DNA of 64,000 bases from Rhodothermia bacterium. Lineage in GTDB: Bacteria; Bacteroidota; Rhodothermia; Rhodothermales; UBA2364. The stretch is from NCBI GenBank assembly GCA_017303715.1, contig JAFLBZ010000008.1, positions 62,001-126,000 on the forward strand. The letters are read 5' to 3'. A program made the translations under genes and the position numbers. Shown here piece after piece: positions 1 through 64,000 of the stretch. The notes below the pieces were generated by a model, which was given only the letters and a program-made list of their open reading frames with translations, ran no database searches and was not told the origin of the DNA. Numbering within the stretch: position 1 is the first letter of the stretch; the number at the start of each line of letters is the position of its first letter.

Positions 1-1744
1 GGAAGCAAGGGACTATACACCCCTTCGCCCCTATCCCGTTTTTAAAGAAGTTCCCTTCTCGGTTGTGAGCAAAATTGAGGAAATGAACTACGAATTTCCG
101 GGAGTGGACTTTGTTGTCGAACAAAAACGGCGGTATAGCTCGCCACGAGCAGCACATATTTTGGGATATATCAAAGAAATCTCTAAGACACAGTTGGACG
201 CGAGGAAGGTGGAGGGCTATCGGCGGGGCGATGTGATTGGCCAGTCAGGGATTGAGCGGTTTTATGAGACCGAGATGCGAGGAGAGCCGGGCCTACGGTT
301 GGTCATGAAAAATGCGCACGGCCAAGTGGTAAGCGCCTATCGAGACGGCAAGGAGGACAAAGACCCCATTAGCGGCTATACCTTCCACTTGTCTATAGAT
401 GGAAAGATACAAGCACTGGCCGAAAAAATGCTCCGAAACAAGCGCGGTGGTTTGGTCGCCATAGACCCAAACACGGGCGAAATTTTGGCCTTGGCCAGTG
501 GGCCAGATTACAACCCTGCACTGCTGTCGGGCGCAGTAGATCGGGATGTGTGGATTGGACTTAACCGAGACCCCAGCAAGCCACTGTATAACCGAGCAAC
601 ATTAAGTGTACAACCACCGGGTTCAACTTTTAAACCCTTTATGTCTTTGATTGCCCTTCAAGATGGGGCCGTTACCGAGGATTCAAAAATTTACTGTAAT
701 GGTGGTTGGGGAACCCATAAATGTATGGGTGTACATGGCGGAATGGATGTAAGGAATGCAATTCGAAATTCGTGTAATACCTTTTATTATACCCTTATGA
801 CGCGGCTCAATTTTGCACGATGGACAAATTGGGCACATGAATTTGGCTTTGGTGTGAAGCCCGATGTGGATATCATTGAGCGGTCAAAAGGGATTATTCC
901 CGATTCAGCCTATTATGATAAAATGTATGGCGGACGTAATCGTTGGAAAACAAGTAATTTGGTGATTCTTGGCATTGGACAAGGGCTTACGGTTTCTCCG
1001 TTGCAATTGGCGAATTATGTAGCGACTGTTGCGAATGGCGGTACACGTTATATGCCACATTTGGTAAAGTATATGATCAATCCTGCGGGTAAAAAGGTTT
1101 ATCCGGTCATTACACCTCCAAAAAAACTACCCATTAAACCCGCTTACTTTGCAGCAGTCCAAGAAGGGATGCGCCGCTCGGCAATGGAGCATACCCGTAA
1201 CGTGGTATGGGATCCACAGCTCAAGGTTGCCGGAAAGACAGGTACTGCCCAAGCACCTGGACGTGGACGCAAGGATCATTCCGTATTTATTGGTTTTGCC
1301 CCGCTTGATAAACCCAAAATTGCGGTGGCGGTTCTGATCGAGAATGCTGGATTTGGGGCAACGGCGGCAGCTCCTATGGCCAGTTTAATGATGGAGTTGT
1401 ATGTTACGGGCAAGATGAGCCGTCAAGGATTGGTAAACTCGGTTTCTGCTGTTCCGAGTCAAGGCTTTGAGCGCAAAATTGATTGGACGAAAGGTGTGGA
1501 TACCGTATTAACAGCCGTTCGTCGGGCGAAAGAGTTAGCCAAAACATCGACGGGGACCACCCCGTCTGGAAAACCGGATGCTAAAAAGCCCGCCAATGCG
1601 GGAGCCACTCCTGCAGCAGATGCAAATAATCAGAAACCAGAAACACCCAGTACGCCAAAACCAACACCCAAACCCAATACCCGTAACCAAACGCCAGCTA
1701 CCCCACCTTCGGGGACGGGAAATGCAGCCCCCAACCGAAGATAA
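1..1744 (+). CDS. mrdA: Penicillin-binding protein 2 (peptidoglycan transpeptidase), 5' end cut by window
   Basis: Class B penicillin-binding protein that cross-links septum-independent (lateral wall) peptidoglycan in the periplasm. The reading frame is open from base 2, so the N-terminus with its membrane anchor lies outside the window; the GTG at 65 is internal, because conserved sequence of the dimerisation domain precedes and follows it. All three catalytic motifs are present: SxxK as STFK (bases 623-634), SxN as SCN (770-778) and KTG (1235-1243). The last 60 or so residues form a Pro/Thr/Lys-rich low-complexity tail, which is longer than in most PBP2 proteins. rodA follows 30 bases downstream, the usual elongasome pairing in which RodA polymerises glycan strands and PBP2 cross-links them. 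Confidence 0.95.
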   Translation, partial: EARDYTPLRPYPVFKEVPFSVVSKIEEMNYEFPGVDFVVEQKRRYSSPRAAHILGYIKEISKTQLDARKVEGYRRGDVIGQSGIERFYETEMRGEPGLRLVMKNAHGQVVSAYRDGKEDKDPISGYTFHLSIDGKIQALAEKMLRNKRGGLVAIDPNTGEILALASGPDYNPALLSGAVDRDVWIGLNRDPSKPLYNRATLSVQPPGSTFKPFMSLIALQDGAVTEDSKIYCNGGWGTHKCMGVHGGMDVRNAIRNSCNTFYYTLMTRLNFARWTNWAHEFGFGVKPDVDIIERSKGIIPDSAYYDKMYGGRNRWKTSNLVILGIGQGLTVSPLQLANYVATVANGGTRYMPHLVKYMINPAGKKVYPVITPPKKLPIKPAYFAAVQEGMRRSAMEHTRNVVWDPQLKVAGKTGTAQAPGRGRKDHSVFIGFAPLDKPKIAVAVLIENAGFGATAAAPMASLMMELYVTGKMSRQGLVNSVSAVPSQGFERKIDWTKGVDTVLTAVRRAKELAKTSTGTTPSGKPDAKKPANAGATPAADANNQKPETPSTPKPTPKPNTRNQTPATPPSGTGNAAPNRR

Positions 1745-1774
1745 CCCCCTTAGAAAACCTTACTCCTACCCAAT

Positions 1775-3031
1775 ATGCGCCGCTCACTCTGGGAAAATCT
1801 TGATTATGCCATTTTGTTCGTTTGGTTCTGCCTGATCTTTATTGGTTTGGCGGCTATTTATAGTGCAACCAATGGCCCCAGTGCCGAGATCATTGATCCA
1901 CAAATGCGGCAAAACTTTGGTAAACAATTAGGCTTTTTCTTTGTATGCACCGTGATGATGGTAGTGGTCTTGAGTTTGCCCGTCCGGTTCTTTATGACAA
2001 CTGCTTTGGGTATTTATGGCTTTATGATCTTGTTGGTGATTGCGGCAAGGTTTATCGGTAAAGAGGTCAACGGTGCGCATTCTTGGATCATGATCGGCTC
2101 TTTCGGACTCCAGACGTCCGAATTTGCGAAGGTTGCAACAGCCTTGGCGCTTGGTTGGGTTATGAGTCGGGCAAAATCACATACATGGGATATTAAAAAT
2201 GCCGCATTAGGGATTGGTTTATTGATTTTACCTGCCTTAATCCTGATCGTCGTCCAGAATGATACCGGAACGGGCTTGGTATTCTTGGCTCTTGTTCCTT
2301 TTGTTCTTTTTTGGAGTGGAATGCCCTTGCAATGGGTTGTCCTGATGATTACGCCCGCCATTGCCGGATACCTTACTATTATTTATGAACCTGCTGCACT
2401 GGTGTTTTCGGGAGTTGTGGTAGCCGGGATTTTCTTCTCGACAAAAGACTGGAAACTGATTTTATTGGGTGTTTTAGCTGGATTTGGTACTTGGGGTAGT
2501 TTTCAAGTGTTGTATAAATTGCTTTTACCTCACCAAGTGGCGCGTATAAAAGCACTGGGAGACCCCGAAGCTTATGCCCTAACCACAGGATACCAAACGT
2601 TGCAGTCGAAGGCAGCCATCGGTTCTGGTGGTTTTATGGGTAAAGGCTGGATGCAAGGATTACAGACCCAAATGGGGAACGTTCCGGAGCAATCTACCGA
2701 CTTTGTTTATACCGTAATTGGGGAAGAATTTGGCTTTTTGGGTTCTTTTTTGGTTTTGGTACTCTTCGCCATTTTATTGATCCGCCTTATTCGAACCACT
2801 TCTAGGATCAATCACCCTTTTGCCCAATATTTTTTTGTTGCTACCGTAGGTATTTTTCTTACCCACATCCTTATTAATATTGGTATGACGGTCGGTTCCA
2901 TGCCAGTTATTGGGATTCCGCTTCCGTTTATCTCCTATGGCGGCTCGGCATTGATGGCGAATACCGCCTTGCTTGCCATTGCAATGAACTTCCAAATGCG
3001 ATCCCACGAGTTTCCGGCACATGGTTACTGA
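1775..3031 (+). CDS. rodA: RodA, SEDS-family peptidoglycan glycosyltransferase
   Basis: Polytopic inner-membrane protein of 418 residues, normal for RodA/FtsW. It polymerises lipid II into glycan strands for rod-shape elongation together with PBP2. About ten hydrophobic segments are visible. The C-terminal SEDS signature GIPLPFISYGGSALM lies at about residues 380-394, and the Asp in the large loop region (VVQNDTGTG, about residue 170) matches the family. The position right after mrdA argues for RodA over FtsW. The ATG at 1775 has no Shine-Dalgarno sequence. The end overlaps the next gene by 11 bases, suggesting translational coupling. Confidence 0.95.
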   Translation: MRRSLWENLDYAILFVWFCLIFIGLAAIYSATNGPSAEIIDPQMRQNFGKQLGFFFVCTVMMVVVLSLPVRFFMTTALGIYGFMILLVIAARFIGKEVNGAHSWIMIGSFGLQTSEFAKVATALALGWVMSRAKSHTWDIKNAALGIGLLILPALILIVVQNDTGTGLVFLALVPFVLFWSGMPLQWVVLMITPAIAGYLTIIYEPAALVFSGVVVAGIFFSTKDWKLILLGVLAGFGTWGSFQVLYKLLLPHQVARIKALGDPEAYALTTGYQTLQSKAAIGSGGFMGKGWMQGLQTQMGNVPEQSTDFVYTVIGEEFGFLGSFLVLVLFAILLIRLIRTTSRINHPFAQYFFVATVGIFLTHILINIGMTVGSMPVIGIPLPFISYGGSALMANTALLAIAMNFQMRSHEFPAHGY

Positions 3032-4250
3032 GTTGCAGGGAACAGAGGTTTTTACCGAACACGTTGTTTTGCTACAACATGCTTGGCACCAAAATCATCT
3101 TCAAGTATCGCAGCAACATCACGCAGGGACAGCTATACGGCAGTTTCGCAATCGTGGTTTTAGCGCCATAACGGCCCAAGAAAAGCTTGTCCATTTCGAT
3201 CCTTTTCCGGCTCCTACGGCTTCGGTTGTGCCTTTCTTGCAAGCGATTGTGGAGTGTGCATATGCGATTGGCCCCCAAATTCGTTCCGTAAGCATAGAAC
3301 ACCAGTTACGCACCAGAGATGTTGCTATTCAAACACCTGAAGGCTCGACAAGGAAACATCATGCAGCTTTTACAGAATTAAAAGTCACGCTACTTTATCG
3401 CTACAATAACCGCCTTTTTAAAGGAGAAGCCTTTGCGGGAGATGCAAGCGGTCTTTTTCTCATGCACACGCCCTCTGAATTGGTGGAGACGGCACACACA
3501 GCCGCCGAACATCTGGCCTTGGCGCACGTTCCGGTGACAGGTAAAATGCCCGTCGTTATGGCTCCGGGTTGGTGTGGTGTTTGGTTACACGAAGCCATTG
3601 GACATCCTTTGGAGGCCGATGTTTGGCAAAACCATCGCATATTTGCACCAAAAAAAGACCAACAAATTGCTCCGGAATGGGTAACCGTATTGGATGATCC
3701 CACCTTGCAGGATGAAAGGGCGTATTTCCCATTTGATGACGAAGGAAGTCTTGCTTCTTGTGGTTATCTGATTAAAGACGGGCGATTAGAAAGTTTACTG
3801 TCTGTTCGTGAATCGGAAAATTATGGTGGTTTGACGCCAGTATTCCGCGCACGACGCAGTTCTTATGTGCATTCGCCCATGCCTCGGATGAGCAACTTGT
3901 TCTTGGCGCCGGGAGTGTTTTCTCCAGAGGAAATCATTTCAGAACTTTCAGCAGGTATATATGTCCAAACGCCCGGTAAGGCCGTCTTTAACCCTCATTC
4001 ACGCATGGTACAAGTCTTTGTCAAGGAAGGCTTTTTCATAAAGGACGGAGAACTCACCACCCCACTTACCGGATTTTGGGTAGGAGGAACACCTGAAGAA
4101 ATGCTCACGGCAGTGGAGGCAGTAGGAAATGACTTTAAAATGGAACGCGGACGCGGGCATTGCGAAAAAAAAGGCCAGATCGTTCCCATTTCGGTTGGAC
4201 AACCCACCGTGCGGTTCCGGTCGTTACAAATTGACCCCTCGGCAACTTAA
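3021..4250 (+). CDS. tldD: TldD-family metalloprotease
   Basis: TldD/PmbA-family zinc protease of 409 residues. In known systems TldD pairs with TldE (PmbA) to trim unfolded peptides such as microcin precursors and CcdA. The zinc-binding HExxxH motif is present as HEAIGH at residues 190-195, followed by PLEAD. The C-terminal half (GRLESLLS, ARRSSYVHSPMPRMSN, GKAVFNPHSR) is typical TldD. It is about 60-70 residues shorter than E. coli TldD, the shortage being in the N-terminal domain. No pmbA partner is present in the window. The ATG lies inside the end of rodA (11-base overlap), and the 3' end overlaps the convergent rel gene by four bases. Confidence 0.88.
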   Translation: MVTELQGTEVFTEHVVLLQHAWHQNHLQVSQQHHAGTAIRQFRNRGFSAITAQEKLVHFDPFPAPTASVVPFLQAIVECAYAIGPQIRSVSIEHQLRTRDVAIQTPEGSTRKHHAAFTELKVTLLYRYNNRLFKGEAFAGDASGLFLMHTPSELVETAHTAAEHLALAHVPVTGKMPVVMAPGWCGVWLHEAIGHPLEADVWQNHRIFAPKKDQQIAPEWVTVLDDPTLQDERAYFPFDDEGSLASCGYLIKDGRLESLLSVRESENYGGLTPVFRARRSSYVHSPMPRMSNLFLAPGVFSPEEIISELSAGIYVQTPGKAVFNPHSRMVQVFVKEGFFIKDGELTTPLTGFWVGGTPEEMLTAVEAVGNDFKMERGRGHCEKKGQIVPISVGQPTVRFRSLQIDPSAT

Positions 4251-6529
4251 CCTTCATAGCGATGAACGGTCTGTACACCTTCGACGGTATAGAGCCGCTG
4301 AATCAAAACATGTAGCTCTGAAACATCGTGCAAATCCACCACAATTGTGCCTTCAAAGTAACCGTGCCCTTGATCTGAATTTACCAAAATAGACCGGATA
4401 TTCAGTTTAAGCGACTTGGAGATGACGGTCGAGATGTCATTAAACATCCCCATACGGTCGGTGCCAAGGACTTTTATGCCTGTTACAAAAGTTGCTGAAG
4501 CGTTTTTGCTCCACTCTGCTTTTACAATTCTATCTGAGTGGTTTAGCAAGAGATCTTTGGCATTTTTGCAGTGTGTGCGGTGAATTCTGATTCCACGCCC
4601 AGAGCTGACTAAGCCAAAAACTTCGTCCCCCGGTATAGGATTGCAACAACTCGCATATTGAACAAGAAGGTTCTCTGCTACTTCTTCGCCATTGATTCTT
4701 AAAGTGGTCTGGCCCTTAGATTGAGCAGCATCTAAAAAATCTTCAAACTGTTTGTTGTTATCTATCAACAAGGTTTCTAAGGTAGAAGACTCCTTTTCCT
4801 GTCCTTGCTCAAGGCGGTTCTGGATAAACCGGATAAAATCATCCGCATCCACCAATTCGTCTCCAATGTCGTGGTAGAGGTCATGCAGTTTGTTGTATTT
4901 GAATGAGCGTACATGTTTCTCCAGCTGAGCTTCGGAAGGTTCGGGTTTTAGTTTCTTTAACTTTTTAAGCAGGATTTCTTTACCTCTTTCAATAGCCAGC
5001 CTTTTTTTCTCGTTGATCCATGCGCGTACTTGTGCTTTTGCCTTTTGGGTCTTAACAAACTTTATCCAGTCTGGGTTAGGGGTTTGCCGCTTTGAGGTAA
5101 GCACCTCTACTTCGTCCCCATTTTTGAGTTTGGTAGGCAGCGGAACCATTTTGCCATTTACCTTTGCGCCTACACAATGTAGTCCTACTTGTGTGTGTAC
5201 TTGGAAGGCAAAGTCCACAGGAGTGGCTTCCTCGGGAAGGGTGATTACATCCCCTTTTGGGGTTAGGACATGGATTTCTTTGGTGAAAAGGTTTAAACGA
5301 AAGTCTTTCACAAACTCCGAAGCCGTCTCCGAGGTATCCTGCGAGGCAAACGCTTCTCTTACCCAAGCGTATAGGTTTTCCGAGGCATTTTTGGAGGTCT
5401 TAGAACCTTCTTTGTACTTCCAATGTGCAGCCACGCCGCGCTCTGCGATCTCGTCCATTTCGCGTGTGCGGATCTGGATTTCCACCCGTTTACCTTTAGG
5501 GCCAAGCACGGTAGTGTGCAAACTCTGGTATCCGTTGGACTTTGGCATGGAAATAAAGTCCCTGAAACGGTCTGGTAAGGGTTTATATTGATCTGTAATC
5601 ATCGAATAGGCCCGCCAGCAGTCCTCTTTCCCTTTGGAGCCTTGTCGGTGCATGATGATGCGTATGGCATAGAGATCATAGATGTCGTCTAATGACTTTC
5701 CTTGCCGCATCATCTTGTTATAAATTGAAAAAATACTTTTAGAACGCCCTTTAATGTCGAACGCAAAATCAGCCTCGGTCAATTCATTCTTGATCGGTTC
5801 CATAAAGTGGGCGATATACTGGTCACGTTCTTCCTTTTTTTCTTCGAGACCTCGTGCAATAGTGTTATACATCTCACGGTCTGTTACTTTTAAACAAAGG
5901 TCTTCAAGTTCACTCTTAACCTTAAACACACCAAACCTATGGGCCAGTGGTACAAAAAAGTCCATTGTTTCGTGGGCTGTCCGGAGTTGCGCTTCCTGCT
6001 TTTTAGCCCCAATCGTGCGCATATTATGTAACCTATCGGCAAACTTGACCATGATTACCCGAATATCCGACGCCATGTATAAAATTAGCTTACGCCAGTT
6101 TTCCGCCCGTCCAATTTCCTTTTTCTCAAAGACCTCGTCTATTTTGGTAAGGCCGTTAATCACGACGCCCATTTCCTCTCCAAACTCCTCCCGAACCATG
6201 TCTAAAGAAATATCAGTATCTTCTACGGTATCGTGGAGAAGTGCCGCTGCCACACTTAGGTCATCCACACGAATGTCGTTCGCCACAATTTCTGCAACCG
6301 CAAGGGGATGGTAAAAATATTTCTCGCCAGATTTTCGGATATCAAACCGATGTGCCCAATGACCTAGGTAGTATGCCCGCCTGATCAAATCCTCATTTAC
6401 GTGGACAAGGTTCTGACGACACATAGCCAACAAAGCATCTAATCGTTCCGAAAAGATGGCGTCGAGTGGCGCTTCTTCTAATGCTTTCCGAAGGAGAGAA
6501 GACCAAGAAGTCATATTGTTTTGTGGCAC
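4247..6529 (-). CDS. rel: Bifunctional (p)ppGpp synthetase/hydrolase, RelA/SpoT family
   Basis: Long Rel enzyme of 760 residues controlling the stringent response in the cytoplasm. Domains in order: an HD hydrolase domain (HPLAVAEIV near residue 75; AAALLHDTVEDTD near 95; NGLTKI), a synthetase domain (GRSKSIFSIYNKM; DLYAIRII; SNGYQSLHTTV; EIQIRT; AAHWKYKEG, about residues 255-385), a TGS domain (IHVLTPKGDVITLPE onward, about 410-475), a helical/CC region (ASCCNPIPGDE), and a C-terminal ACT domain. The intact HD box suggests hydrolase activity is retained, so this is probably a bifunctional enzyme. It is transcribed convergently with tldD and overlaps it by four bases, leaving no room for a terminator between the two genes. 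Confidence 0.95.
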   Translation of the reverse strand: MPQNNMTSWSSLLRKALEEAPLDAIFSERLDALLAMCRQNLVHVNEDLIRRAYYLGHWAHRFDIRKSGEKYFYHPLAVAEIVANDIRVDDLSVAAALLHDTVEDTDISLDMVREEFGEEMGVVINGLTKIDEVFEKKEIGRAENWRKLILYMASDIRVIMVKFADRLHNMRTIGAKKQEAQLRTAHETMDFFVPLAHRFGVFKVKSELEDLCLKVTDREMYNTIARGLEEKKEERDQYIAHFMEPIKNELTEADFAFDIKGRSKSIFSIYNKMMRQGKSLDDIYDLYAIRIIMHRQGSKGKEDCWRAYSMITDQYKPLPDRFRDFISMPKSNGYQSLHTTVLGPKGKRVEIQIRTREMDEIAERGVAAHWKYKEGSKTSKNASENLYAWVREAFASQDTSETASEFVKDFRLNLFTKEIHVLTPKGDVITLPEEATPVDFAFQVHTQVGLHCVGAKVNGKMVPLPTKLKNGDEVEVLTSKRQTPNPDWIKFVKTQKAKAQVRAWINEKKRLAIERGKEILLKKLKKLKPEPSEAQLEKHVRSFKYNKLHDLYHDIGDELVDADDFIRFIQNRLEQGQEKESSTLETLLIDNNKQFEDFLDAAQSKGQTTLRINGEEVAENLLVQYASCCNPIPGDEVFGLVSSGRGIRIHRTHCKNAKDLLLNHSDRIVKAEWSKNASATFVTGIKVLGTDRMGMFNDISTVISKSLKLNIRSILVNSDQGHGYFEGTIVVDLHDVSELHVLIQRLYTVEGVQTVHRYEG

Positions 6530-6886
6530 GGTGAAGGTGAATCTATGGCGCGTTGTTTAATCCAAGCCGCCGTCTGATAACAAACAGATGTTTACGCTGT
6601 TCCTTTTGATGAATGGTGGGTTCCATTGTTTCGCAATTTACATGCTTAATTACTAAAATTTTAACATGAGAACTGGGCTTTGTTATCAAAAAAGGCACAA
6701 TTTTTACTGTTTTAATAAATTCTAAACATACAATATGGCTTTGAGCTACGTTCTCCCACTGGCAGGTATTGAAGGGTCGTAGTCAAAAACCTACACAGGA
6801 AACCGATATGCCCCATAGGGGGTATTATGATTGTAGTCCTGTGGATCTGGTTGTGCGAGTCGAAGGATATAATAAAAAAATAAAGT
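6530..6886. other. Intergenic spacer between divergent rel and the kinase cluster (357 bp)
   Basis: AT-rich spacer that should hold the promoters of both rel (minus strand) and the kinase operon (plus strand). I see no conserved protein or RNA here. A TTTG at 6679-6682 followed after 22 bases by TACTGTTT is a poor match to the Bacteroidota promoter. TATAAT-like bases about 20 bases before the kinase start have no matching -35 element. A short CCCC-ATA-GGGG inverted repeat lies at 6811-6821. None of these is strong enough to call. Confidence 0.5.
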
Positions 6887-8554
6887 ATGAGCACTATCCA
6901 ACTCAATCTTTCTGATCGGCTTGCTTCGGGTACGGTTGTTGGGCGGTTTGTTGTGGGGCAATGGCTGGCTTCGGGCGGAACAGCTGATATCTATGGCTGT
7001 TATCCTGCGTCGGATTTCCGCCCACCGGCCTCGGCAGAGGCGTACCGATACGTCATAAAACTTTTCCGATATCAGGGCGATGCCGAGCAGTACGACCGAA
7101 GGGTTCGCCTTTTTGATAAAGAGGTGACAACCTTGCGCAGTTTGTCTGGAAATATCCACATTATCAATGTCTTAGAGCATGGGGATTATGTGGCTAAACC
7201 GGATGTAGCGGGGCGTCCTTTCTGTGTATTGCCTCGGATGTCTGGCGGCACGCTGACAAGTCTTATCCATCATACCCAACTTACAGAAGATCAAACGGTT
7301 AATATTGCACTTGGATTGGTGGATGCCCTGCAATTTGCCCATCATCGGGCAATTTTGCACTGCGACATTAAGCCGGATAATGTGATGTTGGATGATAGCC
7401 TTAATCCAATCTGGATTGATTTTGGGATTGCGAAAGAAATTGATACCCGCACAGATGTGGTTTCGGTGATGAGCGAGGTCGGAAATGTGGCGGTTGGCAC
7501 TGCCCCTTATATGTCTCCAGAACACTTTGCAGGCCGTCATGCGCTTTGCCCACAGTCCGATCTATGGAGCATGGGGGTGCTTATGGTTAGGATGCTCACC
7601 CGTACCTACCCCTTTGGGATGCACTTTGAACAAGTACGACAACGAACGTTGATACAACGCTGGGAGACCTTGGAGCAATTACCCGCTTTTAAGGAAACAG
7701 GGCTTCCGCTTGAGATTTCCAAAGAAATGCAAGCCGTATTAGTGAAGTGTTTACAGGTGGAATTGGAGGATCGTTATCAGACAGCCGCCGAGTTGAAGTC
7801 GGATTTGCTCGCGTTGCAACAACATCGTATCCCGACGTATGCCCTACCCGGCGAAGCTGCCGTTGCCGAGACAGAATCAATGACGATGGAAGTGGCCATG
7901 CCGCTTAAGCCAGATCAATCGGCAAGTGGGTTAAATGAAAAAGAGGCGCCGCAAAGTAAGAAACTCCTTCGTTGGTTAGGCTTGGGGATCTTAATTCTAT
8001 CGGGAAGTTTTGGAAGTGCGATGCTGGCAAACCGTTTTTTGGGGAATACCCCGTCTGAGGTAGTCAATACGCAGGCGGGGGAGCCGAAAATAAAGCAACC
8101 AAACCAAAACAATCCAGGGGGCAATACCCAAAAGATGGTAGAAAACACCCCTCAAAATGTGCGAACGAATAGCCCCGCTGTAGGTACGCCTTATGTGGAA
8201 CAAAGTAATCTAAGATCACTCTCATCCGATCCTATTTCCGGAAGCACAACCCCCGTTTCTCCAAGTGCCCAAAAAGAACTGCCCAAAACAACGACCACCA
8301 TAGAGGAGACCCCTGTAAAAGTACAGGTACAGTTTGTGCCAAACATGAATTACGATGCCAGTAGATCGGGGATAAATCACAAAAGTTATAACCCCTCATC
8401 GGGGATAATTAAACCATTTGATTATTATGTTGGTCAAACAGTAGAATGGCGTGTTATTGGAAATGGTACTTTGGCCGGAAAAATTTGCGCTGGAAAAGAA
8501 GTTCTCTCCGAAGACAAGCCACTCAAAATAGATTGGACTAAAAACTGTCAATAG
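6887..8554 (+). CDS. Transmembrane Hanks-type Ser/Thr protein kinase
   Basis: Protein kinase of 555 residues with a cytoplasmic N-terminal kinase domain (about residues 20-310). ATP-binding Lys is in VIKLF (K58), with a likely partner Glu79. The catalytic loop is HCDIKPDN (158-165), the Mg-binding DFG is at 178-180, and the APE-like motif is SPEHF. The catalytic loop has HCD instead of HRD, making it a non-RD kinase, and the glycine loop (ASGGTADIY) is degenerate. A single membrane segment lies at about 361-381. The remaining 170 residues, rich in Asn/Thr/Pro and ending in a small domain with two Cys, should be periplasmic. It heads a seven-gene same-strand cluster of exported proteins, suggesting a sensor that reports on, or controls, that envelope system. 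Confidence 0.9.
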   Translation: MSTIQLNLSDRLASGTVVGRFVVGQWLASGGTADIYGCYPASDFRPPASAEAYRYVIKLFRYQGDAEQYDRRVRLFDKEVTTLRSLSGNIHIINVLEHGDYVAKPDVAGRPFCVLPRMSGGTLTSLIHHTQLTEDQTVNIALGLVDALQFAHHRAILHCDIKPDNVMLDDSLNPIWIDFGIAKEIDTRTDVVSVMSEVGNVAVGTAPYMSPEHFAGRHALCPQSDLWSMGVLMVRMLTRTYPFGMHFEQVRQRTLIQRWETLEQLPAFKETGLPLEISKEMQAVLVKCLQVELEDRYQTAAELKSDLLALQQHRIPTYALPGEAAVAETESMTMEVAMPLKPDQSASGLNEKEAPQSKKLLRWLGLGILILSGSFGSAMLANRFLGNTPSEVVNTQAGEPKIKQPNQNNPGGNTQKMVENTPQNVRTNSPAVGTPYVEQSNLRSLSSDPISGSTTPVSPSAQKELPKTTTTIEETPVKVQVQFVPNMNYDASRSGINHKSYNPSSGIIKPFDYYVGQTVEWRVIGNGTLAGKICAGKEVLSEDKPLKIDWTKNCQ

Positions 8555-8607
8555 GTTTTTTAACAAAGGCTACGGTCTGCAATCCTGCCTTTAAGACATA
8601 GATATAC

Positions 8608-10002
8608 ATGAAAAACCACCGCTGTTTTGTGTTTCTGCTCCTTTATTTGGGGCTTTTCTCGTATGCTGACGCACAAAGTACGCCAACACTTTTGCCTCGT
8701 GCTTTCAAGTGCGAAGAACTTAAAACGGCCTTTCAACACTACGCCTATTCCGAGTTTGAAGAAACCCGTATCGCATTGGCCGCACTCAAAGACGAGGCCC
8801 TTTCACCCACCTGCAAGGCCGAAAAATACATGCTCGTTGGGGCGGTTAATGTGGTTTCTTTCATGATGAACCAGTCTGGAACATTTGAGGAGGCAGACCG
8901 CAATTTTGTAGTGGCGCTTCTTGCAGACCCATTCCGGGCAATGGATGAGGCCGCGTTCCCGCCGCTGCTTATTCGGAAGCGTTTCGAATATAACCGTCAA
9001 CAACTGAACCAAGGCGACCTACAAATGGCCTCATCCGATGTGGCCGATAGCCCTGAATCGGCCCTGCACAGTGCAGAGTTAAACGCAGTTCGGTCTTACG
9101 TGGGACAATATTTTTCTCCAGAGCGATTTGCCACGATCCTTTCCGATACCGATATGGCCGAGGCCATTCTTTCGGTACGTCATGCAAGTAAGAGCCGGAT
9201 CGAAGAATTGGTACGAGATTCTTCTGGCGTCACCGTTTCTGCCGCCAACCTAATTAACCGTAAAAGCATCCTGTCCTCGGTTAACCAAAGTGGTGTTTTG
9301 TTCGATATGGAAAAGCCTTATGTACGCTTGGACATTACCGAGACCATTGAAGGGGCTTCAAGCCAGAGTCGTGTGGCCCTAACCGGAATAAAAAAAGCCC
9401 TCCAAGAGGCGGGATTTACGGTGATAGACGAAACGACGCCCAATACGGAAGCACATATTTTGGTAAGAGGCAATGTGGATGCGGCTGCCGATAGAATTGG
9501 CATGGGAATGGGATGGGGGGGATGGGCGATTGCTAACCTAACGATGCGGTGGGCGGATGGAAGTAACTATGAGTTTGGGTCTCAAATCGAGAAAAAAGAC
9601 GGAAAAGGCAAGATGATGCAACGGGAGGCCGCTTTTTCGGCGTTGGAAAACCTAACCGCCACACTTGCCAGTCATATCAAACAAACCTGCATCTCGGAGT
9701 GGAATAGCCGCACCTTGAATGGCGCCATTCATCTGATTGAACTTCGTGGTAACTTAAATTACGAAGACTTCCGCAGGATGTTGGTACAACTCTCCACATT
9801 TGCGCTAAATGATCCCTTGGATAACCCACGTTTCGTAGCAGATGGAACAACGCTGGTCTATATCCGCTATCGTCCACAAGACGGGGATTTGGCCGATGTA
9901 ATCCGTCGGGAAGGGTTTTACAACCTGAGCAAGAGCTATAAAACCGAAGTGCAACAAGTGTCTTTTAATCATATTGTCCTCAATGTGAAAGCGGATCTCT
10001 GA
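8608..10002 (+). CDS. Exported protein, FlgT/CsgG-like features, function unknown
   Basis: Protein of 464 residues with a clear signal peptide (MKNHRCFVFLLLYLGLFSYADAQ, cleavage after ADA) and no lipobox. Residues 30-130 look helical and TPR-like. Residues 230-340 contain an alternating beta/alpha segment (VRLDITETIEG, GIKKALQEAGFTVID, EAHILVRGNVDA) reminiscent of the CsgG/FlgO/FlgT superfamily of periplasmic envelope proteins. A run GMGMGWGGWAIA precedes a beta segment. The C-terminal 80 residues form a second possible domain (RGNLNYEDFRRMLVQL). This family assignment is inference from pattern, not a confident match. It follows the kinase by 53 bases and precedes two CsgG-like genes. Confidence 0.6.
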   Translation: MKNHRCFVFLLLYLGLFSYADAQSTPTLLPRAFKCEELKTAFQHYAYSEFEETRIALAALKDEALSPTCKAEKYMLVGAVNVVSFMMNQSGTFEEADRNFVVALLADPFRAMDEAAFPPLLIRKRFEYNRQQLNQGDLQMASSDVADSPESALHSAELNAVRSYVGQYFSPERFATILSDTDMAEAILSVRHASKSRIEELVRDSSGVTVSAANLINRKSILSSVNQSGVLFDMEKPYVRLDITETIEGASSQSRVALTGIKKALQEAGFTVIDETTPNTEAHILVRGNVDAAADRIGMGMGWGGWAIANLTMRWADGSNYEFGSQIEKKDGKGKMMQREAAFSALENLTATLASHIKQTCISEWNSRTLNGAIHLIELRGNLNYEDFRRMLVQLSTFALNDPLDNPRFVADGTTLVYIRYRPQDGDLADVIRREGFYNLSKSYKTEVQQVSFNHIVLNVKADL

Positions 10003-10041
10003 TTTTTCAAAAAAGGCGTCCTACGCCGCACGGTTATTACC

Positions 10042-10908
10042 ATGTCTCTGTTTAATTTTAAACGCTCTGTTCGTGTTTTTTTCGGATGGGGCGTTTTATG
10101 CTTCCTCCACACGGGGATGTTACAAGCCCAAGAAACAGCTGGCCAAGCCAATTTACGGGATAGTATCCAGACGGATAGCGCGTTCATAGCACCAAAGCCC
10201 GATACTATTCGGGTGGCGGTATGGCCTTTTCAATATACGGGATTGCTCCAAAAAGAAACGGACTTGGCGTATGCCAGTGGTCTCCGATTGCTTTTGGGGG
10301 CATACCTAAGTGCCTATTCCACCATCCGAACGAGCGACAGGGTAGAAATGCAGGAAGTGCTACAAATGGCACAACTTAGCCGTTTCGGCCCAGAGAGTCA
10401 GTCCATCCCCCTCGATTTTGAAGGAGCGGACTATATCATTATGGGACAATACTTTATGCGAAATCGGACGAGTTTTGCACATTTACAAGTCCGCATGTTT
10501 TCAGTAAAAAATGGCGCGATTCTTGCAGAACGACATTTAAATCTCCCTCGGCTCTCGATAGAGCGGGTTCCTGCTTTTTTGCAAGCATTTGCCCAAGACG
10601 TGGCAACTAAACTAGAACGTAGCGAAGCGACTCCGGATTTCTCCTCGCAAGTAACTTGTAAAAAAGGTGGAATTCAGTGGCTCATGCAAGCTGCCGCAGA
10701 CCGTGAAGCAGCATTTGTAATGGAAGATCTGACCTTGGCCGTCGAAAAATTGGATAAAGCCATTGTCGGTTTTGAACGAAGTAAAATCCGCTTATGTGGT
10801 TCTGGCTGGTTGGATCGGGAGATTTCGGAGACGCAAAACATGCGTAATGCACTCCGCCGCATACTCGATTCCCCTATCGAAGAATCCAATGAACCGAAAA
10901 AACCATAG
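10042..10908 (+). CDS. Exported CsgG/FlgO-like protein
   Basis: Protein of 288 residues with a signal peptide (residues 1-30, ending LQAQ) and no lipobox Cys at the cleavage site. Residues 50-190 have the CsgG/FlgO-like alternation: IRVAVWPFQYTG, a helix over LAYASGLRLLLGAYL, a strand with IRTSDRVEMQEVL, then GADYIIMGQYF and HLQVRMFSVKNGAIL. Known members include CsgG, the curli export pore lipoprotein, and FlgO/TolB-N periplasmic proteins. Absence of a lipid anchor argues against a classical CsgG pore. Two Cys occur in the C-terminal helical region. The 3' end overlaps the next gene by 20 bases. Confidence 0.65.
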   Translation: MSLFNFKRSVRVFFGWGVLCFLHTGMLQAQETAGQANLRDSIQTDSAFIAPKPDTIRVAVWPFQYTGLLQKETDLAYASGLRLLLGAYLSAYSTIRTSDRVEMQEVLQMAQLSRFGPESQSIPLDFEGADYIIMGQYFMRNRTSFAHLQVRMFSVKNGAILAERHLNLPRLSIERVPAFLQAFAQDVATKLERSEATPDFSSQVTCKKGGIQWLMQAAADREAAFVMEDLTLAVEKLDKAIVGFERSKIRLCGSGWLDREISETQNMRNALRRILDSPIEESNEPKKP

Positions 10909-12337
10909 GGCGTATTTACGCTGGCTCGTCGCTTTCTTGTTGGTTCCGCTGCTAAGTCCAGTACGGATAATGGCACAAGGTGTAGAAACCCGCATCAATA
11001 CACTCTTAGACAGTGCCGATGGTCACTTAGAACGTGGGCGTGCGCAACAAGCCTTAGACGCACTTGTCCAAGCCGCTACTTTGGCAGATTTGCCAGACCC
11101 TACAGACCTACGTGCAAGAGGCGTTTCCAAAGGGAACCCAGACCTCTTTGGTAGAATCCTCATTTCTCGTGCCCGCGCTTATGAATCCTTAGAGTCTTTT
11201 GCTGAAGCACGGAATGATTATTTGGCTTTTCTGGCACTCAATCCCTCTGGAGACCATGCCCAAGCGGCCCGCTCGCAAATCCAACACATAGATAAGCAAG
11301 CAATTCGCTATCTGACCAACATAAGCCGACAGAATGAAAATAGGCTGTCACGGTTTTATAACCGAGAAGAAAGCCGATTTACGATTGGGGTTTTACCCTT
11401 TTTGAACCAAAGCCAAAATGCCGACCTTAGTCGTGTTGGGTTTGGGATTTCGGGATTTCTTACGACGGTTTTTTCTTCTTTAGGACGGTTAACGGACGTG
11501 CCTTTCACTACTGTGGAGCGTTCGCGGCTAAATACCATTCTGACCGAAGTTAACATTGGCCGGTTTTACGGTGGTGACAGGAAAATTGCCCCGCCATCGG
11601 TGGGCAAGATTTTGGGCGCTGAATTTATTGTAACAGGCTTGGTCAGAACAGAAGGTGGCCGCCTGACGGTTCAGCCGATTCTTACACACGTTCCAAAAGA
11701 CACCTCGTATGTATTGCCCGCTAGGAGTGCCGCTGAAAACAATACGGGACTTAAAACGCTTCAGGAAGAATTGACCTTTGCCGTTGCCGACCAAATTCAG
11801 CGTATCACCCGTTTTAAATATACCAATGGGCGGATGGCCTTTTCTAATGCCATTGGTACAATTGTAGCCGATGACTTACAGCGCTTCTTGATGTTCTCAC
11901 AAGGCTTTGATATGGCAGAAGCCGGCACTTCCGATCCGGCGGGGCAAATCCTTTCCGACGCCAATGTGGGCATTACCGCACGCGACCGAAATGCCGTAGA
12001 ACAAACACGGGTTGTGGTACTGCAATCCTACACGAATGTCACTGATATTTTAAGCCAGACAGCCGGTTTTGGAGGGTTTGCTGGCGGCGGTGGCGGGGCA
12101 ATTGCGGCGGGTAACTCAAGTAAAAAAGTGATCAAAGCCATTAATTTTGGCTATGCCGCTACCCAGTTGGGTTTGCTTTCGCTGGGAGCTGCCGGAATAA
12201 CCGATGGTGATGCCGGCATTGGCACGAATGTAAACGAGACAGGAGACGCCACAAATAAACCGCCCGGAACCTTAAATCCAGCCAACCAAGCCTTTATTCG
12301 GGTACAGGTGGTTGCTCCTTTGCCAAAATCCAACTAA
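10889..12337 (+). CDS. Exported TPR plus CsgG-domain protein
   Basis: Protein of 482 residues. I chose the ATG at 10889 because it gives a good signal peptide (RWLVAFLLVPLLSPVRIMAQ); the frame is open further upstream but lies inside the previous gene. Residues 30-135 are TPR-like (RINTLLDSADGHLERGRAQ, ARAYESLESFAEARNDYLAF). Residues 150-300 form a CsgG-type domain: FTIGVLPFLNQSQNADLSRV, FTTVERSRLNTILTE, GKILGAEFIVTGLVRTEGG. A Gly-rich linker (GGFAGGGGGAIAAG) follows near 390. It is the clearest CsgG-like member of the cluster and overlaps the upstream CsgG-like gene by 20 bases, so the two are probably co-translated and may act in one complex. Confidence 0.7.
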   Translation: MNRKNHRAYLRWLVAFLLVPLLSPVRIMAQGVETRINTLLDSADGHLERGRAQQALDALVQAATLADLPDPTDLRARGVSKGNPDLFGRILISRARAYESLESFAEARNDYLAFLALNPSGDHAQAARSQIQHIDKQAIRYLTNISRQNENRLSRFYNREESRFTIGVLPFLNQSQNADLSRVGFGISGFLTTVFSSLGRLTDVPFTTVERSRLNTILTEVNIGRFYGGDRKIAPPSVGKILGAEFIVTGLVRTEGGRLTVQPILTHVPKDTSYVLPARSAAENNTGLKTLQEELTFAVADQIQRITRFKYTNGRMAFSNAIGTIVADDLQRFLMFSQGFDMAEAGTSDPAGQILSDANVGITARDRNAVEQTRVVVLQSYTNVTDILSQTAGFGGFAGGGGGAIAAGNSSKKVIKAINFGYAATQLGLLSLGAAGITDGDAGIGTNVNETGDATNKPPGTLNPANQAFIRVQVVAPLPKSN

Positions 12338-12346
12338 CCAAACCCT

Positions 12347-13540
12347 ATGAAGCGCCTCTGCTGCCCCGTAACATATTCCGGAAAATGGGCTTTTGGCCTG
12401 TTCTTGGCTGTTTTTGTGTGGTGTTATTTGCCACCACAAGTTTTTGCACAAATCTCGCCGGGTACGCCTTATAGCACAGCCATTCAATTGTTCAGCCAAC
12501 GTTGGACAATACGTGAAGGTGAAGAGTCTGTTCAAATCTCGCAAACCGTTTTGCCCATCGGGATCTATCTGCCCTTTAAAGATCGGTTCGAGATGCGGCT
12601 CTCTTCGTCATACCTAAACTTTCAAAACCTTGCAGAAAATGTCCAAACAACTGTAAGTGGGCTTTCGGATTTAAAAATACAAGCGGGCTATGCGCTCAAT
12701 ACAGAACGGCGCATGGTGGTGAATACCGCCTTTAGCTTACCTACGGGTGTGAGTAAGCTAACCGACAAACAGCAAGACGTTGTGACGGATTTTATCTCGC
12801 CGGATTTGTCCGTCCGAGAAAACCGACTGGGCGAAGGCTTTAATGCCGGTGGAACTTTCTCTTTTGTGACAGATACCTCGGAGGAGGGGTTGCTTGGTGG
12901 CGCCGTAGGATTTTTGCATAGAGGCGCTTTCCAAACTGCTTTAATTAATGCAGACAAGAGTGTGACCCTAAAGCCGGGATCGGAGACGACCGTCACCGCC
13001 GCATATAGCCACACCACGCCAAGTTCTTTTTTCCAAATTAGTCCCACCTTGACGTTCTATGGTGATGAACATATTAATGGCCTGAAAGCCCTAAGACTTG
13101 GCCCCAAGTTCCAGACCCAAGTTTTGGCGACCAAAATGTTTAACAAGCGAAAGGGTTTATTAACAACCGCGCTTCAAGGTGTGGTTCGTGGGGAGACTAT
13201 GACTTTCGAGGAAAGTGCCGAGGTTTTCCATATTAAAAATCCCAATAGCTTAACCATTCTTGCTTCGTTAGACTATAACCTGATGGCCAAACTACGTTTA
13301 ACCCTGACGGGGGTAGGGCGTTTTATACGCACCTCAACATCGGAAGAAGAAATGGTGGTAACAGGTTCAGGAACCAGCAATGTGTTTGAAGAAGGCGCAA
13401 CCTTGAGCTATGCTGTGAGCAAATCGGCTACACTGAGTTTAGGACAACGGTATATCACTGGGCGTGGAACTAATGCGAAATCCGAAATCCGAACCATTAA
13501 CGGTTTTGAGACCTTTCTAAGAACTTCCATAAGGTTCTGA
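12347..13540 (+). CDS. Probable outer-membrane beta-barrel protein
   Basis: Protein of 397 residues with an N-terminal signal peptide ending VFAQ. The rest consists of many short amphipathic beta strands separated by polar turns, ending in an aromatic residue (TFLRTSIRF), as expected for a Gram-negative outer-membrane barrel. Strand patterns such as KIQAGYALNTERRMVVNTAFSL resemble the MetA-pathway-of-phenol / DUF3187-like barrel families, but I cannot assign it firmly. It starts nine bases after the TPR-CsgG gene, so a role as the outer-membrane component of the cluster is a reasonable inference. Confidence 0.65.
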   Translation: MKRLCCPVTYSGKWAFGLFLAVFVWCYLPPQVFAQISPGTPYSTAIQLFSQRWTIREGEESVQISQTVLPIGIYLPFKDRFEMRLSSSYLNFQNLAENVQTTVSGLSDLKIQAGYALNTERRMVVNTAFSLPTGVSKLTDKQQDVVTDFISPDLSVRENRLGEGFNAGGTFSFVTDTSEEGLLGGAVGFLHRGAFQTALINADKSVTLKPGSETTVTAAYSHTTPSSFFQISPTLTFYGDEHINGLKALRLGPKFQTQVLATKMFNKRKGLLTTALQGVVRGETMTFEESAEVFHIKNPNSLTILASLDYNLMAKLRLTLTGVGRFIRTSTSEEEMVVTGSGTSNVFEEGATLSYAVSKSATLSLGQRYITGRGTNAKSEIRTINGFETFLRTSIRF

Positions 13541-13572
13541 AAAAGGCACGGGAGACCTTAAAGAATAAAGAC

Positions 13573-14382
13573 ATGAAGTATTTCTTTTTAAGTGCTTGGT
13601 TTGCTGTGGCGTTGATGGCCTCTGGTTGCGACATGCAAAATATGGGCGGGCGGAGTGTAACGGTACGCCCCAAGTTGCAAATTGATTTTGTGGAGCCAAG
13701 AATGTTGGATGGTTCTCCTTGGCAGCATGATGCCCTTTCAAAAACACAGGCCATCTGGACTGTTAAGCTAACCGTAATCTCGAAGGGCGGTCGGGATTAT
13801 AGCCCACAACAAGCCATTACAGCCGACAATACCACACAGAACGAGGTTTTTTTCGATCTGCAATTGCCTTTAGACTCCACCTTTACCTTTCGTGTGGAAT
13901 ATAGCCAAAATGGGCAGTTACGTGCTCGTGGCCAGACCCTTCAGCGCATTACCCGCGATAACTTTATTGTATATATGAGGGCTGCTTTTCTGCCCGAAAA
14001 CAGCACAACGCCCGTAGTCGGTTTTGGGCCTTCAATTGTTTCTGTGAAAGCGAACAATGGTGAACTGAAAATGGCCTTGATGATTGATGGTACAACCGAG
14101 GTCATCAAAGCCGTAGCCGGCAAATTGAACATCACCGGCATAGACCCTACACGTATTCGCTTTAAAAATGCCCTGACCATCCGGCAAAATTATGGTGTAG
14201 ATCTCGCATGGGCATATCCCACCGGAAGGCGTGCACCTTTTGTATTGGATACCTTATTTGTCCCGCTGAATACACCCGCTGATGTGGAAATGAAATTCCA
14301 ACAGGGATCATTACAGTTGTTGACCGACCCCAATACGGTACGCTCTTACGCAGTTACCGATGCACGGGTAATCATTAAATAG
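13573..14382 (+). CDS. Lipoprotein of unknown function, possibly cohesin-like C-terminal half
   Basis: Protein of 269 residues with a lipoprotein signal (hydrophobic stretch then ASGC, Cys at residue 19). The first half is beta-rich (IWTVKLTVISKGG, FTFRVEYSQNGQLRARGQ). The C-terminal half (about residues 155-269) begins GPSIVSVKANNGELKMALMI and ends with YAVTDARVIIK, with a middle part GVDLAWAYPTG and LDTLFVPLNTPADVEMKF. That strand pattern is compatible with a cohesin-like jelly roll, which would be notable because the next gene encodes a dockerin-like module. This is only a fold suggestion. The start lies 32 bases after the barrel gene. Confidence 0.6.
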   Translation: MKYFFLSAWFAVALMASGCDMQNMGGRSVTVRPKLQIDFVEPRMLDGSPWQHDALSKTQAIWTVKLTVISKGGRDYSPQQAITADNTTQNEVFFDLQLPLDSTFTFRVEYSQNGQLRARGQTLQRITRDNFIVYMRAAFLPENSTTPVVGFGPSIVSVKANNGELKMALMIDGTTEVIKAVAGKLNITGIDPTRIRFKNALTIRQNYGVDLAWAYPTGRRAPFVLDTLFVPLNTPADVEMKFQQGSLQLLTDPNTVRSYAVTDARVIIK

Positions 14383-14409
14383 CCTTTTTCACGCCTGAAC
14401 CCTACGACC

Positions 14410-16041
14410 GTGAATCGTAATAAACGAATAAAAAATTTCCTTTTGTTGGGCATCCAGTTGTGCTTAGGCCATGTGGGTATCTTATGGGCACAACCCAAAG
14501 CACCTATTAACGTTGTGGCAACTCCGCTACGAGAAACACAAATTCAGCTAAACTGGCGGACAGAAAGCCTGAATGTCGCCAACGTTCTAATTGAGCGCCA
14601 GCAAAACTTTGGGAACTGGGAAATACTTACCGTAAGACCAACACTGAACGAGATAAGTTATTTAGATACAGGTCTAAGCAATGGAGCCTACTATTGTTAC
14701 CGCATGTATGCAGAAGGGACGGGTGGGCGCTCTATTGCGTCTGATATGGCCTGTGCATTGACCGGTAAACAAATAGAAGGAACCCCCATTTTAGCACAAA
14801 TTGCCCTGGCTGATCCTGTAACCATTGCCGTTGGATGGGCGGTAAACCAAGCCGAAAACTACCGCTTTAGGGTTCAGAGACGAACGCCTACGGGGGGATG
14901 GCAAACGATTGCGGAAGAATTAGAAAAGACGGTTTGGAGCAATACCGACTTGGACGAACTTTCCACGTTTTGTTATCGGGTTCAAGGATATAAAACTGGT
15001 TTTGCCTCCGAATACAGTGCCGAGGCATGTCAGACAACCTATGTCCTGACCCCACTTCCAGTCAAAGACTTGATTTTGTCTAACGATGCCACAAACCCTG
15101 ATCATGCCCTACGTGCCTCATGGAAACAAGGCGATCTATTCCGCAATGTGGTTTTTGAAGTTCAGAGCCGTCGCGCTGGCGAGTCTTGGGGCGGCACGCA
15201 AACGGTTGTAACGCCTACTTTCGAGTTGAACAATCTGCCAAATTTAACGCAATACGAACTGCGGGTGCGGGCAAGGCGGACGATCAGCAACATCACCTTA
15301 TTTTCGGAGTGGGTCACATCCGGCTCTGTCAATACTTGGCTCGCCATTTGGCCCGGAGATACGGATGGCGATGGACAAGTAGGCCCAGCCGATATTACGC
15401 GCCTAACCAACAGTTCGGTATATGGCAAGCGCTCTTCGTTCTCTGGAACACCCATTTCAACGACCCTCAACTGGGAAAAACTGAGTATTAATCCGGGCAA
15501 TGCAGACGTGAATGTACTTCGGGCGGATGCCAACCGAGATGGACTGGTGGATGTCTATGATCTCTTTCCGATTGTGGCCAACTATGGGCGGCGGGTATCC
15601 GGTAGCCCGTACATGAACACAATAGCCCGCATCACCGAGAAACAACAAGCGGACTTGATCCGACAAATGGAGGCACAGCTTCGTCAAGATCCCATTGCCG
15701 GGGTCATTGCAGATGATCTAAAGACGTTATTGCGCACTTGGGAAGAAGTACAAAACGACCAAACCGCTACCACCCCAAAACAGACGGGGCTTTTGCCTAA
15801 TTTCCCCAACCCCTTTAGTGGATATACCAACTTGAGCTGGCAACTGGCGGAGGCCTCGGCGGTCAAGATTTTGGTTGTAGATATTTTGGGACGGGAACAG
15901 GTCTTGGTAAATAGCGAGTCCATGTCCGAAGGGGTGCATCATATAACGTGGCAACCACAAAACCTTGCCGCCGGAACCTATTTTCTGGTTTTTGAGGTCA
16001 ATGGTTTGCGTACTACCCGAACCATACAAAAGGTTCGTTGA
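14410..16041 (+). CDS. Secreted FN3/dockerin-like protein with T9SS type A sorting domain
   Basis: Protein of 543 residues from a GTG start, with a signal peptide ending ILWAQ. Residues 30-310 contain three fibronectin type III-like repeats (for example PINVVATPLRETQIQLNW; ANVLIERQQNFGNWEIL; VVFEVQSRRAGESW). Residues 315-395 hold two dockerin-type calcium loops, DTDGDGQVGPADI and DANRDGLVDVYDL, about 60 residues apart. The C-terminal 80 residues are a type IX secretion sorting domain (LLPNFPNPFSGYTNLSWQL, VKILVVDILGRE, GTYFLVFEVNG). It is predicted to be exported through the outer membrane by T9SS and kept at the surface. It is the last gene of the kinase/CsgG-like cluster, 27 bases after the lipoprotein gene. 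Confidence 0.85.
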   Translation: MNRNKRIKNFLLLGIQLCLGHVGILWAQPKAPINVVATPLRETQIQLNWRTESLNVANVLIERQQNFGNWEILTVRPTLNEISYLDTGLSNGAYYCYRMYAEGTGGRSIASDMACALTGKQIEGTPILAQIALADPVTIAVGWAVNQAENYRFRVQRRTPTGGWQTIAEELEKTVWSNTDLDELSTFCYRVQGYKTGFASEYSAEACQTTYVLTPLPVKDLILSNDATNPDHALRASWKQGDLFRNVVFEVQSRRAGESWGGTQTVVTPTFELNNLPNLTQYELRVRARRTISNITLFSEWVTSGSVNTWLAIWPGDTDGDGQVGPADITRLTNSSVYGKRSSFSGTPISTTLNWEKLSINPGNADVNVLRADANRDGLVDVYDLFPIVANYGRRVSGSPYMNTIARITEKQQADLIRQMEAQLRQDPIAGVIADDLKTLLRTWEEVQNDQTATTPKQTGLLPNFPNPFSGYTNLSWQLAEASAVKILVVDILGREQVLVNSESMSEGVHHITWQPQNLAAGTYFLVFEVNGLRTTRTIQKVR

Positions 16042-16130
16042 CGCTATTGCGTTGAGGTCATTGTTTCGATTTTAAGCCGCCTTGTAGGTACTTGGTGGCT
16101 TTTCTTTGCCCTATTCGCAAAATTGGCATG

Positions 16131-16161
16131 TTTGATCAACAAAGTTCCATCCTTAACTTAT
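16131..16161 (+). promoter_or_regulatory. Candidate Bacteroidota-type promoter for the parvulin gene
   Basis: TTTG at 16131-16134, a 19-base spacer and TAACTTAT at 16154-16161 resemble the -33/-7 elements TTTG and TAnnTTTG. Transcription would start about 30 bases before the ATG at 16199. The last part of the -7 element is imperfect. Confidence 0.3.
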
Positions 16162-16198
16162 ACAGATTGTTCAACATCCACGAAAATCGAACGATTTT

Positions 16199-17332
16199 AT
16201 GCTGTATCGTTTTCTTGCCTTGTTTTTAGTGATCGGATTGGTTTCCGGTTGTAAACAAGAAAAATATCCAAAGGCTGATCAAGATGAATCTGACCAGTAT
16301 TTTAGACAAATGGGCGACTTTGCCGGAAGCCATATTTTGGTTGCTTACAAAGGAGCCGAAAGGGCGACCGTTACCCGTTCTAAAGATGAGGCGCGCAAGA
16401 TCGCAGCGGCCATTTTGAATGCAGTAAAAGCAGAACCTGAAAAATTTGAAGCCTTTGCCCAAAAAAACTCGGATGATAAAAGCGCAGCTGCTCGAAAAGG
16501 TGACTTAGGCGCATGGCCCGTAGGCGCAATGGTTCCAGACTTTGAACTTGCCGTTCGCCAAACTGAAGTCGGTAAAATTCATCCCAAAGTGGTCGAAACG
16601 CCGTTTGGGTTCCACATCGTCCGTCGTAACTCGCTCCGGACAAAATTTGTAGGCGGTACGGCTATTTTGCTGGGATACAAAACGCCGGAAACGCCACAGT
16701 TTTCTCGCTCAAAACAAGAGGCTGAAGCAAAAGCGGAAGAAATTAAAAAGCAGCTAAACGCTGGAAACTTCGATGCACTGGCCGCAAAATACAATGACCT
16801 CGAGAAAAAAGCCACCTATTGGAAGCCTTTTACCCGTTATGACCAGAACAACAGCGAAGAAATCATGCCGCTTTTTGAGTCCCTTAAATACGGTGAAGTA
16901 GGCGGGCCTTTAGACCTAAAAGGCGTTATTGGCTTCTTTAAACGCGATAAAATGAACCTCGTGACCGCTGCACACCTGCTGATTTCATGGAAAGGCGCAA
17001 CGCCTGTTCCCGCAACAGGCCCCAATCCGACGATCAAAACCGTTAGCCGCTCAAAAGAGGAAGCACGGACATTGGCCAACCAACTCGCAATACAGTTGCG
17101 CCAAAACCCAAATCAGTTCGAATCGCTCGTGGCCAACAATAGTGATGACATCATTACGATGAAAACGGGCGGGCAATTAGGGACATGGTTCTTGGGTGGT
17201 GGACTTCCCGCTTTTGATAGCGTGATCCCTAAAGTACCTGAAGGCCAAGTTTATGCTACCCCCATCGAGACCGAATATGGCTTTCATATTCTGCGCCGGA
17301 TGAAGGTTCCGCCTCTTTCCTATAAAGATTAA
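16199..17332 (+). CDS. Parvulin-type peptidyl-prolyl isomerase lipoprotein
   Basis: Lipoprotein of 377 residues (signal then VSGC, Cys at residue 18) that should assist folding of outer-membrane or secreted proteins in the periplasm. There are two good parvulin (PPIC) modules: residues 35-140 (SHILVAYKG, FEAFAQKNSDD, KGDLGAWPVGAMVPDFE, ETPFGFHIVRR) and residues 260-372 (AHLLISWKG, FESLVANNSDD, GGQLGTWFLGGGLPAFD, ETEYGFHILRR). A degenerate module sits between them (142-255) without the GxLG...F core, so probably structural. The arrangement resembles a SurA/PrsA-type chaperone. It has its own candidate promoter and a terminator downstream. Confidence 0.9.
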   Translation: MLYRFLALFLVIGLVSGCKQEKYPKADQDESDQYFRQMGDFAGSHILVAYKGAERATVTRSKDEARKIAAAILNAVKAEPEKFEAFAQKNSDDKSAAARKGDLGAWPVGAMVPDFELAVRQTEVGKIHPKVVETPFGFHIVRRNSLRTKFVGGTAILLGYKTPETPQFSRSKQEAEAKAEEIKKQLNAGNFDALAAKYNDLEKKATYWKPFTRYDQNNSEEIMPLFESLKYGEVGGPLDLKGVIGFFKRDKMNLVTAAHLLISWKGATPVPATGPNPTIKTVSRSKEEARTLANQLAIQLRQNPNQFESLVANNSDDIITMKTGGQLGTWFLGGGLPAFDSVIPKVPEGQVYATPIETEYGFHILRRMKVPPLSYKD

Positions 17333-17357
17333 AGGTCTTTTTACTTCCTTTTTTATT

Positions 17358-17401
17358 CGTACGCTCATTGGTTTTAGCCCAAAGGGAGTACGATTTTTTT
17401 T
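17358..17401 (+). terminator. Rho-independent terminator after parvulin gene
   Basis: CGTACGCTC (17358-17366) pairs with GGGAGTACG (17384-17392), with one G/A mismatch and one wobble, across a 17-base loop. It is followed by a run of eight T (17394-17401). Confidence 0.5.
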
Positions 17402-17535
17402 GTGCTTAATTAAGAACACATTAGACACGCATGGTTTTTTTAAAAAGCAGAAGCGGAAGGCAACGGTTTTGCTTAACTTATATCTCTTGAAAGCCTTTAC
17501 ACCCACCAATTTGTGTCTCTAAACCAACGTCAGAA

Positions 17536-19422
17536 ATGGGAAAAGCTATAGTATCCTTCAAATCTGTTCCGGAAATGTTCATCCGGCTGGCTGAGCATTA
17601 TGCCAACTCTCCGCAACCTGCCTTAAGCTATAAGAACAAGCAGAAGAAAACTTGGGAAGATATAAGCTGGCCGGAATTTCGTGCAAATATCGAAGCTGTT
17701 GCTGCCTATTTGTACCATCAAGGGGTTCGGAAAGGTGACCGTGTCGCGATTCTTTCGGAAAACCGTCCGGAATGGACTACGACCGACATTGCCACGCAAA
17801 TGCTGGGTGGGATCAATGTTTCGCTCTATACTACCTTACCCGCCTCGGAGGTTGCGTACATCCTTAGAGACTCCGGAAGCAAGGTGTTTTTGGTCTCAAC
17901 AGGCATTCAGCTCCGAAAAGCAGAAGATGTATTTGAAGACTGTCCTGATCTGAAAGCGGTTATTTCGATGGCTACGCCCAAAAAAAACGTGGACTATGTA
18001 ACGACATGGGCAACGATGCTTGAAGAAGGGAAGACCCTCTGGCCACAATATGCGACCAAGATCATGGCTGAAATGGATGCTTTAACCTCGGACGATTTAT
18101 CGGCACTGATCTATACCTCTGGAACCACCGGAAATCCCAAAGGGGTTATGCTCTCGCACGGCAATTTCTGCTCACAAGTAGAAGCTTGCTTGCCGAGAAT
18201 CGAAATTCTTGAGGGTGACCTTCACCTTTCTTTCTTGCCGCTCTCCCATTCATTTGAACAAACTGCCGGGTATCACGCACTTTTGGCCGCTGGTGGGCGT
18301 ATTGCCTATGCGGAAAGTGTGGAGGCCGTGATCAACAACCTCTCGGAAGTTCATCCAACCGTCTTGATTTCGGTGCCGCGTGTATTTGAACGTGCCTACA
18401 ACGTCATCATGAAAAATGTTGAGGAAGGCTCCGCTGCCAAAAAGAAAATTTTTGCGTGGGCATTGGCGGCAGGACAAAAGGTGGCCGATGCACGCGGTGC
18501 TGGAAAAAAGCCCAATCCGGTTCTAACAGCACAATATTCCTTGGCCACCAAATTGGTCTTTTCCAAAATCCATCAACGGTTTGGGGGGCGAGTTCGGTTT
18601 GCGATTTCGGGCGGGGCGGCACTTCCGGCACCAATCGGTAATTTTTTCAATGCTGCCGGAATCCCCGTAATCGAGGGATATGGCCTTACCGAAACCGCAC
18701 CAGTACTGAGTATAAATCCCATGAATAGCCCACGTTACGGGACGGTGGGACATGTGATTCCGGAGGTGACCGTAGCCATTCAGCGGCTCTCGGACAACCA
18801 GATCATCGGGCAACTCTCGGGCGAGGACTACCCAAGTAACCTCACTACCGAGGAAGGAGAAATCATCTGTAAAGGCCCAAACATCATGAAAGGCTACTGG
18901 AACAATGACAAAGCTACGGCTGAAGTGATAGACGCCGACGGCTGGTTCCATACTGGAGATGTGGGCAAGTTCGAGGATGGATATTTGCGCATTACCGACC
19001 GTATCAAGCATATGTTGGTCTCTAAAGGCGGTAAAAACATTTATCTCGGCCCTATCGAAGACCGCTTTAAGACCCATCAATTGGTGGATCAGATCATCGT
19101 AATTGGGGAAGCACGCGAATTTCTGACGGCTTTGGTCGTGCCGAATCTGGAAAATTTATCCGCATGGGCCAAAGCAAATGGCGTGGCCGTAGAACGTCCT
19201 TCCGACCTATTTACACAAAAAGCGGTACTTGATGAGTTTGCCAAAGCCTTCCGAGAATACGCTAAAAAAGCGGCTTCCCACGAGAAAATCCGTGATTTCC
19301 GTTTGGTGGAAGAGCCTTTTAGTGTGGATAATGGCATGATGACCCCCACCCTAAAACTGAAACGTAAAATCATTGAACAACGCTTTTCGGAACTTATAGA
19401 AGGCATGTACAAGGATGTCTAA
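17536..19422 (+). CDS. Long-chain acyl-CoA synthetase (AMP-forming)
   Basis: ANL-superfamily enzyme of 628 residues that activates fatty acids to acyl-CoA through an acyl-adenylate. The P-loop-like AMP-binding motif IYTSGTTGNPKGVMLSHG begins at about residue 192. Further motifs are GYGLTETAPVLSINP (about 380), the WFHTGDVG adenine/hinge region (about 473) and the C-terminal lysine loop (MMTPTLKLKRK). Length and motifs match the FadD15-like long-chain group common in Bacteroidota. A terminator follows immediately. The gene stands alone, with no beta-oxidation genes next to it, so roles in lipid remodelling or fatty-acid uptake are equally possible. Confidence 0.92.
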   Translation: MGKAIVSFKSVPEMFIRLAEHYANSPQPALSYKNKQKKTWEDISWPEFRANIEAVAAYLYHQGVRKGDRVAILSENRPEWTTTDIATQMLGGINVSLYTTLPASEVAYILRDSGSKVFLVSTGIQLRKAEDVFEDCPDLKAVISMATPKKNVDYVTTWATMLEEGKTLWPQYATKIMAEMDALTSDDLSALIYTSGTTGNPKGVMLSHGNFCSQVEACLPRIEILEGDLHLSFLPLSHSFEQTAGYHALLAAGGRIAYAESVEAVINNLSEVHPTVLISVPRVFERAYNVIMKNVEEGSAAKKKIFAWALAAGQKVADARGAGKKPNPVLTAQYSLATKLVFSKIHQRFGGRVRFAISGGAALPAPIGNFFNAAGIPVIEGYGLTETAPVLSINPMNSPRYGTVGHVIPEVTVAIQRLSDNQIIGQLSGEDYPSNLTTEEGEIICKGPNIMKGYWNNDKATAEVIDADGWFHTGDVGKFEDGYLRITDRIKHMLVSKGGKNIYLGPIEDRFKTHQLVDQIIVIGEAREFLTALVVPNLENLSAWAKANGVAVERPSDLFTQKAVLDEFAKAFREYAKKAASHEKIRDFRLVEEPFSVDNGMMTPTLKLKRKIIEQRFSELIEGMYKDV

Positions 19423-19427
19423 AACAC

Positions 19428-19458
19428 AAAGCCTCCTGCACTTCGCGAGAGGCTTTTT
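19428..19458 (+). terminator. Rho-independent terminator after acyl-CoA synthetase
   Basis: Perfect 8-bp stem AAAGCCTC (19428-19435) / GAGGCTTT (19449-19456) with a 13-base loop, ending in a T-run, six bases after the stop codon. Confidence 0.8.
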
Positions 19459-19520
19459 AATTGGCCTACTGGGTGGAGAGGTCTTCACAAGAGTTTAAAA
19501 GCAATCATTCACGTTGATCT

Positions 19521-20006
19521 ATGGACTATAGTGTATTGGAAGGCGGCCTTCGCCGAATGTTGGATCGCCTTCAGGCAGAAGGAACGGCGACCAAAAATCC
19601 CGAAGCAGATACCTTCTTGCGTGAAAATGATAACGCAAAACTGTTGGGCATGTTGTACGATCAGCGTATTTTGGCGGAAGTCGCCTTCATAGGCCCGCTA
19701 AAACTCCGTCAAAGGCTCGGCCATTTAGAGATGCGCCGGATTGCCCAAATGGAACCAATTGCGTTCTATACGGCTTTCTCGGCTCAGCCAGCAGTACACC
19801 GTTTTTTAAAAAAAATGGCCGAGACCACGCAGAAAATTGCACGAATCGTTGTAGCAGAATACGAGAATGATGCCGCAAATATCTGGCGTAACGCACCAAA
19901 TTGGGAAGTTGTTACCAAGCGTCTAATAAAGTTGCCCGGTTTTGGTGCGGAGAAGTGCATGAAATTCCGATATGTACTACATTATTTTGGTGAAACAACC
20001 TTTTAG
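19521..20006 (+). CDS. Small HhH-GPD family protein (TIGR03252-like)
   Basis: Protein of 161 residues resembling the uncharacterised HhH-GPD family known mostly from Actinobacteria. Matching features are an early MLYDQRI segment, GPLKLRQRLG, HRFLKKMAETTQKIARIVVAEY, and the helix-hairpin-helix LIKLPGFGAEKCMKF near the C-terminus. The fold belongs to the DNA glycosylase superfamily (AlkA/EndoIII), but the protein is short, has no Fe-S Cys cluster, and no catalytic Asp can be placed with confidence after the hairpin. It may bind damaged DNA without acting on it. It follows the terminator of the acyl-CoA synthetase and is separately transcribed. Confidence 0.75.
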   Translation: MDYSVLEGGLRRMLDRLQAEGTATKNPEADTFLRENDNAKLLGMLYDQRILAEVAFIGPLKLRQRLGHLEMRRIAQMEPIAFYTAFSAQPAVHRFLKKMAETTQKIARIVVAEYENDAANIWRNAPNWEVVTKRLIKLPGFGAEKCMKFRYVLHYFGETTF

Positions 20007-20080
20007 AAGCCGTAAGTTAAGCCGTTCACCATACTTCTACGCCAGAATCATTTAGTGCTATACGTCATCTTGCGGTTTAC

Positions 20081-21409
20081 ATGGATAAACATTCGGATAC
20101 TCCCCATCCGTCCTTGAGGCGGGCGTTTCGATTTGGGCTATTCCAAACGGGTGCAGCGCTTACCGATTTGCTTACTTCAGGAATTTGGAATAGGATTCTT
20201 ATTTCAGACCTGAAAATGATGGCTTGGCCTGTGGCATTGCTCTCCGCGCTGAAGTACTTGTTGGTGCCGCTTACACTTTGGATTGGCCATTGGTCGGATA
20301 CCAAACCGCTTTTCCGGCGTTATCGGCTACCCTATATCTTTATCGGACGGCTATTGGTTTTAATCGGTCTCTGCTTTCTTCCTCTTTCGGTTTCGATGCT
20401 GGCAAAAGGTGATCAATGGGGTTGGGGGGTTGCGCTTTTTGCCATGTTACTTTCTGGCATCGGGAGTACTGCCTCCGGTGCGCCTTTTTTGGCATTGGTC
20501 AAAGACAACTTCTCCTACCAAAAACGCGGACTTGCCATCAGTATTGTCGAGACGTTTTTAATTGCCAGTTTTGCCCTCGCGCCGCCCATCCTGGGTGGTT
20601 TTATGCCCCATTACAGTCCTGATCTATTCGCCAAACTGACCTATGGTGTATTGGTGGTTGCTGGTTTGTTGTGGCTGGTGTCATTGTGGGGCGCCGAGCC
20701 GCCTATGTCGCAGCCAGTAAAAGCAAAACCGGAACCCTATACGCCCGTTTTGCAGGTTGTCAAACACATTTGGGCCGAGCCGCAGAGCCGAAATTACGCC
20801 TATTTTGTTGCGGCTTCTGCCTTTTTCGCCTTCATGCAAGATGCTATGCTGGAGCCATTTGGGGGCGATGTGTTTGCACTTGGAGTCGGGGAGACCACCC
20901 GTTTTAATGCTTGGTGGGGAACTGGAGTCTTAATTTCCATGATGACTACCACTTTTCTTACCCGAAAATGGCCGCCACACTTCCACCAAATGACCACCGG
21001 AATTGGGCTTGCCGTCACTGCTGTTATGATGGGAACATTAGGGCTGGTCGCCCTCATGAAACTTCAAATTCTGCTTTACCCCACATTGTTTTTGTTAGGA
21101 GTCGGTTTTGGGTTATACGGCATTGGTGGCTACAGCCTGTTGATTTTGGTTAATACAGATGAACATACTGGTGCGTATTTAGCCCTTTGGACGGTGGTTC
21201 AGCTGTTGGCTCGCGGGGCTGGCATTTTTGCTGGGGGCGTGATTCGGGACGTCGGGTTTGCACTTTCGGGGACGTATGCAGTGGCCTATGCGCTGTTGTT
21301 TTGTATCGAGGCTTTTGGCCTGTTCTTGGCGCTATATTTGCTTAAACGGGTGCGTTTATCGGTTTTTGTTAAAGATGGATCAAACACAAACACGAATGTT
21401 GTTCGGTAA
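20081..21409 (+). CDS. MFS transporter of the BCD (PucC) family
   Basis: Inner-membrane protein of 442 residues with about 12 hydrophobic segments. It matches the bacteriochlorophyll-delivery (PucC/LhaA) branch of the major facilitator superfamily rather than ordinary drug transporters: GIWNRILISDL (about residue 34), the loop HWSDTKPLFRRYRLPYIFIG (about 70-89), a KDNFSYQKRGLAISI segment (about 145), and MQDAMLEPFGGDVFALGVG (about 250-268), which parallels the TQDVLLEPYGG signature of PucC. Family members deliver pigment to light-harvesting proteins in phototrophs, but no photosynthesis gene is visible here, so substrate and role are open. An oxidase gene follows after 155 bases. Confidence 0.8.
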   Translation: MDKHSDTPHPSLRRAFRFGLFQTGAALTDLLTSGIWNRILISDLKMMAWPVALLSALKYLLVPLTLWIGHWSDTKPLFRRYRLPYIFIGRLLVLIGLCFLPLSVSMLAKGDQWGWGVALFAMLLSGIGSTASGAPFLALVKDNFSYQKRGLAISIVETFLIASFALAPPILGGFMPHYSPDLFAKLTYGVLVVAGLLWLVSLWGAEPPMSQPVKAKPEPYTPVLQVVKHIWAEPQSRNYAYFVAASAFFAFMQDAMLEPFGGDVFALGVGETTRFNAWWGTGVLISMMTTTFLTRKWPPHFHQMTTGIGLAVTAVMMGTLGLVALMKLQILLYPTLFLLGVGFGLYGIGGYSLLILVNTDEHTGAYLALWTVVQLLARGAGIFAGGVIRDVGFALSGTYAVAYALLFCIEAFGLFLALYLLKRVRLSVFVKDGSNTNTNVVR

Positions 21410-21564
21410 AGCACTTGGGTAATCCACTTTTTTATACTTTTAAAACTGTTTGCTTGGCGTTTTGTGCGTTTTTTGCCTATACAAATTTCCAAAGGCTTTG
21501 AGTAGAAAAATCCTTAGCTTTCGGGTGTAGCCTATATGCCTTCTAAACCTATCTCCTTTAAGCC

Positions 21565-22974
21565 ATGAACCGACGACAGTTTCTTCTCAAAAGCGCAGCA
21601 ACGGCTTGTATTACACCATTCGTGCAATGGCAACCCCGGATTATTCCCCAGCGAAAGGAAGTGGTTGTTTTGGGAGCCGGCTTGTCGGGTTTATACACCG
21701 CCGTACTGTTACAAGATGCGGGTTATTCGGTTAGCGTTCTCGAAGGCAGGGATCGTGTGGGCGGCAAGGTTTTTACCCTAAATCACCTCGTTGGTAAACC
21801 CGAAGGCGGTGGTTGGACGGTTGGGGATCACTATCAGCGGTTTCGGAAATTGGTAGATCGCTTTCACCTAAATCTTTTAGAACTTCCTATGGTGGCTGGG
21901 CCTTCCGGCACAATGTTTTATGTAAATGGTCAGCGGGTTGCACTAAAGGATTGGTCTATGGCAAAGCCTAACCAACTTTCGGATGCCGAACGCCAAACAC
22001 CCCCACCCGCTCTTTTGGGCAAGTTCATCCGTTCTGTGAATCCCTTAAAAGGTGGCCGCGAATGGTTCGAAAAGCCACATCCCGATCTCGATATCTCCAT
22101 AGACGCCTTTTTACGTAAACAAAAAGCCTCTAAGGAAGCACGGCGTTTGATGAACATTGCACCCAATACCAATGACTTGAAGAACACCTCGTTGCTGTGG
22201 GCCATGCGCGACGACGAACGCCGAAAGCGATACGCCAGTGATACCTTTTATCGTATTGAGGGTGGGAACGGACGTTTGGTTGATGCAATGGCGGCGGCAC
22301 TACGCCAACCAGTACAACGAAGCAAAAAGGTCATAGGAATAGACCAAACAGATACTCAAGTTTCGATCAGGTGTACAGATGGTACTACAACCTCAGCCGA
22401 TTATGTGGTCTCCACCCTGCCTTTTTCGGTGATGCGGGGCATAGAAATCAACCCCAAGCCTCCCGCTTTACAAGCAGAAGCCATACGTCGCCTACCCTAT
22501 ACAGCTATTTCACAGGTGTATATACAAGTAGAGCAACCGTTTTGGGCAGATGACGACTTCCCTGTCTCTATGTGGACGGATACAGCAATAGAACGTGTTC
22601 TCCCTATCACCAACGAAAAAGGTCAGATAAGTATGATTGTAGTGTGGATGGATGGGGAAAACGCGCTTAACTTTGACAAACTACCACCGGAAAAACAAGA
22701 AAAGCAGGTCATAGAAACACTTCGAACAATCCGGCCAACCACCACGGATGCCTTACAAGTGGTACAGACGCAGCATTGGGCAAAACATCCGTTTGCACTT
22801 GGCGCATATGCCCATTTTGCACCAAAACAAATTACAAGGTTTGCACGACAAATGGCACTGCCCCATGGTGCGCTCTTTTTTGCAGGTGAACACACCGCAG
22901 TAGAAAGTCCGGGAATGGAAGGGGCGTTGGAGTCCGCAGAACGGGTGGTGCAAGAATTAATGCAGGCATCGTAA
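21565..22974 (+). CDS. Tat-exported FAD-dependent amine oxidase
   Basis: Flavin amine oxidase/desaturase-like protein of 469 residues. The N-terminus MNRRQFLLKSAA is a twin-arginine type signal, so export in folded form with FAD is likely. The Rossmann FAD motif VVVLGAGLSGLYTAVLL is at residues 33-49, followed by the RVGGKVFTL motif (about 68-76). The C-terminal FAD-contact segment LFFAGEHTAVESPGMEGAL is near 440-458. Relatives oxidise amines, polyamines or carotenoid/porphyrin precursors; the sequence does not decide among them. The PucC-like transporter is directly upstream on the same strand, which may hint at a hydrophobic pigment-like substrate. Confidence 0.85.
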   Translation: MNRRQFLLKSAATACITPFVQWQPRIIPQRKEVVVLGAGLSGLYTAVLLQDAGYSVSVLEGRDRVGGKVFTLNHLVGKPEGGGWTVGDHYQRFRKLVDRFHLNLLELPMVAGPSGTMFYVNGQRVALKDWSMAKPNQLSDAERQTPPPALLGKFIRSVNPLKGGREWFEKPHPDLDISIDAFLRKQKASKEARRLMNIAPNTNDLKNTSLLWAMRDDERRKRYASDTFYRIEGGNGRLVDAMAAALRQPVQRSKKVIGIDQTDTQVSIRCTDGTTTSADYVVSTLPFSVMRGIEINPKPPALQAEAIRRLPYTAISQVYIQVEQPFWADDDFPVSMWTDTAIERVLPITNEKGQISMIVVWMDGENALNFDKLPPEKQEKQVIETLRTIRPTTTDALQVVQTQHWAKHPFALGAYAHFAPKQITRFARQMALPHGALFFAGEHTAVESPGMEGALESAERVVQELMQAS

Positions 22975-23041
22975 CGACTTAATCGCAAAGTGTGAATAAA
23001 CTTAAACATGAAGAATGTCAAGCCTTTGCCACCAAACATAA

Positions 23042-23055
23042 ACCTTATATAAGGT
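23042..23055. promoter_or_regulatory. 14-bp perfect palindrome, possible operator
   Basis: ACCTTATATAAGGT is a perfect 14-base palindrome 54 bases upstream of the ATG at 23109, followed by TATCTTTA, which resembles a -7 element. It could be a repressor site for the small membrane protein gene. No regulator is known. Confidence 0.25.
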
Positions 23056-23108
23056 ATTCGTATCTTTAGGTTTACATCAGTCCATCACCACCTATTGATG
23101 TAAATCAT

Positions 23109-23492
23109 ATGCCTACAAAATTACACGTTCCTGAGCCAGAGAAAACGGGCGATTTCCCTTATCGTACCTTATTAATAGACCCTGCTGCGCATAAACCCAA
23201 ACCCAATGTTGTTGTGACGCGGAAGCCTTACCCTACCTCGGCGCCAAACCTAAAAACCCATCTTAAGTATATCGCTTTGATGGTCTTAGGTGGTGTCACG
23301 TTGTGCATGATCATCTTGCCGGGAATTGTGGTCAAAATTTTTGCCTCACTCGGGGTTGTCTTTGCCGGAATGGCCATCGGCTTGGTATCGGTGGTCACTT
23401 CTCAAATGTACCAAATGCGGCAAAGTTATGATGCTTACGAGCCTACACAGATCGAAGAGAAAACACTCGCAATGTTGGCTGGCCTCAGATAG
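23109..23492 (+). CDS. Small two-pass membrane protein, unknown
   Basis: Protein of 127 residues that I do not recognise. A Pro-rich polar N-terminus of about 48 residues is followed by two adjacent hydrophobic helices (about 52-73 and 76-97) and a short acidic C-terminal tail (YEPTQIEEKTLAMLAGL). Both ends are probably cytoplasmic. It is followed after 95 bases by another small two-helix membrane protein, so the two may form a small membrane unit. ATG start; a palindrome lies upstream. Confidence 0.6.
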   Translation: MPTKLHVPEPEKTGDFPYRTLLIDPAAHKPKPNVVVTRKPYPTSAPNLKTHLKYIALMVLGGVTLCMIILPGIVVKIFASLGVVFAGMAIGLVSVVTSQMYQMRQSYDAYEPTQIEEKTLAMLAGLR

Positions 23493-23587
23493 CCTTATTT
23501 TTTGGCCAATCCACATGGATTTGGGTTTGGATTCAATTATAGATCGCCCTATTTTGGTGTTCTTATAATTCTCTTTTTCCTAAATCC

Positions 23588-24109
23588 ATGCGTTATCAAG
23601 CAGCCTCCGGCTTTTATTTAAACCGAAAAGCATACTTCATGCGCCTTCTCCGCATGGGAGGTGTTTTTTTTGTCCTGCTCATTGCTGTTACTGCGCTTGC
23701 GCCTCATGTCTTTGTGTCTTTGTTGATGTTTATTACATCTGGTGTATTGTTTTTTGCGCTGGCGATTGTTTTTCGTAACCGCGATACAGCACACTTAGAA
23801 GTCTTCCGAAACCCAGACGGCGAGTGCGAATTCAACTTAAAGGCATTGGATTTTATGGTGAACAACCCCAGTGTGGTTTATTTTGGTATTTATGACACGC
23901 CAGAAGGTAAAAGATCTTTGCGGCTTGGAATTCCATCTGGAACCCGAATAGCCATTTTGGAAGAAGACGTTTTACCGGAAACGAATTTACCGGATGTCCC
24001 CAAATTTGAACTTCCTCCGACGGTGACGGGGAAGCCTGTGGTCTTCCAAAGCCGAGGAGTTTACCCTGCCGATCTACGTGAAGCAGCCTCTGTTTTGGGA
24101 TTTTTTTGA
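23588..24109 (+). CDS. Two-pass membrane protein, unknown
   Basis: Protein of 173 residues not recognised. Two hydrophobic helices (about residues 19-40 and 43-62) follow a basic N-terminus. The remaining 110 residues form a soluble domain with a mixed beta pattern (LEVFRNPDGECEFNLKALDF, VYFGIYDTPEG, RLGIPSGTRIAILEED). The downstream SDR gene begins seven bases after its stop, suggesting co-transcription. No catalytic motif is visible. Confidence 0.6.
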   Translation: MRYQAASGFYLNRKAYFMRLLRMGGVFFVLLIAVTALAPHVFVSLLMFITSGVLFFALAIVFRNRDTAHLEVFRNPDGECEFNLKALDFMVNNPSVVYFGIYDTPEGKRSLRLGIPSGTRIAILEEDVLPETNLPDVPKFELPPTVTGKPVVFQSRGVYPADLREAASVLGFF

Positions 24110-24116
24110 TTACTTT

Positions 24117-24818
24117 ATGCCGGTTATTACCATTACGGGAGCAAGTCAAGGATTGGGCGAAGCCATTGCCTATGAGTTTGCACAAGAACCCGCTTCAAAA
24201 CTTGCACTATTGGCAAGGAATGAGGCAAACCTCAAGAGGGTTGCGGATGTTTGTCGGGATATGGGAGCAGAAGCCCGAGTAGTGGCTTGTGATGTACGAT
24301 CGGAGGTGGAAGTCCAACGAGCGGCCTCTCTTGTGGAAAACTGCTGGGGCACTTCCGATGTCGTGGTCAATAATGCTGGTCTGTTTATGCCGGGACCGCT
24401 CTTAGAAACCAACTCGTCAGATTTTGAGCAACAAATATTGGTGAACTTAACCAGTGCTTTTTGGGTTACCAAAGCCTTTCTTCCGGCCATGATTGCCGCA
24501 AAAAGTGGCCATCTCTTTTTTATGGCCTCCATTGCCTCGCTAAAAGCATATCCGGGCGGCGGTGCTTATACGGCGGCAAAGCATGGTCTCTTGGGCTTGG
24601 CACGCTCTTTTCGTGAAGAGACCAAACCGTTCGGCATCCGCGTTACAACACTCATGCCCGGCGCTACATTCACCCCAAGTTGGGAAGGGGTGGGTCTGCC
24701 CGAAGAACGGTTTATGCGCCCTCAAGACCTCGCCAAAACCATACGAGAAATCTGGCACTTGTCCGAGCGGTCAGTTGTAGAGGAAATCGTTCTCCGTCCA
24801 CAATTAGGCGATCTTTAA
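24117..24818 (+). CDS. Short-chain dehydrogenase/reductase (SDR)
   Basis: Classical NAD(P)-dependent SDR of 233 residues from the ATG at 24117; the frame extends upstream to 24078 but only into the previous gene. The cofactor motif TGASQGLG is at residues 7-14 and NNAGLF near 85-90. Catalytic residues are the Ser in FFMASIASLKAY and Tyr/Lys in AYTAAKHGL. It resembles 3-ketoacyl-ACP reductase-like and general SDR proteins; the substrate cannot be read from sequence. It follows the upstream membrane protein gene by seven bases. Confidence 0.88.
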   Translation: MPVITITGASQGLGEAIAYEFAQEPASKLALLARNEANLKRVADVCRDMGAEARVVACDVRSEVEVQRAASLVENCWGTSDVVVNNAGLFMPGPLLETNSSDFEQQILVNLTSAFWVTKAFLPAMIAAKSGHLFFMASIASLKAYPGGGAYTAAKHGLLGLARSFREETKPFGIRVTTLMPGATFTPSWEGVGLPEERFMRPQDLAKTIREIWHLSERSVVEEIVLRPQLGDL

Positions 24819-24911
24819 ACCTTTCTTCCGCAAAAACCTTTGAAATAGACTATATATATCTTAATGGCAATCCTTGTTTGCGATCCTGTCACTTTTTTAT
24901 CCTGAAAACGC

Positions 24912-24941
24912 TTGCAATTTTGGGATCAGGTCTTAACTTTG
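24912..24941 (+). promoter_or_regulatory. Candidate Bacteroidota promoter for fprA
   Basis: TTG (24912-24914), a 19-base spacer and TAACTTTG (24934-24941), which is an exact match to the TAnnTTTG -7 consensus of Bacteroidota housekeeping sigma factor. The ATG at 24991 lies about 50 bases downstream. Confidence 0.45.
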
Positions 24942-24990
24942 CACATTCCCCTTCCCCATTGTTCAACCAAATAAGGGTATTGGTAAGAAG

Positions 24991-26379
24991 ATGTCGTTTG
25001 TTCTCGGAAGTCCAGATAAGCCCTACCGCATAGCGATTGTCGGGGCTGGGCCGGCTGGTTTTTATACTGCAATCGAATTGCTAAAACATACTGCTCATCA
25101 TCTTTTTGTAGATATGTTTGAGCGCCTTCCTGCACCTTTTGGCTTGGTACGACATGGTGTAGCGCCAGACCATCTCTCCATCAAAAACGTTACAAGCAAA
25201 TATGCGGCGATCTTTAAGTCCGACCGTGTTCGCCTCTTCGGAAACGTCCAATATGGGAAAGACTTGTTTCATGAAGACCTCAGACACCTTTACGACGCGA
25301 TTGTTTATACGGTTGGTGCACAAGCAGACCGACAAATGGGCGTAAAGGGAGAGTTTTTGCCCGGGAGCATTTCTGCCACCGAGTTTGTGGCATGGTATAA
25401 CGGCCATCCAGATTTTGTATCCCTAAACCCAAACTTATCTGCACGCGCCGTAGCCGTGATTGGTATGGGTAATGTAGCTTTGGATGTAGCCCGAATCTTG
25501 GCAAAGTCGGGCGATGAATTGCACCCAAGTGATATGGCGCAACATGCTTTAGATGCCTTGCGGAAAAGCAATGTAGAGGATATTTATATTGTTGGGCGGC
25601 GTGGTCCTGTTCAGGCAAAATGGACTTTACCAGAGCTTAAGGAGATGGGGCATCTTGAAGTCGCAGACCTTTTGGTACAAAAAGAGGCTATGAATTTAGA
25701 CCCTTTCAGCGAGGTGGAACGACTGAACGACAAAAGTGCTGCTAAAAATTTTGCACAAATGCAATTTTATGCCGAAAGGCCGCTTGCCGACAAGCCACGA
25801 CGGGTACATTTCCGCTTTTGGGCATCTCCGGTTGAAATCTGCGAAACCAATGGACGTGTCTCGTGCCTGCGGGTAGAGCACACCCATTTGGACAATGCTG
25901 GAAAGCTACACGGAACGGGCAACTTCGAGACGATACCCGTAGAAATGGTGCTAAGATCCGTCGGATACAAAGGCGTTGCTTTGCCGGGGCTTCCGTTTGA
26001 CGAGGTGAATGGGGTTGTTCCGAACAAAAAAGGAAAAATTCTTGATCCGGCTTCGGGTGGCTTGGTGCTGCACGAGTATGTGGCGGGCTGGATTAAGCGT
26101 GGCGCAACGGGCGTTATCGGAACCAATAAGATGTGTGGTGTCGAAACCGCTCATTCCGTTCTGGAGGACTTGCACCACACTGCACCAAGAGCGTTTCATC
26201 AAGAAGATGTAGCTGATTTGCTCCATCGCCGTAAGGTCAAATTCATCACATTCAATGATTGGCAGGTCTTGGATGAACACGAGAAAGAACAAGGTTCTGT
26301 TACAGGGCGTCCTCGTATTAAGGTTGTTGAAGCCGATAAGGCTTTGGAGATTATGATGAAAAAAACAGAAAGTGGGTAA
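24991..26379 (+). CDS. fprA: Ferredoxin--NADP+ reductase, adrenodoxin reductase type
   Basis: Flavoprotein of 462 residues of the FprA/adrenodoxin-reductase family, which exchanges electrons between NADPH and ferredoxin in the cytoplasm. The FAD Rossmann motif AIVGAGPAGFYTAIEL is at residues 11-26. PAPFGLVRHGVAPDH (about 46-60) is a hallmark of the family. The NADPH fold VIGMGNVALDVARIL is near 152-166, followed by VGRRGPVQAKWTLPELKE. The C-terminal FAD segment includes AGWIKRGATGVIGTNK. A promoter with a good -7 element lies upstream. It could feed electrons to or from the pyruvate:ferredoxin oxidoreductase encoded near the right end. Confidence 0.93.
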   Translation: MSFVLGSPDKPYRIAIVGAGPAGFYTAIELLKHTAHHLFVDMFERLPAPFGLVRHGVAPDHLSIKNVTSKYAAIFKSDRVRLFGNVQYGKDLFHEDLRHLYDAIVYTVGAQADRQMGVKGEFLPGSISATEFVAWYNGHPDFVSLNPNLSARAVAVIGMGNVALDVARILAKSGDELHPSDMAQHALDALRKSNVEDIYIVGRRGPVQAKWTLPELKEMGHLEVADLLVQKEAMNLDPFSEVERLNDKSAAKNFAQMQFYAERPLADKPRRVHFRFWASPVEICETNGRVSCLRVEHTHLDNAGKLHGTGNFETIPVEMVLRSVGYKGVALPGLPFDEVNGVVPNKKGKILDPASGGLVLHEYVAGWIKRGATGVIGTNKMCGVETAHSVLEDLHHTAPRAFHQEDVADLLHRRKVKFITFNDWQVLDEHEKEQGSVTGRPRIKVVEADKALEIMMKKTESG

Positions 26380-26581
26380 AAAAGATGTTTTAAAGAAGAG
26401 GATTCTATGGGTATAGATGGACTATCAAGTTCATAAATCCATCAATCCCTTAAAACAGTCTCGTTTTGCTGTTGAGCTATATCTCACGTACCAAAGACCC
26501 CATAAAATGTTTAAGGGCATTGTACCCTTGCTGTCCGATACAATTACCCTTAAGCCTTTTGTGTAGCCTGATTTTAAGCGA

Positions 26582-27979
26582 TCAAAGCGCCTCCACGATC
26601 GCAACACCTGACGCAACAATCGCATCCGCCAATTCTGGTGAAGCAGCCTCGGAGTACACCCGCAATACCGGCTCTGTACCAGATCCGCGATACATTAACC
26701 AACCGTCCTCGGTGAAAACCTTCACCCCGTCCAGATCGGCAATGGCTGTAACAGGTTTTCCATTTACTGAGGTCACAGCGCCCGACGCCAAGTACGCCAA
26801 TGCAGCATCTTTTTTATGGGTGTGTAGATCGTTCCGGCTGTGATAATGTGGGCCAAATTGCGCAAAAAGTTCTGCCACCAGTTCCGAAAGTTTTTTGTTG
26901 CGTTTTACCATCATTTCCGCCACCAGAAGTCCAATAAATACGCCGTCCCGTTCTGGAATATGTCCTTTGACGGCCATTCCCCCTGACTCTTCGCCACCCA
27001 CCAATACATCGCCAGATACGATCATCTCTCCGATGTATTTAAAACCAATTTTTGTGGTATGTACCTTTAGGCCATATGCCGCACCAATTTTGTCTAACAT
27101 GGTGGTCGTAGAAAATGTTTTAACGATGTCTCCACGCAAACCACGTTCTTCATAAAGGTATTTGGCAAGCAGGCATAGGATTTTATGAGAGTCCACAAAC
27201 TGGCCTTGTTCGTCATAAAGACCAATTCGGTCTGCATCCCCGTCCGTAGCAAGACCCAAGTTTGCAGCTTCCTTTAAGATTGTTGCTGAAAGTCCCGCGA
27301 GATTTTTCTCAATGGGTTCGGGTGCTTGACCCATAAAGCCCGGATTGTCGTCGTGGCGGAGTTCTGTAACACCACCACCCAAAAGAGCAGAAACCGTCCC
27401 ACGTCCAGCGCCATACATGGCATCATATACGATTTTGAGTCCCGAACCCTGAATAGCGGCAATATCCAATACATTCCGAACATGGTCTAAATACGCAGAC
27501 TGTAAATCTGATTCATTGATAAGACCTTCTGCGGTTAGTTCGGTTATTGGGCGCAAGGTCAAAGCAGAAAGTTGGTCAAGCTCGGCCTCTACGGCTTCAA
27601 TCTGAGCAGGTGTGGCTGGACCACCAAAATCCGCCTTCAGCTTGTAGCCACTGTATTCTGGTGGGTTATGACTGGCCGTAATCACGACTCCTAAGTTGTA
27701 GCTGTTTTTAAGCACAGCCAGACTTACCGCTGGTGTAGAAGTAAAACCGCTGCCCACCAAAACCTCGCATCCCATCGAGGCCAAAACTTGTGCTACATGT
27801 TGTTGAAAGCGGCGGCCATGAAAACGGCAGTCGTGGCCAATAACCACTGTTGGACGGTTGCCATATGTTTTTAGCAGCCATTGCCCTGTGGCTTGTGCTA
27901 CCTTGGCCACATTGTCGAAGGTGAAATCGGCCGCGATAATGGCACGCCAGCCGTCGGTTCCAAATTTAATGTCTGACAT
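26582..27979 (-). CDS. Phosphoglucomutase/phosphomannomutase family protein
   Basis: Alpha-D-phosphohexomutase of 465 residues, interconverting hexose 1- and 6-phosphates for cell-wall and polysaccharide precursors. Motifs: phosphoserine loop TASHNPPEYSG (about residues 98-108), metal-binding DGDADRIG (about 243-250), sugar-binding GEESGG (about 325-330) and phosphate-binding YRGSGTEPVLR near the C-terminus (about 428-438). Whether it prefers glucose, mannose or glucosamine phosphate cannot be told from motifs. It is convergent with fprA across a 200-base gap without a clear terminator. Confidence 0.92.
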   Translation of the reverse strand: MSDIKFGTDGWRAIIAADFTFDNVAKVAQATGQWLLKTYGNRPTVVIGHDCRFHGRRFQQHVAQVLASMGCEVLVGSGFTSTPAVSLAVLKNSYNLGVVITASHNPPEYSGYKLKADFGGPATPAQIEAVEAELDQLSALTLRPITELTAEGLINESDLQSAYLDHVRNVLDIAAIQGSGLKIVYDAMYGAGRGTVSALLGGGVTELRHDDNPGFMGQAPEPIEKNLAGLSATILKEAANLGLATDGDADRIGLYDEQGQFVDSHKILCLLAKYLYEERGLRGDIVKTFSTTTMLDKIGAAYGLKVHTTKIGFKYIGEMIVSGDVLVGGEESGGMAVKGHIPERDGVFIGLLVAEMMVKRNKKLSELVAELFAQFGPHYHSRNDLHTHKKDAALAYLASGAVTSVNGKPVTAIADLDGVKVFTEDGWLMYRGSGTEPVLRVYSEAASPELADAIVASGVAIVEAL

Positions 27980-28357
27980 GGACTAAAAAGGTGAGGTTGT
28001 GAATGGATCGAAGTAGAATCATTTAAGATACGGATCATCACGCTTACTATCCTCAAGGAAGCGCAGGGTGTCCAAAAAATTAATGTTCACCAAGATTTAA
28101 GGATAGGGGTTGTGTAAAAAGTTGTTCTAAAGAAAAAATAAGCGATAACACTTTTTACCCCACCGGCATCTCAATAGAAAGCATTGTTTTGAACAACTTC
28201 GGGGCGAAGTCGTGGTAGAAAGTTTGGTTTTAAAGAGCAAGTAACGTCCGGTAGGTCATTATGATTTAACCGCAAAGACAACTCTTCAAGTATATTTTCG
28301 ATCATTTAAACCCACAACTTGCGTTGTTACGATTCCGAATCCTTGCCCAAGCCCGTG
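27980..28357. other. Intergenic spacer upstream of the phosphohexomutase gene (378 bp)
   Basis: Holds no recognisable coding or RNA gene. It contains one member of the dispersed repeat family described separately (28164-28222). It should also contain the minus-strand promoter of the phosphohexomutase gene, which I could not locate. Confidence 0.5.
28164..28222 (+). repeat. Dispersed intergenic repeat, copy 1
   Basis: CGGCATCTCAATAGAAAGC, then ...GAACAA, then the hairpin ACTTCG-GGG-CGAAGT (28196-28210) and GGTAGAAAG. The first 33 bases align with 57749-57779 with few changes and one 2-base gap, and both copies are followed by a hairpin of similar size. Confidence 0.55.
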
Positions 28358-28954
28358 CTAAGTGCCGACAAAATCTTGCCAAAAAGCTACGACCTTTTGT
28401 CTTAGATCTGCAGGATCGCCTGTATTTTTGATCACATAATCGGCACGTTGGCGCATTTCTTCATCTGTAAGTTGGTTTCGGATTCTCGCCTGTACTTGTG
28501 CTATTGTACTCCCATCCCGCAATACCACCCGTTTAATGCGGTCTTCTAAAGGGGCATCTACCACCAGAACAGCATCTACAACCTCTTGGCCATTGGTCTC
28601 AAAAATCAAAGCGGCTTCATAGACCAAGAGTGGGTATCCGGCTGTGGCGGCTTCTTCCTTCTTCCTCAGCAAAGCTGTCCTTACACGCGGATGGACAATA
28701 TTGTTCAATGCCGACATTTTGGCGTTATCGGAAAAGACTTGCTGCGCCAAAAAGGCACGGTTTAGGCTCCCGTCTTGGAAATAGCTATCCGAGCCAAATA
28801 CTTGGAGAATCTCTGAGCGAGCTGTTGGATCTTCTACTTGGATGCGCTTGGCCTCGACGTCTGCATAAAACACCGATGCACCCAAACTTTCTAATAGTTT
28901 GCATACGGTGGTTTTCCCAGAACCAATTCCGCCCGTTACGCCTAAAGTCTTCAT
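28358..28954 (-). CDS. coaE: Dephospho-CoA kinase
   Basis: Last enzyme of coenzyme A synthesis, phosphorylating the 3'-hydroxyl of dephospho-CoA with ATP. Protein of 198 residues, typical length. The Walker A motif GGIGSGKTT is at residues 8-16. Other family segments are the DVEAKRI region after strand 2 and HPRVRTALLRKKE (about 83-95), with an ENQ/TNGQEVVDAVLVVDAP segment. It sits 22 bases downstream of the DUF1295 gene on the same strand and is probably transcribed with it. Confidence 0.93.
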   Translation of the reverse strand: MKTLGVTGGIGSGKTTVCKLLESLGASVFYADVEAKRIQVEDPTARSEILQVFGSDSYFQDGSLNRAFLAQQVFSDNAKMSALNNIVHPRVRTALLRKKEEAATAGYPLLVYEAALIFETNGQEVVDAVLVVDAPLEDRIKRVVLRDGSTIAQVQARIRNQLTDEEMRQRADYVIKNTGDPADLRQKVVAFWQDFVGT

Positions 28955-28976
28955 GTGTTACGCCGGATGTTGGTGG

Positions 28977-29771
28977 TCAGTTGTTGTTTTCTTTCTTGGG
29001 AAACCAAGGAATGAAGGCTGAAGTTCGTCTGATGTATCCTTCGTAGGCCAATTTTCTTCCGGCCAGTCCTCGCTCCAGCATGGCAACACCAGATACGCGA
29101 AGCAAAAGATAGGTCATCAGCAAGGGCGAATAAAGTGTCCACCATGCCCCAACCGAAACGGCAAAACATGCCAACCCCCACCAAAGTACTGCCTCGCCGA
29201 AATAGTTGGGATGGCGTGAGTAGCGCCATAAACCACGATCCATGACTTGGCCGCTGTTTTCTGGTTTACGCTTCCAGTTTAACAGTTGTCTATCTGCCGT
29301 CCATTCAAACAAAAAACCTATGCCACACAGTGTCGCCCCTATTGTATCCCAAAGCGTCCAATCATCTGGAATTGGGGCAACCAAAACGACCATCATCATT
29401 GGAAAGAGCGCCAGCATAATGACGCCCTGCAACATAAATACCTTCAGATAGCTTTTCCACCACCAACTTTGGGGATCTGCTGCACGCCATTGGGCATACC
29501 GCCAATCTTCGGACTTCCCTAAGCCCCTAAAAAAGATATGTGTTGCCAACCGGAGTGCCCATGCCACCACTATTCCCATAAACACAAACTGGCGGGGAAC
29601 CCCCACCGATTCCCAGAAAAAAGTGTAGGCGCTGAGCATCAAAAAACCCAGCCCCCAAAAAACATCTACCACTCCAGAATTTCGGCGAAAAAGGCTTAAA
29701 AGCCAAATAACCGTCATTAGCCCCCAAACCATTCCCACATTGTCCATCCAGAGTTCCGGTATTGTTTTCAT
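28977..29771 (-). CDS. DUF1295 membrane protein (steroid 5-alpha reductase/ICMT-like fold)
   Basis: Integral membrane protein of 264 residues with about six hydrophobic segments. The C-terminal signature GLWRYSRHPNYFGEAVLWWG (about residues 203-222) is diagnostic of the DUF1295 / 3-oxo-5-alpha-steroid 4-dehydrogenase-like family and related to isoprenylcysteine methyltransferases. An NADPH- or SAM-dependent lipid modification is likely by family, but the substrate is unknown. It precedes coaE on the same strand. Confidence 0.88.
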   Translation of the reverse strand: MKTIPELWMDNVGMVWGLMTVIWLLSLFRRNSGVVDVFWGLGFLMLSAYTFFWESVGVPRQFVFMGIVVAWALRLATHIFFRGLGKSEDWRYAQWRAADPQSWWWKSYLKVFMLQGVIMLALFPMMMVVLVAPIPDDWTLWDTIGATLCGIGFLFEWTADRQLLNWKRKPENSGQVMDRGLWRYSRHPNYFGEAVLWWGLACFAVSVGAWWTLYSPLLMTYLLLRVSGVAMLERGLAGRKLAYEGYIRRTSAFIPWFPKKENNN

Positions 29772-29901
29772 CTTCGTTCAATCTTTTTTGAAAGCCAGTG
29801 TAACTATTAAGACTTTAGTGCCGTAGTTTCGCTTATTCGTAATTCCGGCGTTGTTAAGTTACATCATTCCGGATATTAACCCTAAAATCTTGTTTCAACC
29901 C

Positions 29902-30624
29902 ATGAAAAAAATATTCACGTTTTTCCTTTTAGCCTTAGTTTTTGCATCATCGGGCGTATTTGCACAGGAGATTACCGATGCGAAATCTTTGTTACAGGCC
30001 GCTTATGAAAAAAGTGGTGGAGCCAATTGGGATGCGGTTAAAACCCTTATCCGTAAAGGAACCCTCACGATTATGGGAACGGAAATTGGCGATTTGGATG
30101 GAACCATTAGCCAATCCCACCGCTTTCCAACCCATGCTGTTGTAAACCAAGAAATTGGTACGCCAATGGGCATGATGAGCATTAAGAATGTGGTAACACC
30201 AGAAAAAGCATGGATGGATCACAGCATGTCTGGACGCCAAGAAATTCCAAGAGAGGAAGCCAATGTTGAAAAAAGCCCAAGTGCAGAAAAAGGGCTTTTG
30301 ACAGACTCTACTACAACTTATACGTTTGCAGAAGACACGTTTGAGCAAAAGCCGGTATATGTGCTCACCTATACAAAAAAAGATGATAAATATACACGCT
30401 ACTACGAGAAAGGGAGCCTGATTTGTCTTGCTTCAAAATCTGAATCCGATAATGGAACCTCAACGCAGTACTATGTAGGCCGGATAGATAAAGATGGTTT
30501 GTCTTTTGTGAATGAAATTAAAATCGTTCAAAACATGGGTGGTAATGAACTAACGATCAAGGTCAAGTATGACGAGATCACGATTAACCCAGTTATTGAT
30601 GATGCCGAGTTTGCAGACAATTAA
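29902..30624 (+). CDS. Exported protein with LolA-like beta features
   Basis: Protein of 240 residues. I chose the ATG at 29902 because it starts a clean signal peptide (MKKIFTFFLLALVFASSGVFAQ); the upstream in-frame start at 29851 would spoil it. The mature part begins with AKSLLQAAYEKSGGANWDAV, a motif common at the start of Bacteroidota periplasmic proteins with a LolA/LppX-like half-barrel, and continues as regular beta strands (YVLTYTKKDDKYTRYYEKGS, ELTIKVKYDEITIN). Function is unknown; a lipid or lipoprotein carrier is possible by fold. It is followed by a strong terminator. Confidence 0.7.
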   Translation: MKKIFTFFLLALVFASSGVFAQEITDAKSLLQAAYEKSGGANWDAVKTLIRKGTLTIMGTEIGDLDGTISQSHRFPTHAVVNQEIGTPMGMMSIKNVVTPEKAWMDHSMSGRQEIPREEANVEKSPSAEKGLLTDSTTTYTFAEDTFEQKPVYVLTYTKKDDKYTRYYEKGSLICLASKSESDNGTSTQYYVGRIDKDGLSFVNEIKIVQNMGGNELTIKVKYDEITINPVIDDAEFADN

Positions 30625-30668
30625 TGGTATTGATTGGTTGCACTGAAATATAAGCATCTCGCGCCACA

Positions 30669-30706
30669 AGAAAGCCTCGCTCCAAATGGAAAGAGGCTTT
30701 CTTTAT
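30669..30706 (+). terminator. Rho-independent terminator between convergent genes
   Basis: Perfect 10-bp stem AGAAAGCCTC (30669-30678) / GAGGCTTTCT (30693-30702) with a 14-base loop, followed by TTATT. Lies between the LolA-like gene and the convergent leuS gene and may serve both. Confidence 0.8.
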
Positions 30707-30725
30707 TGGTATCGGTACAAACGGA

Positions 30726-33149
30726 TTACCCAACAACCAAGTTCACAATTTTACCCGGAACATAAATTTCTTTACGTATAGTTTTGCCCTCGGTATGTAT
30801 TTGGATATTCGGTTGTGCTTTGGCAAGTGCGAGCACGTTATCCTTGGTTGCATCCACTGGAATGGTGATGGTCGCCCTAAGTTTTCCATTTATCTGCACC
30901 GCAATTTCTATGGTATTTTCTAGCAAATAGGCTTCGTCGTAGGTTGGCCAAGACTCATGTGCAAGGGTGCTTACGTGGCCCATTCGCTGCCACAACTCTT
31001 CGGCCAAGTGGGGCGCATATGGGCTAAGGATCAATGTAAACGGTTCCATTACTTTTCGGGGACGGTTTTCCCATTGTAAGGCCGCATTCACAAATTCCAT
31101 CATGGCGGCAATGGCTGTATTGTAACGCATTCCCTCTATATCTTCTCCCACTTTTTTGATGAGACGATGTATTTCCTTCGATTGTGCGGGAGTGGGTTCA
31201 TCGTCCGTCACGATTACGCTGTCGGTCTTTTCGTCCACTAACATCCGCCAAGCACGGTTTAGGAAGCGATGAACGCCCGCTACGCCATTCATGCTCCACG
31301 GCTTCATTTGCTCTAAGGGCCCCATAAACATCTCGTAGAGGCGCAAAGAGTCGGCGCCATACTCTTGAACAATGTCATCCGGATTAATCACATTGCCTCG
31401 GCTTTTGGACATTTTTTGGTTGTTTTCGCCAAGAATCATGCCCTGATTAACAAGCTTTTGGAAAGGCTCTTTTGTAGGCACTATGCCCAGATCATACAAA
31501 ACTTTGTGCCAGAAACGGGCATACAGCAGGTGTAATACGGCATGTTCCGCGCCTCCCACATACAAATCTACGGGCAGCCAATAGCGTAGTTTGTCTAAAT
31601 CGGCCAAGGCGTTTTCATTGGTGACATCAATATAGCGTAGGTAATACCAACACGATCCCGCCCATTGTGGCATGGTGTTCGTTTCGCGTAGGGCTGGTTT
31701 TCCTGTGTCTGGATCGGTTGTATGTACCCAATCGGTTGCTTTAGAGAGTGGCCCTTCGGGCGTTCCAGAGGGTTTGAAGTCCTCCATTTCTGGTAATAAT
31801 AACGGTAACTCGTCCAATGGGATTAACTTCGGTTGTCCGTCCACATAAATAATGGGGAAGGGCTCTCCCCAATAGCGTTGACGGCTGAAGAGCCAATCAC
31901 GGAGTTTGTAATTTACTTTTTTAGTTCCAATATTTGTTTCCTCGATCCATTGGATGGCCTTTGTCTTTGCTTCGGACACGCCCAGACCATTTAAGAAGCC
32001 GGAGTTGATTGCCACGCCATCGCCCAAAAATGCTTTTCCTTTAAAATCGGCTGGCGGTTGTACGGTTCGCACGATGGGTAAGCCAAACATCTCGGCAAAT
32101 TCCCAGTCGCGGTCGTCTTGTGCAGGAACCGCCATAATGGCACCAGTTCCATAGGTCGCCAACACATAATCAGCAATCCAAATGGGGATACGCTCGTCAT
32201 TGGCTGGATTAATGGCATAGGCTCCCGTCCAAACACCTGTTTTTTCTTTGGCCAATTCTGTCCGCTCCAAGTCCGACTTCCGAGCGGCGGCATCACGGTA
32301 GTCTTCTACGGCACGTTGTTGGTCTTGCGTGGTAATTTGCGCCACCAAGGGATGCTCCGGCGCCAAGACCATAAAGGTTGCGCCGAAGATCGTATCTGGG
32401 CGCGTGGAATAGACCCGTATGGCGGCATCGTGCCCATCCACGGCAAATGCAAACTCGGCTCCTTCCGAGCGGCCAATCCAGTTGCGTTGCATGGTTTTCA
32501 GGCTTTCTGGCCAATCTAAAAGCTCCAAATCCTCCAGAAGACGTTCTGCATACGCCGTGATTTTCATCATCCATTGCTTCATCGGACGGCGCACCACCGG
32601 AAAACCGCCCACCTCCGACTTGCCGTCTATCACCTCTTCGTTGGACAGCACGGTTCCCAACTCGGCACACCAATTCACTGGAACCTCGGCCACATAAGTC
32701 ATTCCGGCTTCATAGAGTTGCGCAAAAATCCACTGCGTCCAGCGGTAGTATTTGGGATCGGTGGTATTCACTTCCCGATCCCAATCATACGAAAACCCAA
32801 GCGCTTGCAATTGCTCACGAAATCGGTTGATATTGTTTGCTGTGGTTGCTGCCGGATGTGTTCCCGTTTTGATGGCATATTGTTCAGCGGGCAATCCAAA
32901 AGCATCCCAACCCATCGGATGTAGGACATTAAAGCCGTTCATCCGTTTGTACCGTGCGGTGATGTCGGTTGCGGTGTATCCTTCTGGATGTCCGACATGT
33001 AAGCCTGCACCGGAGGGATATGGAAACATGTCCAAGACATAATACTTGGGCTTGCTGGTATCCACATTGTCGGGGGTTCTAAACGTTTTATGGGTTTGCC
33101 AATACGACTGCCACTTCTTTTCGATTTCGGAAAACGGGTACGATGCCAT
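30726..33149 (-). CDS. leuS: Leucyl-tRNA synthetase
   Basis: Class I aminoacyl-tRNA synthetase of 807 residues, normal bacterial length, charging tRNA-Leu. The HIGH motif is HVGH (residues 51-54) within [16 protein letters not shown], and KMSKS appears in [11 protein letters not shown]. The connective editing domain that hydrolyses mischarged tRNA is present ([36 protein letters not shown]). The C-terminal anticodon-binding helical domain and small tail ([13 protein letters not shown]) are intact. It appears monocistronic, with the shared terminator downstream. Confidence 0.97.
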
Positions 33150-33308
33150 TGTGGTTGGATTTCGGAAAAATAAATTATGGGTTAACCATTTACACGTTGG
33201 TTTTTACATGCAAGATGGAAACTTTAAATCTAATGCGTAAGATCACTAAAACCTGCATATTTTGTGTAAAAGTAGCAAGTTTTGGCATAAGCAGAATTTG
33301 GATTCTGG

Positions 33309-33340
33309 TTTGATATGAACGCAAATCCCTTTTATTTTCG
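33309..33340 (+). promoter_or_regulatory. Candidate Bacteroidota promoter for nspC
   Basis: TTTG (33309-33312), a 20-base spacer and TATTTTCG (33333-33340), one base from TAnnTTTG. This would give a leader of about 60 bases before the ATG at 33406. Confidence 0.35.
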
Positions 33341-33405
33341 CCTTTTGTATCGAGGTCTTGTCGTATTCTATCCTTTTTACTTCCTCTTTTATCCGCGCAA
33401 AAGCC

Positions 33406-34596
33406 ATGCCTCGTATTCTGCCCGAAAAAGCAAATGTCCTCACAACCGTAGATTTTAGCCAACTTCCTTCCCCTTGTTTTGTGATGGAAGCGGGTCTCTT
33501 GCGTCGCAATTTAGAAAAACTACACCATGTAAAAACTGCCTCTGGGTGTACGCTCATTTTGGCGTTAAAAGGATTCTCGATGTACCACACTTTTCCGTTG
33601 GTGAAACAATATTTAGATGGTGCTACGGCCTCCTCCCTCCACGAAGCGAGGCTTTGTGTGGAAGAAATGAAAACGTTGGCACATATTTATGCACCGATCT
33701 ATTTAGAGGACGAATTTGAAGAGATGCTGTCTTATGCCAGTCACCTTACGTTTAACACTCTAAACCAGTGGGAACGGTTTAAACGTCGCGTGGCGGAATA
33801 TGAGCAGCATCGAAGAAAAAAAATCTCATGCGGTATTCGGATTAATCCCCAATATTCCGAGGTGGAAACAGAAATGTATAATCCGTGTGTCCCCGGCTCT
33901 CGTTTAGGCATCACGGCGGATTATTTCGGCGACCGTTTGCCAGATGGCATCGAGGGGCTGCACTTCCACACCTTGTGCGAAAAAGACTCTCATACCTTGG
34001 AACGTACATTGGTGCATGTAGAAGCCCGATTTGGCCCTTTACTCCACCAAGCCAAATGGGTGAACTTTGGTGGGGGACATTTAATTACCCGTGCAGATTA
34101 TGATCCCGAACATTTGATTGCACTCCTGAAAGACTTTCAAAAACGGTATAAGGTGGAAGTGATCCTCGAACCCGGTTCTGCAATTGGCTGGCAAACGGGT
34201 TATCTATTGGCCACCGTAGAAGACATTTTCGACTCGCAAGGCATCCAGGTGGCCATGTTAGACGTCTCTTTTGCAGCCCATATGCCCGACACCTTGGAAA
34301 TGCCATATAAACCCCGTATCCACGGTGCATACCAAGAACCCATTGCCGGAAAACCGACTTATCGTTTTGGGGGAATGACGTGTCTTGCTGGAGATTTTAT
34401 GGGCGATTATTCGTTTGACCAACCACTCCGTGTAGGCGACCGCATTGTGTTTGATGATATGATGCACTATACGATGGTCAAGACCACAACATTCAACGGT
34501 GTTAACCTGCCTTCTATTGGGATTTGGCAAGAAGACCAACGGTTTACTTTACTTAGAACCTATGGTTACGAAAGTTTTAAAGATCGGTTGGGATAA
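33406..34596 (+). CDS. nspC: Carboxynorspermidine decarboxylase
   Basis: PLP-dependent fold-III decarboxylase of 396 residues that makes norspermidine or spermidine from carboxy-(nor)spermidine. The PLP lysine is K55 in ILALKGFSMY. Family segments include GLHFHTLCEKDS, WVNFGGGHLITRADYD, EPGSAIGWQTGYL and GGMTCLAGDFMGDY (PLP phosphate and active-site Cys/Asp region near the C-terminus). I chose the ATG at 33406 rather than the upstream start at 33358 because homology begins near FSQLPSPCFVME. The usual partner, carboxynorspermidine dehydrogenase, is not in the window. Confidence 0.92.
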   Translation: MPRILPEKANVLTTVDFSQLPSPCFVMEAGLLRRNLEKLHHVKTASGCTLILALKGFSMYHTFPLVKQYLDGATASSLHEARLCVEEMKTLAHIYAPIYLEDEFEEMLSYASHLTFNTLNQWERFKRRVAEYEQHRRKKISCGIRINPQYSEVETEMYNPCVPGSRLGITADYFGDRLPDGIEGLHFHTLCEKDSHTLERTLVHVEARFGPLLHQAKWVNFGGGHLITRADYDPEHLIALLKDFQKRYKVEVILEPGSAIGWQTGYLLATVEDIFDSQGIQVAMLDVSFAAHMPDTLEMPYKPRIHGAYQEPIAGKPTYRFGGMTCLAGDFMGDYSFDQPLRVGDRIVFDDMMHYTMVKTTTFNGVNLPSIGIWQEDQRFTLLRTYGYESFKDRLG

Positions 34597-34667
34597 ATGT
34601 GCGAAGTTGATGGTGTAATGACGGGGGTTTGTTCGTAACTTTCTGCATCTTTTGCGGTCTTTTTTGT

Positions 34668-37346
34668 ATGCGTCTAACCCCATATTCAATTCCTTTATTT
34701 GGCCGTCGGCTTTTTCTGAATGATCTCCTCCTTGCTGTTACAGCATTGGTGGGTATCTTTGTTTTTTTTTACACCAAGCCACTCACGACTCCAGACGCAA
34801 CCGCAAATTGGCAATTAGGGAAAAAAGAAGCGACTCGGCGTGCTCAATATTTCTTAAAACAAGCAGGATTCAGCACTATTGGCTTTACACCTACGGCCGA
34901 GTTTCGGAGAAATATTGGATTGCTTCATCTGCTTCAAGTGGAAAAAGGGCGGAACGAAGCTGTGTCTTTATTAAAACAACGTGTTTTCTCGGAACGTTTT
35001 CCAGCGTATTACTGGCGGGTTGCTTTTCGGAGGAGTGGCGAAGTCATGCAGCGCGGCCCAGTGGTAGAGGTGCTGCTCACTCAAGACGGCCATATATGGG
35101 GCTTGCGACAAGAATCCCAACTTTTGGAGGTGGTAAAGGGGAGCGATGCTGGCTTAATGAGTGCTTTAGGCCGCATTCGTCAGCAGCACTTGTCGTTAAG
35201 CACAGACCAGCGTCGTGTATTGATCTCTCGGCTTGAAGGCAAAGCCAATTCTACCAACCGCCCGCTTTTTTACTTCTCAATACCTGATACTTTAACGGGC
35301 GAAGCCTTGTCCCAAACCCTTAGAAACGAACCTTCTGCCATAGATGTCCCTCGGTTGTTGGCCGGAGAACCCCAAGCGCTTGGCCCAATGGCGGCCAATG
35401 CACTTGCACGGGCACACCTGAACACCACTGCCAACAAAGGCATCTCTTTCCACTTAGACTCGCTTTGGGTTCGTAATTCCGTTGCACACCTCCAGTTTTC
35501 TGCCCAGTCCCCCCTTCACGGTTTGGTACAGCGAACTTCCGTCCGGCTTACCCAAAATGCACAACTCTTAAGCATACGCTCCACATTTTCATCGGCCAAG
35601 GTAGCCCCGCCCGTGCCCGATCTCCGTAATGAAACCACACCAATTACCATGCTTTTTGGTGTGGTGGCCATCGGACTCATCCTGTTTTATCTCTTTGTTT
35701 TTTTTAGACGCATTTCTGCGCGTATTCTGGATATACAGTCAGCCACACGCGATGGTCTTTTTGTAGGTGGTGCATTGACGGCCATGCTGGTTATCACTGT
35801 TTGGAACGATGTTTCCAATCCAGCAATGCCCTTAGAAGCACGATTAGGGATTTTGTTGGCTGTTTTTTTTGGTGGAGCCGCAGGAGCATTGCTAATGTTT
35901 ATGCTTTCCGGGGCTACGGATGCCATGATGTATGCTGTATGGCCAGAAAAACTCCGTTCTTTACAATTACTTCGGCGCTTATATGTTTATAATGCCGTTA
36001 TCGGGCGTGCCATCTTTCAAGCCATTGCAGTTGCCGGCGTTTTTTTAGGACTTTCGGGTGTGTATTGGTGGCTTTTCTCGGATGCACTGATGGTGTTTAG
36101 TGGAAATGGCCCTGATGAGTTTTTGGCAAACCAAGTCCCTTCCCCATTTTTGTATGTCCTTTTTTATGGCACTTTTAATGGTGTTTTATTTTTTCAACTG
36201 ATATATGCGGGCATTGGGAGTTGGCTTAAACCTCGTGTCAGTGAAATTTGGTGGTACGTTTTGGTATCGGTGGTACTTGCTACCATACCTTTGTTTTCTG
36301 CGCCAATATTTCCGTTGTACCACAACTTCTTGTTTTTATTTGTCTTATCGCTTACATTTTCATGGGCATTCAGGCGCTTTGACCTGCTTACCGTCTTTTT
36401 GGCCTATTTGCTTTTTTTAGCAACGGACTTGCTCTCCACAAATTTGTTTGCCCATGCCGCACCAGATCGGGCAGACCTTGTATTTCTCCTGCTCTTGGTT
36501 GGATTTTTGGCCGCCTTCGGTCTTGCTGCACTAACCAAAGGTCGGAAAGAAGACCTCTTGCCCGAAGAAACTCCCATATACCTGATGGAGATGGCGAACC
36601 AAAAACGTGTGGAGCGTGAGTTGGAAATCGCTCACGAGGTGCAACAATCTTTTCTCCCACGCCAAATGCCAAACATTCCCGGACTTGTCATTGCCGCAAT
36701 TTGTAATGCAGCACAGGAAACCGGAGGTGACTACTACGAGGTGCTTCAATTAGATGACACCAGATTGGGCATTGCTATCGGGGACGTTAGTGGGAAAGGC
36801 ATTCAAGCCGCTTTTTACATGACCTTGGTCAAAGGGATGCTCCAAACCTTGATGATGGAGACAGATAAGCCGGCAGAAGTCCTTGCTCGCCTCAACCGCC
36901 ACTTTCGAAGGAATGTTCGTCCGGGCATTTTTGTCTCTGTTGTATATGGCATCCTTGACCTTAAACACCGCACGTTTACTTTTGCCCGTGCCGGACACAA
37001 CCCAACGCTCCTAAAACGATCTAATAGCCAGATTGCGGAAAGTTTACGTCCAAACGGGATGGCCATCGGGATGGCGGATGGTACAAAGTTTGACGCCCTT
37101 ATCGAGACGGCTACCATAGAATTATTTGCCGGAGATACCATTGTACTTTATACAGATGGTTTTTCGGAAGCCGCAAATGAACAAGGCGCGGTTTTCGGAG
37201 ACCGTCATCTAGCAGCATTAGTAGGTCAATATGGACAACTTTTGCCGGAAAACTTGATTCAACGGCTGCAAGAAGAAGTGCAAGGCTTTGTTGGAAAAGC
37301 CGGACAGCGCGACGATATGACAATGTTGGTTCTAAAACTCACCTGA
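34668..37346 (+). CDS. Membrane-bound SpoIIE/RsbU-type PP2C phosphatase
   Basis: Protein of 892 residues from the ATG at 34668; an upstream TTG at 34629 is less likely. One N-terminal membrane segment (about 12-35) is followed by a 290-residue extracytoplasmic region and then eight or so further membrane segments (about 325-635). A short linker helix (QKRVERELEIAHEVQQSFLP) leads to a C-terminal PP2C domain. Metal-binding Asp residues are in GGDYYE and IGDVSGKGIQAAF, with YTDGFSEA and GQRDDMTMLVLKL. Such phosphatases dephosphorylate STAS-domain anti-anti-sigma factors. A STAS protein is encoded at 51688-52113; no anti-sigma kinase is adjacent. Confidence 0.88.
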   Translation: MRLTPYSIPLFGRRLFLNDLLLAVTALVGIFVFFYTKPLTTPDATANWQLGKKEATRRAQYFLKQAGFSTIGFTPTAEFRRNIGLLHLLQVEKGRNEAVSLLKQRVFSERFPAYYWRVAFRRSGEVMQRGPVVEVLLTQDGHIWGLRQESQLLEVVKGSDAGLMSALGRIRQQHLSLSTDQRRVLISRLEGKANSTNRPLFYFSIPDTLTGEALSQTLRNEPSAIDVPRLLAGEPQALGPMAANALARAHLNTTANKGISFHLDSLWVRNSVAHLQFSAQSPLHGLVQRTSVRLTQNAQLLSIRSTFSSAKVAPPVPDLRNETTPITMLFGVVAIGLILFYLFVFFRRISARILDIQSATRDGLFVGGALTAMLVITVWNDVSNPAMPLEARLGILLAVFFGGAAGALLMFMLSGATDAMMYAVWPEKLRSLQLLRRLYVYNAVIGRAIFQAIAVAGVFLGLSGVYWWLFSDALMVFSGNGPDEFLANQVPSPFLYVLFYGTFNGVLFFQLIYAGIGSWLKPRVSEIWWYVLVSVVLATIPLFSAPIFPLYHNFLFLFVLSLTFSWAFRRFDLLTVFLAYLLFLATDLLSTNLFAHAAPDRADLVFLLLLVGFLAAFGLAALTKGRKEDLLPEETPIYLMEMANQKRVERELEIAHEVQQSFLPRQMPNIPGLVIAAICNAAQETGGDYYEVLQLDDTRLGIAIGDVSGKGIQAAFYMTLVKGMLQTLMMETDKPAEVLARLNRHFRRNVRPGIFVSVVYGILDLKHRTFTFARAGHNPTLLKRSNSQIAESLRPNGMAIGMADGTKFDALIETATIELFAGDTIVLYTDGFSEAANEQGAVFGDRHLAALVGQYGQLLPENLIQRLQEEVQGFVGKAGQRDDMTMLVLKLT

Positions 37347-37419
37347 ACTTGAAGAACATCTTTATTGTGTTTTCTAAGGCTTGAACTCTTCGTTTTTCCC
37401 CTTATTTTCCAAGCAAAAA

Positions 37420-37848
37420 ATGGCCGTTAAACGTGTGGGCAGTACAGATTCTGCTAAACTCCGCCAAAACCACATCCGCTCCTGTGCCGAGGTCATCCGC
37501 CTCTTAGCAACCAAGCCCAAATTTGATGACGAGGCAAAAGACATGACGGCTTTTCTGGTCTTTAATCTTCGTGGCATCTATGAAACCATTAACGAGAGCG
37601 TACAGGCATGGGACGACCGGAATTATTGGAAAAAGGCTGAAGAGATGCGTGAAAAATGGCGCTGGAGCCGGACTGCCGCCCAAGAGCTATCACAACTCAT
37701 TCTGGAAGACCGCTGGCAGGAAGTTCCCGATTTCCTGATCTCCATCATTCCGCGTTTTTCGGATGTGAAGGTGCGTGAAGTTACCCGCGATGCCGATTGG
37801 TGGGTTGGTGCGCTCAGAGCACTGAAAACAGAAACCAAAACACGTTGA
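37420..37848 (+). CDS. Conserved hypothetical cytoplasmic helical protein
   Basis: Protein of 142 residues from the ATG at 37420; the frame extends 13 codons upstream from a TTG. It is predicted all-helical and Trp/Lys-rich, with no signal peptide or membrane segment. Segments such as MTAFLVFNLRGIYETINES and AWDDRNYWKKAEEMREKW suggest a small helical bundle. I do not recognise the family. It lies 73 bases after the phosphatase gene on the same strand. Confidence 0.65.
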   Translation: MAVKRVGSTDSAKLRQNHIRSCAEVIRLLATKPKFDDEAKDMTAFLVFNLRGIYETINESVQAWDDRNYWKKAEEMREKWRWSRTAAQELSQLILEDRWQEVPDFLISIIPRFSDVKVREVTRDADWWVGALRALKTETKTR

Positions 37849-38070
37849 AAAAAAGTGCGCTTTGGACGGCGGCCTTATTGCGCTAATTTGTATATGCCAA
37901 TTCATGCAATAACAAAAGTTTAGCACCTGAACTTCATATCCGTTATAAAAGCCGTGCTTGATGGAGTATGAGCCTGACGTCAAATTCCCTACAAACCTAC
38001 ACGCAGGCTACTTACACAGATGCTTAGGCAAAAAGGCTACCTTTGTTTGTTCACCAATCCGACTAAATTT

Positions 38071-39825
38071 ATGAGTTCCTCCTCTTTCCCAAGCGATTTG
38101 GCCATTTCACGCAAGGCCAACCTCCGAGCCATCCAAGACGTAGCAGCAGATTTAGGGCTTGAACACTCGGATCTGTTGTTTTATGGAACCACCAAAGCCA
38201 AAATCAAGCTCTCAGTTTTGGATGATCCACGATTTAGAGATCGGCCAAATGGACGTTATATAGATGTAACCGCTATCACCCCAACACCTTTGGGTGAGGG
38301 GAAGACCACTACGCTCATTGGGCTTACACAGGCATTAGGGAAATTGGGGAAGAAGACGGCTTGTTGTATTCGTCAGCCCTCTATGGGGCCAACTTTTGGG
38401 ATAAAAGGCGGTGCGGCCGGTGGTGGCTATGCACAAGTCGTGCCTATGGAGGAGTTTAACCTGCACCTTACGGGCGATATCCATGCCATTAGTGTGGCGC
38501 ATAATCTGGCCTCGGCGGCCATAGATGCACGCTTATATCACGAAAGCCGTATGAGCGATGTCGCCCTAGAAAAATTAGGACTAAAGCGTTTAAATATAGA
38601 TCCTTATAACATTACTTGGCCGCGTGTGGTGGACGTAAACGATCGCTCGCTACGCCATATTACCTTGGGGTTGGGCGGCGTATTAGACGGAATCCCGCGA
38701 GAAGGTGGCTATGATATTGCCGTTGCCTCCGAATTGATGGCCATCATTGCGCTTGCCTCTGATCTGAAAGACCTCCGGAAACGGGTTGGGCGGATTGTCT
38801 TTGGCCTGAACCGCGCCGGACAGCCACTAACGTTGGAGGATTTGCAGGTGGCAGGAGCTGTGACGGTGCTGCTACGGGATGCCTTGTTGCCAAATTTGAT
38901 GCAAACACTCGAAGGGCAGCCGGCTTTGGTACATGCGGGGCCTTTTGCAAATGTGGCACATGGTAACTCTTCCATTGTAGCGGACAGAATCGCGCTAAAA
39001 CTGGCGGATTACGTCCTAACAGAGTCTGGTTTTGGGTCGGACATTGGCATGGAGAAATTTGTGCATGTAAAATGCCGCACCAGTGGTATCGTGCCCGATG
39101 CCGTTGTATTGGTAGCAACCGTGCGGGCCTTAAAAACGCATGGTAATGGGCCGCCTGTGGTTGCTGGCCGTGCTTTAGATGTGGCTTATACCCAAGAAAA
39201 TTTGCCTTTGCTACGAGAGGGCTTGCCCAACCTTATTCGACATATCGAAATTGCGCGGAAGTTTGGGATTCCGGTGGTGGTGGCCATCAACCGTTTCCAT
39301 ACCGATACCGAAGCCGAGATTGCCGTCATCCGCGAGGCAGCACTAGCAGCAGGAGCCTACGATGCCATCCCGACAACCCATTTTACAGATGGAGGCGCGG
39401 GTTCTGTGGACCTGGCGCAGGCCGTCATGAAAGCGGCGGAACGCCCCAAACAATTCCGGTATTTGTACCCACTTGAATTGGGCATTGCAGAAAAAATCGC
39501 CATCGTAGCCCGTGAGGTTTATGGGGCAAAAGGCATTGCATTGGATCAAAAAGCGCAAAAACAAATTGCTCGTTACGAAGCCGCCGGATTTGGAAACTTG
39601 CCCATTTGTGTGGCTAAAACCCATCTAAGCCTTTCGCATGACCCCACGCTGAAGGGCGTACCACACGACTTTATCTTCCCTATTCGTGAGGTGCGGGCAG
39701 CGGTTGGGGCTGGGTTTATTTATCCAATCGCTGGAGACATGCGGACTATGCCCGGTTTGGGGGCAAAACCCGCTTATATGCAGGTTGACATAGATGAAAA
39801 TGGCGAAGTGGTGGGACTCTTCTGA
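38071..39825 (+). CDS. fhs: Formate--tetrahydrofolate ligase
   Basis: ATP-dependent ligase making 10-formyl-tetrahydrofolate from formate, in one-carbon metabolism. I chose the ATG at 38071 (584 residues), which still leaves about 25 residues more than usual; the frame is open back to 38020. The P-loop TPLGEGKTTTLIG is at about residues 72-84, followed by the FTHFS signatures RQPSMGPTFGIKGGAAGGGY and FGSDIGMEKFVHVKCR. The C-terminal IYPIAGDMRTMPGLG is typical. No folD or formate-producing enzyme is adjacent. Confidence 0.95.
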   Translation: MSSSSFPSDLAISRKANLRAIQDVAADLGLEHSDLLFYGTTKAKIKLSVLDDPRFRDRPNGRYIDVTAITPTPLGEGKTTTLIGLTQALGKLGKKTACCIRQPSMGPTFGIKGGAAGGGYAQVVPMEEFNLHLTGDIHAISVAHNLASAAIDARLYHESRMSDVALEKLGLKRLNIDPYNITWPRVVDVNDRSLRHITLGLGGVLDGIPREGGYDIAVASELMAIIALASDLKDLRKRVGRIVFGLNRAGQPLTLEDLQVAGAVTVLLRDALLPNLMQTLEGQPALVHAGPFANVAHGNSSIVADRIALKLADYVLTESGFGSDIGMEKFVHVKCRTSGIVPDAVVLVATVRALKTHGNGPPVVAGRALDVAYTQENLPLLREGLPNLIRHIEIARKFGIPVVVAINRFHTDTEAEIAVIREAALAAGAYDAIPTTHFTDGGAGSVDLAQAVMKAAERPKQFRYLYPLELGIAEKIAIVAREVYGAKGIALDQKAQKQIARYEAAGFGNLPICVAKTHLSLSHDPTLKGVPHDFIFPIREVRAAVGAGFIYPIAGDMRTMPGLGAKPAYMQVDIDENGEVVGLF

Positions 39826-39891
39826 TAAAAAAACAGGTTTATCCAATTAACGGGGATCGAACAAGGTGGTTTATTTGTAATTTAGCCTCCT

Positions 39892-41061
39892 TTGTTTCAC
39901 GAAACCGCCACCAGTGTGATCTATTTATACGAGAAAAATCGCCGCTTCTTTGCCCAAATTGCTGGAGGTAGTGAAGGTTTGGGCATTAAGGAACTGATCA
40001 AATTGGGTGCGACGGATGTACAAGCGGCCTATCGAGGGGTGTATTTTCACGCAAAAAACGAGGCCCTCTATCGGGTGGTGTATAATGCTCGTATGCTGTC
40101 GCGGGTATTGGCTCCATTGGTCGCTTTTGATTGTCATAGCGAGGATGGCCTCTATGAATTTGCCCGAAATCGAGTTGCATGGGATGATTTTCTGACGCCC
40201 GATCACACTTTTCTCATTTTTGCAAATGTGGGTAATAGCCGCATTAACCACTCCCAATATGCGGCACTAAAGCTTAAGGACGCCATTGCAGACCAATTCC
40301 GAGACCGTTATGGAGCGAGACCAAGTGTGGATAAAGAAGCGCCAGATGTTTCGTTTAACCTGCATATAGACCGCAATAAGGCCGTTATTAGCTTGGATGT
40401 GTCAGGTGGTTCTTTGCACCGACGCGGCTACCGAAGGGTTGCTGGCCCTGCTCCGATGCAAGAAACCGTAGCGGCTGCCATCCTCGAAATGGCTGAATGG
40501 AAAGGTGAAACCCCACTGTACGATCCGATGTGTGGCTCAGGCACACTCTTGGCCGAGGCGCTTATGCTGGCCGGTGAAATTCCGGCGGGATGGCCCCGAC
40601 CACATTGGTGTGTACCACACTTGCCAGACTACGATAGACGACTTTGGGAGGCCATCCGGAAGCAATCCGACGCCAAAATGGTTCCAGTTCGCCAAGGGCT
40701 AATTCGCGGTAGTGACGTAGATGAAAAGGTATTGCGTGCTGCCCGTGAGAACCTAAACCGCTTACCAGAGGGAAACAAAGTGGAAATGCGTTGCTTTGAC
40801 CTCCGCGAGCTTTCTGGTCTGGAAAATCATACCTTGATCGTGAATCCGCCATATGGCATTCGTATGGGTGAGGCCCGTGAGGTGGCTGCCCTTTATAAAT
40901 CCCTCGGCGACTTCTTGAAGCAACATTGTAAAGGTTCTACGGCCTATATCTATTGTGGCAATCGGGAACTTATCTCGGCCATTGGCCTGAAGCCTGCCTT
41001 TAAAAAACCACTTGTGAACGGGCCGTTAGATGGTCGCTTGGTGAAGATTGAGTTGTATTGA
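39892..41061 (+). CDS. THUMP-domain class I rRNA methyltransferase (RlmL/RlmK N-domain type)
   Basis: SAM-dependent RNA methyltransferase of about 389 residues. An N-terminal ferredoxin-like plus THUMP domain (about residues 15-160) is followed by a Rossmann methyltransferase domain. The SAM motif is YDPMCGSGTLLAEALML and the catalytic motif NPPYGIRMGE (N-P-P-Y). It matches the N-terminal half of E. coli RlmKL, which makes m2G2445 of 23S rRNA, as a free-standing enzyme. The start is uncertain: TTG at 39892 or GTG at 39916, as no ATG precedes the conserved domain. Confidence 0.88.
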   Translation: MFHETATSVIYLYEKNRRFFAQIAGGSEGLGIKELIKLGATDVQAAYRGVYFHAKNEALYRVVYNARMLSRVLAPLVAFDCHSEDGLYEFARNRVAWDDFLTPDHTFLIFANVGNSRINHSQYAALKLKDAIADQFRDRYGARPSVDKEAPDVSFNLHIDRNKAVISLDVSGGSLHRRGYRRVAGPAPMQETVAAAILEMAEWKGETPLYDPMCGSGTLLAEALMLAGEIPAGWPRPHWCVPHLPDYDRRLWEAIRKQSDAKMVPVRQGLIRGSDVDEKVLRAARENLNRLPEGNKVEMRCFDLRELSGLENHTLIVNPPYGIRMGEAREVAALYKSLGDFLKQHCKGSTAYIYCGNRELISAIGLKPAFKKPLVNGPLDGRLVKIELY

Positions 41062-41374
41062 TGACTTAAGCCAACTCGTTTATTAATAACCATAATGTAA
41101 AACCCATAACCCACCTTGATTAAGAGCGCTTTCCACACTGTATCGGCTTATTAAACTGGGGGTTATTCTTTAGGAGCCATTAAAATCTGTCTGAATTGTT
41201 TTTTGGAGAAAACGTTAAGAGAAACCGGAACGTTGTTTGCATCGTTGTTAGGGAAATAGTGGCGATCCGTTTGTTTTATTTGTAACAGATTGGCCGGAGA
41301 ACAGTCGTTTAAACACTAAACCAGACTGCTTTAAAGGGATAACTCCCTGTTTTGCCAACGCTTAGAGTGCTCAT
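41062..41374. other. Intergenic spacer (313 bp) before the BatA-like gene
   Basis: No gene, RNA or strong terminator seen. Some T-rich TTTG-containing stretches occur between 41260 and 41285, but none pairs with a convincing second promoter element. Confidence 0.45.
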
Positions 41375-43495
41375 ATGACCTTTCTTAATCCATTGATATT
41401 ATTGGGTTTATTAGCTGCTGCTATTCCCATTTTGATCCACTTGTTCAATTTTCGGAAGCCCAAAAAAGTGGACTTCTCTACGTTGGCTTTTTTGCGTGAA
41501 TTGGAAAAAACGGCCATGCAGCGGGTTAAGATTGAGCAATGGCTACTGTTGGTGCTAAGGATTTTGGCGATTTTGTTTCTGGTTTTGGGATTTGCCCAAC
41601 CTATGCTAAAAGGCTCTGCAAGCGATGCGCGTCACGCTAAAACCGTGTATGTCATTGTTCTGGACAATTCTTTGTCCATGAAGTTGCGAAATGTACGGGG
41701 CGAATATTTACAACAAGCCCGTGATGTGGCCTCAAAATTGGTACAGCAAGCCAATAAAGGAGACGAGTTTTTGCTCCTCACAACGGCAAACAATGGCCTT
41801 ACTGCGCGTAACCTCTACCGAAATACGGGACCGCTTTTAGAAGAGCTTCGCAAAATACAAGCGGAACCGGGTGCACGCTCCCTTCTAAGAACCACCCGTC
41901 AGGCATTTCGGCGGTTAACGGAAATCCAAGACCGCAACAAGGAAGTCTATTTGATCTCGGACTTGCAGCGGGCCACGTTTTTAGATTCCTTAGAGACCGA
42001 AAAACCCAAAAATGTATCCATTGCCTTGGTTCCGATTGGGAGTGATGCGCCTGCAAATGTGGCCATTACGGAGGTACAGATAGACAGCCGTATTATTGAA
42101 CAAGGACAACCGGTGGGTGTGACTGCTACCCTAACCAATTATAGCGACAAAGCCTTGAGCAATTTTCAGGCAAATGTGTATCTGGAAGGCCAACCCGTAG
42201 CACAAGCCCTCGCAAATATTGCTCCGAAAGACCAAACAAAGGTGCAATTTACGCTCACGCCGCAGAAGCGAGGATGGCTCGGGGCCGAGGTACGCATTAC
42301 CGGAGACACCTTTGAGGACGACAATCGGCGGTATTTTACACTTTTGGTTCCAGAAAAACGGTCGGTTTTATTGGTAAGAGGAGATGGCGAACGTACCAAT
42401 TATGTAGAATTGGCACTCTCGCCACAAGTGACCAATGGACGTGTGGTTTTCCAAACGCAAACCATTTCCGAAGGGATGCTTGGCGGAACAGCCTTGGAGT
42501 CCTATAATTGTGTACTTCTTGTGGGCAAAAAACGATTCTCTTCCGGCGAAATCGCAAACCTTAAACGCTATGTCACATCTGGTGGAGGGGTTCTAATGTT
42601 CCCGAGTGGGGGCATGGCCATTGGGGATTATTCTGCCCTATTTTCGGCGCTTGGCGGTGGAAAGGTGGCTGGTTTTTCTGGGCAAGTGGGTGGGCCTTCT
42701 ATCGGGAAATTTGACCGCGTAGAGACTGAGCACCCACTCTTCGAGGGCATGTTTGCCCAAGGCGATGTGTCGGTTGGTAAACAAATCGAAACCGTGGACG
42801 CGCGTTATACACTGCAATATCAGGCAGGAACAGGAGATGAACAAACCCTCATTCGTTTAACCAATAATCAGCCTTTCTTACACGAAATAAGACTGGGGAA
42901 AGGCTCAGTCTTGTTGGTTACAGTTGCGCCAGATCCGCAATGGAGCGACCTGCCTTCGCGTGGCTTATTTGTCCCGTTGCTTTATCGTTCTGTGTATTAT
43001 CTCGCGGCCAGTCGGGCACAAACCGAAGGCAGTTTGGGTACATCCGATAGCGATGAGGTCTTTGTTTCGGGCTTACAGGGCGCCGAGCCTATTAAGTTGG
43101 TGGGGATGAAAGGCGATGAATATACGCCGCAACAAAATCCGGTGTACAATGGCATGGTAATCTCGGTGAATGACGCCATTCAGCAGTCTGGACTCTACGA
43201 TGTGATGCAAGGCAGCCGGATTTTGCGCAAAGTTGCCGTCAATGCGGACAGCCGAGAGTCCGATCTTGTGCGCATTCCACCGGAAGAAGCCAAGCAACAA
43301 ATCGAACAAATTACCAGAACCGAGGTTCGGATGGTTGATGTGGGCACTGGAACTGATCGCCAGATAAAAGAGGCCATCGGAACGGCGCGTTTTGGTCAAA
43401 ATCTGTGGAACGTCTTTTTGTTTTTGGCGTTGTTATGCCTGCTTGCCGAAATGTTGGTGGCACTGCGTAAAAAAACAACCACCCAAAAGCCCTAA
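41375..43495 (+). CDS. BatA-like membrane protein with von Willebrand factor A-type domain
   Basis: Protein of 706 residues starting with the N-terminal double-transmembrane domain typical of Bacteroidota BatA-like proteins (TFLNPLILLGLLAAAIPILI, about 2-21, and a second segment near 58-75). A vWA-type domain follows with a MIDAS-like DNSLSM motif (about residue 96). The middle contains a CARDB/Ig-like strand region (VGVTATLTNYSDKALSNFQA) and a class I glutamine amidotransferase-like segment (YVTSGGGVLMFPSGG). One membrane helix ends the protein. No MoxR ATPase or other bat genes are adjacent; the only partner is the small gene three bases downstream. Confidence 0.85.
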   Translation: MTFLNPLILLGLLAAAIPILIHLFNFRKPKKVDFSTLAFLRELEKTAMQRVKIEQWLLLVLRILAILFLVLGFAQPMLKGSASDARHAKTVYVIVLDNSLSMKLRNVRGEYLQQARDVASKLVQQANKGDEFLLLTTANNGLTARNLYRNTGPLLEELRKIQAEPGARSLLRTTRQAFRRLTEIQDRNKEVYLISDLQRATFLDSLETEKPKNVSIALVPIGSDAPANVAITEVQIDSRIIEQGQPVGVTATLTNYSDKALSNFQANVYLEGQPVAQALANIAPKDQTKVQFTLTPQKRGWLGAEVRITGDTFEDDNRRYFTLLVPEKRSVLLVRGDGERTNYVELALSPQVTNGRVVFQTQTISEGMLGGTALESYNCVLLVGKKRFSSGEIANLKRYVTSGGGVLMFPSGGMAIGDYSALFSALGGGKVAGFSGQVGGPSIGKFDRVETEHPLFEGMFAQGDVSVGKQIETVDARYTLQYQAGTGDEQTLIRLTNNQPFLHEIRLGKGSVLLVTVAPDPQWSDLPSRGLFVPLLYRSVYYLAASRAQTEGSLGTSDSDEVFVSGLQGAEPIKLVGMKGDEYTPQQNPVYNGMVISVNDAIQQSGLYDVMQGSRILRKVAVNADSRESDLVRIPPEEAKQQIEQITRTEVRMVDVGTGTDRQIKEAIGTARFGQNLWNVFLFLALLCLLAEMLVALRKKTTTQKP

Positions 43496-43498
43496 ACC

Positions 43499-44071
43499 AT
43501 GTTTTGGGAACTCCTCACGTACTTTCATGATGCACTGTTAATGGCACTAACCATCTTCGGGGTGTTATACGTGAGTGCCCTTTTGAGAACACGGTTTTCG
43601 CTCAAAAATGTCCTGACTTCTTGGTACACGCCCCACCGTTTTTATCTCCCACGATGGATTCTTTTGGGTATGATTGCGAATTTGGGACTTTGGATGGTAC
43701 TTACCGTTGGAACAGGTAAGCCTATCTTAGGCGCTTTGGGCGTATATGCCTTCATTACCTTTGCCATTCTCTTAACCGGTCTGGCTGTCAGTAGAACCCT
43801 CGTCACCGAAAAGGGCATCGTGCAAAGAATCGGAAACCAAAAAATGTGGCTTGCTTGGGGGCAAGTCGAAGATTATGTGGTACACGAGCGTGCCCACGGG
43901 GAGGTTTATGTTTTTTTCTGCCGGAATGAGCATCAACAAAGAATGCGTTGCGAATTGCTGGTTCCGAAAAACCAATCTTCCTCCTTTCGGAAAATTGTAG
44001 AGAAGCACTTAGACGCCCGCTTCAACTTTTTGGTCTATCAATCCTTCGGCTCAAAGGCTCTCAACGATTAA
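43499..44071 (+). CDS. Membrane protein with PH-like C-terminal region
   Basis: Protein of 190 residues starting three bases after the BatA-like gene and therefore almost surely co-translated. Three hydrophobic helices (about 11-30, 54-70 and 78-98) are followed by a small beta-rich soluble domain (VTEKGIVQRIGNQKMWLAWG, VEDYVVHERAHGEVYVFFCR) that resembles bacterial PH-like (YcxB/DUF304-type) domains. Function is unknown. Confidence 0.65.
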   Translation: MFWELLTYFHDALLMALTIFGVLYVSALLRTRFSLKNVLTSWYTPHRFYLPRWILLGMIANLGLWMVLTVGTGKPILGALGVYAFITFAILLTGLAVSRTLVTEKGIVQRIGNQKMWLAWGQVEDYVVHERAHGEVYVFFCRNEHQQRMRCELLVPKNQSSSFRKIVEKHLDARFNFLVYQSFGSKALND

Positions 44072-44282
44072 CGTTGCGCCAACAAGACCTTACACGTCTT
44101 TTGTACAGAACTTCTTAGACCTTTCCCAAATTCGTTTCTTGGCAATCATCCAAAGGTGATCTTTATGTGCGCCACCGATTCACGAACTGTTCGCTCAACA
44201 CCAGAAGGTTAATTTTTCTTCTTACTCATCGTTCCTGTTATGCCGTATCTTGGATGTTCTGACAACCCCAAATCATGGCTTT

Positions 44283-45440
44283 ATGACGACTCGCTTCTCC
44301 CACCTGGTATGCTCGGTTTGTGAACGCACGTTTCCTAAAAACGAATCTCAAACCTTTTGTCCAAACTGTAAGAAACCTTTATTGGCGATTTATGACCTCG
44401 CGCCTCTGGATAAACGTATTTTGCAGGATAGAAAAAAGGATATGTGGCGCTATCGCGAGATGCTACCCGTAGAAGACAAGCGGTACATCGTGACGCTTGG
44501 TGAGGGCTTTACACCACTGTTGCCCCTCGAAAGATTGGGTTCAAAAATAGGCTTAACCGACGTCTGGCTTAAAGATGAATCGGCAAATCCAACGGGATCG
44601 TTTAAAGCACGCGGTCTTTCTATGGCCGTCTCTAAGGCACATGAATATGGCGTTCGGGAAATGGCCATTCCAACAGCGGGAAATGCCGGAAGTGCCTTGG
44701 CCGCATATGGCGCAAGAGCTGGCATCAAAACCCATGTCTTTATGCCAGAAGCAACGCCCATGGTTTTCCAGACCGACTGTGCTTGGATGGGCGCCTCCGT
44801 TACAACGGTCTCCGGAAGTATTCGCGATGCGGGCCAAGCCATGAACCGCGCCAACCCCGGTCATTGGTTTGATGTCTCTACCCTCAAAGAGCCATACCGC
44901 ATCGAAGGCAAGAAAACAATGGGCTACGAATTGGCCGAGCAACTAAATTGGCAAACACCTGATGTGATTTTATACCCGACAGGTGGCGGAACAGGGCTAA
45001 TCGGCATCTGGAAAGCATTTAAGGAAATGAAAGCTTTGGGTTGGATTTCCGAGATTACAACCCGCATGGTGGCCGTTCAGGTAGCGGGCTGTGCGCCCAT
45101 TGTTCCGGCATTCGAAGCACAAGATCAAGACGGACATCCGGTAGCCGATCCGCCCGAAACCATTGCGAATGGCCTCCGCGTACCAGCACCCTTTGGAGAT
45201 CGCTTGATCTTGGAAGCGCTTTATGAAAGCAATGGAACGGCTATTTCGGTCACCGATAGTGAAATGAAAACGGGACTTCGAGAAATGGCAAGTTCGGAAG
45301 GGCTGTTTGTTGCTCCAGAAGGGGCTGCCGTCTGGATTGCCCTGAAAAAGCTAAAAGAATCGGGTTGGCTGAAGGTAAACGAAAAGATAGTATTGCTCAA
45401 TACTGGCTCGGCCTATAAATATATTGAGAATCTGTGGTAG
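44283..45440 (+). CDS. thrC: Threonine synthase
   Basis: PLP enzyme converting O-phosphohomoserine to threonine. Protein of 385 residues from the ATG at 44283; the frame extends upstream from a TTG at 44250. An N-terminal zinc ribbon has Cys at 10, 13, 26 and 29. The PLP lysine is K108 in NPTGSFKARGLS, and the phosphate-binding loop is PTGGGTGLIG (about 231-240). The zinc ribbon and length match the archaeal/Bacteroidota-type short ThrC. Other threonine pathway genes are not nearby. Confidence 0.92.
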   Translation: MTTRFSHLVCSVCERTFPKNESQTFCPNCKKPLLAIYDLAPLDKRILQDRKKDMWRYREMLPVEDKRYIVTLGEGFTPLLPLERLGSKIGLTDVWLKDESANPTGSFKARGLSMAVSKAHEYGVREMAIPTAGNAGSALAAYGARAGIKTHVFMPEATPMVFQTDCAWMGASVTTVSGSIRDAGQAMNRANPGHWFDVSTLKEPYRIEGKKTMGYELAEQLNWQTPDVILYPTGGGTGLIGIWKAFKEMKALGWISEITTRMVAVQVAGCAPIVPAFEAQDQDGHPVADPPETIANGLRVPAPFGDRLILEALYESNGTAISVTDSEMKTGLREMASSEGLFVAPEGAAVWIALKKLKESGWLKVNEKIVLLNTGSAYKYIENLW

Positions 45441-45473
45441 AAAAAACGGCTCCTAATCGTAGTTAGGAACCGT
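45441..45473 (-). terminator. Rho-independent terminator for the minus-strand outer-membrane gene
   Basis: On the minus strand ACGG-T-TCCTAA (45473 to 45463) pairs with TTAGGA-G-CCGT (45456 to 45446) around a 6-base loop and is followed by TTTTTT (45446-45441). It sits between convergent genes. Confidence 0.6.
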
Positions 45474-45498
45474 CCGTGGGGTTATAGTAAAGGTCATT

Positions 45499-46185
45499 TT
45501 ATCGGTATTTGCCAAATATGATTGCAAAACTTGGGGTAAGGAAGGTTTTTTGTGGCCCACGAATCACCTCCTCCATCAATTGCACGGAAGAAGGATAATA
45601 CTGGACATCTAAGCCGATTCGAATGGCTTGTAAGGAGCGACGGCTTTTGCCAAATTGCGCACCGAGTGCAAAGCCACCGCCCAAACCTACAATGGGTTTG
45701 CCATGCGGAATCGAAGAAATGGAGTCATAAATACGCTCTATATCATCGTATTGCTTGTTCTTGTTCTGGTCATCAAAATACGGTGAAACCCATGCCACTG
45801 TTGGGCCTGCACTCACTTGCACATACGGGCGGAAGCTATCGTCTATGACCTCGCTAAACAATCTCTTCTGAATGCCTGCCTGAATGGGTACAAGCAAGAG
45901 GTAGTTCAGTTTGTAAGGAATAATACTATTCCCCCACCAGTCGAAGTATTTTTCTTCTTTTTCGTCTTTTTCGGAACGGAGAGACGCCTCAACCGTAAAT
46001 GCTACGTCTTTGGATAAAGATTTTGTCCAAAATCCGTTTAGCCCAAACCCACTGTTGTGCAGGTTAATGGCCAAGCCCTTGTTGTTGTTAAAATTAAACG
46101 GAGGCACTCCATTTTTAGGCTTTTGTGCTACAACAACCGTTAGGGTGAGGAGAGATAGCAAGGCACCTAGTATGGTAGTCTTCAT
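45499..46185 (-). CDS. Predicted outer-membrane beta-barrel protein
   Basis: Protein of 228 residues with a signal peptide ending VVVAQ. The mature chain is made of alternating amphipathic strands (LAINLHNSGFGLNGFW, FTVEASLRSEKDEKEEKYF, VSAGPTVAWVSPYF, IVGLGGGFALGAQF, IRIGLDVQYYPSSVQLM) and ends near a Phe/Ile-rich strand (FLTPSFAIIFG). This fits the small eight-strand porin-like families of Bacteroidota (for example the outer membrane protein beta-barrel domain). No specific function. Confidence 0.7.
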   Translation of the reverse strand: MKTTILGALLSLLTLTVVVAQKPKNGVPPFNFNNNKGLAINLHNSGFGLNGFWTKSLSKDVAFTVEASLRSEKDEKEEKYFDWWGNSIIPYKLNYLLLVPIQAGIQKRLFSEVIDDSFRPYVQVSAGPTVAWVSPYFDDQNKNKQYDDIERIYDSISSIPHGKPIVGLGGGFALGAQFGKSRRSLQAIRIGLDVQYYPSSVQLMEEVIRGPQKTFLTPSFAIIFGKYR

Positions 46186-46253
46186 CTTTAGATTATTTGG
46201 TGAAAATCAATCGGAAAACAGGCTTTACACGGCCATCTTGTAAAATTGATTCC

Positions 46254-46261
46254 TACTTTTG
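46254..46261 (+). promoter_or_regulatory. Candidate -7 promoter element for the permease gene
   Basis: TACTTTTG exactly matches TAnnTTTG, 60 bases before the ATG at 46322. No matching TTTG at the expected 19-21 base distance was found, so support is partial. Confidence 0.25.
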
Positions 46262-46321
46262 AAAATTGTTCTTACCCAAAAAGCCGCCTCTGGCCAAATG
46301 GGAGTAACGAAAACTGGTGAT

Positions 46322-47581
46322 ATGGCTTATCGTCTATTAATTGCACGTCGGTATTTTGCAAGCAAGAAACAGGTTTCGCTGGTTTCCATCATTTCGGGGA
46401 TATCGGTTGCGGGGATTACACTTGGCACGTCAGTCCTTATTGTGGTGCTTTCGGTATTAAATGGCTTCTTTAATTTGGTTCGTGATCTTATGGTCTCCTT
46501 CGATCCACACGTCCGAATAGAATCTGCCGAATCCCGTGGTTTTTTAAACCCAGACTCGCTCATCCAACGCATAAGAAGTATGCCACATGTTCAGTCCGTT
46601 GCACCCTATGTTGAAGGCAAAGCCCAATTTATTTGGGGCAAGGGGGAGCATGGGAACAAAGTGGTGATTGTACGCGGGATCTCGGATCATTTGCAAAAAG
46701 GAAAAAATACCGTTTCGAATAAAATGGCAAGCGGAAGTTTGAACCTAACACGCGAATCCGGCGAGCCGGGAATTGTTCTTGGCGAGGCACTGGCAAACCG
46801 AATTGGTATTTTTTCGCTCAACAATGATTATGGGGCTAACCGTGTTGAGCTTCGGTCGGCAGCCGGACTTGCCCGAAGTTTGACCACCTTTGGGTTTCCA
46901 GACTTTCCGCGATTTCAGGTTCGCGGTCTTTTCCAGATGGATCCCACCTACGACGAGAGCCATGTTTTTATAGACCTCACGGAGGCCCAACGTTTATTTC
47001 GGATGAATGGGAAAGTTACCGGAATTGAGCTACGATTAGACAATTTAGAGGTAGCAGCACATATAAAAACCAGCCTAATACAACAACTTGATCCGGCAAC
47101 GTTTAGGGTGAGTACTTGGTTTGATATTCAAAAAACCCTCTACGAGACCATGCTTTTTGAGAAATGGGGCGCATCACTGATTCTTGGCCTCATCATTTTA
47201 GTCGCCGCATTTAATATTGTCGGTTCACTTACCATGGTGGTTATCGAAAAACGACGCGACTTAGGGATTTTGCAGGCGATGGGTGTTTCTCGGTCACACA
47301 TCCGCCACATCTTTTTAATAGAAGGATTAATGATCGGTGGCATTGGTATCCTTGTTGGAACAGCCATTGGCTTGATCCTTTGTTTTCTGCAAGACCGCTT
47401 TAAATTGGTTCCGCTCATGGGCGGAGATTCCTTTATCATAGATGCATACCCCGTTTTCGTACAATATAGCGATGTCTTAGTGATTGCACTGGGTGTATTG
47501 GTCTTGTGTATCCTGGCAGCCGTTTATCCAGCATGGCGAGCCTCACAAACGGAACCGGTTGAGGCTATACGTTGGGAGTAG
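46322..47581 (+). CDS. LolC/LolE-type lipoprotein-release ABC transporter permease
   Basis: Inner-membrane permease of 419 residues from the ATG at 46322; an upstream TTG start at 46259 is less likely. The N-terminal helix is preceded by LLIARRYFASKKQ, typical of LolC/E. A periplasmic MacB-type domain (about 50-265) is followed by three FtsX-type helices (about 278-300, 325-350, 380-402). The core segment FNIVGSLTMVVIEKRRDLGILQAMG is a LolE signature. It should extract lipoproteins for transfer to LolA. No lolD ATPase is adjacent. Its stop codon directly abuts that of the convergent cytochrome gene. Confidence 0.88.
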   Translation: MAYRLLIARRYFASKKQVSLVSIISGISVAGITLGTSVLIVVLSVLNGFFNLVRDLMVSFDPHVRIESAESRGFLNPDSLIQRIRSMPHVQSVAPYVEGKAQFIWGKGEHGNKVVIVRGISDHLQKGKNTVSNKMASGSLNLTRESGEPGIVLGEALANRIGIFSLNNDYGANRVELRSAAGLARSLTTFGFPDFPRFQVRGLFQMDPTYDESHVFIDLTEAQRLFRMNGKVTGIELRLDNLEVAAHIKTSLIQQLDPATFRVSTWFDIQKTLYETMLFEKWGASLILGLIILVAAFNIVGSLTMVVIEKRRDLGILQAMGVSRSHIRHIFLIEGLMIGGIGILVGTAIGLILCFLQDRFKLVPLMGGDSFIIDAYPVFVQYSDVLVIALGVLVLCILAAVYPAWRASQTEPVEAIRWE

Positions 47582-48061
47582 CTACCATCCTGCAACACCT
47601 GGAACGGAGGCGTTTTCTGGTTTTTTTAATTCTTCTGGCGTCCAAGGCGTTATGCGGTCACGATAAAACAACCGCACCATCTTGACATCGTCGGCGGGAA
47701 CAGGTGCGGCCTGATTACCCCAGTGTTGTCGGATGTAGGTGAGGATATCGGCAATGTCTTCATCATTTAGATGTCCCCAAGGTGGACATGTGCCGCGATA
47801 TATTTCTCCACCAGCGGTCAACTCGCCCTCTAAGCCATGCAACGCCATACGGATCAATCGGCCATGTGAACCGATAACGGTTGGGCTGTTTTTTAGCGGT
47901 GGAAACGTCCGAACCACGCCTTCACCATCCGATTGGTGGCACGAGGCACATTGTTTTTCGTAAAGCAACATCCCCACCGGAGGGAGTGGTAATGGTTGCG
48001 TTTTTTGTTTGCAACCTACCAGTACCACCAAAAAGATCCAGAAAAAAGTGGTTTTATACAT
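47582..48061 (-). CDS. c-type cytochrome lipoprotein with Cys at the usual Met ligand site
   Basis: Class I cytochrome c of 159 residues. Signal sequence ends LVGC (Cys at 17), a lipobox, so the protein is probably anchored to a membrane facing the periplasm. Haem attachment motif CASCH is at residues 38-42. The C-terminal helix (NDEDIADILTYIRQHWGN) matches the family. In relatives the axial Met lies in a (M)P-aromatic motif just before this helix; here the sequence is GTCPPWG, with Cys92 at that place and His97 nearby. The gene starts two bases after the chaN-like gene ends and is probably in its operon. Confidence 0.85.
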   Translation of the reverse strand: MYKTTFFWIFLVVLVGCKQKTQPLPLPPVGMLLYEKQCASCHQSDGEGVVRTFPPLKNSPTVIGSHGRLIRMALHGLEGELTAGGEIYRGTCPPWGHLNDEDIADILTYIRQHWGNQAAPVPADDVKMVRLFYRDRITPWTPEELKKPENASVPGVAGW

Positions 48062-48063
48062 TG

Positions 48064-48978
48064 TTAGTTCCGCTTATCGGTTCGGGGAAGCGAGGCATCT
48101 GTCAAGATCAACACATCACCCAAGTCCCGATGTTCCGTTGCGGAGTATTTCGGGAAGCCCATTCCGGCGTGCATGGTGATGGTGAAAATACGGGCTTTTT
48201 TGTGGTAGTGCCGTACTTGTTCGGGTGTGCCCAAGTTGCTTTCGCTGTGAAAAACCCCATTGATATGCACAACAATGGCATTTTTGTGTTTTTTAAGGGT
48301 TTGTGCGACCGACCACCCCATTGTGGCATCTCGCAGGTTTTGGGCCTCCAGCATTTTAGGATTGTTATGTGCCGCCCCCATTTGCCGTTCCATTTCGGCA
48401 TTAAACTTCTGGCCATACGTCGTAGATGCGGGATGTAATGGCAAAGGCGGGAACCACTGTTTGGCTACTTTGGGAAGCATGTTTAAGGCGGCAATTCCAT
48501 CACGCCCTGTCAGGCTAACAAACCGCCTTGGGGCATTCCCCGCAACGACCGGAATGTGGTTTGTTTTCGCAAATTCGATCATCGGCTTATAATCGGTATC
48601 ATAATTGGTCCATGGGCGGCTGTCTAATTTTAGGTCTCGCTCCCGTATTTTGCCGGCTAAGTACAAATCCACTACCTCTTGCACATCGCGCTCGAATTGC
48701 TCCATAGCAAGCACAATGGGACGGCTTTTTTCGGACTCGAACAAGGCTTTAAGCAGTTGGAATTGAAGGTGATGTGCAACAGGGTCGTTGTGTTCTTCTC
48801 CCAGAAACACAACATCGGCTTTTTGCATTTGTTGTACCACTTCTGGAATGGAAAGCGGCGCTCCGTCTTTTCCAAATATCCGATAATGCGCCGAGGTAAT
48901 CGTCGTATCTGGTGTGGCTGCCCTTAAAAAGAATGGCGATAAAAAAGTAATGGCAAAGAAAAACAGAAGCCTCATCAT
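48064..48978 (-). CDS. ChaN-family haem-binding protein
   Basis: Protein of 304 residues of the ChaN/TIKI-like superfamily (haem-binding uptake proteins such as Campylobacter ChaN). It has a signal peptide (MRLLFFFAITFLSPFFLRA) without a lipobox. Conserved residues include the GEEHND motif (about 56-61) followed by HH, LAMEQFERDVQ, DYKPMIEFAK, and a late GVFHSESNLG segment. A role in iron/haem handling at the outer membrane or periplasm is inferred from the family. The cytochrome gene follows two bases downstream, strengthening a haem link. Confidence 0.85.
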   Translation of the reverse strand: MMRLLFFFAITFLSPFFLRAATPDTTITSAHYRIFGKDGAPLSIPEVVQQMQKADVVFLGEEHNDPVAHHLQFQLLKALFESEKSRPIVLAMEQFERDVQEVVDLYLAGKIRERDLKLDSRPWTNYDTDYKPMIEFAKTNHIPVVAGNAPRRFVSLTGRDGIAALNMLPKVAKQWFPPLPLHPASTTYGQKFNAEMERQMGAAHNNPKMLEAQNLRDATMGWSVAQTLKKHKNAIVVHINGVFHSESNLGTPEQVRHYHKKARIFTITMHAGMGFPKYSATEHRDLGDVLILTDASLPRTDKRN

Positions 48979-49105
48979 GGGTTGATCTTTAATGAACGAT
49001 GAATGTTAAAAACATTTCTATTAAGTTACGACATTTCGTCCTTTTTTTTATCCAACTACAAAAATCCCCTAAGCAGGTCAATAAAATGTTATAACAAATT
49101 AAAAT

Positions 49106-49117
49106 ATGTTTAAACAT
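49106..49117. promoter_or_regulatory. 12-bp perfect palindrome in AT-rich spacer
   Basis: ATGTTTAAACAT is a perfect palindrome in the 252-base AT-rich region between chaN and the OmpL47-repeat gene. It could be a regulator site but such a short AT-rich palindrome may be chance. Confidence 0.2.
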
Positions 49118-49180
49118 GTATTTATAAAATAAAGACTTAATCTTGCTTTAAATTAAGCGTTTTATCTTTCTTAAACATCA

Positions 49181-49200
49181 AAAGTGCATCTTTATGAAAA
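49181..49200 (+). repeat. Dispersed intergenic repeat, copy 2
   Basis: AAAGTGCATCTTTATGAAAA here is an exact 20-base match to the reverse complement of 51544-51563. It lies 30 bases before the next gene start. Confidence 0.55.
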
Positions 49201-49230
49201 TGTCCCTACCAGTTATTTACATTAAATCTT

Positions 49231-51129
49231 ATGTCATACTCTTCGTCTTATCCTCCCGAAGTGCCTTTGAAAACATTTGATCCGAGACCACCTTATATAG
49301 ATCCGGAGCCAGAAAAGCCCAAGTCTAATAAGTCTTTATGGCCGCTTTTGTTGGTGACGGGCAGTATTCTGGGGCTTATTGCGGGTGGTGTTTGGGGATA
49401 TCAGGCGTGGGTAAATGCACCTACGAAAAAAGATAAAAAGCCTCAGGTTTCGGTTTCTAAGCTACTGGCCAAGACAATGGATCGTGCTAAGATGGCACAG
49501 CCACACCAACACCCACACAAGGTTTTTCTTGGTTCAAAAGGCGAGGTTTATGTCCAACAAGAAATGCCTGTTTACGTCAAAATATCGGTTTCGGAAGACC
49601 CCAATGCCCCTTCGTATCGGCTAACGGGTATGAATACGGCGCCGATGAAATTGGATGGGCCGGGCGAACACCATCTCCGCCATTCCCATACGGAGCGCGG
49701 TGGGGCAGACCTAAACATCTTTAACCTCACCTCGGATGACGCCGCACCAAAGGTTTGGACGGAATTTAAAGGAGCGGAACTACACGCCAAGGACAGTACC
49801 GTCTATTATGGTAAAGGACTACAGGTAGAGGTAAAGTCCGAGGACAAAATCTCCGGCCTGCAAGAAAGTTATGTCTCGGTGGATGGAGCCACTTTTATTG
49901 CAAACCGCTCGGTACTGATTTTTGACAAAGAAAAACCTTACAGCCTACGCACCTATGGCGTGGACAATGTGGGGAATGCCGGAAAACCCAAAGAAGAATT
50001 GTTTATTGTGGACTTAACCGCGCCCAAGTCTAAGATGACTCTGCAAAAGCCTTATGTCTCTGAAACCATCTCTCCACAAACAACCGTAGTGCTGAGCGCA
50101 GAAGACAACCTCTCCGGTGTTCGGAAAATATATTACCGCTACGAGGGCGAAACAACTTATCGCGAATACGACGGTAAAAGCATTCAATTAGGAGGGCTGA
50201 ATGAGGGTGGTAATAAATTGTACTACTATGCCATAGACCATGTGGGCAATCGTGAACCCGATAACGTTTTTTCTTTTTACTTTGATTTGACAAGCCCACT
50301 TTCCTCCTCCGAGATAAAAGGGGATAAGTTTTTTGTTAACAACCGCCAATATGTCTCTCCCCGAACCGAGGTTGAACTCGCTGCCGCAGACAATAAAATT
50401 GGGGTAAATCGGATTGAGTATCAAATCAATGAAGGTGGTTTTGTAAAATACCTCCAACCGTTTAAGGTTCCACAAAACAATGGAGAGTACCGCATAGACT
50501 ACCGCTCGACGGACAATGTGGAGAATACGTCTAAGCCCAAACGCATGGTGGTTTATATGGACTTGGAAAAGCCTATCTCGGACTATGTTTTTGACGGACC
50601 TACGTTTATGCTCCGAGATACCCTCTACATTACCACACGTACACTTTTAAAATTGCCAGCAACGGATAAATATTCTACCGTAAAGTTGGTGAATTATAAA
50701 AAAGATACCGATCCGCAAAAAATCTTCTCTAAGCCCTTTGTGATACAGGGACGCGGCTTCCACGAAGTTATTTTCCATGCCATAGACCAAGTGAATAACC
50801 GTGAAGCAAACCGAAGGGTTGCCTTTGTTGTGGATGACCGACCACCACAAATTTTCAGCCATCTAAGTGCTAATAAGTACGAAGACATCCGGCAAGGCAA
50901 CGAGGTTTTGGGCGTTTACCCGCAATTAACCCAAATCTTCCTTGCGGCTACCGATGATATTTCCGGTACCAAATCCATATGGTATTCCATTAATGGTGGA
51001 AAAGAAATGCCTTTTGTAGGCTCGATTAAAGGGCTAAAACAGGGGATTTATACCATAGACATTAGGGCGCAAGACAACGTAACCAACGAAAGCCGATCTC
51101 GTGTTCGCTTTGCCATTGGTCGGTTCTAA
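49231..51129 (+). CDS. Membrane-anchored protein with five OmpL47/Ig-like repeats
   Basis: Protein of 632 residues. A Pro-rich cytoplasmic N-terminus of about 30 residues precedes one membrane helix (WPLLLVTGSILGLIAGGVWG, about 34-53). The rest is extracytoplasmic: a segment with a HLRHSHTERGGADLNIF stretch, then five repeats of about 80 residues, each closing with a D-x-V-x-N signature (DNVGN, DHVGN, DNVEN, DQVNN, DNVTN) and opening with a strand-rich E/D-x-x-S/G-V block. This is the OmpL47-type beta-barrel/Ig-like repeat seen in large surface proteins. A terminator lies 20 bases after the stop. Function unknown; a cell-surface or wall-binding spacer is likely. Confidence 0.8.
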   Translation: MSYSSSYPPEVPLKTFDPRPPYIDPEPEKPKSNKSLWPLLLVTGSILGLIAGGVWGYQAWVNAPTKKDKKPQVSVSKLLAKTMDRAKMAQPHQHPHKVFLGSKGEVYVQQEMPVYVKISVSEDPNAPSYRLTGMNTAPMKLDGPGEHHLRHSHTERGGADLNIFNLTSDDAAPKVWTEFKGAELHAKDSTVYYGKGLQVEVKSEDKISGLQESYVSVDGATFIANRSVLIFDKEKPYSLRTYGVDNVGNAGKPKEELFIVDLTAPKSKMTLQKPYVSETISPQTTVVLSAEDNLSGVRKIYYRYEGETTYREYDGKSIQLGGLNEGGNKLYYYAIDHVGNREPDNVFSFYFDLTSPLSSSEIKGDKFFVNNRQYVSPRTEVELAAADNKIGVNRIEYQINEGGFVKYLQPFKVPQNNGEYRIDYRSTDNVENTSKPKRMVVYMDLEKPISDYVFDGPTFMLRDTLYITTRTLLKLPATDKYSTVKLVNYKKDTDPQKIFSKPFVIQGRGFHEVIFHAIDQVNNREANRRVAFVVDDRPPQIFSHLSANKYEDIRQGNEVLGVYPQLTQIFLAATDDISGTKSIWYSINGGKEMPFVGSIKGLKQGIYTIDIRAQDNVTNESRSRVRFAIGRF

Positions 51130-51148
51130 AAAAATCTCCGTAACAACG

Positions 51149-51177
51149 GGCCTCGTCTTGATGCGAGGCCTTTTTTT
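51149..51177 (+). terminator. Rho-independent terminator after the OmpL47-repeat gene
   Basis: Stem GGCCTCG (51149-51155) / CGAGGCC (51164-51170) with an 8-base loop, followed by seven T. Confidence 0.85.
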
Positions 51178-51193
51178 GTGAGACCGAACGGCA

Positions 51194-51226
51194 CAAAAAA
51201 ACCGGACTTCCTGAGTGGAATCCGGT
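51194..51226 (-). terminator. Rho-independent terminator after tRNA-Glu
   Basis: On the minus strand ACCGGA (51226-51221) pairs with TCCGGT (51206-51201), with a partly paired interior, and is followed by TTTTTTT (51200-51194), right after the tRNA 3' end. Confidence 0.75.
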
Positions 51227-51230
51227 GGAG

Positions 51231-51302
51231 TATCCAGTACGGGACTCGAACCCGTGTTGCCGCCGTGAAAGGGCGGAGTCCTAACCGCTAGACGAACTGG
51301 AC
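51231..51302 (-). tRNA. tRNA-Glu (UUC)
   Basis: Reverse complement folds as a cloverleaf: acceptor GTCCAGT (51302-51296) pairs with ACTGGAT (51238-51232) with one G-U pair, discriminator A at 51231. The D-arm contains CTAGCGGTTAGG. The anticodon stem CCGCC...GGCGG frames loop CTTTCAC with anticodon TTC, and the T-loop GTTCGAGTC closes the T-arm. CCA is not encoded. The gene reads toward its own terminator at 51194-51226. Confidence 0.95.
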
Positions 51303-51687
51303 ATTTTTGATAGACCCGCAATATAAGTGTTTTCAGGCTTGTAAATCAAGGCGGATCCACAAAGATAAAATGAAGTTCGCGAAAATCAAAGGTATAAATT
51401 GAGGCCAAGAAGGTGATTTAGGGGTTATTCAGGCTATGGGCGGCCTGATGTTGCGCCATCACAATCGCAAATCTATCTTTCTACAAAGATGCGCTTTAGA
51501 CACCTTCAAGAGGTTGCGCCTGTGTACTGCGATCTTTGTTGTTTTTTCATAAAGATGCACTTTAGACGCACCGAGTAGGCAGCCTTCAACGGGGATATGT
51601 AATGCTTGTTGGGTAAACATTGTCGAAAGCCTGCTGGTGGCCTTCTTTTATACGGCCTAAAGGTGGCAAAAGCCGTTGATAAGGAAG
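51303..51687. other. Intergenic spacer between tRNA-Glu and the STAS gene (385 bp)
   Basis: No protein or RNA gene recognised. It contains the two dispersed-repeat units described separately and should hold the tRNA promoter near its left end, which I could not pinpoint. Confidence 0.45.
51478..51571 (-). repeat. Dispersed intergenic repeat, copies 3 and 4 (tandem)
   Basis: Two units in the same orientation on the minus strand, 51505-51478 and 51571-51544, sharing the core GTCTAAAGYGCATCTTTRT. The first contains TTTCTACAAAGATGC on the plus strand, an inverted 15-base match to 57751-57765, and is next to a small hairpin ACCT-TCAAG-AGGT (51502-51514). The second is an inverted 20-base exact match to 49181-49200. 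Confidence 0.6.
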
Positions 51688-52113
51688 TCACCTATCCGCC
51701 TCTTTTTTTTGCTGCGCTTGGAATTGGGTAAGAATTGGGCCAACGGCCATTCTGCTGTGCATCTGAAGACGTTCTATGGCTTCTTCTACGGTGACGAATT
51801 GTTGGAAATGTTTAAAAGCGCGTGTAAGTTGTACCACAACCTGAACCGGACGGGAAGGAGCGGCAAAAACCATGCGTCCGCCAATGGTCTTTACTTGCCT
51901 ATGCAAATAAAAAATAGTACCCAAGCCCGTGGAATCTAAGATACCCGTATTGGCGAAATCCAACACAAAAAACCGAACGCCCTTTTCAATTTCCTTCATG
52001 CACAACTCTTTAAAGGAAGAGGCATTTCTGAAATCTAAAGCAGGACCAATTTCGGCAATCGTAATAAGGTCTGTTGCAGGCTGAAGTTGGAAAGCCATAT
52101 CTTGTCGTAACAT
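51688..52113 (-). CDS. STAS-domain anti-sigma factor antagonist
   Basis: Protein of up to 141 residues (possible alternative start at Met6). Residues 10-110 form a STAS domain of the SpoIIAA/RsbV type: ITIAEIGPALDF, FFVLDFANTGILDSTGLGTI with the phosphorylatable Ser61 in DSTGLG, and GGRMVFAAPSRPV. Anti-sigma kinases phosphorylate this Ser and PP2C phosphatases of the RsbU/SpoIIE type reverse it. The nearest such phosphatase in the window is at 34668-37346; no anti-sigma kinase is adjacent. A Gln/Lys-rich tail of 25 residues follows the domain. Confidence 0.85.
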   Translation of the reverse strand: MLRQDMAFQLQPATDLITIAEIGPALDFRNASSFKELCMKEIEKGVRFFVLDFANTGILDSTGLGTIFYLHRQVKTIGGRMVFAAPSRPVQVVVQLTRAFKHFQQFVTVEEAIERLQMHSRMAVGPILTQFQAQQKKEADR

Positions 52114-52135
52114 AAACAGGTGTAATGTTCGGACG

Positions 52136-52876
52136 TTGCATCCAATTCCATACCATTATTTACAGAAAGTTGTGAATTTTATTAACCAAATTGAAAATGG
52201 CCGAATTTCCATAGGCATTGCCTGCGCTTTTAATATAGACGCACTTGCTTATCCGCCTTTGTTCGAGGCCGAGTTAGAGCAATGGATTTCCCTTAGAAAA
52301 CAACCACTTAACGGAAAGGAGGATGCAATCCGAAAGGCCGCGAGAGACATGCTTCGGAATGGGAGTTATAAGCCAACAGGACGCGGGAAGCCCGCAAGTG
52401 AATATTTGTTAAGGGCTACGCAAGAAGGAAATTTTCCGAGAATTAATGCGCCAGTGGATATAAATAATTTGATCAGCATCAAATATCTACTTCCAATCTC
52501 ATTGTGGGACTTAACACTGGCTGGCGTCGAGGATTTTGTGTTTCGGCTTGGCAAGGTAGGCGAGACCTATGTTTTTAATGCGGGTGGGCAAGAAATTGGC
52601 TTGCAAGATTTGCCCGTGGGTTGTGCGCTTGTTCCCGAAGCGCCACTGGGCTTACCGATCGTTAACCCCATAAAAGATAGTCTGCGCACCAAAACCCTTC
52701 CACAAAGCCGTGATATTGTGGCAGCGATCTATGCACCTTCGCAAACGATTAACAATGAGGAACTGCATAAAATCAGCTCCGAATTTGCTACCTTATTGGG
52801 TGCTTGCGGAAGTACATCCACTCCGGTCGCGGGTGTAATACCTCCAGAAGGCCAGCTGTATTTGCCGCGCGCTTAA
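52136..52876 (+). CDS. Stand-alone B3/B4 (PheRS beta-like tRNA-binding) domain protein
   Basis: Protein of up to 246 residues carrying the B3/B4 domain otherwise found in phenylalanyl-tRNA synthetase beta chains. Family segments: NAPVDINNLISIKYLLPISL (about 102-121), FRLGKVGETYVFNAGGQE, and late IVAAIYAPSQTINNEEL. Free-standing members have been proposed to act as tRNA-related editing or quality-control factors, but no function is established. The start is uncertain: TTG at 52136 or GTG at 52172. The gene lies divergently from the STAS gene, 22 bases away. Confidence 0.85.
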   Translation: MHPIPYHYLQKVVNFINQIENGRISIGIACAFNIDALAYPPLFEAELEQWISLRKQPLNGKEDAIRKAARDMLRNGSYKPTGRGKPASEYLLRATQEGNFPRINAPVDINNLISIKYLLPISLWDLTLAGVEDFVFRLGKVGETYVFNAGGQEIGLQDLPVGCALVPEAPLGLPIVNPIKDSLRTKTLPQSRDIVAAIYAPSQTINNEELHKISSEFATLLGACGSTSTPVAGVIPPEGQLYLPRA

Positions 52877-52912
52877 TTGCGTGTTTTCCTCATACCTTAA
52901 AAACCTAATACT

Positions 52913-54187
52913 GTGGAATCTTTGCTTGTTGGTATATTTGTGATTGGATATGCCGCTATTGCCTTTGAGCACCCGATTAAAATAAACAAAACAGCAACTG
53001 CGCTCCTAACAGGGGTACTTTTATGGACGGTTGTTGTGTTAACAGCGGGTGATGCCCACCATGTTGAAACTGAACTGGGACACCATCTTGCAGACATTGC
53101 GCAAATTCTATTTTTCCTCTTGGGCGCAATGACCATTGTGGAATTGGTAGATGCGCATGAGGGATTTCGGATGGTCACGGATCGTATCCGAACCCAAGAT
53201 GTGCGGAAATTGCTCTGGCTCATTTCTTGGGTCACATTCTTTTTATCCGCAATCTTAGACAACCTCACGACTGCAATCGTGATGGTGAGCCTTTTGCGTA
53301 AGCTGATCAAAGACCATGAGATGCGGAAAATGTTTGCGGGGATGGTGGTCATTGCAGCTAATGCCGGTGGAGCCTTTTCGCCTATCGGTGACGTTACCAC
53401 CACGATGTTATGGATAGGTGGCCAAGTCTCGACGGTTAATATCATCACTTCCTTGTTTATACCAAGCGTTATTTGCTTACTGGTTCCACTGGTTTGGATT
53501 GGTTTTCACCTAAAGGGTGCGATTGAGGCACCTGCAAGCCCAGCAAAAGACCATACACCAGATGGAAGCACGCTGATGCTGATCCTTGGGGTAGGTGGTT
53601 TGGTTTTTGTCCCTATTTTTAAAACGGTTACGCATTTGCCTCCTTATGTTGGTATGTTATTTTCACTTTCCGTTATTTGGATTGCCTCGGAGTTGTTGCA
53701 CAAAAACAAAGACGAAGATATCCGCAAGCCTTATACTGCTTCGGAGGCGTTAAAACGGGTGGATACGCCAAGTGTTTTGTTTTTCTTGGGCATTTTATTG
53801 GCGATCTCGGCCTTGGAGGTTGCTGGTCTTTTGGGTGCAACCGCTCGTTGGTTAAACGATACGATTGGTAACTTGGACATTATTGCGGTGGTCATTGGGC
53901 TACTCTCTGCAATCGTGGACAACGTGCCTTTGGTGGCTGCAACGATGGGTATGTATGACTTGGCTACGTATCCTATGGATGCTAAAATTTGGGAATTTAT
54001 TGCCTACTGTGCCGGAACAGGCGGTTCTATTCTCATTATTGGCTCGGCGGCTGGCGTGGCTGTGATGGGCATGGAGAAGATAGACTTTGTATGGTATGTC
54101 AAAAAGATTTCTATATGGGCAGCCATTGGCTATTTTGCTGGAGCCGCGGCCTATATTGTTATTTATGCTCTACTTCATGCACATTAA
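52913..54187 (+). CDS. nhaD: NhaD-type Na+/H+ antiporter
   Basis: Sodium/proton antiporter of 424 residues with about 11-12 membrane helices, from a GTG start. Motifs of the NhaD/ArsB ion transporter superfamily are present: an early EHPIKINKTATALLTG segment, SAILDNLTTAIVMVSLL (about residues 117-133), NAGGAFSPIGDVTTTMLW (about 150-167), and the second half SAIVDNVPLVAATMGMY (about 327-343) and CAGTGGSILIIGSAAGV. NhaD exports Na+ in halotolerant bacteria. The preceding B3/B4 gene is 36 bases upstream on the same strand and the cupin-GNAT gene follows after 12 bases. Confidence 0.92.
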   Translation: MESLLVGIFVIGYAAIAFEHPIKINKTATALLTGVLLWTVVVLTAGDAHHVETELGHHLADIAQILFFLLGAMTIVELVDAHEGFRMVTDRIRTQDVRKLLWLISWVTFFLSAILDNLTTAIVMVSLLRKLIKDHEMRKMFAGMVVIAANAGGAFSPIGDVTTTMLWIGGQVSTVNIITSLFIPSVICLLVPLVWIGFHLKGAIEAPASPAKDHTPDGSTLMLILGVGGLVFVPIFKTVTHLPPYVGMLFSLSVIWIASELLHKNKDEDIRKPYTASEALKRVDTPSVLFFLGILLAISALEVAGLLGATARWLNDTIGNLDIIAVVIGLLSAIVDNVPLVAATMGMYDLATYPMDAKIWEFIAYCAGTGGSILIIGSAAGVAVMGMEKIDFVWYVKKISIWAAIGYFAGAAAYIVIYALLHAH

Positions 54188-54199
54188 TGGAACAAGGCC

Positions 54200-54964
54200 A
54201 TGAATTTACGCCTGTTGGATGGCCTTGAAGCGCTTAAAAACCACCACCAGCCCTTTGTTAAGCTGTTTGAACACGGGACGCTGGTGGTGGAGTTGTACGT
54301 CCCTAAAGTGCGTGACTTGCAGACACCCCATAGCCGAGATGAACTGTATGTGGTGGCGCGTGGTACAGGCTGGTTTGTAAATGGTGACAAAAGACATCCC
54401 TTTGGGCCGAATGACGTGCTCTTTGTTCCTGCGGGGGTAATACATCGTTTCGAGGATTTTTCCGAGGATTTTGCAACGTGGGTCATGTTTTATGGTCCAG
54501 AGGGTGGGGAATCCGCCACGCCCCCCCTTGCCCTCCGGGTCGTAGAAAACGCTGCCGATTGGCAGGCCGTGAAAAACATCCGCGAAGTGGTTTTTATCCA
54601 AGAACAAGATTGTCCGCCGGAAGAGGAGTGGGATATGTTCGATGAAACTGCTGAGCATGTTTTGGGAACGGTAAACGGAGCGCCTGCCGCTTGCGCAAGG
54701 TGGCGCGTGATAAAAAGTGGAGATGGGGATGGAATCGCGAAATTGGAGCGTTTTGCGATTTTAGCGCCATACAGAGGTAGAGGTTATGGCCGCGAATTGG
54801 TACAGTGGACTATGCAACAAGCAGAGCGTGCCGGATACACGGTTCAGACCATGCACGCACAAGCACATTTACAGGTATTTTATACCTCGCTTGGGTTTAA
54901 ACCGATTGGGAAGCAATTCGATGAAGCGGGTATCCCGCACATCAGGATGTTTCGGAAGGGATGA
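54200..54964 (+). CDS. Cupin-GNAT acetyltransferase fusion
   Basis: Protein of 254 residues joining two unrelated folds. Residues 1-108 form a cupin (HSRDELYVVARGTGWFVNG, then FGPNDVLFVPAGVIHRFEDF, with metal-ligand type His/Glu/His). Residues 110-254 form a GNAT N-acetyltransferase similar to the ElaA/YjcF group (REVVFIQEQDCPPEEEWD, CARWRVI, AILAPYRGRGYGRELVQW with the acetyl-CoA loop near 195-201, and a late YTSLGFKPIGKQF). A 12-base gap separates it from nhaD, so it may be in the same transcript. Substrate unknown. Confidence 0.85.
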   Translation: MNLRLLDGLEALKNHHQPFVKLFEHGTLVVELYVPKVRDLQTPHSRDELYVVARGTGWFVNGDKRHPFGPNDVLFVPAGVIHRFEDFSEDFATWVMFYGPEGGESATPPLALRVVENAADWQAVKNIREVVFIQEQDCPPEEEWDMFDETAEHVLGTVNGAPAACARWRVIKSGDGDGIAKLERFAILAPYRGRGYGRELVQWTMQQAERAGYTVQTMHAQAHLQVFYTSLGFKPIGKQFDEAGIPHIRMFRKG

Positions 54965-54991
54965 AACAAGGATATTGCTTTGTCAAGGGTA

Positions 54992-55597
54992 TTATTTCAG
55001 TTGTCCCGTTTTTGGGCTACTATCCGAAGTACTTGTTTCGTCATCGTTTTTATTGCGGAGGTTGAGGTCTAAGAGCGAGTCCACCCAGACGCCTTCACCT
55101 TGGAGCGCTTCTTTGCCATTGCCCCATGTAAAGCAGAAAAGCGTAAAAAGTCCTACGACGTTAAAACCTTCTTCACGGAGCAATGTTACGGCGAGGCGTG
55201 CGTTTTTGCCACTGTTCAAAACATCGTCTAACAAAACAATCGGGTCTTCTCGATTAACTGGTCCCTCGACCAAGCGTCGTCGTCCGTAGGGTTTACGGGT
55301 TTCTCGGACAAAGCCACCCTTAAAACCCAATTCAGGCCCAGAACTAAGCACCGAACACACCAGCGGAAAAGAGCCATATCCCAAACCAACGACTTGATGA
55401 ACCTCCTTTTTCATCAAACGGCGAGCAAGTACACCTCCCACCTCATTAAAAAAAGAGGCGTCTAACATCGGGGTGCGGGTATCAAGCATCCATCGGATGG
55501 GCAGTCCTGCCGGATCGGTAATGTTTTCCTGCTCGCTACGAACCATGGCTTGTTGATAAAGACGGTTGCCAAGGTCAATCAGTTCGGTTTCAGTCAT
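54992..55597 (-). CDS. Orotate phosphoribosyltransferase-like protein
   Basis: Type I phosphoribosyltransferase of 201 residues, starting at MTETELIDLGN (the longer frame from 55633 is unlikely). The PRPP-binding motif is VLLDDVLNSGKNA (about 117-129) and the pyrophosphate loop is GFKGGFVRETRKPYG (about 92-106). These match OPRT-like enzymes of Bacteroidota, but the function could also be in salvage of another base. It is convergent with the cupin-GNAT gene, 27 bases away. Confidence 0.82.
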   Translation of the reverse strand: MTETELIDLGNRLYQQAMVRSEQENITDPAGLPIRWMLDTRTPMLDASFFNEVGGVLARRLMKKEVHQVVGLGYGSFPLVCSVLSSGPELGFKGGFVRETRKPYGRRRLVEGPVNREDPIVLLDDVLNSGKNARLAVTLLREEGFNVVGLFTLFCFTWGNGKEALQGEGVWVDSLLDLNLRNKNDDETSTSDSSPKTGQLK

Positions 55598-55806
55598 GTT
55601 AGAACAATTTGGGTTTATCTTAGTAAGATACAAAAACCGTGCGCATTTTGTAAATTTGAATTGCGAAAAAGCGGGCTGTTGCCCCTAAAAAGTGCAATCT
55701 CTTTTGTTGGAGGATTGGGGCAAAGAATGCTTGGGCAAAGAAGGATTATCGGAAAAGGAGATTCTTTTTTATATTGTTATACCGACTCACCGAATCCGAT
55801 AAAACC

Positions 55807-56655
55807 ATGCTAAACCGTCGAACTGCCCTAAAACAATCTGCTCTCTTGGCTGCTACACCCTTTGCCACCTTAGAAAATCTTGCTCCGTTTAAGGGCCGGA
55901 TTCAGCATTCGGTTTGCCGATGGTGTTATGGGCAAATCCCCTTTGATACTTTTTGTAGGCAAGTTAAAACCATTGGACTTAAAGCCATAGATTTGGTGGG
56001 TGAGGCCGATTGGCCTACACTGAAGAAACATGGTTTAACCTGTTCGATGACCAATGGCGCAGAAATCAGCCTTACCAAAGGCTTTAATGACCCAACATAC
56101 CATGATGAGTTGGTAAGACGGTACGAGGACTTGATTCCCAAGGTTGCTGCTCAGGGTTACAAGCAAGTTATTTGTTTTTCGGGCAATCAAAACAGCCTCA
56201 CGGACGAAGAGGGCATCCGGAATATGGCGGCTGGAATTAAACGATTGTTGCCTTTGGCAGAACGGGCAGGTGTTACATTGGTTTTGGAAATGTTAAACAG
56301 CCGTGTGGATCATAAAGGATACCAAGCAGATACCACCGAGTGGGGCGTAGCTGTTTGCAACCAATTGGAAAATCACCCACATTTCAAGCTTCTCTACGAC
56401 ATATACCATATGCAAATCATGGAGGGAGACCTCATCCGAACGATCCAAAAGCACCAAAAACACATTTCCCACTACCATACCGGTGGAAATCCGGGCCGTA
56501 ATGAGATCAACCAAACGCAGGAAATTTATTATCCGGCCATCATGAAGGCTCTTGTGGCGATTGGTTTTAAAGGGTATGTGGCACAGGAGTTTATCCCCAA
56601 AAGCAAAAATCCAATGGCCTCACTTAGAGAAGCCATTCAGATTTGTGATGTCTAA
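55807..56655 (+). CDS. Hydroxypyruvate isomerase-like TIM-barrel protein
   Basis: Protein of 282 residues from the ATG at 55807; the longer frame from 55774 lacks support. The N-terminus NRRTALKQSALLAATP resembles a Tat-type signal, unusual for this family. The body is a xylose isomerase-like TIM barrel with metal-ligand segments LVLEMLNSRVDH (about 160-171), LLYDIYHMQIMEGD (about 195-208), SHYHTGGNPGRNEI (about 221-234) and GYVAQEFIP near the end. Members include hydroxypyruvate isomerase and sugar epimerases; the substrate here is unassigned. Confidence 0.82.
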   Translation: MLNRRTALKQSALLAATPFATLENLAPFKGRIQHSVCRWCYGQIPFDTFCRQVKTIGLKAIDLVGEADWPTLKKHGLTCSMTNGAEISLTKGFNDPTYHDELVRRYEDLIPKVAAQGYKQVICFSGNQNSLTDEEGIRNMAAGIKRLLPLAERAGVTLVLEMLNSRVDHKGYQADTTEWGVAVCNQLENHPHFKLLYDIYHMQIMEGDLIRTIQKHQKHISHYHTGGNPGRNEINQTQEIYYPAIMKALVAIGFKGYVAQEFIPKSKNPMASLREAIQICDV

Positions 56656-56662
56656 GTCGGTC

Positions 56663-57451
56663 TTATTGAACAGGTTTGAATGTATCATCCACCACTTTCC
56701 ATTTTTTGTGGATGGTTGCAACGGGTATTTTCTGTTGTTCGATCGCCCGATACCGTAAAAGGGTGATTTCGGATTCGGTTTCTTGCGAGGTCAGTTCCCA
56801 CAGGGTCAGGTCTTTGGGTAATTGCTTGTCGTGATGGGGCAATGTAAAGGTATCTGCTGGTAAACAAGGCCCTTTTTTCCATGTTTTTCCGCCGTTAGTG
56901 GTGGTTTGGCGCATCAAATATTCTTCGTCTGCACCCGCGTTACAAGTTAGATATAACTCCCCTTTTTGTTTAGAGGAAAAGTTCATACGGACAGGGACAT
57001 CGCTGTGATTGGATTTCGGGACTTCGCCTTGTTCAGCCCATGTTGCGCCCCCATCTAAGGTGCGGAAAAGCGATACTGGCCCCGGCCCTTCCATCGTAAA
57101 AAGAACGAGTGCAAAGCCCATTTTGGCATTCAGGAATTGAATTTCCCACACCTCACTAGATCCGACGGGCTGCATGACCTCGCGCCAGTTTTTTCCGCCA
57201 TTGGTAGTGCGGAGCATGACCGATCGGAGTGGTCCCGGCCCCATACCCCAAACGCCATACAAAAAAGCCTCATTGTAGCTACGGCCCAAGACGCTCACAT
57301 ACAAAGAAGCCGTAAGGTCTTCCGTCAACTGGGTCAAAACTTCCTTTTCATCGGGAGAAACGCGCTTAAAGGTGATCTTAGAGGGTTGGGCAACCAACAA
57401 GGTTGGGCCTATTAACCAAAAGAGAAGGAAGAATGGTTTGAGGATTTTCAT
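56663..57451 (-). CDS. Exported protein with Asp-box (BNR) repeats
   Basis: Protein of 263 residues from the ATG at 57451, which gives a signal peptide (MKILKPFFLLFWLIGPTLLVAQ); a longer frame extends to 57553. Three Asp-box-like motifs are seen: TTNGGKNW, TLDGGATW and TTNGGKTW, spaced about 60 residues apart. This pattern belongs to BNR/sialidase-like beta-propellers and YCF48-type photosystem/cytochrome assembly proteins. With only three or four blades it may be an incomplete propeller. Function unknown. Confidence 0.75.
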   Translation of the reverse strand: MKILKPFFLLFWLIGPTLLVAQPSKITFKRVSPDEKEVLTQLTEDLTASLYVSVLGRSYNEAFLYGVWGMGPGPLRSVMLRTTNGGKNWREVMQPVGSSEVWEIQFLNAKMGFALVLFTMEGPGPVSLFRTLDGGATWAEQGEVPKSNHSDVPVRMNFSSKQKGELYLTCNAGADEEYLMRQTTTNGGKTWKKGPCLPADTFTLPHHDKQLPKDLTLWELTSQETESEITLLRYRAIEQQKIPVATIHKKWKVVDDTFKPVQ

Positions 57452-57748
57452 GTCATTCTTAAGATTGGTGTGAAAAATGGTTCTGCGGATAAGAGTTTGC
57501 CAATAACGCTTGACGTTGCCTTTTGGTTGACCAGGATGATTAAAAGAGGTCAACGAGTATTCCTATGGCCATGCCAGTGTCTATGCTTTTGAAGGTAAAT
57601 AAAAATAAGGAAAAACGAATTTCCCTCCCTGTTTTTATTCATGGGTAACGTGGGTTATGGCTTAATCAAGTTATCATGTCATGATCGAGGGATAACTCTT
57701 GCATAGCTAACTATCAAGATCATTAAACTACATTTAGCCCAACTGTGG

Positions 57749-57812
57749 CGGCATCTTTGTAGAAACCATTTTCGAACAAAAGTAAAGTTCCATCGGGACG
57801 ACATATTCCTAT
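57749..57812 (+). repeat. Dispersed intergenic repeat, copy 5
   Basis: CGGCATCTTTGTAGAAACC then ...GAACAA aligns with copy 1 (28164-28196). It is followed by a hairpin GTTCC-ATC-GGGAC (57787-57799, one G-T pair) and CATATTCCTAT, the segment that recurs at 58046-58067. Confidence 0.6.
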
Positions 57813-57956
57813 AGTTCAAGGTTAAAGCCTTTTGTTTTTCGGTGCTTACATCTCCGCCCTGAAGGAGGGAGATAGTGCAGTGTTATGAAGCGCTTGAGGT
57901 TTTTTGTGTGTTCTCTCTGCTGAACGACGTTGCGACACACATTCCAACTTAAAATG

Positions 57957-57980
57957 AACCCTATGTTTCAACGTGGGGTT
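57957..57980 (+). repeat. Strong short-loop hairpin (REP-like)
   Basis: AACCCTATGTT (57957-57967) and AACGTGGGGTT (57970-57980) form an 11-bp stem with two G-T pairs and only a 2-base loop. No T-run follows, so it is not an ordinary terminator. Confidence 0.5.
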
Positions 57981-58045
57981 GCAGGCAACTGCTATAATCG
58001 TCGGTTTTAGCGATGACTTTGGAATTTACAATCGGGATTTAACCT

Positions 58046-58067
58046 CATCGGAGCGGTATCTTCCTAT
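58046..58067 (+). repeat. Dispersed intergenic repeat, partial copy 6
   Basis: CATCGGAGCGGTATCTTCCTAT matches CATCGGGACGACATATTCCTAT at 57791-57812 in 17 of 22 positions. Confidence 0.45.
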
Positions 58068-58111
58068 CTTCAACCGTACAGAAGAAGTCGTGGAATTGTA
58101 TAGTTGGAAGA

Positions 58112-58192
58112 GATTTAGACCAATTCAAATAGTCTAAATCCTTTAATAACAATTATCTAAAACCAATAATTCGCGTATCTGTAGTTATTAAA
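58112..58192 (+). repeat. Two adjacent inverted repeat pairs
   Basis: GATTTAGAC (58112-58120) is inverted at 58132-58140 as GTCTAAATC. TTTAATAAC (58142-58150) is inverted at 58184-58192 as GTTATTAAA, enclosing a smaller pair AATTAT/ATAATT (58151-58156 and 58166-58171). They lie just beyond the 3' end of the response-regulator gene. Confidence 0.5.
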
Positions 58193-58221
58193 TGCCCATG
58201 ATACACCAAAACGAGCAGAAT

Positions 58222-58908
58222 TTATCCCATACTTACGCGATAACCCGCACCAAAAACAGTTACAATAAACTGAGGGTTTTTTGGGTCTTCCTCTAACTTA
58301 AGACGCAAGTTACGGATATGGACATCAATGGTGCGCTCGGCTCCTTCGTTTAGTTCGTCGTGGAGATGGTCAAAAAGCGCACTTCGGGAGAGGATTTGCC
58401 CCGAAGAAGCCATTAGTAGGTTAAGGATATCAAATTCTTTGGGCGTAAGGGGTACAGGAACGCCATTACGCTTTACCCGTCGTTGTACAGGATGAAGGGC
58501 AATGGCGCCAATACGGATCCATGCGCTTTCGTCGGGCGGTGTGGTTTTTACTCGTCGAAGGATGGCATTTATACGGGCTAGCACCTCGCGGAGGCCAAAC
58601 GGTTTTGTGACGTAATCATCCGCCCCTAATTCTAAACCAATCACCTTATCGGTTTCCTCTTGGCGTGCGGTGAGCAAAATAACGGGTACGTCGCTCTCAC
58701 GCCGGAAGGCTCGAATAAAATCATGGCCATCCAAGTAGGGCATCATTACGTCCAATAAAATCAATTCGGGCTGGAAAGTTGCTGCTTTTTGTAAAGCATC
58801 TCGCCCGTCGGTGGCTGTTTGTACCCGAAAGCCTTGCGCTTCCAGGTATTCCTGTAGCATGGTTCTTACATTCGGCTGGTCGTCTGCCACCAAAATCCGT
58901 ACAGACAT
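58222..58908 (-). CDS. OmpR/PhoB-family response regulator (orphan)
   Basis: DNA-binding response regulator of 228 residues from the ATG at 58908; a longer frame to 58977 is less likely. The receiver domain has acidic pair D9/D10, phospho-acceptor Asp53 (LILLDVMMP), T80 and K102 (VTKPFG). The C-terminal winged helix is typical OmpR/PhoB (VPLTPKEFDILNLLM, RTIDVHIRNLRLKL, GAGYRVSMG). No histidine kinase gene is adjacent. Targets cannot be inferred. Confidence 0.92.
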   Translation of the reverse strand: MSVRILVADDQPNVRTMLQEYLEAQGFRVQTATDGRDALQKAATFQPELILLDVMMPYLDGHDFIRAFRRESDVPVILLTARQEETDKVIGLELGADDYVTKPFGLREVLARINAILRRVKTTPPDESAWIRIGAIALHPVQRRVKRNGVPVPLTPKEFDILNLLMASSGQILSRSALFDHLHDELNEGAERTIDVHIRNLRLKLEEDPKNPQFIVTVFGAGYRVSMG

Positions 58909-59178
58909 ATTTTTCTTTTTAAGTTTCAGGAGAATATACACCCATACGATTCTTCTTGAAACAGTTCTTGTCCTCATCTCGGGTGCAATTCCTTTTGGGG
59001 TAAGACAAGCCGGAGCAGTTTACTGCAATGGTTTGTACGTATTTCCCCTACTTTACCTTCCTCCAATACCGCAAAGCAGCACTAAGGAACAGATATTACC
59101 TTTTGAAAAGGGTTTTCATAGCCGCCACTTGTTTGCAGCAACATTGCCCTGTTTATTCACCATTCAGAGAAGCACGTT

Positions 59179-60810
59179 ATGCCATTTTCTCCATCTGATA
59201 TGACCGCGCCGCCGGACTTGCGTCAACATGCAAAGGGAACCGGTCCAAGGCGGTCTCAACGCCCCGTTTATCAGGATATGTTGCCACCCTGTAACCATAC
59301 TTGTCCGGCAGGCGAGAATATCCAAGCTTGGTTATCGCTTGCACAGGATGGAAATTACCCTGCGGCGTGGCAAAAATTGGTGGAAGAAAACCCCATGCCC
59401 GCGATACATGGGCGAGTATGCTATCATCCTTGCGAAGACGCTTGCAACCGCTCGGCGATAGACAAGACGGTGAGTATCCATGCCGTAGAGCGTTTTTTGG
59501 GTGATATGGCCATTGAGCAAAACTGGCAGGTTGATTTCCCGAAAGCGCGTTCGGGCAAGCGCGTTTTGGTGGTTGGAGCCGGGCCAAGCGGTCTTTCGGC
59601 GGCTTATCACCTCTGTCGTTTGGGGCACGAGGTGGAGATTTACGAAGCTGGCCCACTGCCGGGAGGGATGATGCACTTTGGCATTCCGGCGTATCGCTTG
59701 CCACGCAATATCCTGATGGAAGAGGTCAAACGCATTGAGACGATGGGCGTCAAAATCCATCTAAACCACAAGGTAGAAGATGTGATGTCTGCAAAGATTG
59801 ATGGAAACTTCGATGCCGTTTTTTTGGCCATTGGTGCACAAATCGGAAAAAAAACCAATATTCCCACACAAGCCGCCGGACAAATCTTGGATGCTGTGAG
59901 CTATTTGAGAGAAGTGGAAATGGGCAGTACGCCCAAGTTAGGGCGGCGGGTGGCGATTTATGGCGGGGGGAATACGGCGATGGATGCAGCGCGGACGGCC
60001 AAGCGGCTTGGTGCAGAAGAAACCCTCATAATTTATCGTCGTGACCGCGAACACATGCCCGCACACGATTTTGAGGCGGACGAAGCCCTCGGCGAAGGCG
60101 TCAAAATCCATTGGTTGCGTACCATCAAATCCATCGAAGAAACCACCTTTACCGTAGAGGTGATGCGGGTGGAAAATGGCCGTCCTGTACCCACCGGAGA
60201 GGTCGAGACCTTAGAGGCGGATGCCCTCATTATGGCTCTGGGGCAAGATACGGATACCGAATTTTTGAAAAAAGTCCCCGGCTTGGTGTTTAACCGAGAC
60301 GGGACATTGCAAGTGGGGTCAGACATGATGACGGGCTATGCTGGGCTTTTTGCAGGTGGCGACATGGTTCCAGAAGACCGGAGTGTAACCATTGCCGTAG
60401 GACATGGCAAAAAGGCGGCGCGGTTTATGGATGCTTATTTAAGGGGCACAAACTACCAAAAAGCCTCAAAAAAACCTGTTGTTGGGATAGAACGCCTACA
60501 CCTGTGGTTCCATACCGATGCACCCCAAACCCAACAACCACATTTGCCCAATGAGGTTGCAACGGAGGGCTTTGATGAAATTGTGGCTGGTTTAACGGAA
60601 GAAGAAGCCCGCTACGAGGCGCAGCGCTGTTTGTCTTGTGGCAACTGTTTTGAGTGCGATGGGTGCTATGGCTCTTGTCCGGAAGATGCGATCATCAAGT
60701 TGGGGCTGGGGAAACGCTATCGGTTCAACCTTGATTTGTGTACGGGATGTGCTGTTTGTTATGAACAATGCCCGTGCCATGCCATCGAGATGATTCCCGA
60801 ACCACAATAG
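59179..60810 (+). CDS. GltD-like NADPH oxidoreductase with extra C-terminal [4Fe-4S] domain
   Basis: Flavoprotein of 543 residues. The N-terminal dihydropyrimidine-dehydrogenase-type Fe-S domain holds CNHTCPAGENIQAW and a later CYHPCEDACNR (about 37-95). FAD motif VLVVGAGPSGLSAAYHL is near 130, and NADPH motif VAIYGGGNTAMDAAR near 256. The C-terminal ferredoxin domain has CLSCGNCFECDGCYGSCP and CTGCAVCYEQCPCHAIE. This matches the free-standing glutamate synthase small-subunit-like reductases that shuttle electrons between NADPH and ferredoxin-type centres. nifJ begins 86 bases downstream, so it is likely the partner of pyruvate oxidation and not of glutamate synthase. Confidence 0.9.
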   Translation: MPFSPSDMTAPPDLRQHAKGTGPRRSQRPVYQDMLPPCNHTCPAGENIQAWLSLAQDGNYPAAWQKLVEENPMPAIHGRVCYHPCEDACNRSAIDKTVSIHAVERFLGDMAIEQNWQVDFPKARSGKRVLVVGAGPSGLSAAYHLCRLGHEVEIYEAGPLPGGMMHFGIPAYRLPRNILMEEVKRIETMGVKIHLNHKVEDVMSAKIDGNFDAVFLAIGAQIGKKTNIPTQAAGQILDAVSYLREVEMGSTPKLGRRVAIYGGGNTAMDAARTAKRLGAEETLIIYRRDREHMPAHDFEADEALGEGVKIHWLRTIKSIEETTFTVEVMRVENGRPVPTGEVETLEADALIMALGQDTDTEFLKKVPGLVFNRDGTLQVGSDMMTGYAGLFAGGDMVPEDRSVTIAVGHGKKAARFMDAYLRGTNYQKASKKPVVGIERLHLWFHTDAPQTQQPHLPNEVATEGFDEIVAGLTEEEARYEAQRCLSCGNCFECDGCYGSCPEDAIIKLGLGKRYRFNLDLCTGCAVCYEQCPCHAIEMIPEPQ

Positions 60811-60896
60811 GCATTTTACAAGCGACCTCATCGGTTCTTTCTTGGCCATCATTCCTTTTAAGTCATCCAAATTAATCCTTTCAAAACCAACCAATC

Positions 60897-63800
60897 ATGG
60901 CAGATCAGCATAGCGTTCTAACTGTAGATGGCAACGAAGCCGCTGCTTATGTGGCCTATCGCGTGAACGAGGTTTGCGCCATTTACCCCATCACCCCGTC
61001 TTCTACAATGGCCGAACTTGCCGACGAATGGGCGGCAAAGGGCATTAAAAACCTCTGGGGCAATGTACCGGAGGTCATCGAGATGCAAAGTGAAGGGGGA
61101 GCAGCCGGAACTGTACACGGCGCATTGCAAACGGGTGCATTAACCACCACCTTTACAGCTTCGCAAGGGCTGATGCTGATGTTGCCGAATATGTATAAAA
61201 TTGCCGGAGAACTCACCGCTGCGGTTTTTCATGTGGCGGCACGTTCCTTGGCCGCACAAGGACTCTCTATCTTTGGGGATCATAGCGATGTGATGGCGGC
61301 CCGTACCACCGGATTTGCCATGCTCTCCTCGGCCAATGTGCAAGAAGCGCACGACTTTGCCCTGATTGCTCAGGCCGCAACCCTCGAAAGCCGTTTGCCC
61401 TTTATTCATTTTTTTGATGGTTTCCGGACGTCGCATGAGGTGAATAAAATCAATGTCTTGTCTGATGAGCAAATCCGCCTGCTCATCAACGATGATTTGG
61501 TCATTGGACACCGGAGCCGCGCACTCAATCCTGACAATCCATTCATTCGAGGGACGGCGCAAAACCCCGATGTCTATTTTCAAGGGCGCGAAACCGTCAA
61601 TCCATTTTATGCCCGCACGCCCGATGTGGTCGAAAAAGTGATGCAACATTTTGCAAAAGTGACTGGACGGACGTATCAACCCTTTGAATACACTGGCGCA
61701 CCAGATGCAGACCGCGTGGTGGTGGTGATGGGTTCTGGTGGGGAAACGGTTATTGAAACGGCTAAGTATTTGGTACAACAAGGCGAAAAAGTAGGCGTTT
61801 TGCATGTTCGGCTCTATCGTCCCTTTTCTGCGAAACACCTCTTTGCGGTTTTGCCAAACACCGTCACCAGATTGGCCGTGTTGGATCGGTGCAAGGAGCC
61901 GGGTGGCATGGGCGAGCCGCTTTATCAAGACCTACTGGCTGCCTTCGTAGAGGCATTTACGCACGGTACTTATCCCATAATGCCGCGAATAGTGGGTGGA
62001 CGCTATGGCTTGTCCTCGAAAGAATTTACACCCGGAATGGCCAAAGCCGTTTTTGACGAGTTGAAAAAAGATCATCCCAAAAACCACTTTACGGTTGGTA
62101 TTGTAGATGATGTCTCCCATACCCATTTGGTATATGATCCAAGCTTCTCGTTGGATGAATCCAGTTGGACACAAGCCCTCTTCTTTGGCTTGGGGGCAGA
62201 TGGAACGGTAGGCGCAAACAAAAACAGCATCAAAATCATCGGAGAATCCACCAATTTATATGGGCAAGGTTATTTTGTATATGACTCCAAAAAGTCCGGA
62301 GCGCGGACGGTTTCGCACTTGCGCTTCGGGCCGGATCCAATCCGAGCGCCCTATTTAATTCGAGAAGCCGATTTTGTGGCGGGACACCAATTTAATTTTG
62401 TGGATCGGGTGGATATGCTTTCATTGGCACGGACTGGCGCTACGTTCTTGCTCAACAGTCCTTATGGGCCGGAGGACGTTTGGGCGCATTTGCCGCAAAC
62501 CGTTCAGGAAGCCCTTATTGCCAAAAAGTTGCATTTCTATGTGATAGATGCCAATACGGTTGCGCGTAAAACAGGCATGGGCGGGCGCGTAAATACCATT
62601 ATGCAAACCTGTTTCTTTGCCCTCTCTGGCGTATTGCCCCGTGAAGAAGCCATTTTACAGATTAAGAAAGCAATCGAGAAAACCTATTACAAAAAAGGCC
62701 AAGCCGTGATTGCGCAAAACTTCCGTGCGGTAGATCAAACCTTGGAAAACCTATTCGAGGTTTCGGTTCCAGACACCGTTACATCCACACGAGCACGCAC
62801 CGAAGTAGTCTCGATGGAAGCGCCAGAATTTGTGCAACGTGTCACCGCAAAAATGATGGCAGGCTTGGGTGACGAATTGCCCGTTAGTATGTTGCCCGCA
62901 GACGGAACGTATCCTTCAGGTACCACAAAATGGGAAAAGCGTGATATTGCGGACTTTGTGCCGGCGTGGGATCCAACCGTCTGTATCCAATGTGGGAACT
63001 GTAGCTTTGTGTGTCCGCATAGCGTAATTCGCGCCAAATTTTATCACAAAGACCATTTAGCCGATGCCCCGACGGACTTTCCGTCTGCACCGATCAATGC
63101 GCGTGGTTTTCCTGATACCCGCTATACGCTTCAGGTGTATGAAGAAGACTGTACAGGTTGTACACTTTGTGTGGAAGCTTGTCCGGCCACCAATCCTGAA
63201 GATCGTTCCCGAAAGGCCATTAATATGCGGCCCAATACCGCTCCTAAATCCGAAATTAGGACAAAAATCGGCTTCTTCGAGTCGCTGCCAATTAACGACC
63301 GCGCACGGGTGAATTTTGCGACAGTGCATGGAACACAGTTTTTAGAACCACTTTTCGAGTTTTCGGGTGCTTGTGCAGGCTGTGGCGAAACGCCTTATGT
63401 GCGCTTGCTGACCCAACTCTTCGGAGATCGCTTGGTTGTGGCCAATGCCACAGGATGTTCTTCCATTTATGGCGGCAATTTACCAACCACGCCTTGGGCC
63501 AAAAATGCAGAAGGAAAAGGCCCTGCATGGTCTAACTCCCTTTTCGAGGACAATGCCGAGTTTGGCTTGGGAATGCGCGTTACGGCGGATAAACACCATG
63601 CACTGGCCATCGAGCTTTTATGGCAATTAGCACCGCGTTTAGGCTTCGATTTTGTAAAGCGCATCGCAGAGGCTCCGCAAGTTCTGGAGTCCGAGATCGT
63701 GGCACAACGGACACGGGTAAGAGAACTCAAATCCCGTTTACAGGCTATGTACACTGCCGAGGCACGGCATTTACTCTCTGTGGCCGATCATCTGGTACGA

Positions 63801-64000
63801 CGAAGTGTTTGGTTAGTAGGTGGAGATGGCTGGGCCTATGACATCGGCTCTGGTGGATTAGACCACGCCCTTTCTACCGGACGAAACATCAATGTGCTGG
63901 TTTTAGATACCGAGGTGTATTCCAATACGGGCGGGCAAAGTTCTAAGGCTACGCCAACCGCCGCAACGGCCAAATTTGCCGCTGCCGGAAAACGGGTCGG
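60897..64000 (+). CDS. nifJ: Pyruvate:ferredoxin (flavodoxin) oxidoreductase, 3' end cut by window
   Basis: Large single-chain PFOR that converts pyruvate to acetyl-CoA and reduces ferredoxin or flavodoxin. The frame runs from the ATG at 60897 to the window edge without a stop (1034 of roughly 1180-1200 residues). Domain I has the TPP region YPITPSSTMAE and GTVHGALQTGALTTTFTASQ. The ferredoxin domain carries CIQCGNCSFVCPH (from base 62982) and CTGCTLCVEACPATNP (from 63150). The C-terminal TPP domain has CAGCGETPYVRL (from 63372), NATGCSSIYGGN and LDTEVYSNTGGQSSKATPT. The GltD-like reductase upstream is its probable electron partner. Confidence 0.95.
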   Translation, partial: MADQHSVLTVDGNEAAAYVAYRVNEVCAIYPITPSSTMAELADEWAAKGIKNLWGNVPEVIEMQSEGGAAGTVHGALQTGALTTTFTASQGLMLMLPNMYKIAGELTAAVFHVAARSLAAQGLSIFGDHSDVMAARTTGFAMLSSANVQEAHDFALIAQAATLESRLPFIHFFDGFRTSHEVNKINVLSDEQIRLLINDDLVIGHRSRALNPDNPFIRGTAQNPDVYFQGRETVNPFYARTPDVVEKVMQHFAKVTGRTYQPFEYTGAPDADRVVVVMGSGGETVIETAKYLVQQGEKVGVLHVRLYRPFSAKHLFAVLPNTVTRLAVLDRCKEPGGMGEPLYQDLLAAFVEAFTHGTYPIMPRIVGGRYGLSSKEFTPGMAKAVFDELKKDHPKNHFTVGIVDDVSHTHLVYDPSFSLDESSWTQALFFGLGADGTVGANKNSIKIIGESTNLYGQGYFVYDSKKSGARTVSHLRFGPDPIRAPYLIREADFVAGHQFNFVDRVDMLSLARTGATFLLNSPYGPEDVWAHLPQTVQEALIAKKLHFYVIDANTVARKTGMGGRVNTIMQTCFFALSGVLPREEAILQIKKAIEKTYYKKGQAVIAQNFRAVDQTLENLFEVSVPDTVTSTRARTEVVSMEAPEFVQRVTAKMMAGLGDELPVSMLPADGTYPSGTTKWEKRDIADFVPAWDPTVCIQCGNCSFVCPHSVIRAKFYHKDHLADAPTDFPSAPINARGFPDTRYTLQVYEEDCTGCTLCVEACPATNPEDRSRKAINMRPNTAPKSEIRTKIGFFESLPINDRARVNFATVHGTQFLEPLFEFSGACAGCGETPYVRLLTQLFGDRLVVANATGCSSIYGGNLPTTPWAKNAEGKGPAWSNSLFEDNAEFGLGMRVTADKHHALAIELLWQLAPRLGFDFVKRIAEAPQVLESEIVAQRTRVRELKSRLQAMYTAEARHLLSVADHLVRRSVWLVGGDGWAYDIGSGGLDHALSTGRNINVLVLDTEVYSNTGGQSSKATPTAATAKFAAAGKRV

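Follow-up and report, generated by a model that had tools for sequence, protein, structure and literature searches.

The 64,000-nucleotide stretch of Rhodothermia bacterium DNA analysed here (the window) contains, at positions 6887–16041, a cluster of seven open reading frames, all on the forward strand. A gene for a transmembrane Ser/Thr kinase is followed by six genes for exported proteins, designated A464, B288, C482, D397, E269 and F543 by a letter and the protein length in amino acids. The intergenic gaps are 53, 39, −20, 9, 32 and 27 bases. A previous sequence-only reading had reported seven same-strand genes, and its coordinates and gaps match ours exactly. The single operon that it proposed is supported in the sense of an operon-like unit; promoter and terminator scans of the cluster gave nothing above chance.

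Both other genomes of the genus, one of them UBA2364, which NCBI assigns to Bacteroidota Order II, keep all seven genes in identical order and with intact reading frames. The flanks common to the three genomes are a RelA-type gene upstream, on the opposite strand, and PPIC and ACSL genes downstream. The dN/dS ratios in the genus comparison are 0.04–0.16 wherever estimable, values that are rough because synonymous sites are near saturation; no estimate was possible for C482. A464 equals the RelA and ACSL proteins at the flanks in its degree of conservation. The ratios indicate that the cluster genes are under purifying selection. The seven-gene order is retained in two congeneric genomes and dN/dS is low, and the cluster is therefore no chance effect.

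The kinase (positions 6887–8554, forward strand, 555 residues) matches Pfam Pkinase with an E-value of 5.8e-34. It carries the motifs VIK, HCDIKP, DFG and SPE and is of the non-RD type. A single hydrophobic segment, residues 363–381, separates the cytoplasmic kinase domain from an extracytoplasmic C-terminal segment. The domain match and this segment bear out the identification of the lead gene as a transmembrane Ser/Thr kinase. A transmembrane Ser/Thr kinase with an extracytoplasmic segment is a feature shared with the T6SS threonine-phosphorylation pathway. The protein scores 91 bits, partly reflecting general kinase similarity, against a kinase profile that was built without window-type sequences from a conserved gene module of related bacteria, described below.

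C482 (10889–12337, forward strand) has a signal peptide and lacks a lipid-anchor cysteine. It contains TPR repeats and matches Pfam CsgG at 21.2 bits, just above the cut-off of 20.8, in keeping with its proposed identity as a TPR-CsgG protein. The CsgG match covers only half of the profile and ends at position 98 of 210. C482 corresponds to CsgG-like 2 of the module, whose profile, with window-type sequences left out, it matches at 73 bits (E 4e-21). B288 (10042–10908, forward strand) aligns in register with the CsgG core and is probably a diverged CsgG-fold domain; hhalign of the core to the CsgG-like 2 profile gives an E-value of 5e-4 and a probability of 32%. The CsgG part of its former label, "CsgG/FlgO-like", is thus weakly upheld; for the FlgO part, B288 has no Pfam match to that family.

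Weak profile matches suggest that A464 (8608–10002, forward strand) is composed of a helical TPR-like N-terminus and a C-terminal α/β part. Residues 37–132 match the TPR part of the module's CsgG-like 1 protein (E 0.012), and a short stretch matches an 838-residue partner protein of three related loci, L101–L103 (E 0.007). A464 has no Pfam match above the cut-off, and its AlphaFold2 model, calculated from the three known sequences, has a pLDDT of 40 and is uninformative on the fold. The "FlgT/CsgG-like" assignment of A464 is thus not confirmed. No convincing homologues of A464 or B288 were found beyond the genus among 109 genomes of the order. The two genes occupy the place of CsgG-like 1 between the kinase and CsgG-like 2, joined to the module by weak profile matches only; B288 probably corresponds to CsgG-like 1. 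Searches of PDB sequences returned nothing useful for C482, A464 or B288, and for the two CsgG-like profiles the results were swamped by TPR proteins.

The pore of the CsgG channel is formed by two transmembrane β-hairpins per subunit. Aligned to CsgG of E. coli K-12, C482, B288 and their relatives have gaps in place of about 20 residues of hairpin 1 and of most of hairpin 2. What is left is predicted to be a core of the periplasmic type found in LpoB and FlgO. The LpoB profile matches nine of ten CsgG-like 1 proteins of related loci (best E 1.4e-8) and the FlgO profile six of ten (best E 3.9e-5); Pfam gave no LpoB, FlgO or FlgT match for the window proteins.

D397 (12347–13540, forward strand) is an outer-membrane β-barrel of 397 residues, as had been proposed. 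Its AlphaFold2 model, calculated from an 11-row alignment, has a pLDDT of 78 and about 16–17 strands. The best structural match is CdiB, with a Z-score of 21.0 and an rmsd of 3.3 over 298 residues. No barrel subfamily was assigned, because the fold matches span many unrelated barrels (CdiB/FhaC, BcsC and porins). The barrel profile of related loci, with window-type sequences left out, scores D397 at 79 bits. E269 (13573–14382, forward strand) belongs to no known family and has no Pfam match above the cut-off; its N-terminus contains the lipobox-like motif ALMASGC, which agrees with its description as a probable lipoprotein, and its dN/dS is 0.065–0.109.

F543 (14410–16041, forward strand) is a secreted surface protein containing two FN3 domains (fn3 E 1.7e-6), dockerin-like calcium-binding repeats and a T9SS type A C-terminal sorting domain. 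The sorting domain is recognized by Pfam Por_Secre_tail (E 1e-7) and by TIGR04183 (30.5 bits, cut-off 23). These matches confirm the proposed FN3/dockerin/T9SS architecture, with a weak dockerin match. Cohesins were sought as partners for the dockerin-like stretch; two matches lie elsewhere in the genome, and no link between them and the cluster was found. A T9SS is encoded in the genome itself (SprA, E 1.9e-83), which also contains 79 matches to T9SS tails. F543 therefore has both marks of T9SS type A cargo, a C-terminal sorting domain and a genomic T9SS. Since it carries a T9SS signal in a genome with SprA and 79 tails, its export needs no CsgG pore.

The cluster belongs to a wider family of loci. 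We selected related loci solely by similarity to C482, and later to CsgG-like 1, and then read their surroundings. The usual order is FHA, PP2C, kinase, CsgG-like 1, CsgG-like 2, T9SS-tail protein and barrel, in some cases preceded by the T6SS gene TssBC. Both CsgG-like proteins of the usual module are TPR/CsgG-like, CsgG-like 2 is a lipoprotein, and the tail protein is large. The FHA partners of related loci carry a lytic transglycosylase (SLT) domain. The module is spread through many families of the order and occurs in other classes of the phylum. In 26 loci with CsgG-like 2 and the barrel, window-type clusters excluded, the tail protein is present in 22, the kinase in 22, FHA in 20 and PP2C in 16. 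These counts refer to the stretch read around each locus, with contig-edge loci taken as they stand, and the profiles used were seeded from some of the same loci. In the 22 loci with a kinase, its gene is almost always 5' of the CsgG-like genes. T9SS or FlgD_ig tails were found by an independent Pfam scan in nine loci (L021, L025, L026, L029, L030, L049, L050, L100 and L103). Conservation of gene order had been suggested as a check on the cluster, and the combination of kinase, CsgG-like, barrel and T9SS-tail genes indeed recurs in many genomes.

Loci outside the order show how the module varies. L100, from another class of the phylum, has the order kinase, CsgG-like 1, CsgG-like 2, barrel, tail protein, which is that of the window. 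The core is retained, with no kinase gene, in L101–L103, which come from another family of another class. The core of L101 and L103 is arranged as CsgG-like 2, tail protein, barrel, CsgG-like 1; no tail protein was found in L102. The module appears to be undescribed so far: openly licensed papers on CsgG with T6SS, FHA, PEGA or kinase clusters contained no description of it, a negative limited to that literature and no proof of novelty.

The window copy has the kinase, CsgG-like 2, barrel and T9SS-tail genes in one same-strand cluster, the combination that defines the module, and its homology to the module is, from sequence comparison, close to settled. The window cluster is, on the same kind of evidence, a divergent, genus-specific copy of a conserved envelope module. 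Pfam and the module profiles detected no FHA or PP2C gene in the cluster, and T6SS genes had no match at positions 1–25,000 of the window; two genus-specific exported-protein genes stand in their stead. Phylogenetic trees put the window-type sequences of the kinase, CsgG-like 2 and the barrel outside the canonical ones, in each case on one very long branch of 3.2–3.9 changes per site; given their uncertain rooting and exact placement, the trees do not demonstrate a recent duplication. Because these branches are so long, the function of the window copy may have shifted.

A second, canonical copy of the module is located in the same genome on contig C22, beside tssJKLM. The sequence-only reading had missed this copy, as well as the FHA, PP2C and frequent T6SS context of related clusters. 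The gene order is FHA-SLT, PP2C, kinase, CsgG-like 1, CsgG-like 2, barrel, FHA, TssJ, TssK, TssL and TssM, and Pfam confirmed the T6SS proteins, FHA, PP2C and kinase. Both congeneric genomes also carry a canonical T6SS-linked copy. The T6SS-linked copies of the genus keep the kinase and barrel and lack the surface protein. At other loci, the module often has as its neighbour tssJKLM or a gene in which TssB and TssC are fused (Pfam VipA and VipB). We determined the co-occurrence in 78 genomes of the order with at least 90% completeness, scoring T6SS by TssK and the module by full-length CsgG-like 1. Of the 17 genomes that have a T6SS, 13 carry the module, compared with 6 of the 61 that lack one (Fisher p 2e-7, without phylogenetic correction). 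Nine of these 13 have TssK and the module no more than 50 kb apart on one contig, and in two others TssBC is next to the module. As the module is also present without a T6SS, the link is frequent, not obligatory.

In T6SS control, the transmembrane kinase PpkA phosphorylates Fha, and PppA opposes it (PMC6082577). The inputs to PpkA are exported proteins encoded near ppkA, namely TagQRST, which is limited to Pseudomonas, and RtkS of Serratia (PMC6082577). By analogy, we consider it possible, at somewhat less than an even chance, that the module forms an envelope or surface platform that is read by the kinase, as TagQRST and RtkS feed PpkA, because the canonical module shares the kinase, PP2C and FHA with the PpkA pathway and has the exported inputs replaced. 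The surface protein would leave the cell via the ordinary T9SS and be held or sensed by a platform in the outer membrane and periplasm, made up of the barrel and the CsgG-fold/TPR proteins. The state of this platform may be passed to the extracytoplasmic part of the kinase. The kinase would then phosphorylate a cytoplasmic partner, the FHA protein where present. For the window copy, FHA and PP2C may be supplied by another locus, such as the T6SS locus on C22, or the output may be a different one; because neither is encoded nearby, the mechanism is one step further removed there. The kinase-free core of L101–L103 implies that signalling may be an optional addition.

Several other explanations were weighed against this one. 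If the CsgG-like proteins formed a curli-like outer-membrane channel for the FN3/dockerin protein, the Pfam CsgG match of C482, and of every relative that was scanned, would be explained. However, the match in C482 is truncated, both hairpins are missing in the aligned members, and F543 has a T9SS signal in a genome with SprA. Neither the seven genes nor the eighth, PPIC, were identified by Pfam as CsgE, CsgF or curlin. The explanation is largely refuted and very improbable, and a curli system was rejected for the cluster, as every CsgG-like domain aligned lacks both hairpins. The judgement that neither a curli nor a flagellar context fits stands. The accompanying idea that the CsgG-like proteins export the T9SS-tagged protein does not, since the transmembrane hairpins are missing and the genome has its own T9SS; export through CsgG is unlikely. 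The cluster could also be a functionless remnant of the T6SS-linked module, which would agree with the lack of FHA, PP2C and T6SS neighbours and with the very long branches of window-type sequences. Such decay is contradicted by the selection on the genes and is barely credible, as all seven frames are intact in three species with dN/dS of 0.04–0.16, and A464 is conserved like its RelA and ACSL neighbours.

A role in cell-wall remodelling would make the CsgG-fold proteins LpoB-like parts of a kinase-controlled switch of peptidoglycan enzymes, opening or bracing the wall for an envelope-spanning machine. The LpoB matches of the CsgG-like 1 proteins and the SLT domain of the FHA partners point that way, but the window proteins do not match LpoB, and the window cluster contains no peptidoglycan enzyme or FHA-SLT protein; we regard this role as improbable. 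A stronger contender, still unlikely in our estimate, is anchoring independent of the kinase. The barrel, the CsgG-fold/TPR proteins and the lipoprotein would constitute an outer-membrane anchor, or a platform on which the surface protein delivered by the T9SS is assembled; the kinase, instead of acting as a receptor, would optionally regulate expression or turnover. Both the kinase-free cores of L101 and L103 and the 22 of 26 loci in which a tail protein is encoded close to the barrel fit this explanation. Against it, an equal share of the loci has the kinase, nearly always upstream of the CsgG-like genes, and the T6SS-linked copies of the genus retain kinase and barrel without a surface protein.

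Returning to the platform read by the kinase, we tentatively propose, with doubts outweighing confidence, a phylum-wide and hitherto undescribed envelope machine. Hairpin-less CsgG-fold/TPR proteins and a barrel would hold a T9SS-delivered protein and report to a kinase. The machine may have been recruited as an input to T6SS control in several families and be T6SS-free in others, including the window copy. If the proposal is true, the machine would give T6SS kinase control an outer-membrane and surface input in bacteria other than Proteobacteria, in which few upstream sensors are known. It would also connect T9SS surface proteins, CsgG-fold proteins and T6SS phosphorylation, three envelope systems studied apart. 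The synteny directly and testably predicts which proteins contact each other.

The related loci and the C22 copy resemble the PpkA-PppA-Fha pathway in having the kinase by PP2C and FHA in T6SS loci, with exported-protein genes adjoining the kinase. They differ in that the exported part consists of TPR/CsgG-fold proteins, a barrel and a T9SS-tail protein instead of TagQRST or RtkS, and the window copy differs further in lacking adjoining FHA, PP2C and T6SS genes. The curli channel shares the CsgG core domain with C482 and, weakly, with B288, whereas the window proteins have no hairpins, CsgE/F or curlins and are distinguished by the TPR fusion and the kinase alongside. The periplasmic CsgG-fold proteins LpoB and FlgO are closer in their hairpin-less core and in the profile matches to CsgG-like 1 relatives; the module departs from them by the TPR fusion and the linkage to a kinase, barrel and T9SS-tail protein, and the window proteins remain unmatched. 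With its Por_Secre_tail domain and a T9SS in the genome, F543 resembles any T9SS type A cargo, one of 79 tails, and is unusual only by its tie to a conserved cluster of barrel, CsgG-like and kinase genes.

The genome of the window contains a second, canonical copy of the module at a type VI secretion (T6SS) locus with tssJKLM genes (locus L041, contig C22 positions 38000-57900 of genome G000). The T9SS-tail surface protein is missing from this copy, and likewise from its counterparts in both congeneric genomes. The remaining open reading frames of the window, at 19500-64000, resemble ordinary metabolic and housekeeping genes, as judged from their first residues; a tRNA-Glu gene lies at 51230-51302. 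No T6SS genes were recognised in this segment by eye. At locus L059, positions 399-2294 encode a TssB-TssC fusion, a 632-residue protein with matches to VipA (TssB) and to VipB (TssC), the latter in its N-terminal domain. Relatives of this protein adjoin the module in other genomes.

At L021 (1466-3343), L049 (15871-17628), and L041 (16963-19899), the FHA protein of the module also has a lytic transglycosylase (SLT) domain and so unusually combines wall-cutting with phospho-recognition. In some clusters, proteins with an FHA-type match have a FAD oxidoreductase-like start (L026:6584-9022, L098:13013-15394, and L099:4660-7017) and are adjoined by cytochrome-like genes.

The kinase-less modules of loci L101-L103, which belong to another class, are adjoined by an 838-residue exported protein (L101:6141-8651, L102:8598-11111, and L103:16020-18521). 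It has an N-terminus that appears CsgG/FlgT-like by eye, TPR repeats, and a weak transglutaminase-like match. Loci L044, L046, L031, and L051 contain two CsgG-like 1 genes in tandem, and CsgG-like 2 and the barrel are absent from the stretches read, which suggests a further module variant.

Some loci encode giant surface proteins of 1600 to over 3000 residues (L025:10334-17197, L030:10390-15294, and L023:10742-19903). In L025 and L030 the giant protein consists of HYDIN/ASH-type Ig repeats, which are best known from proteins of eukaryotic cilia.
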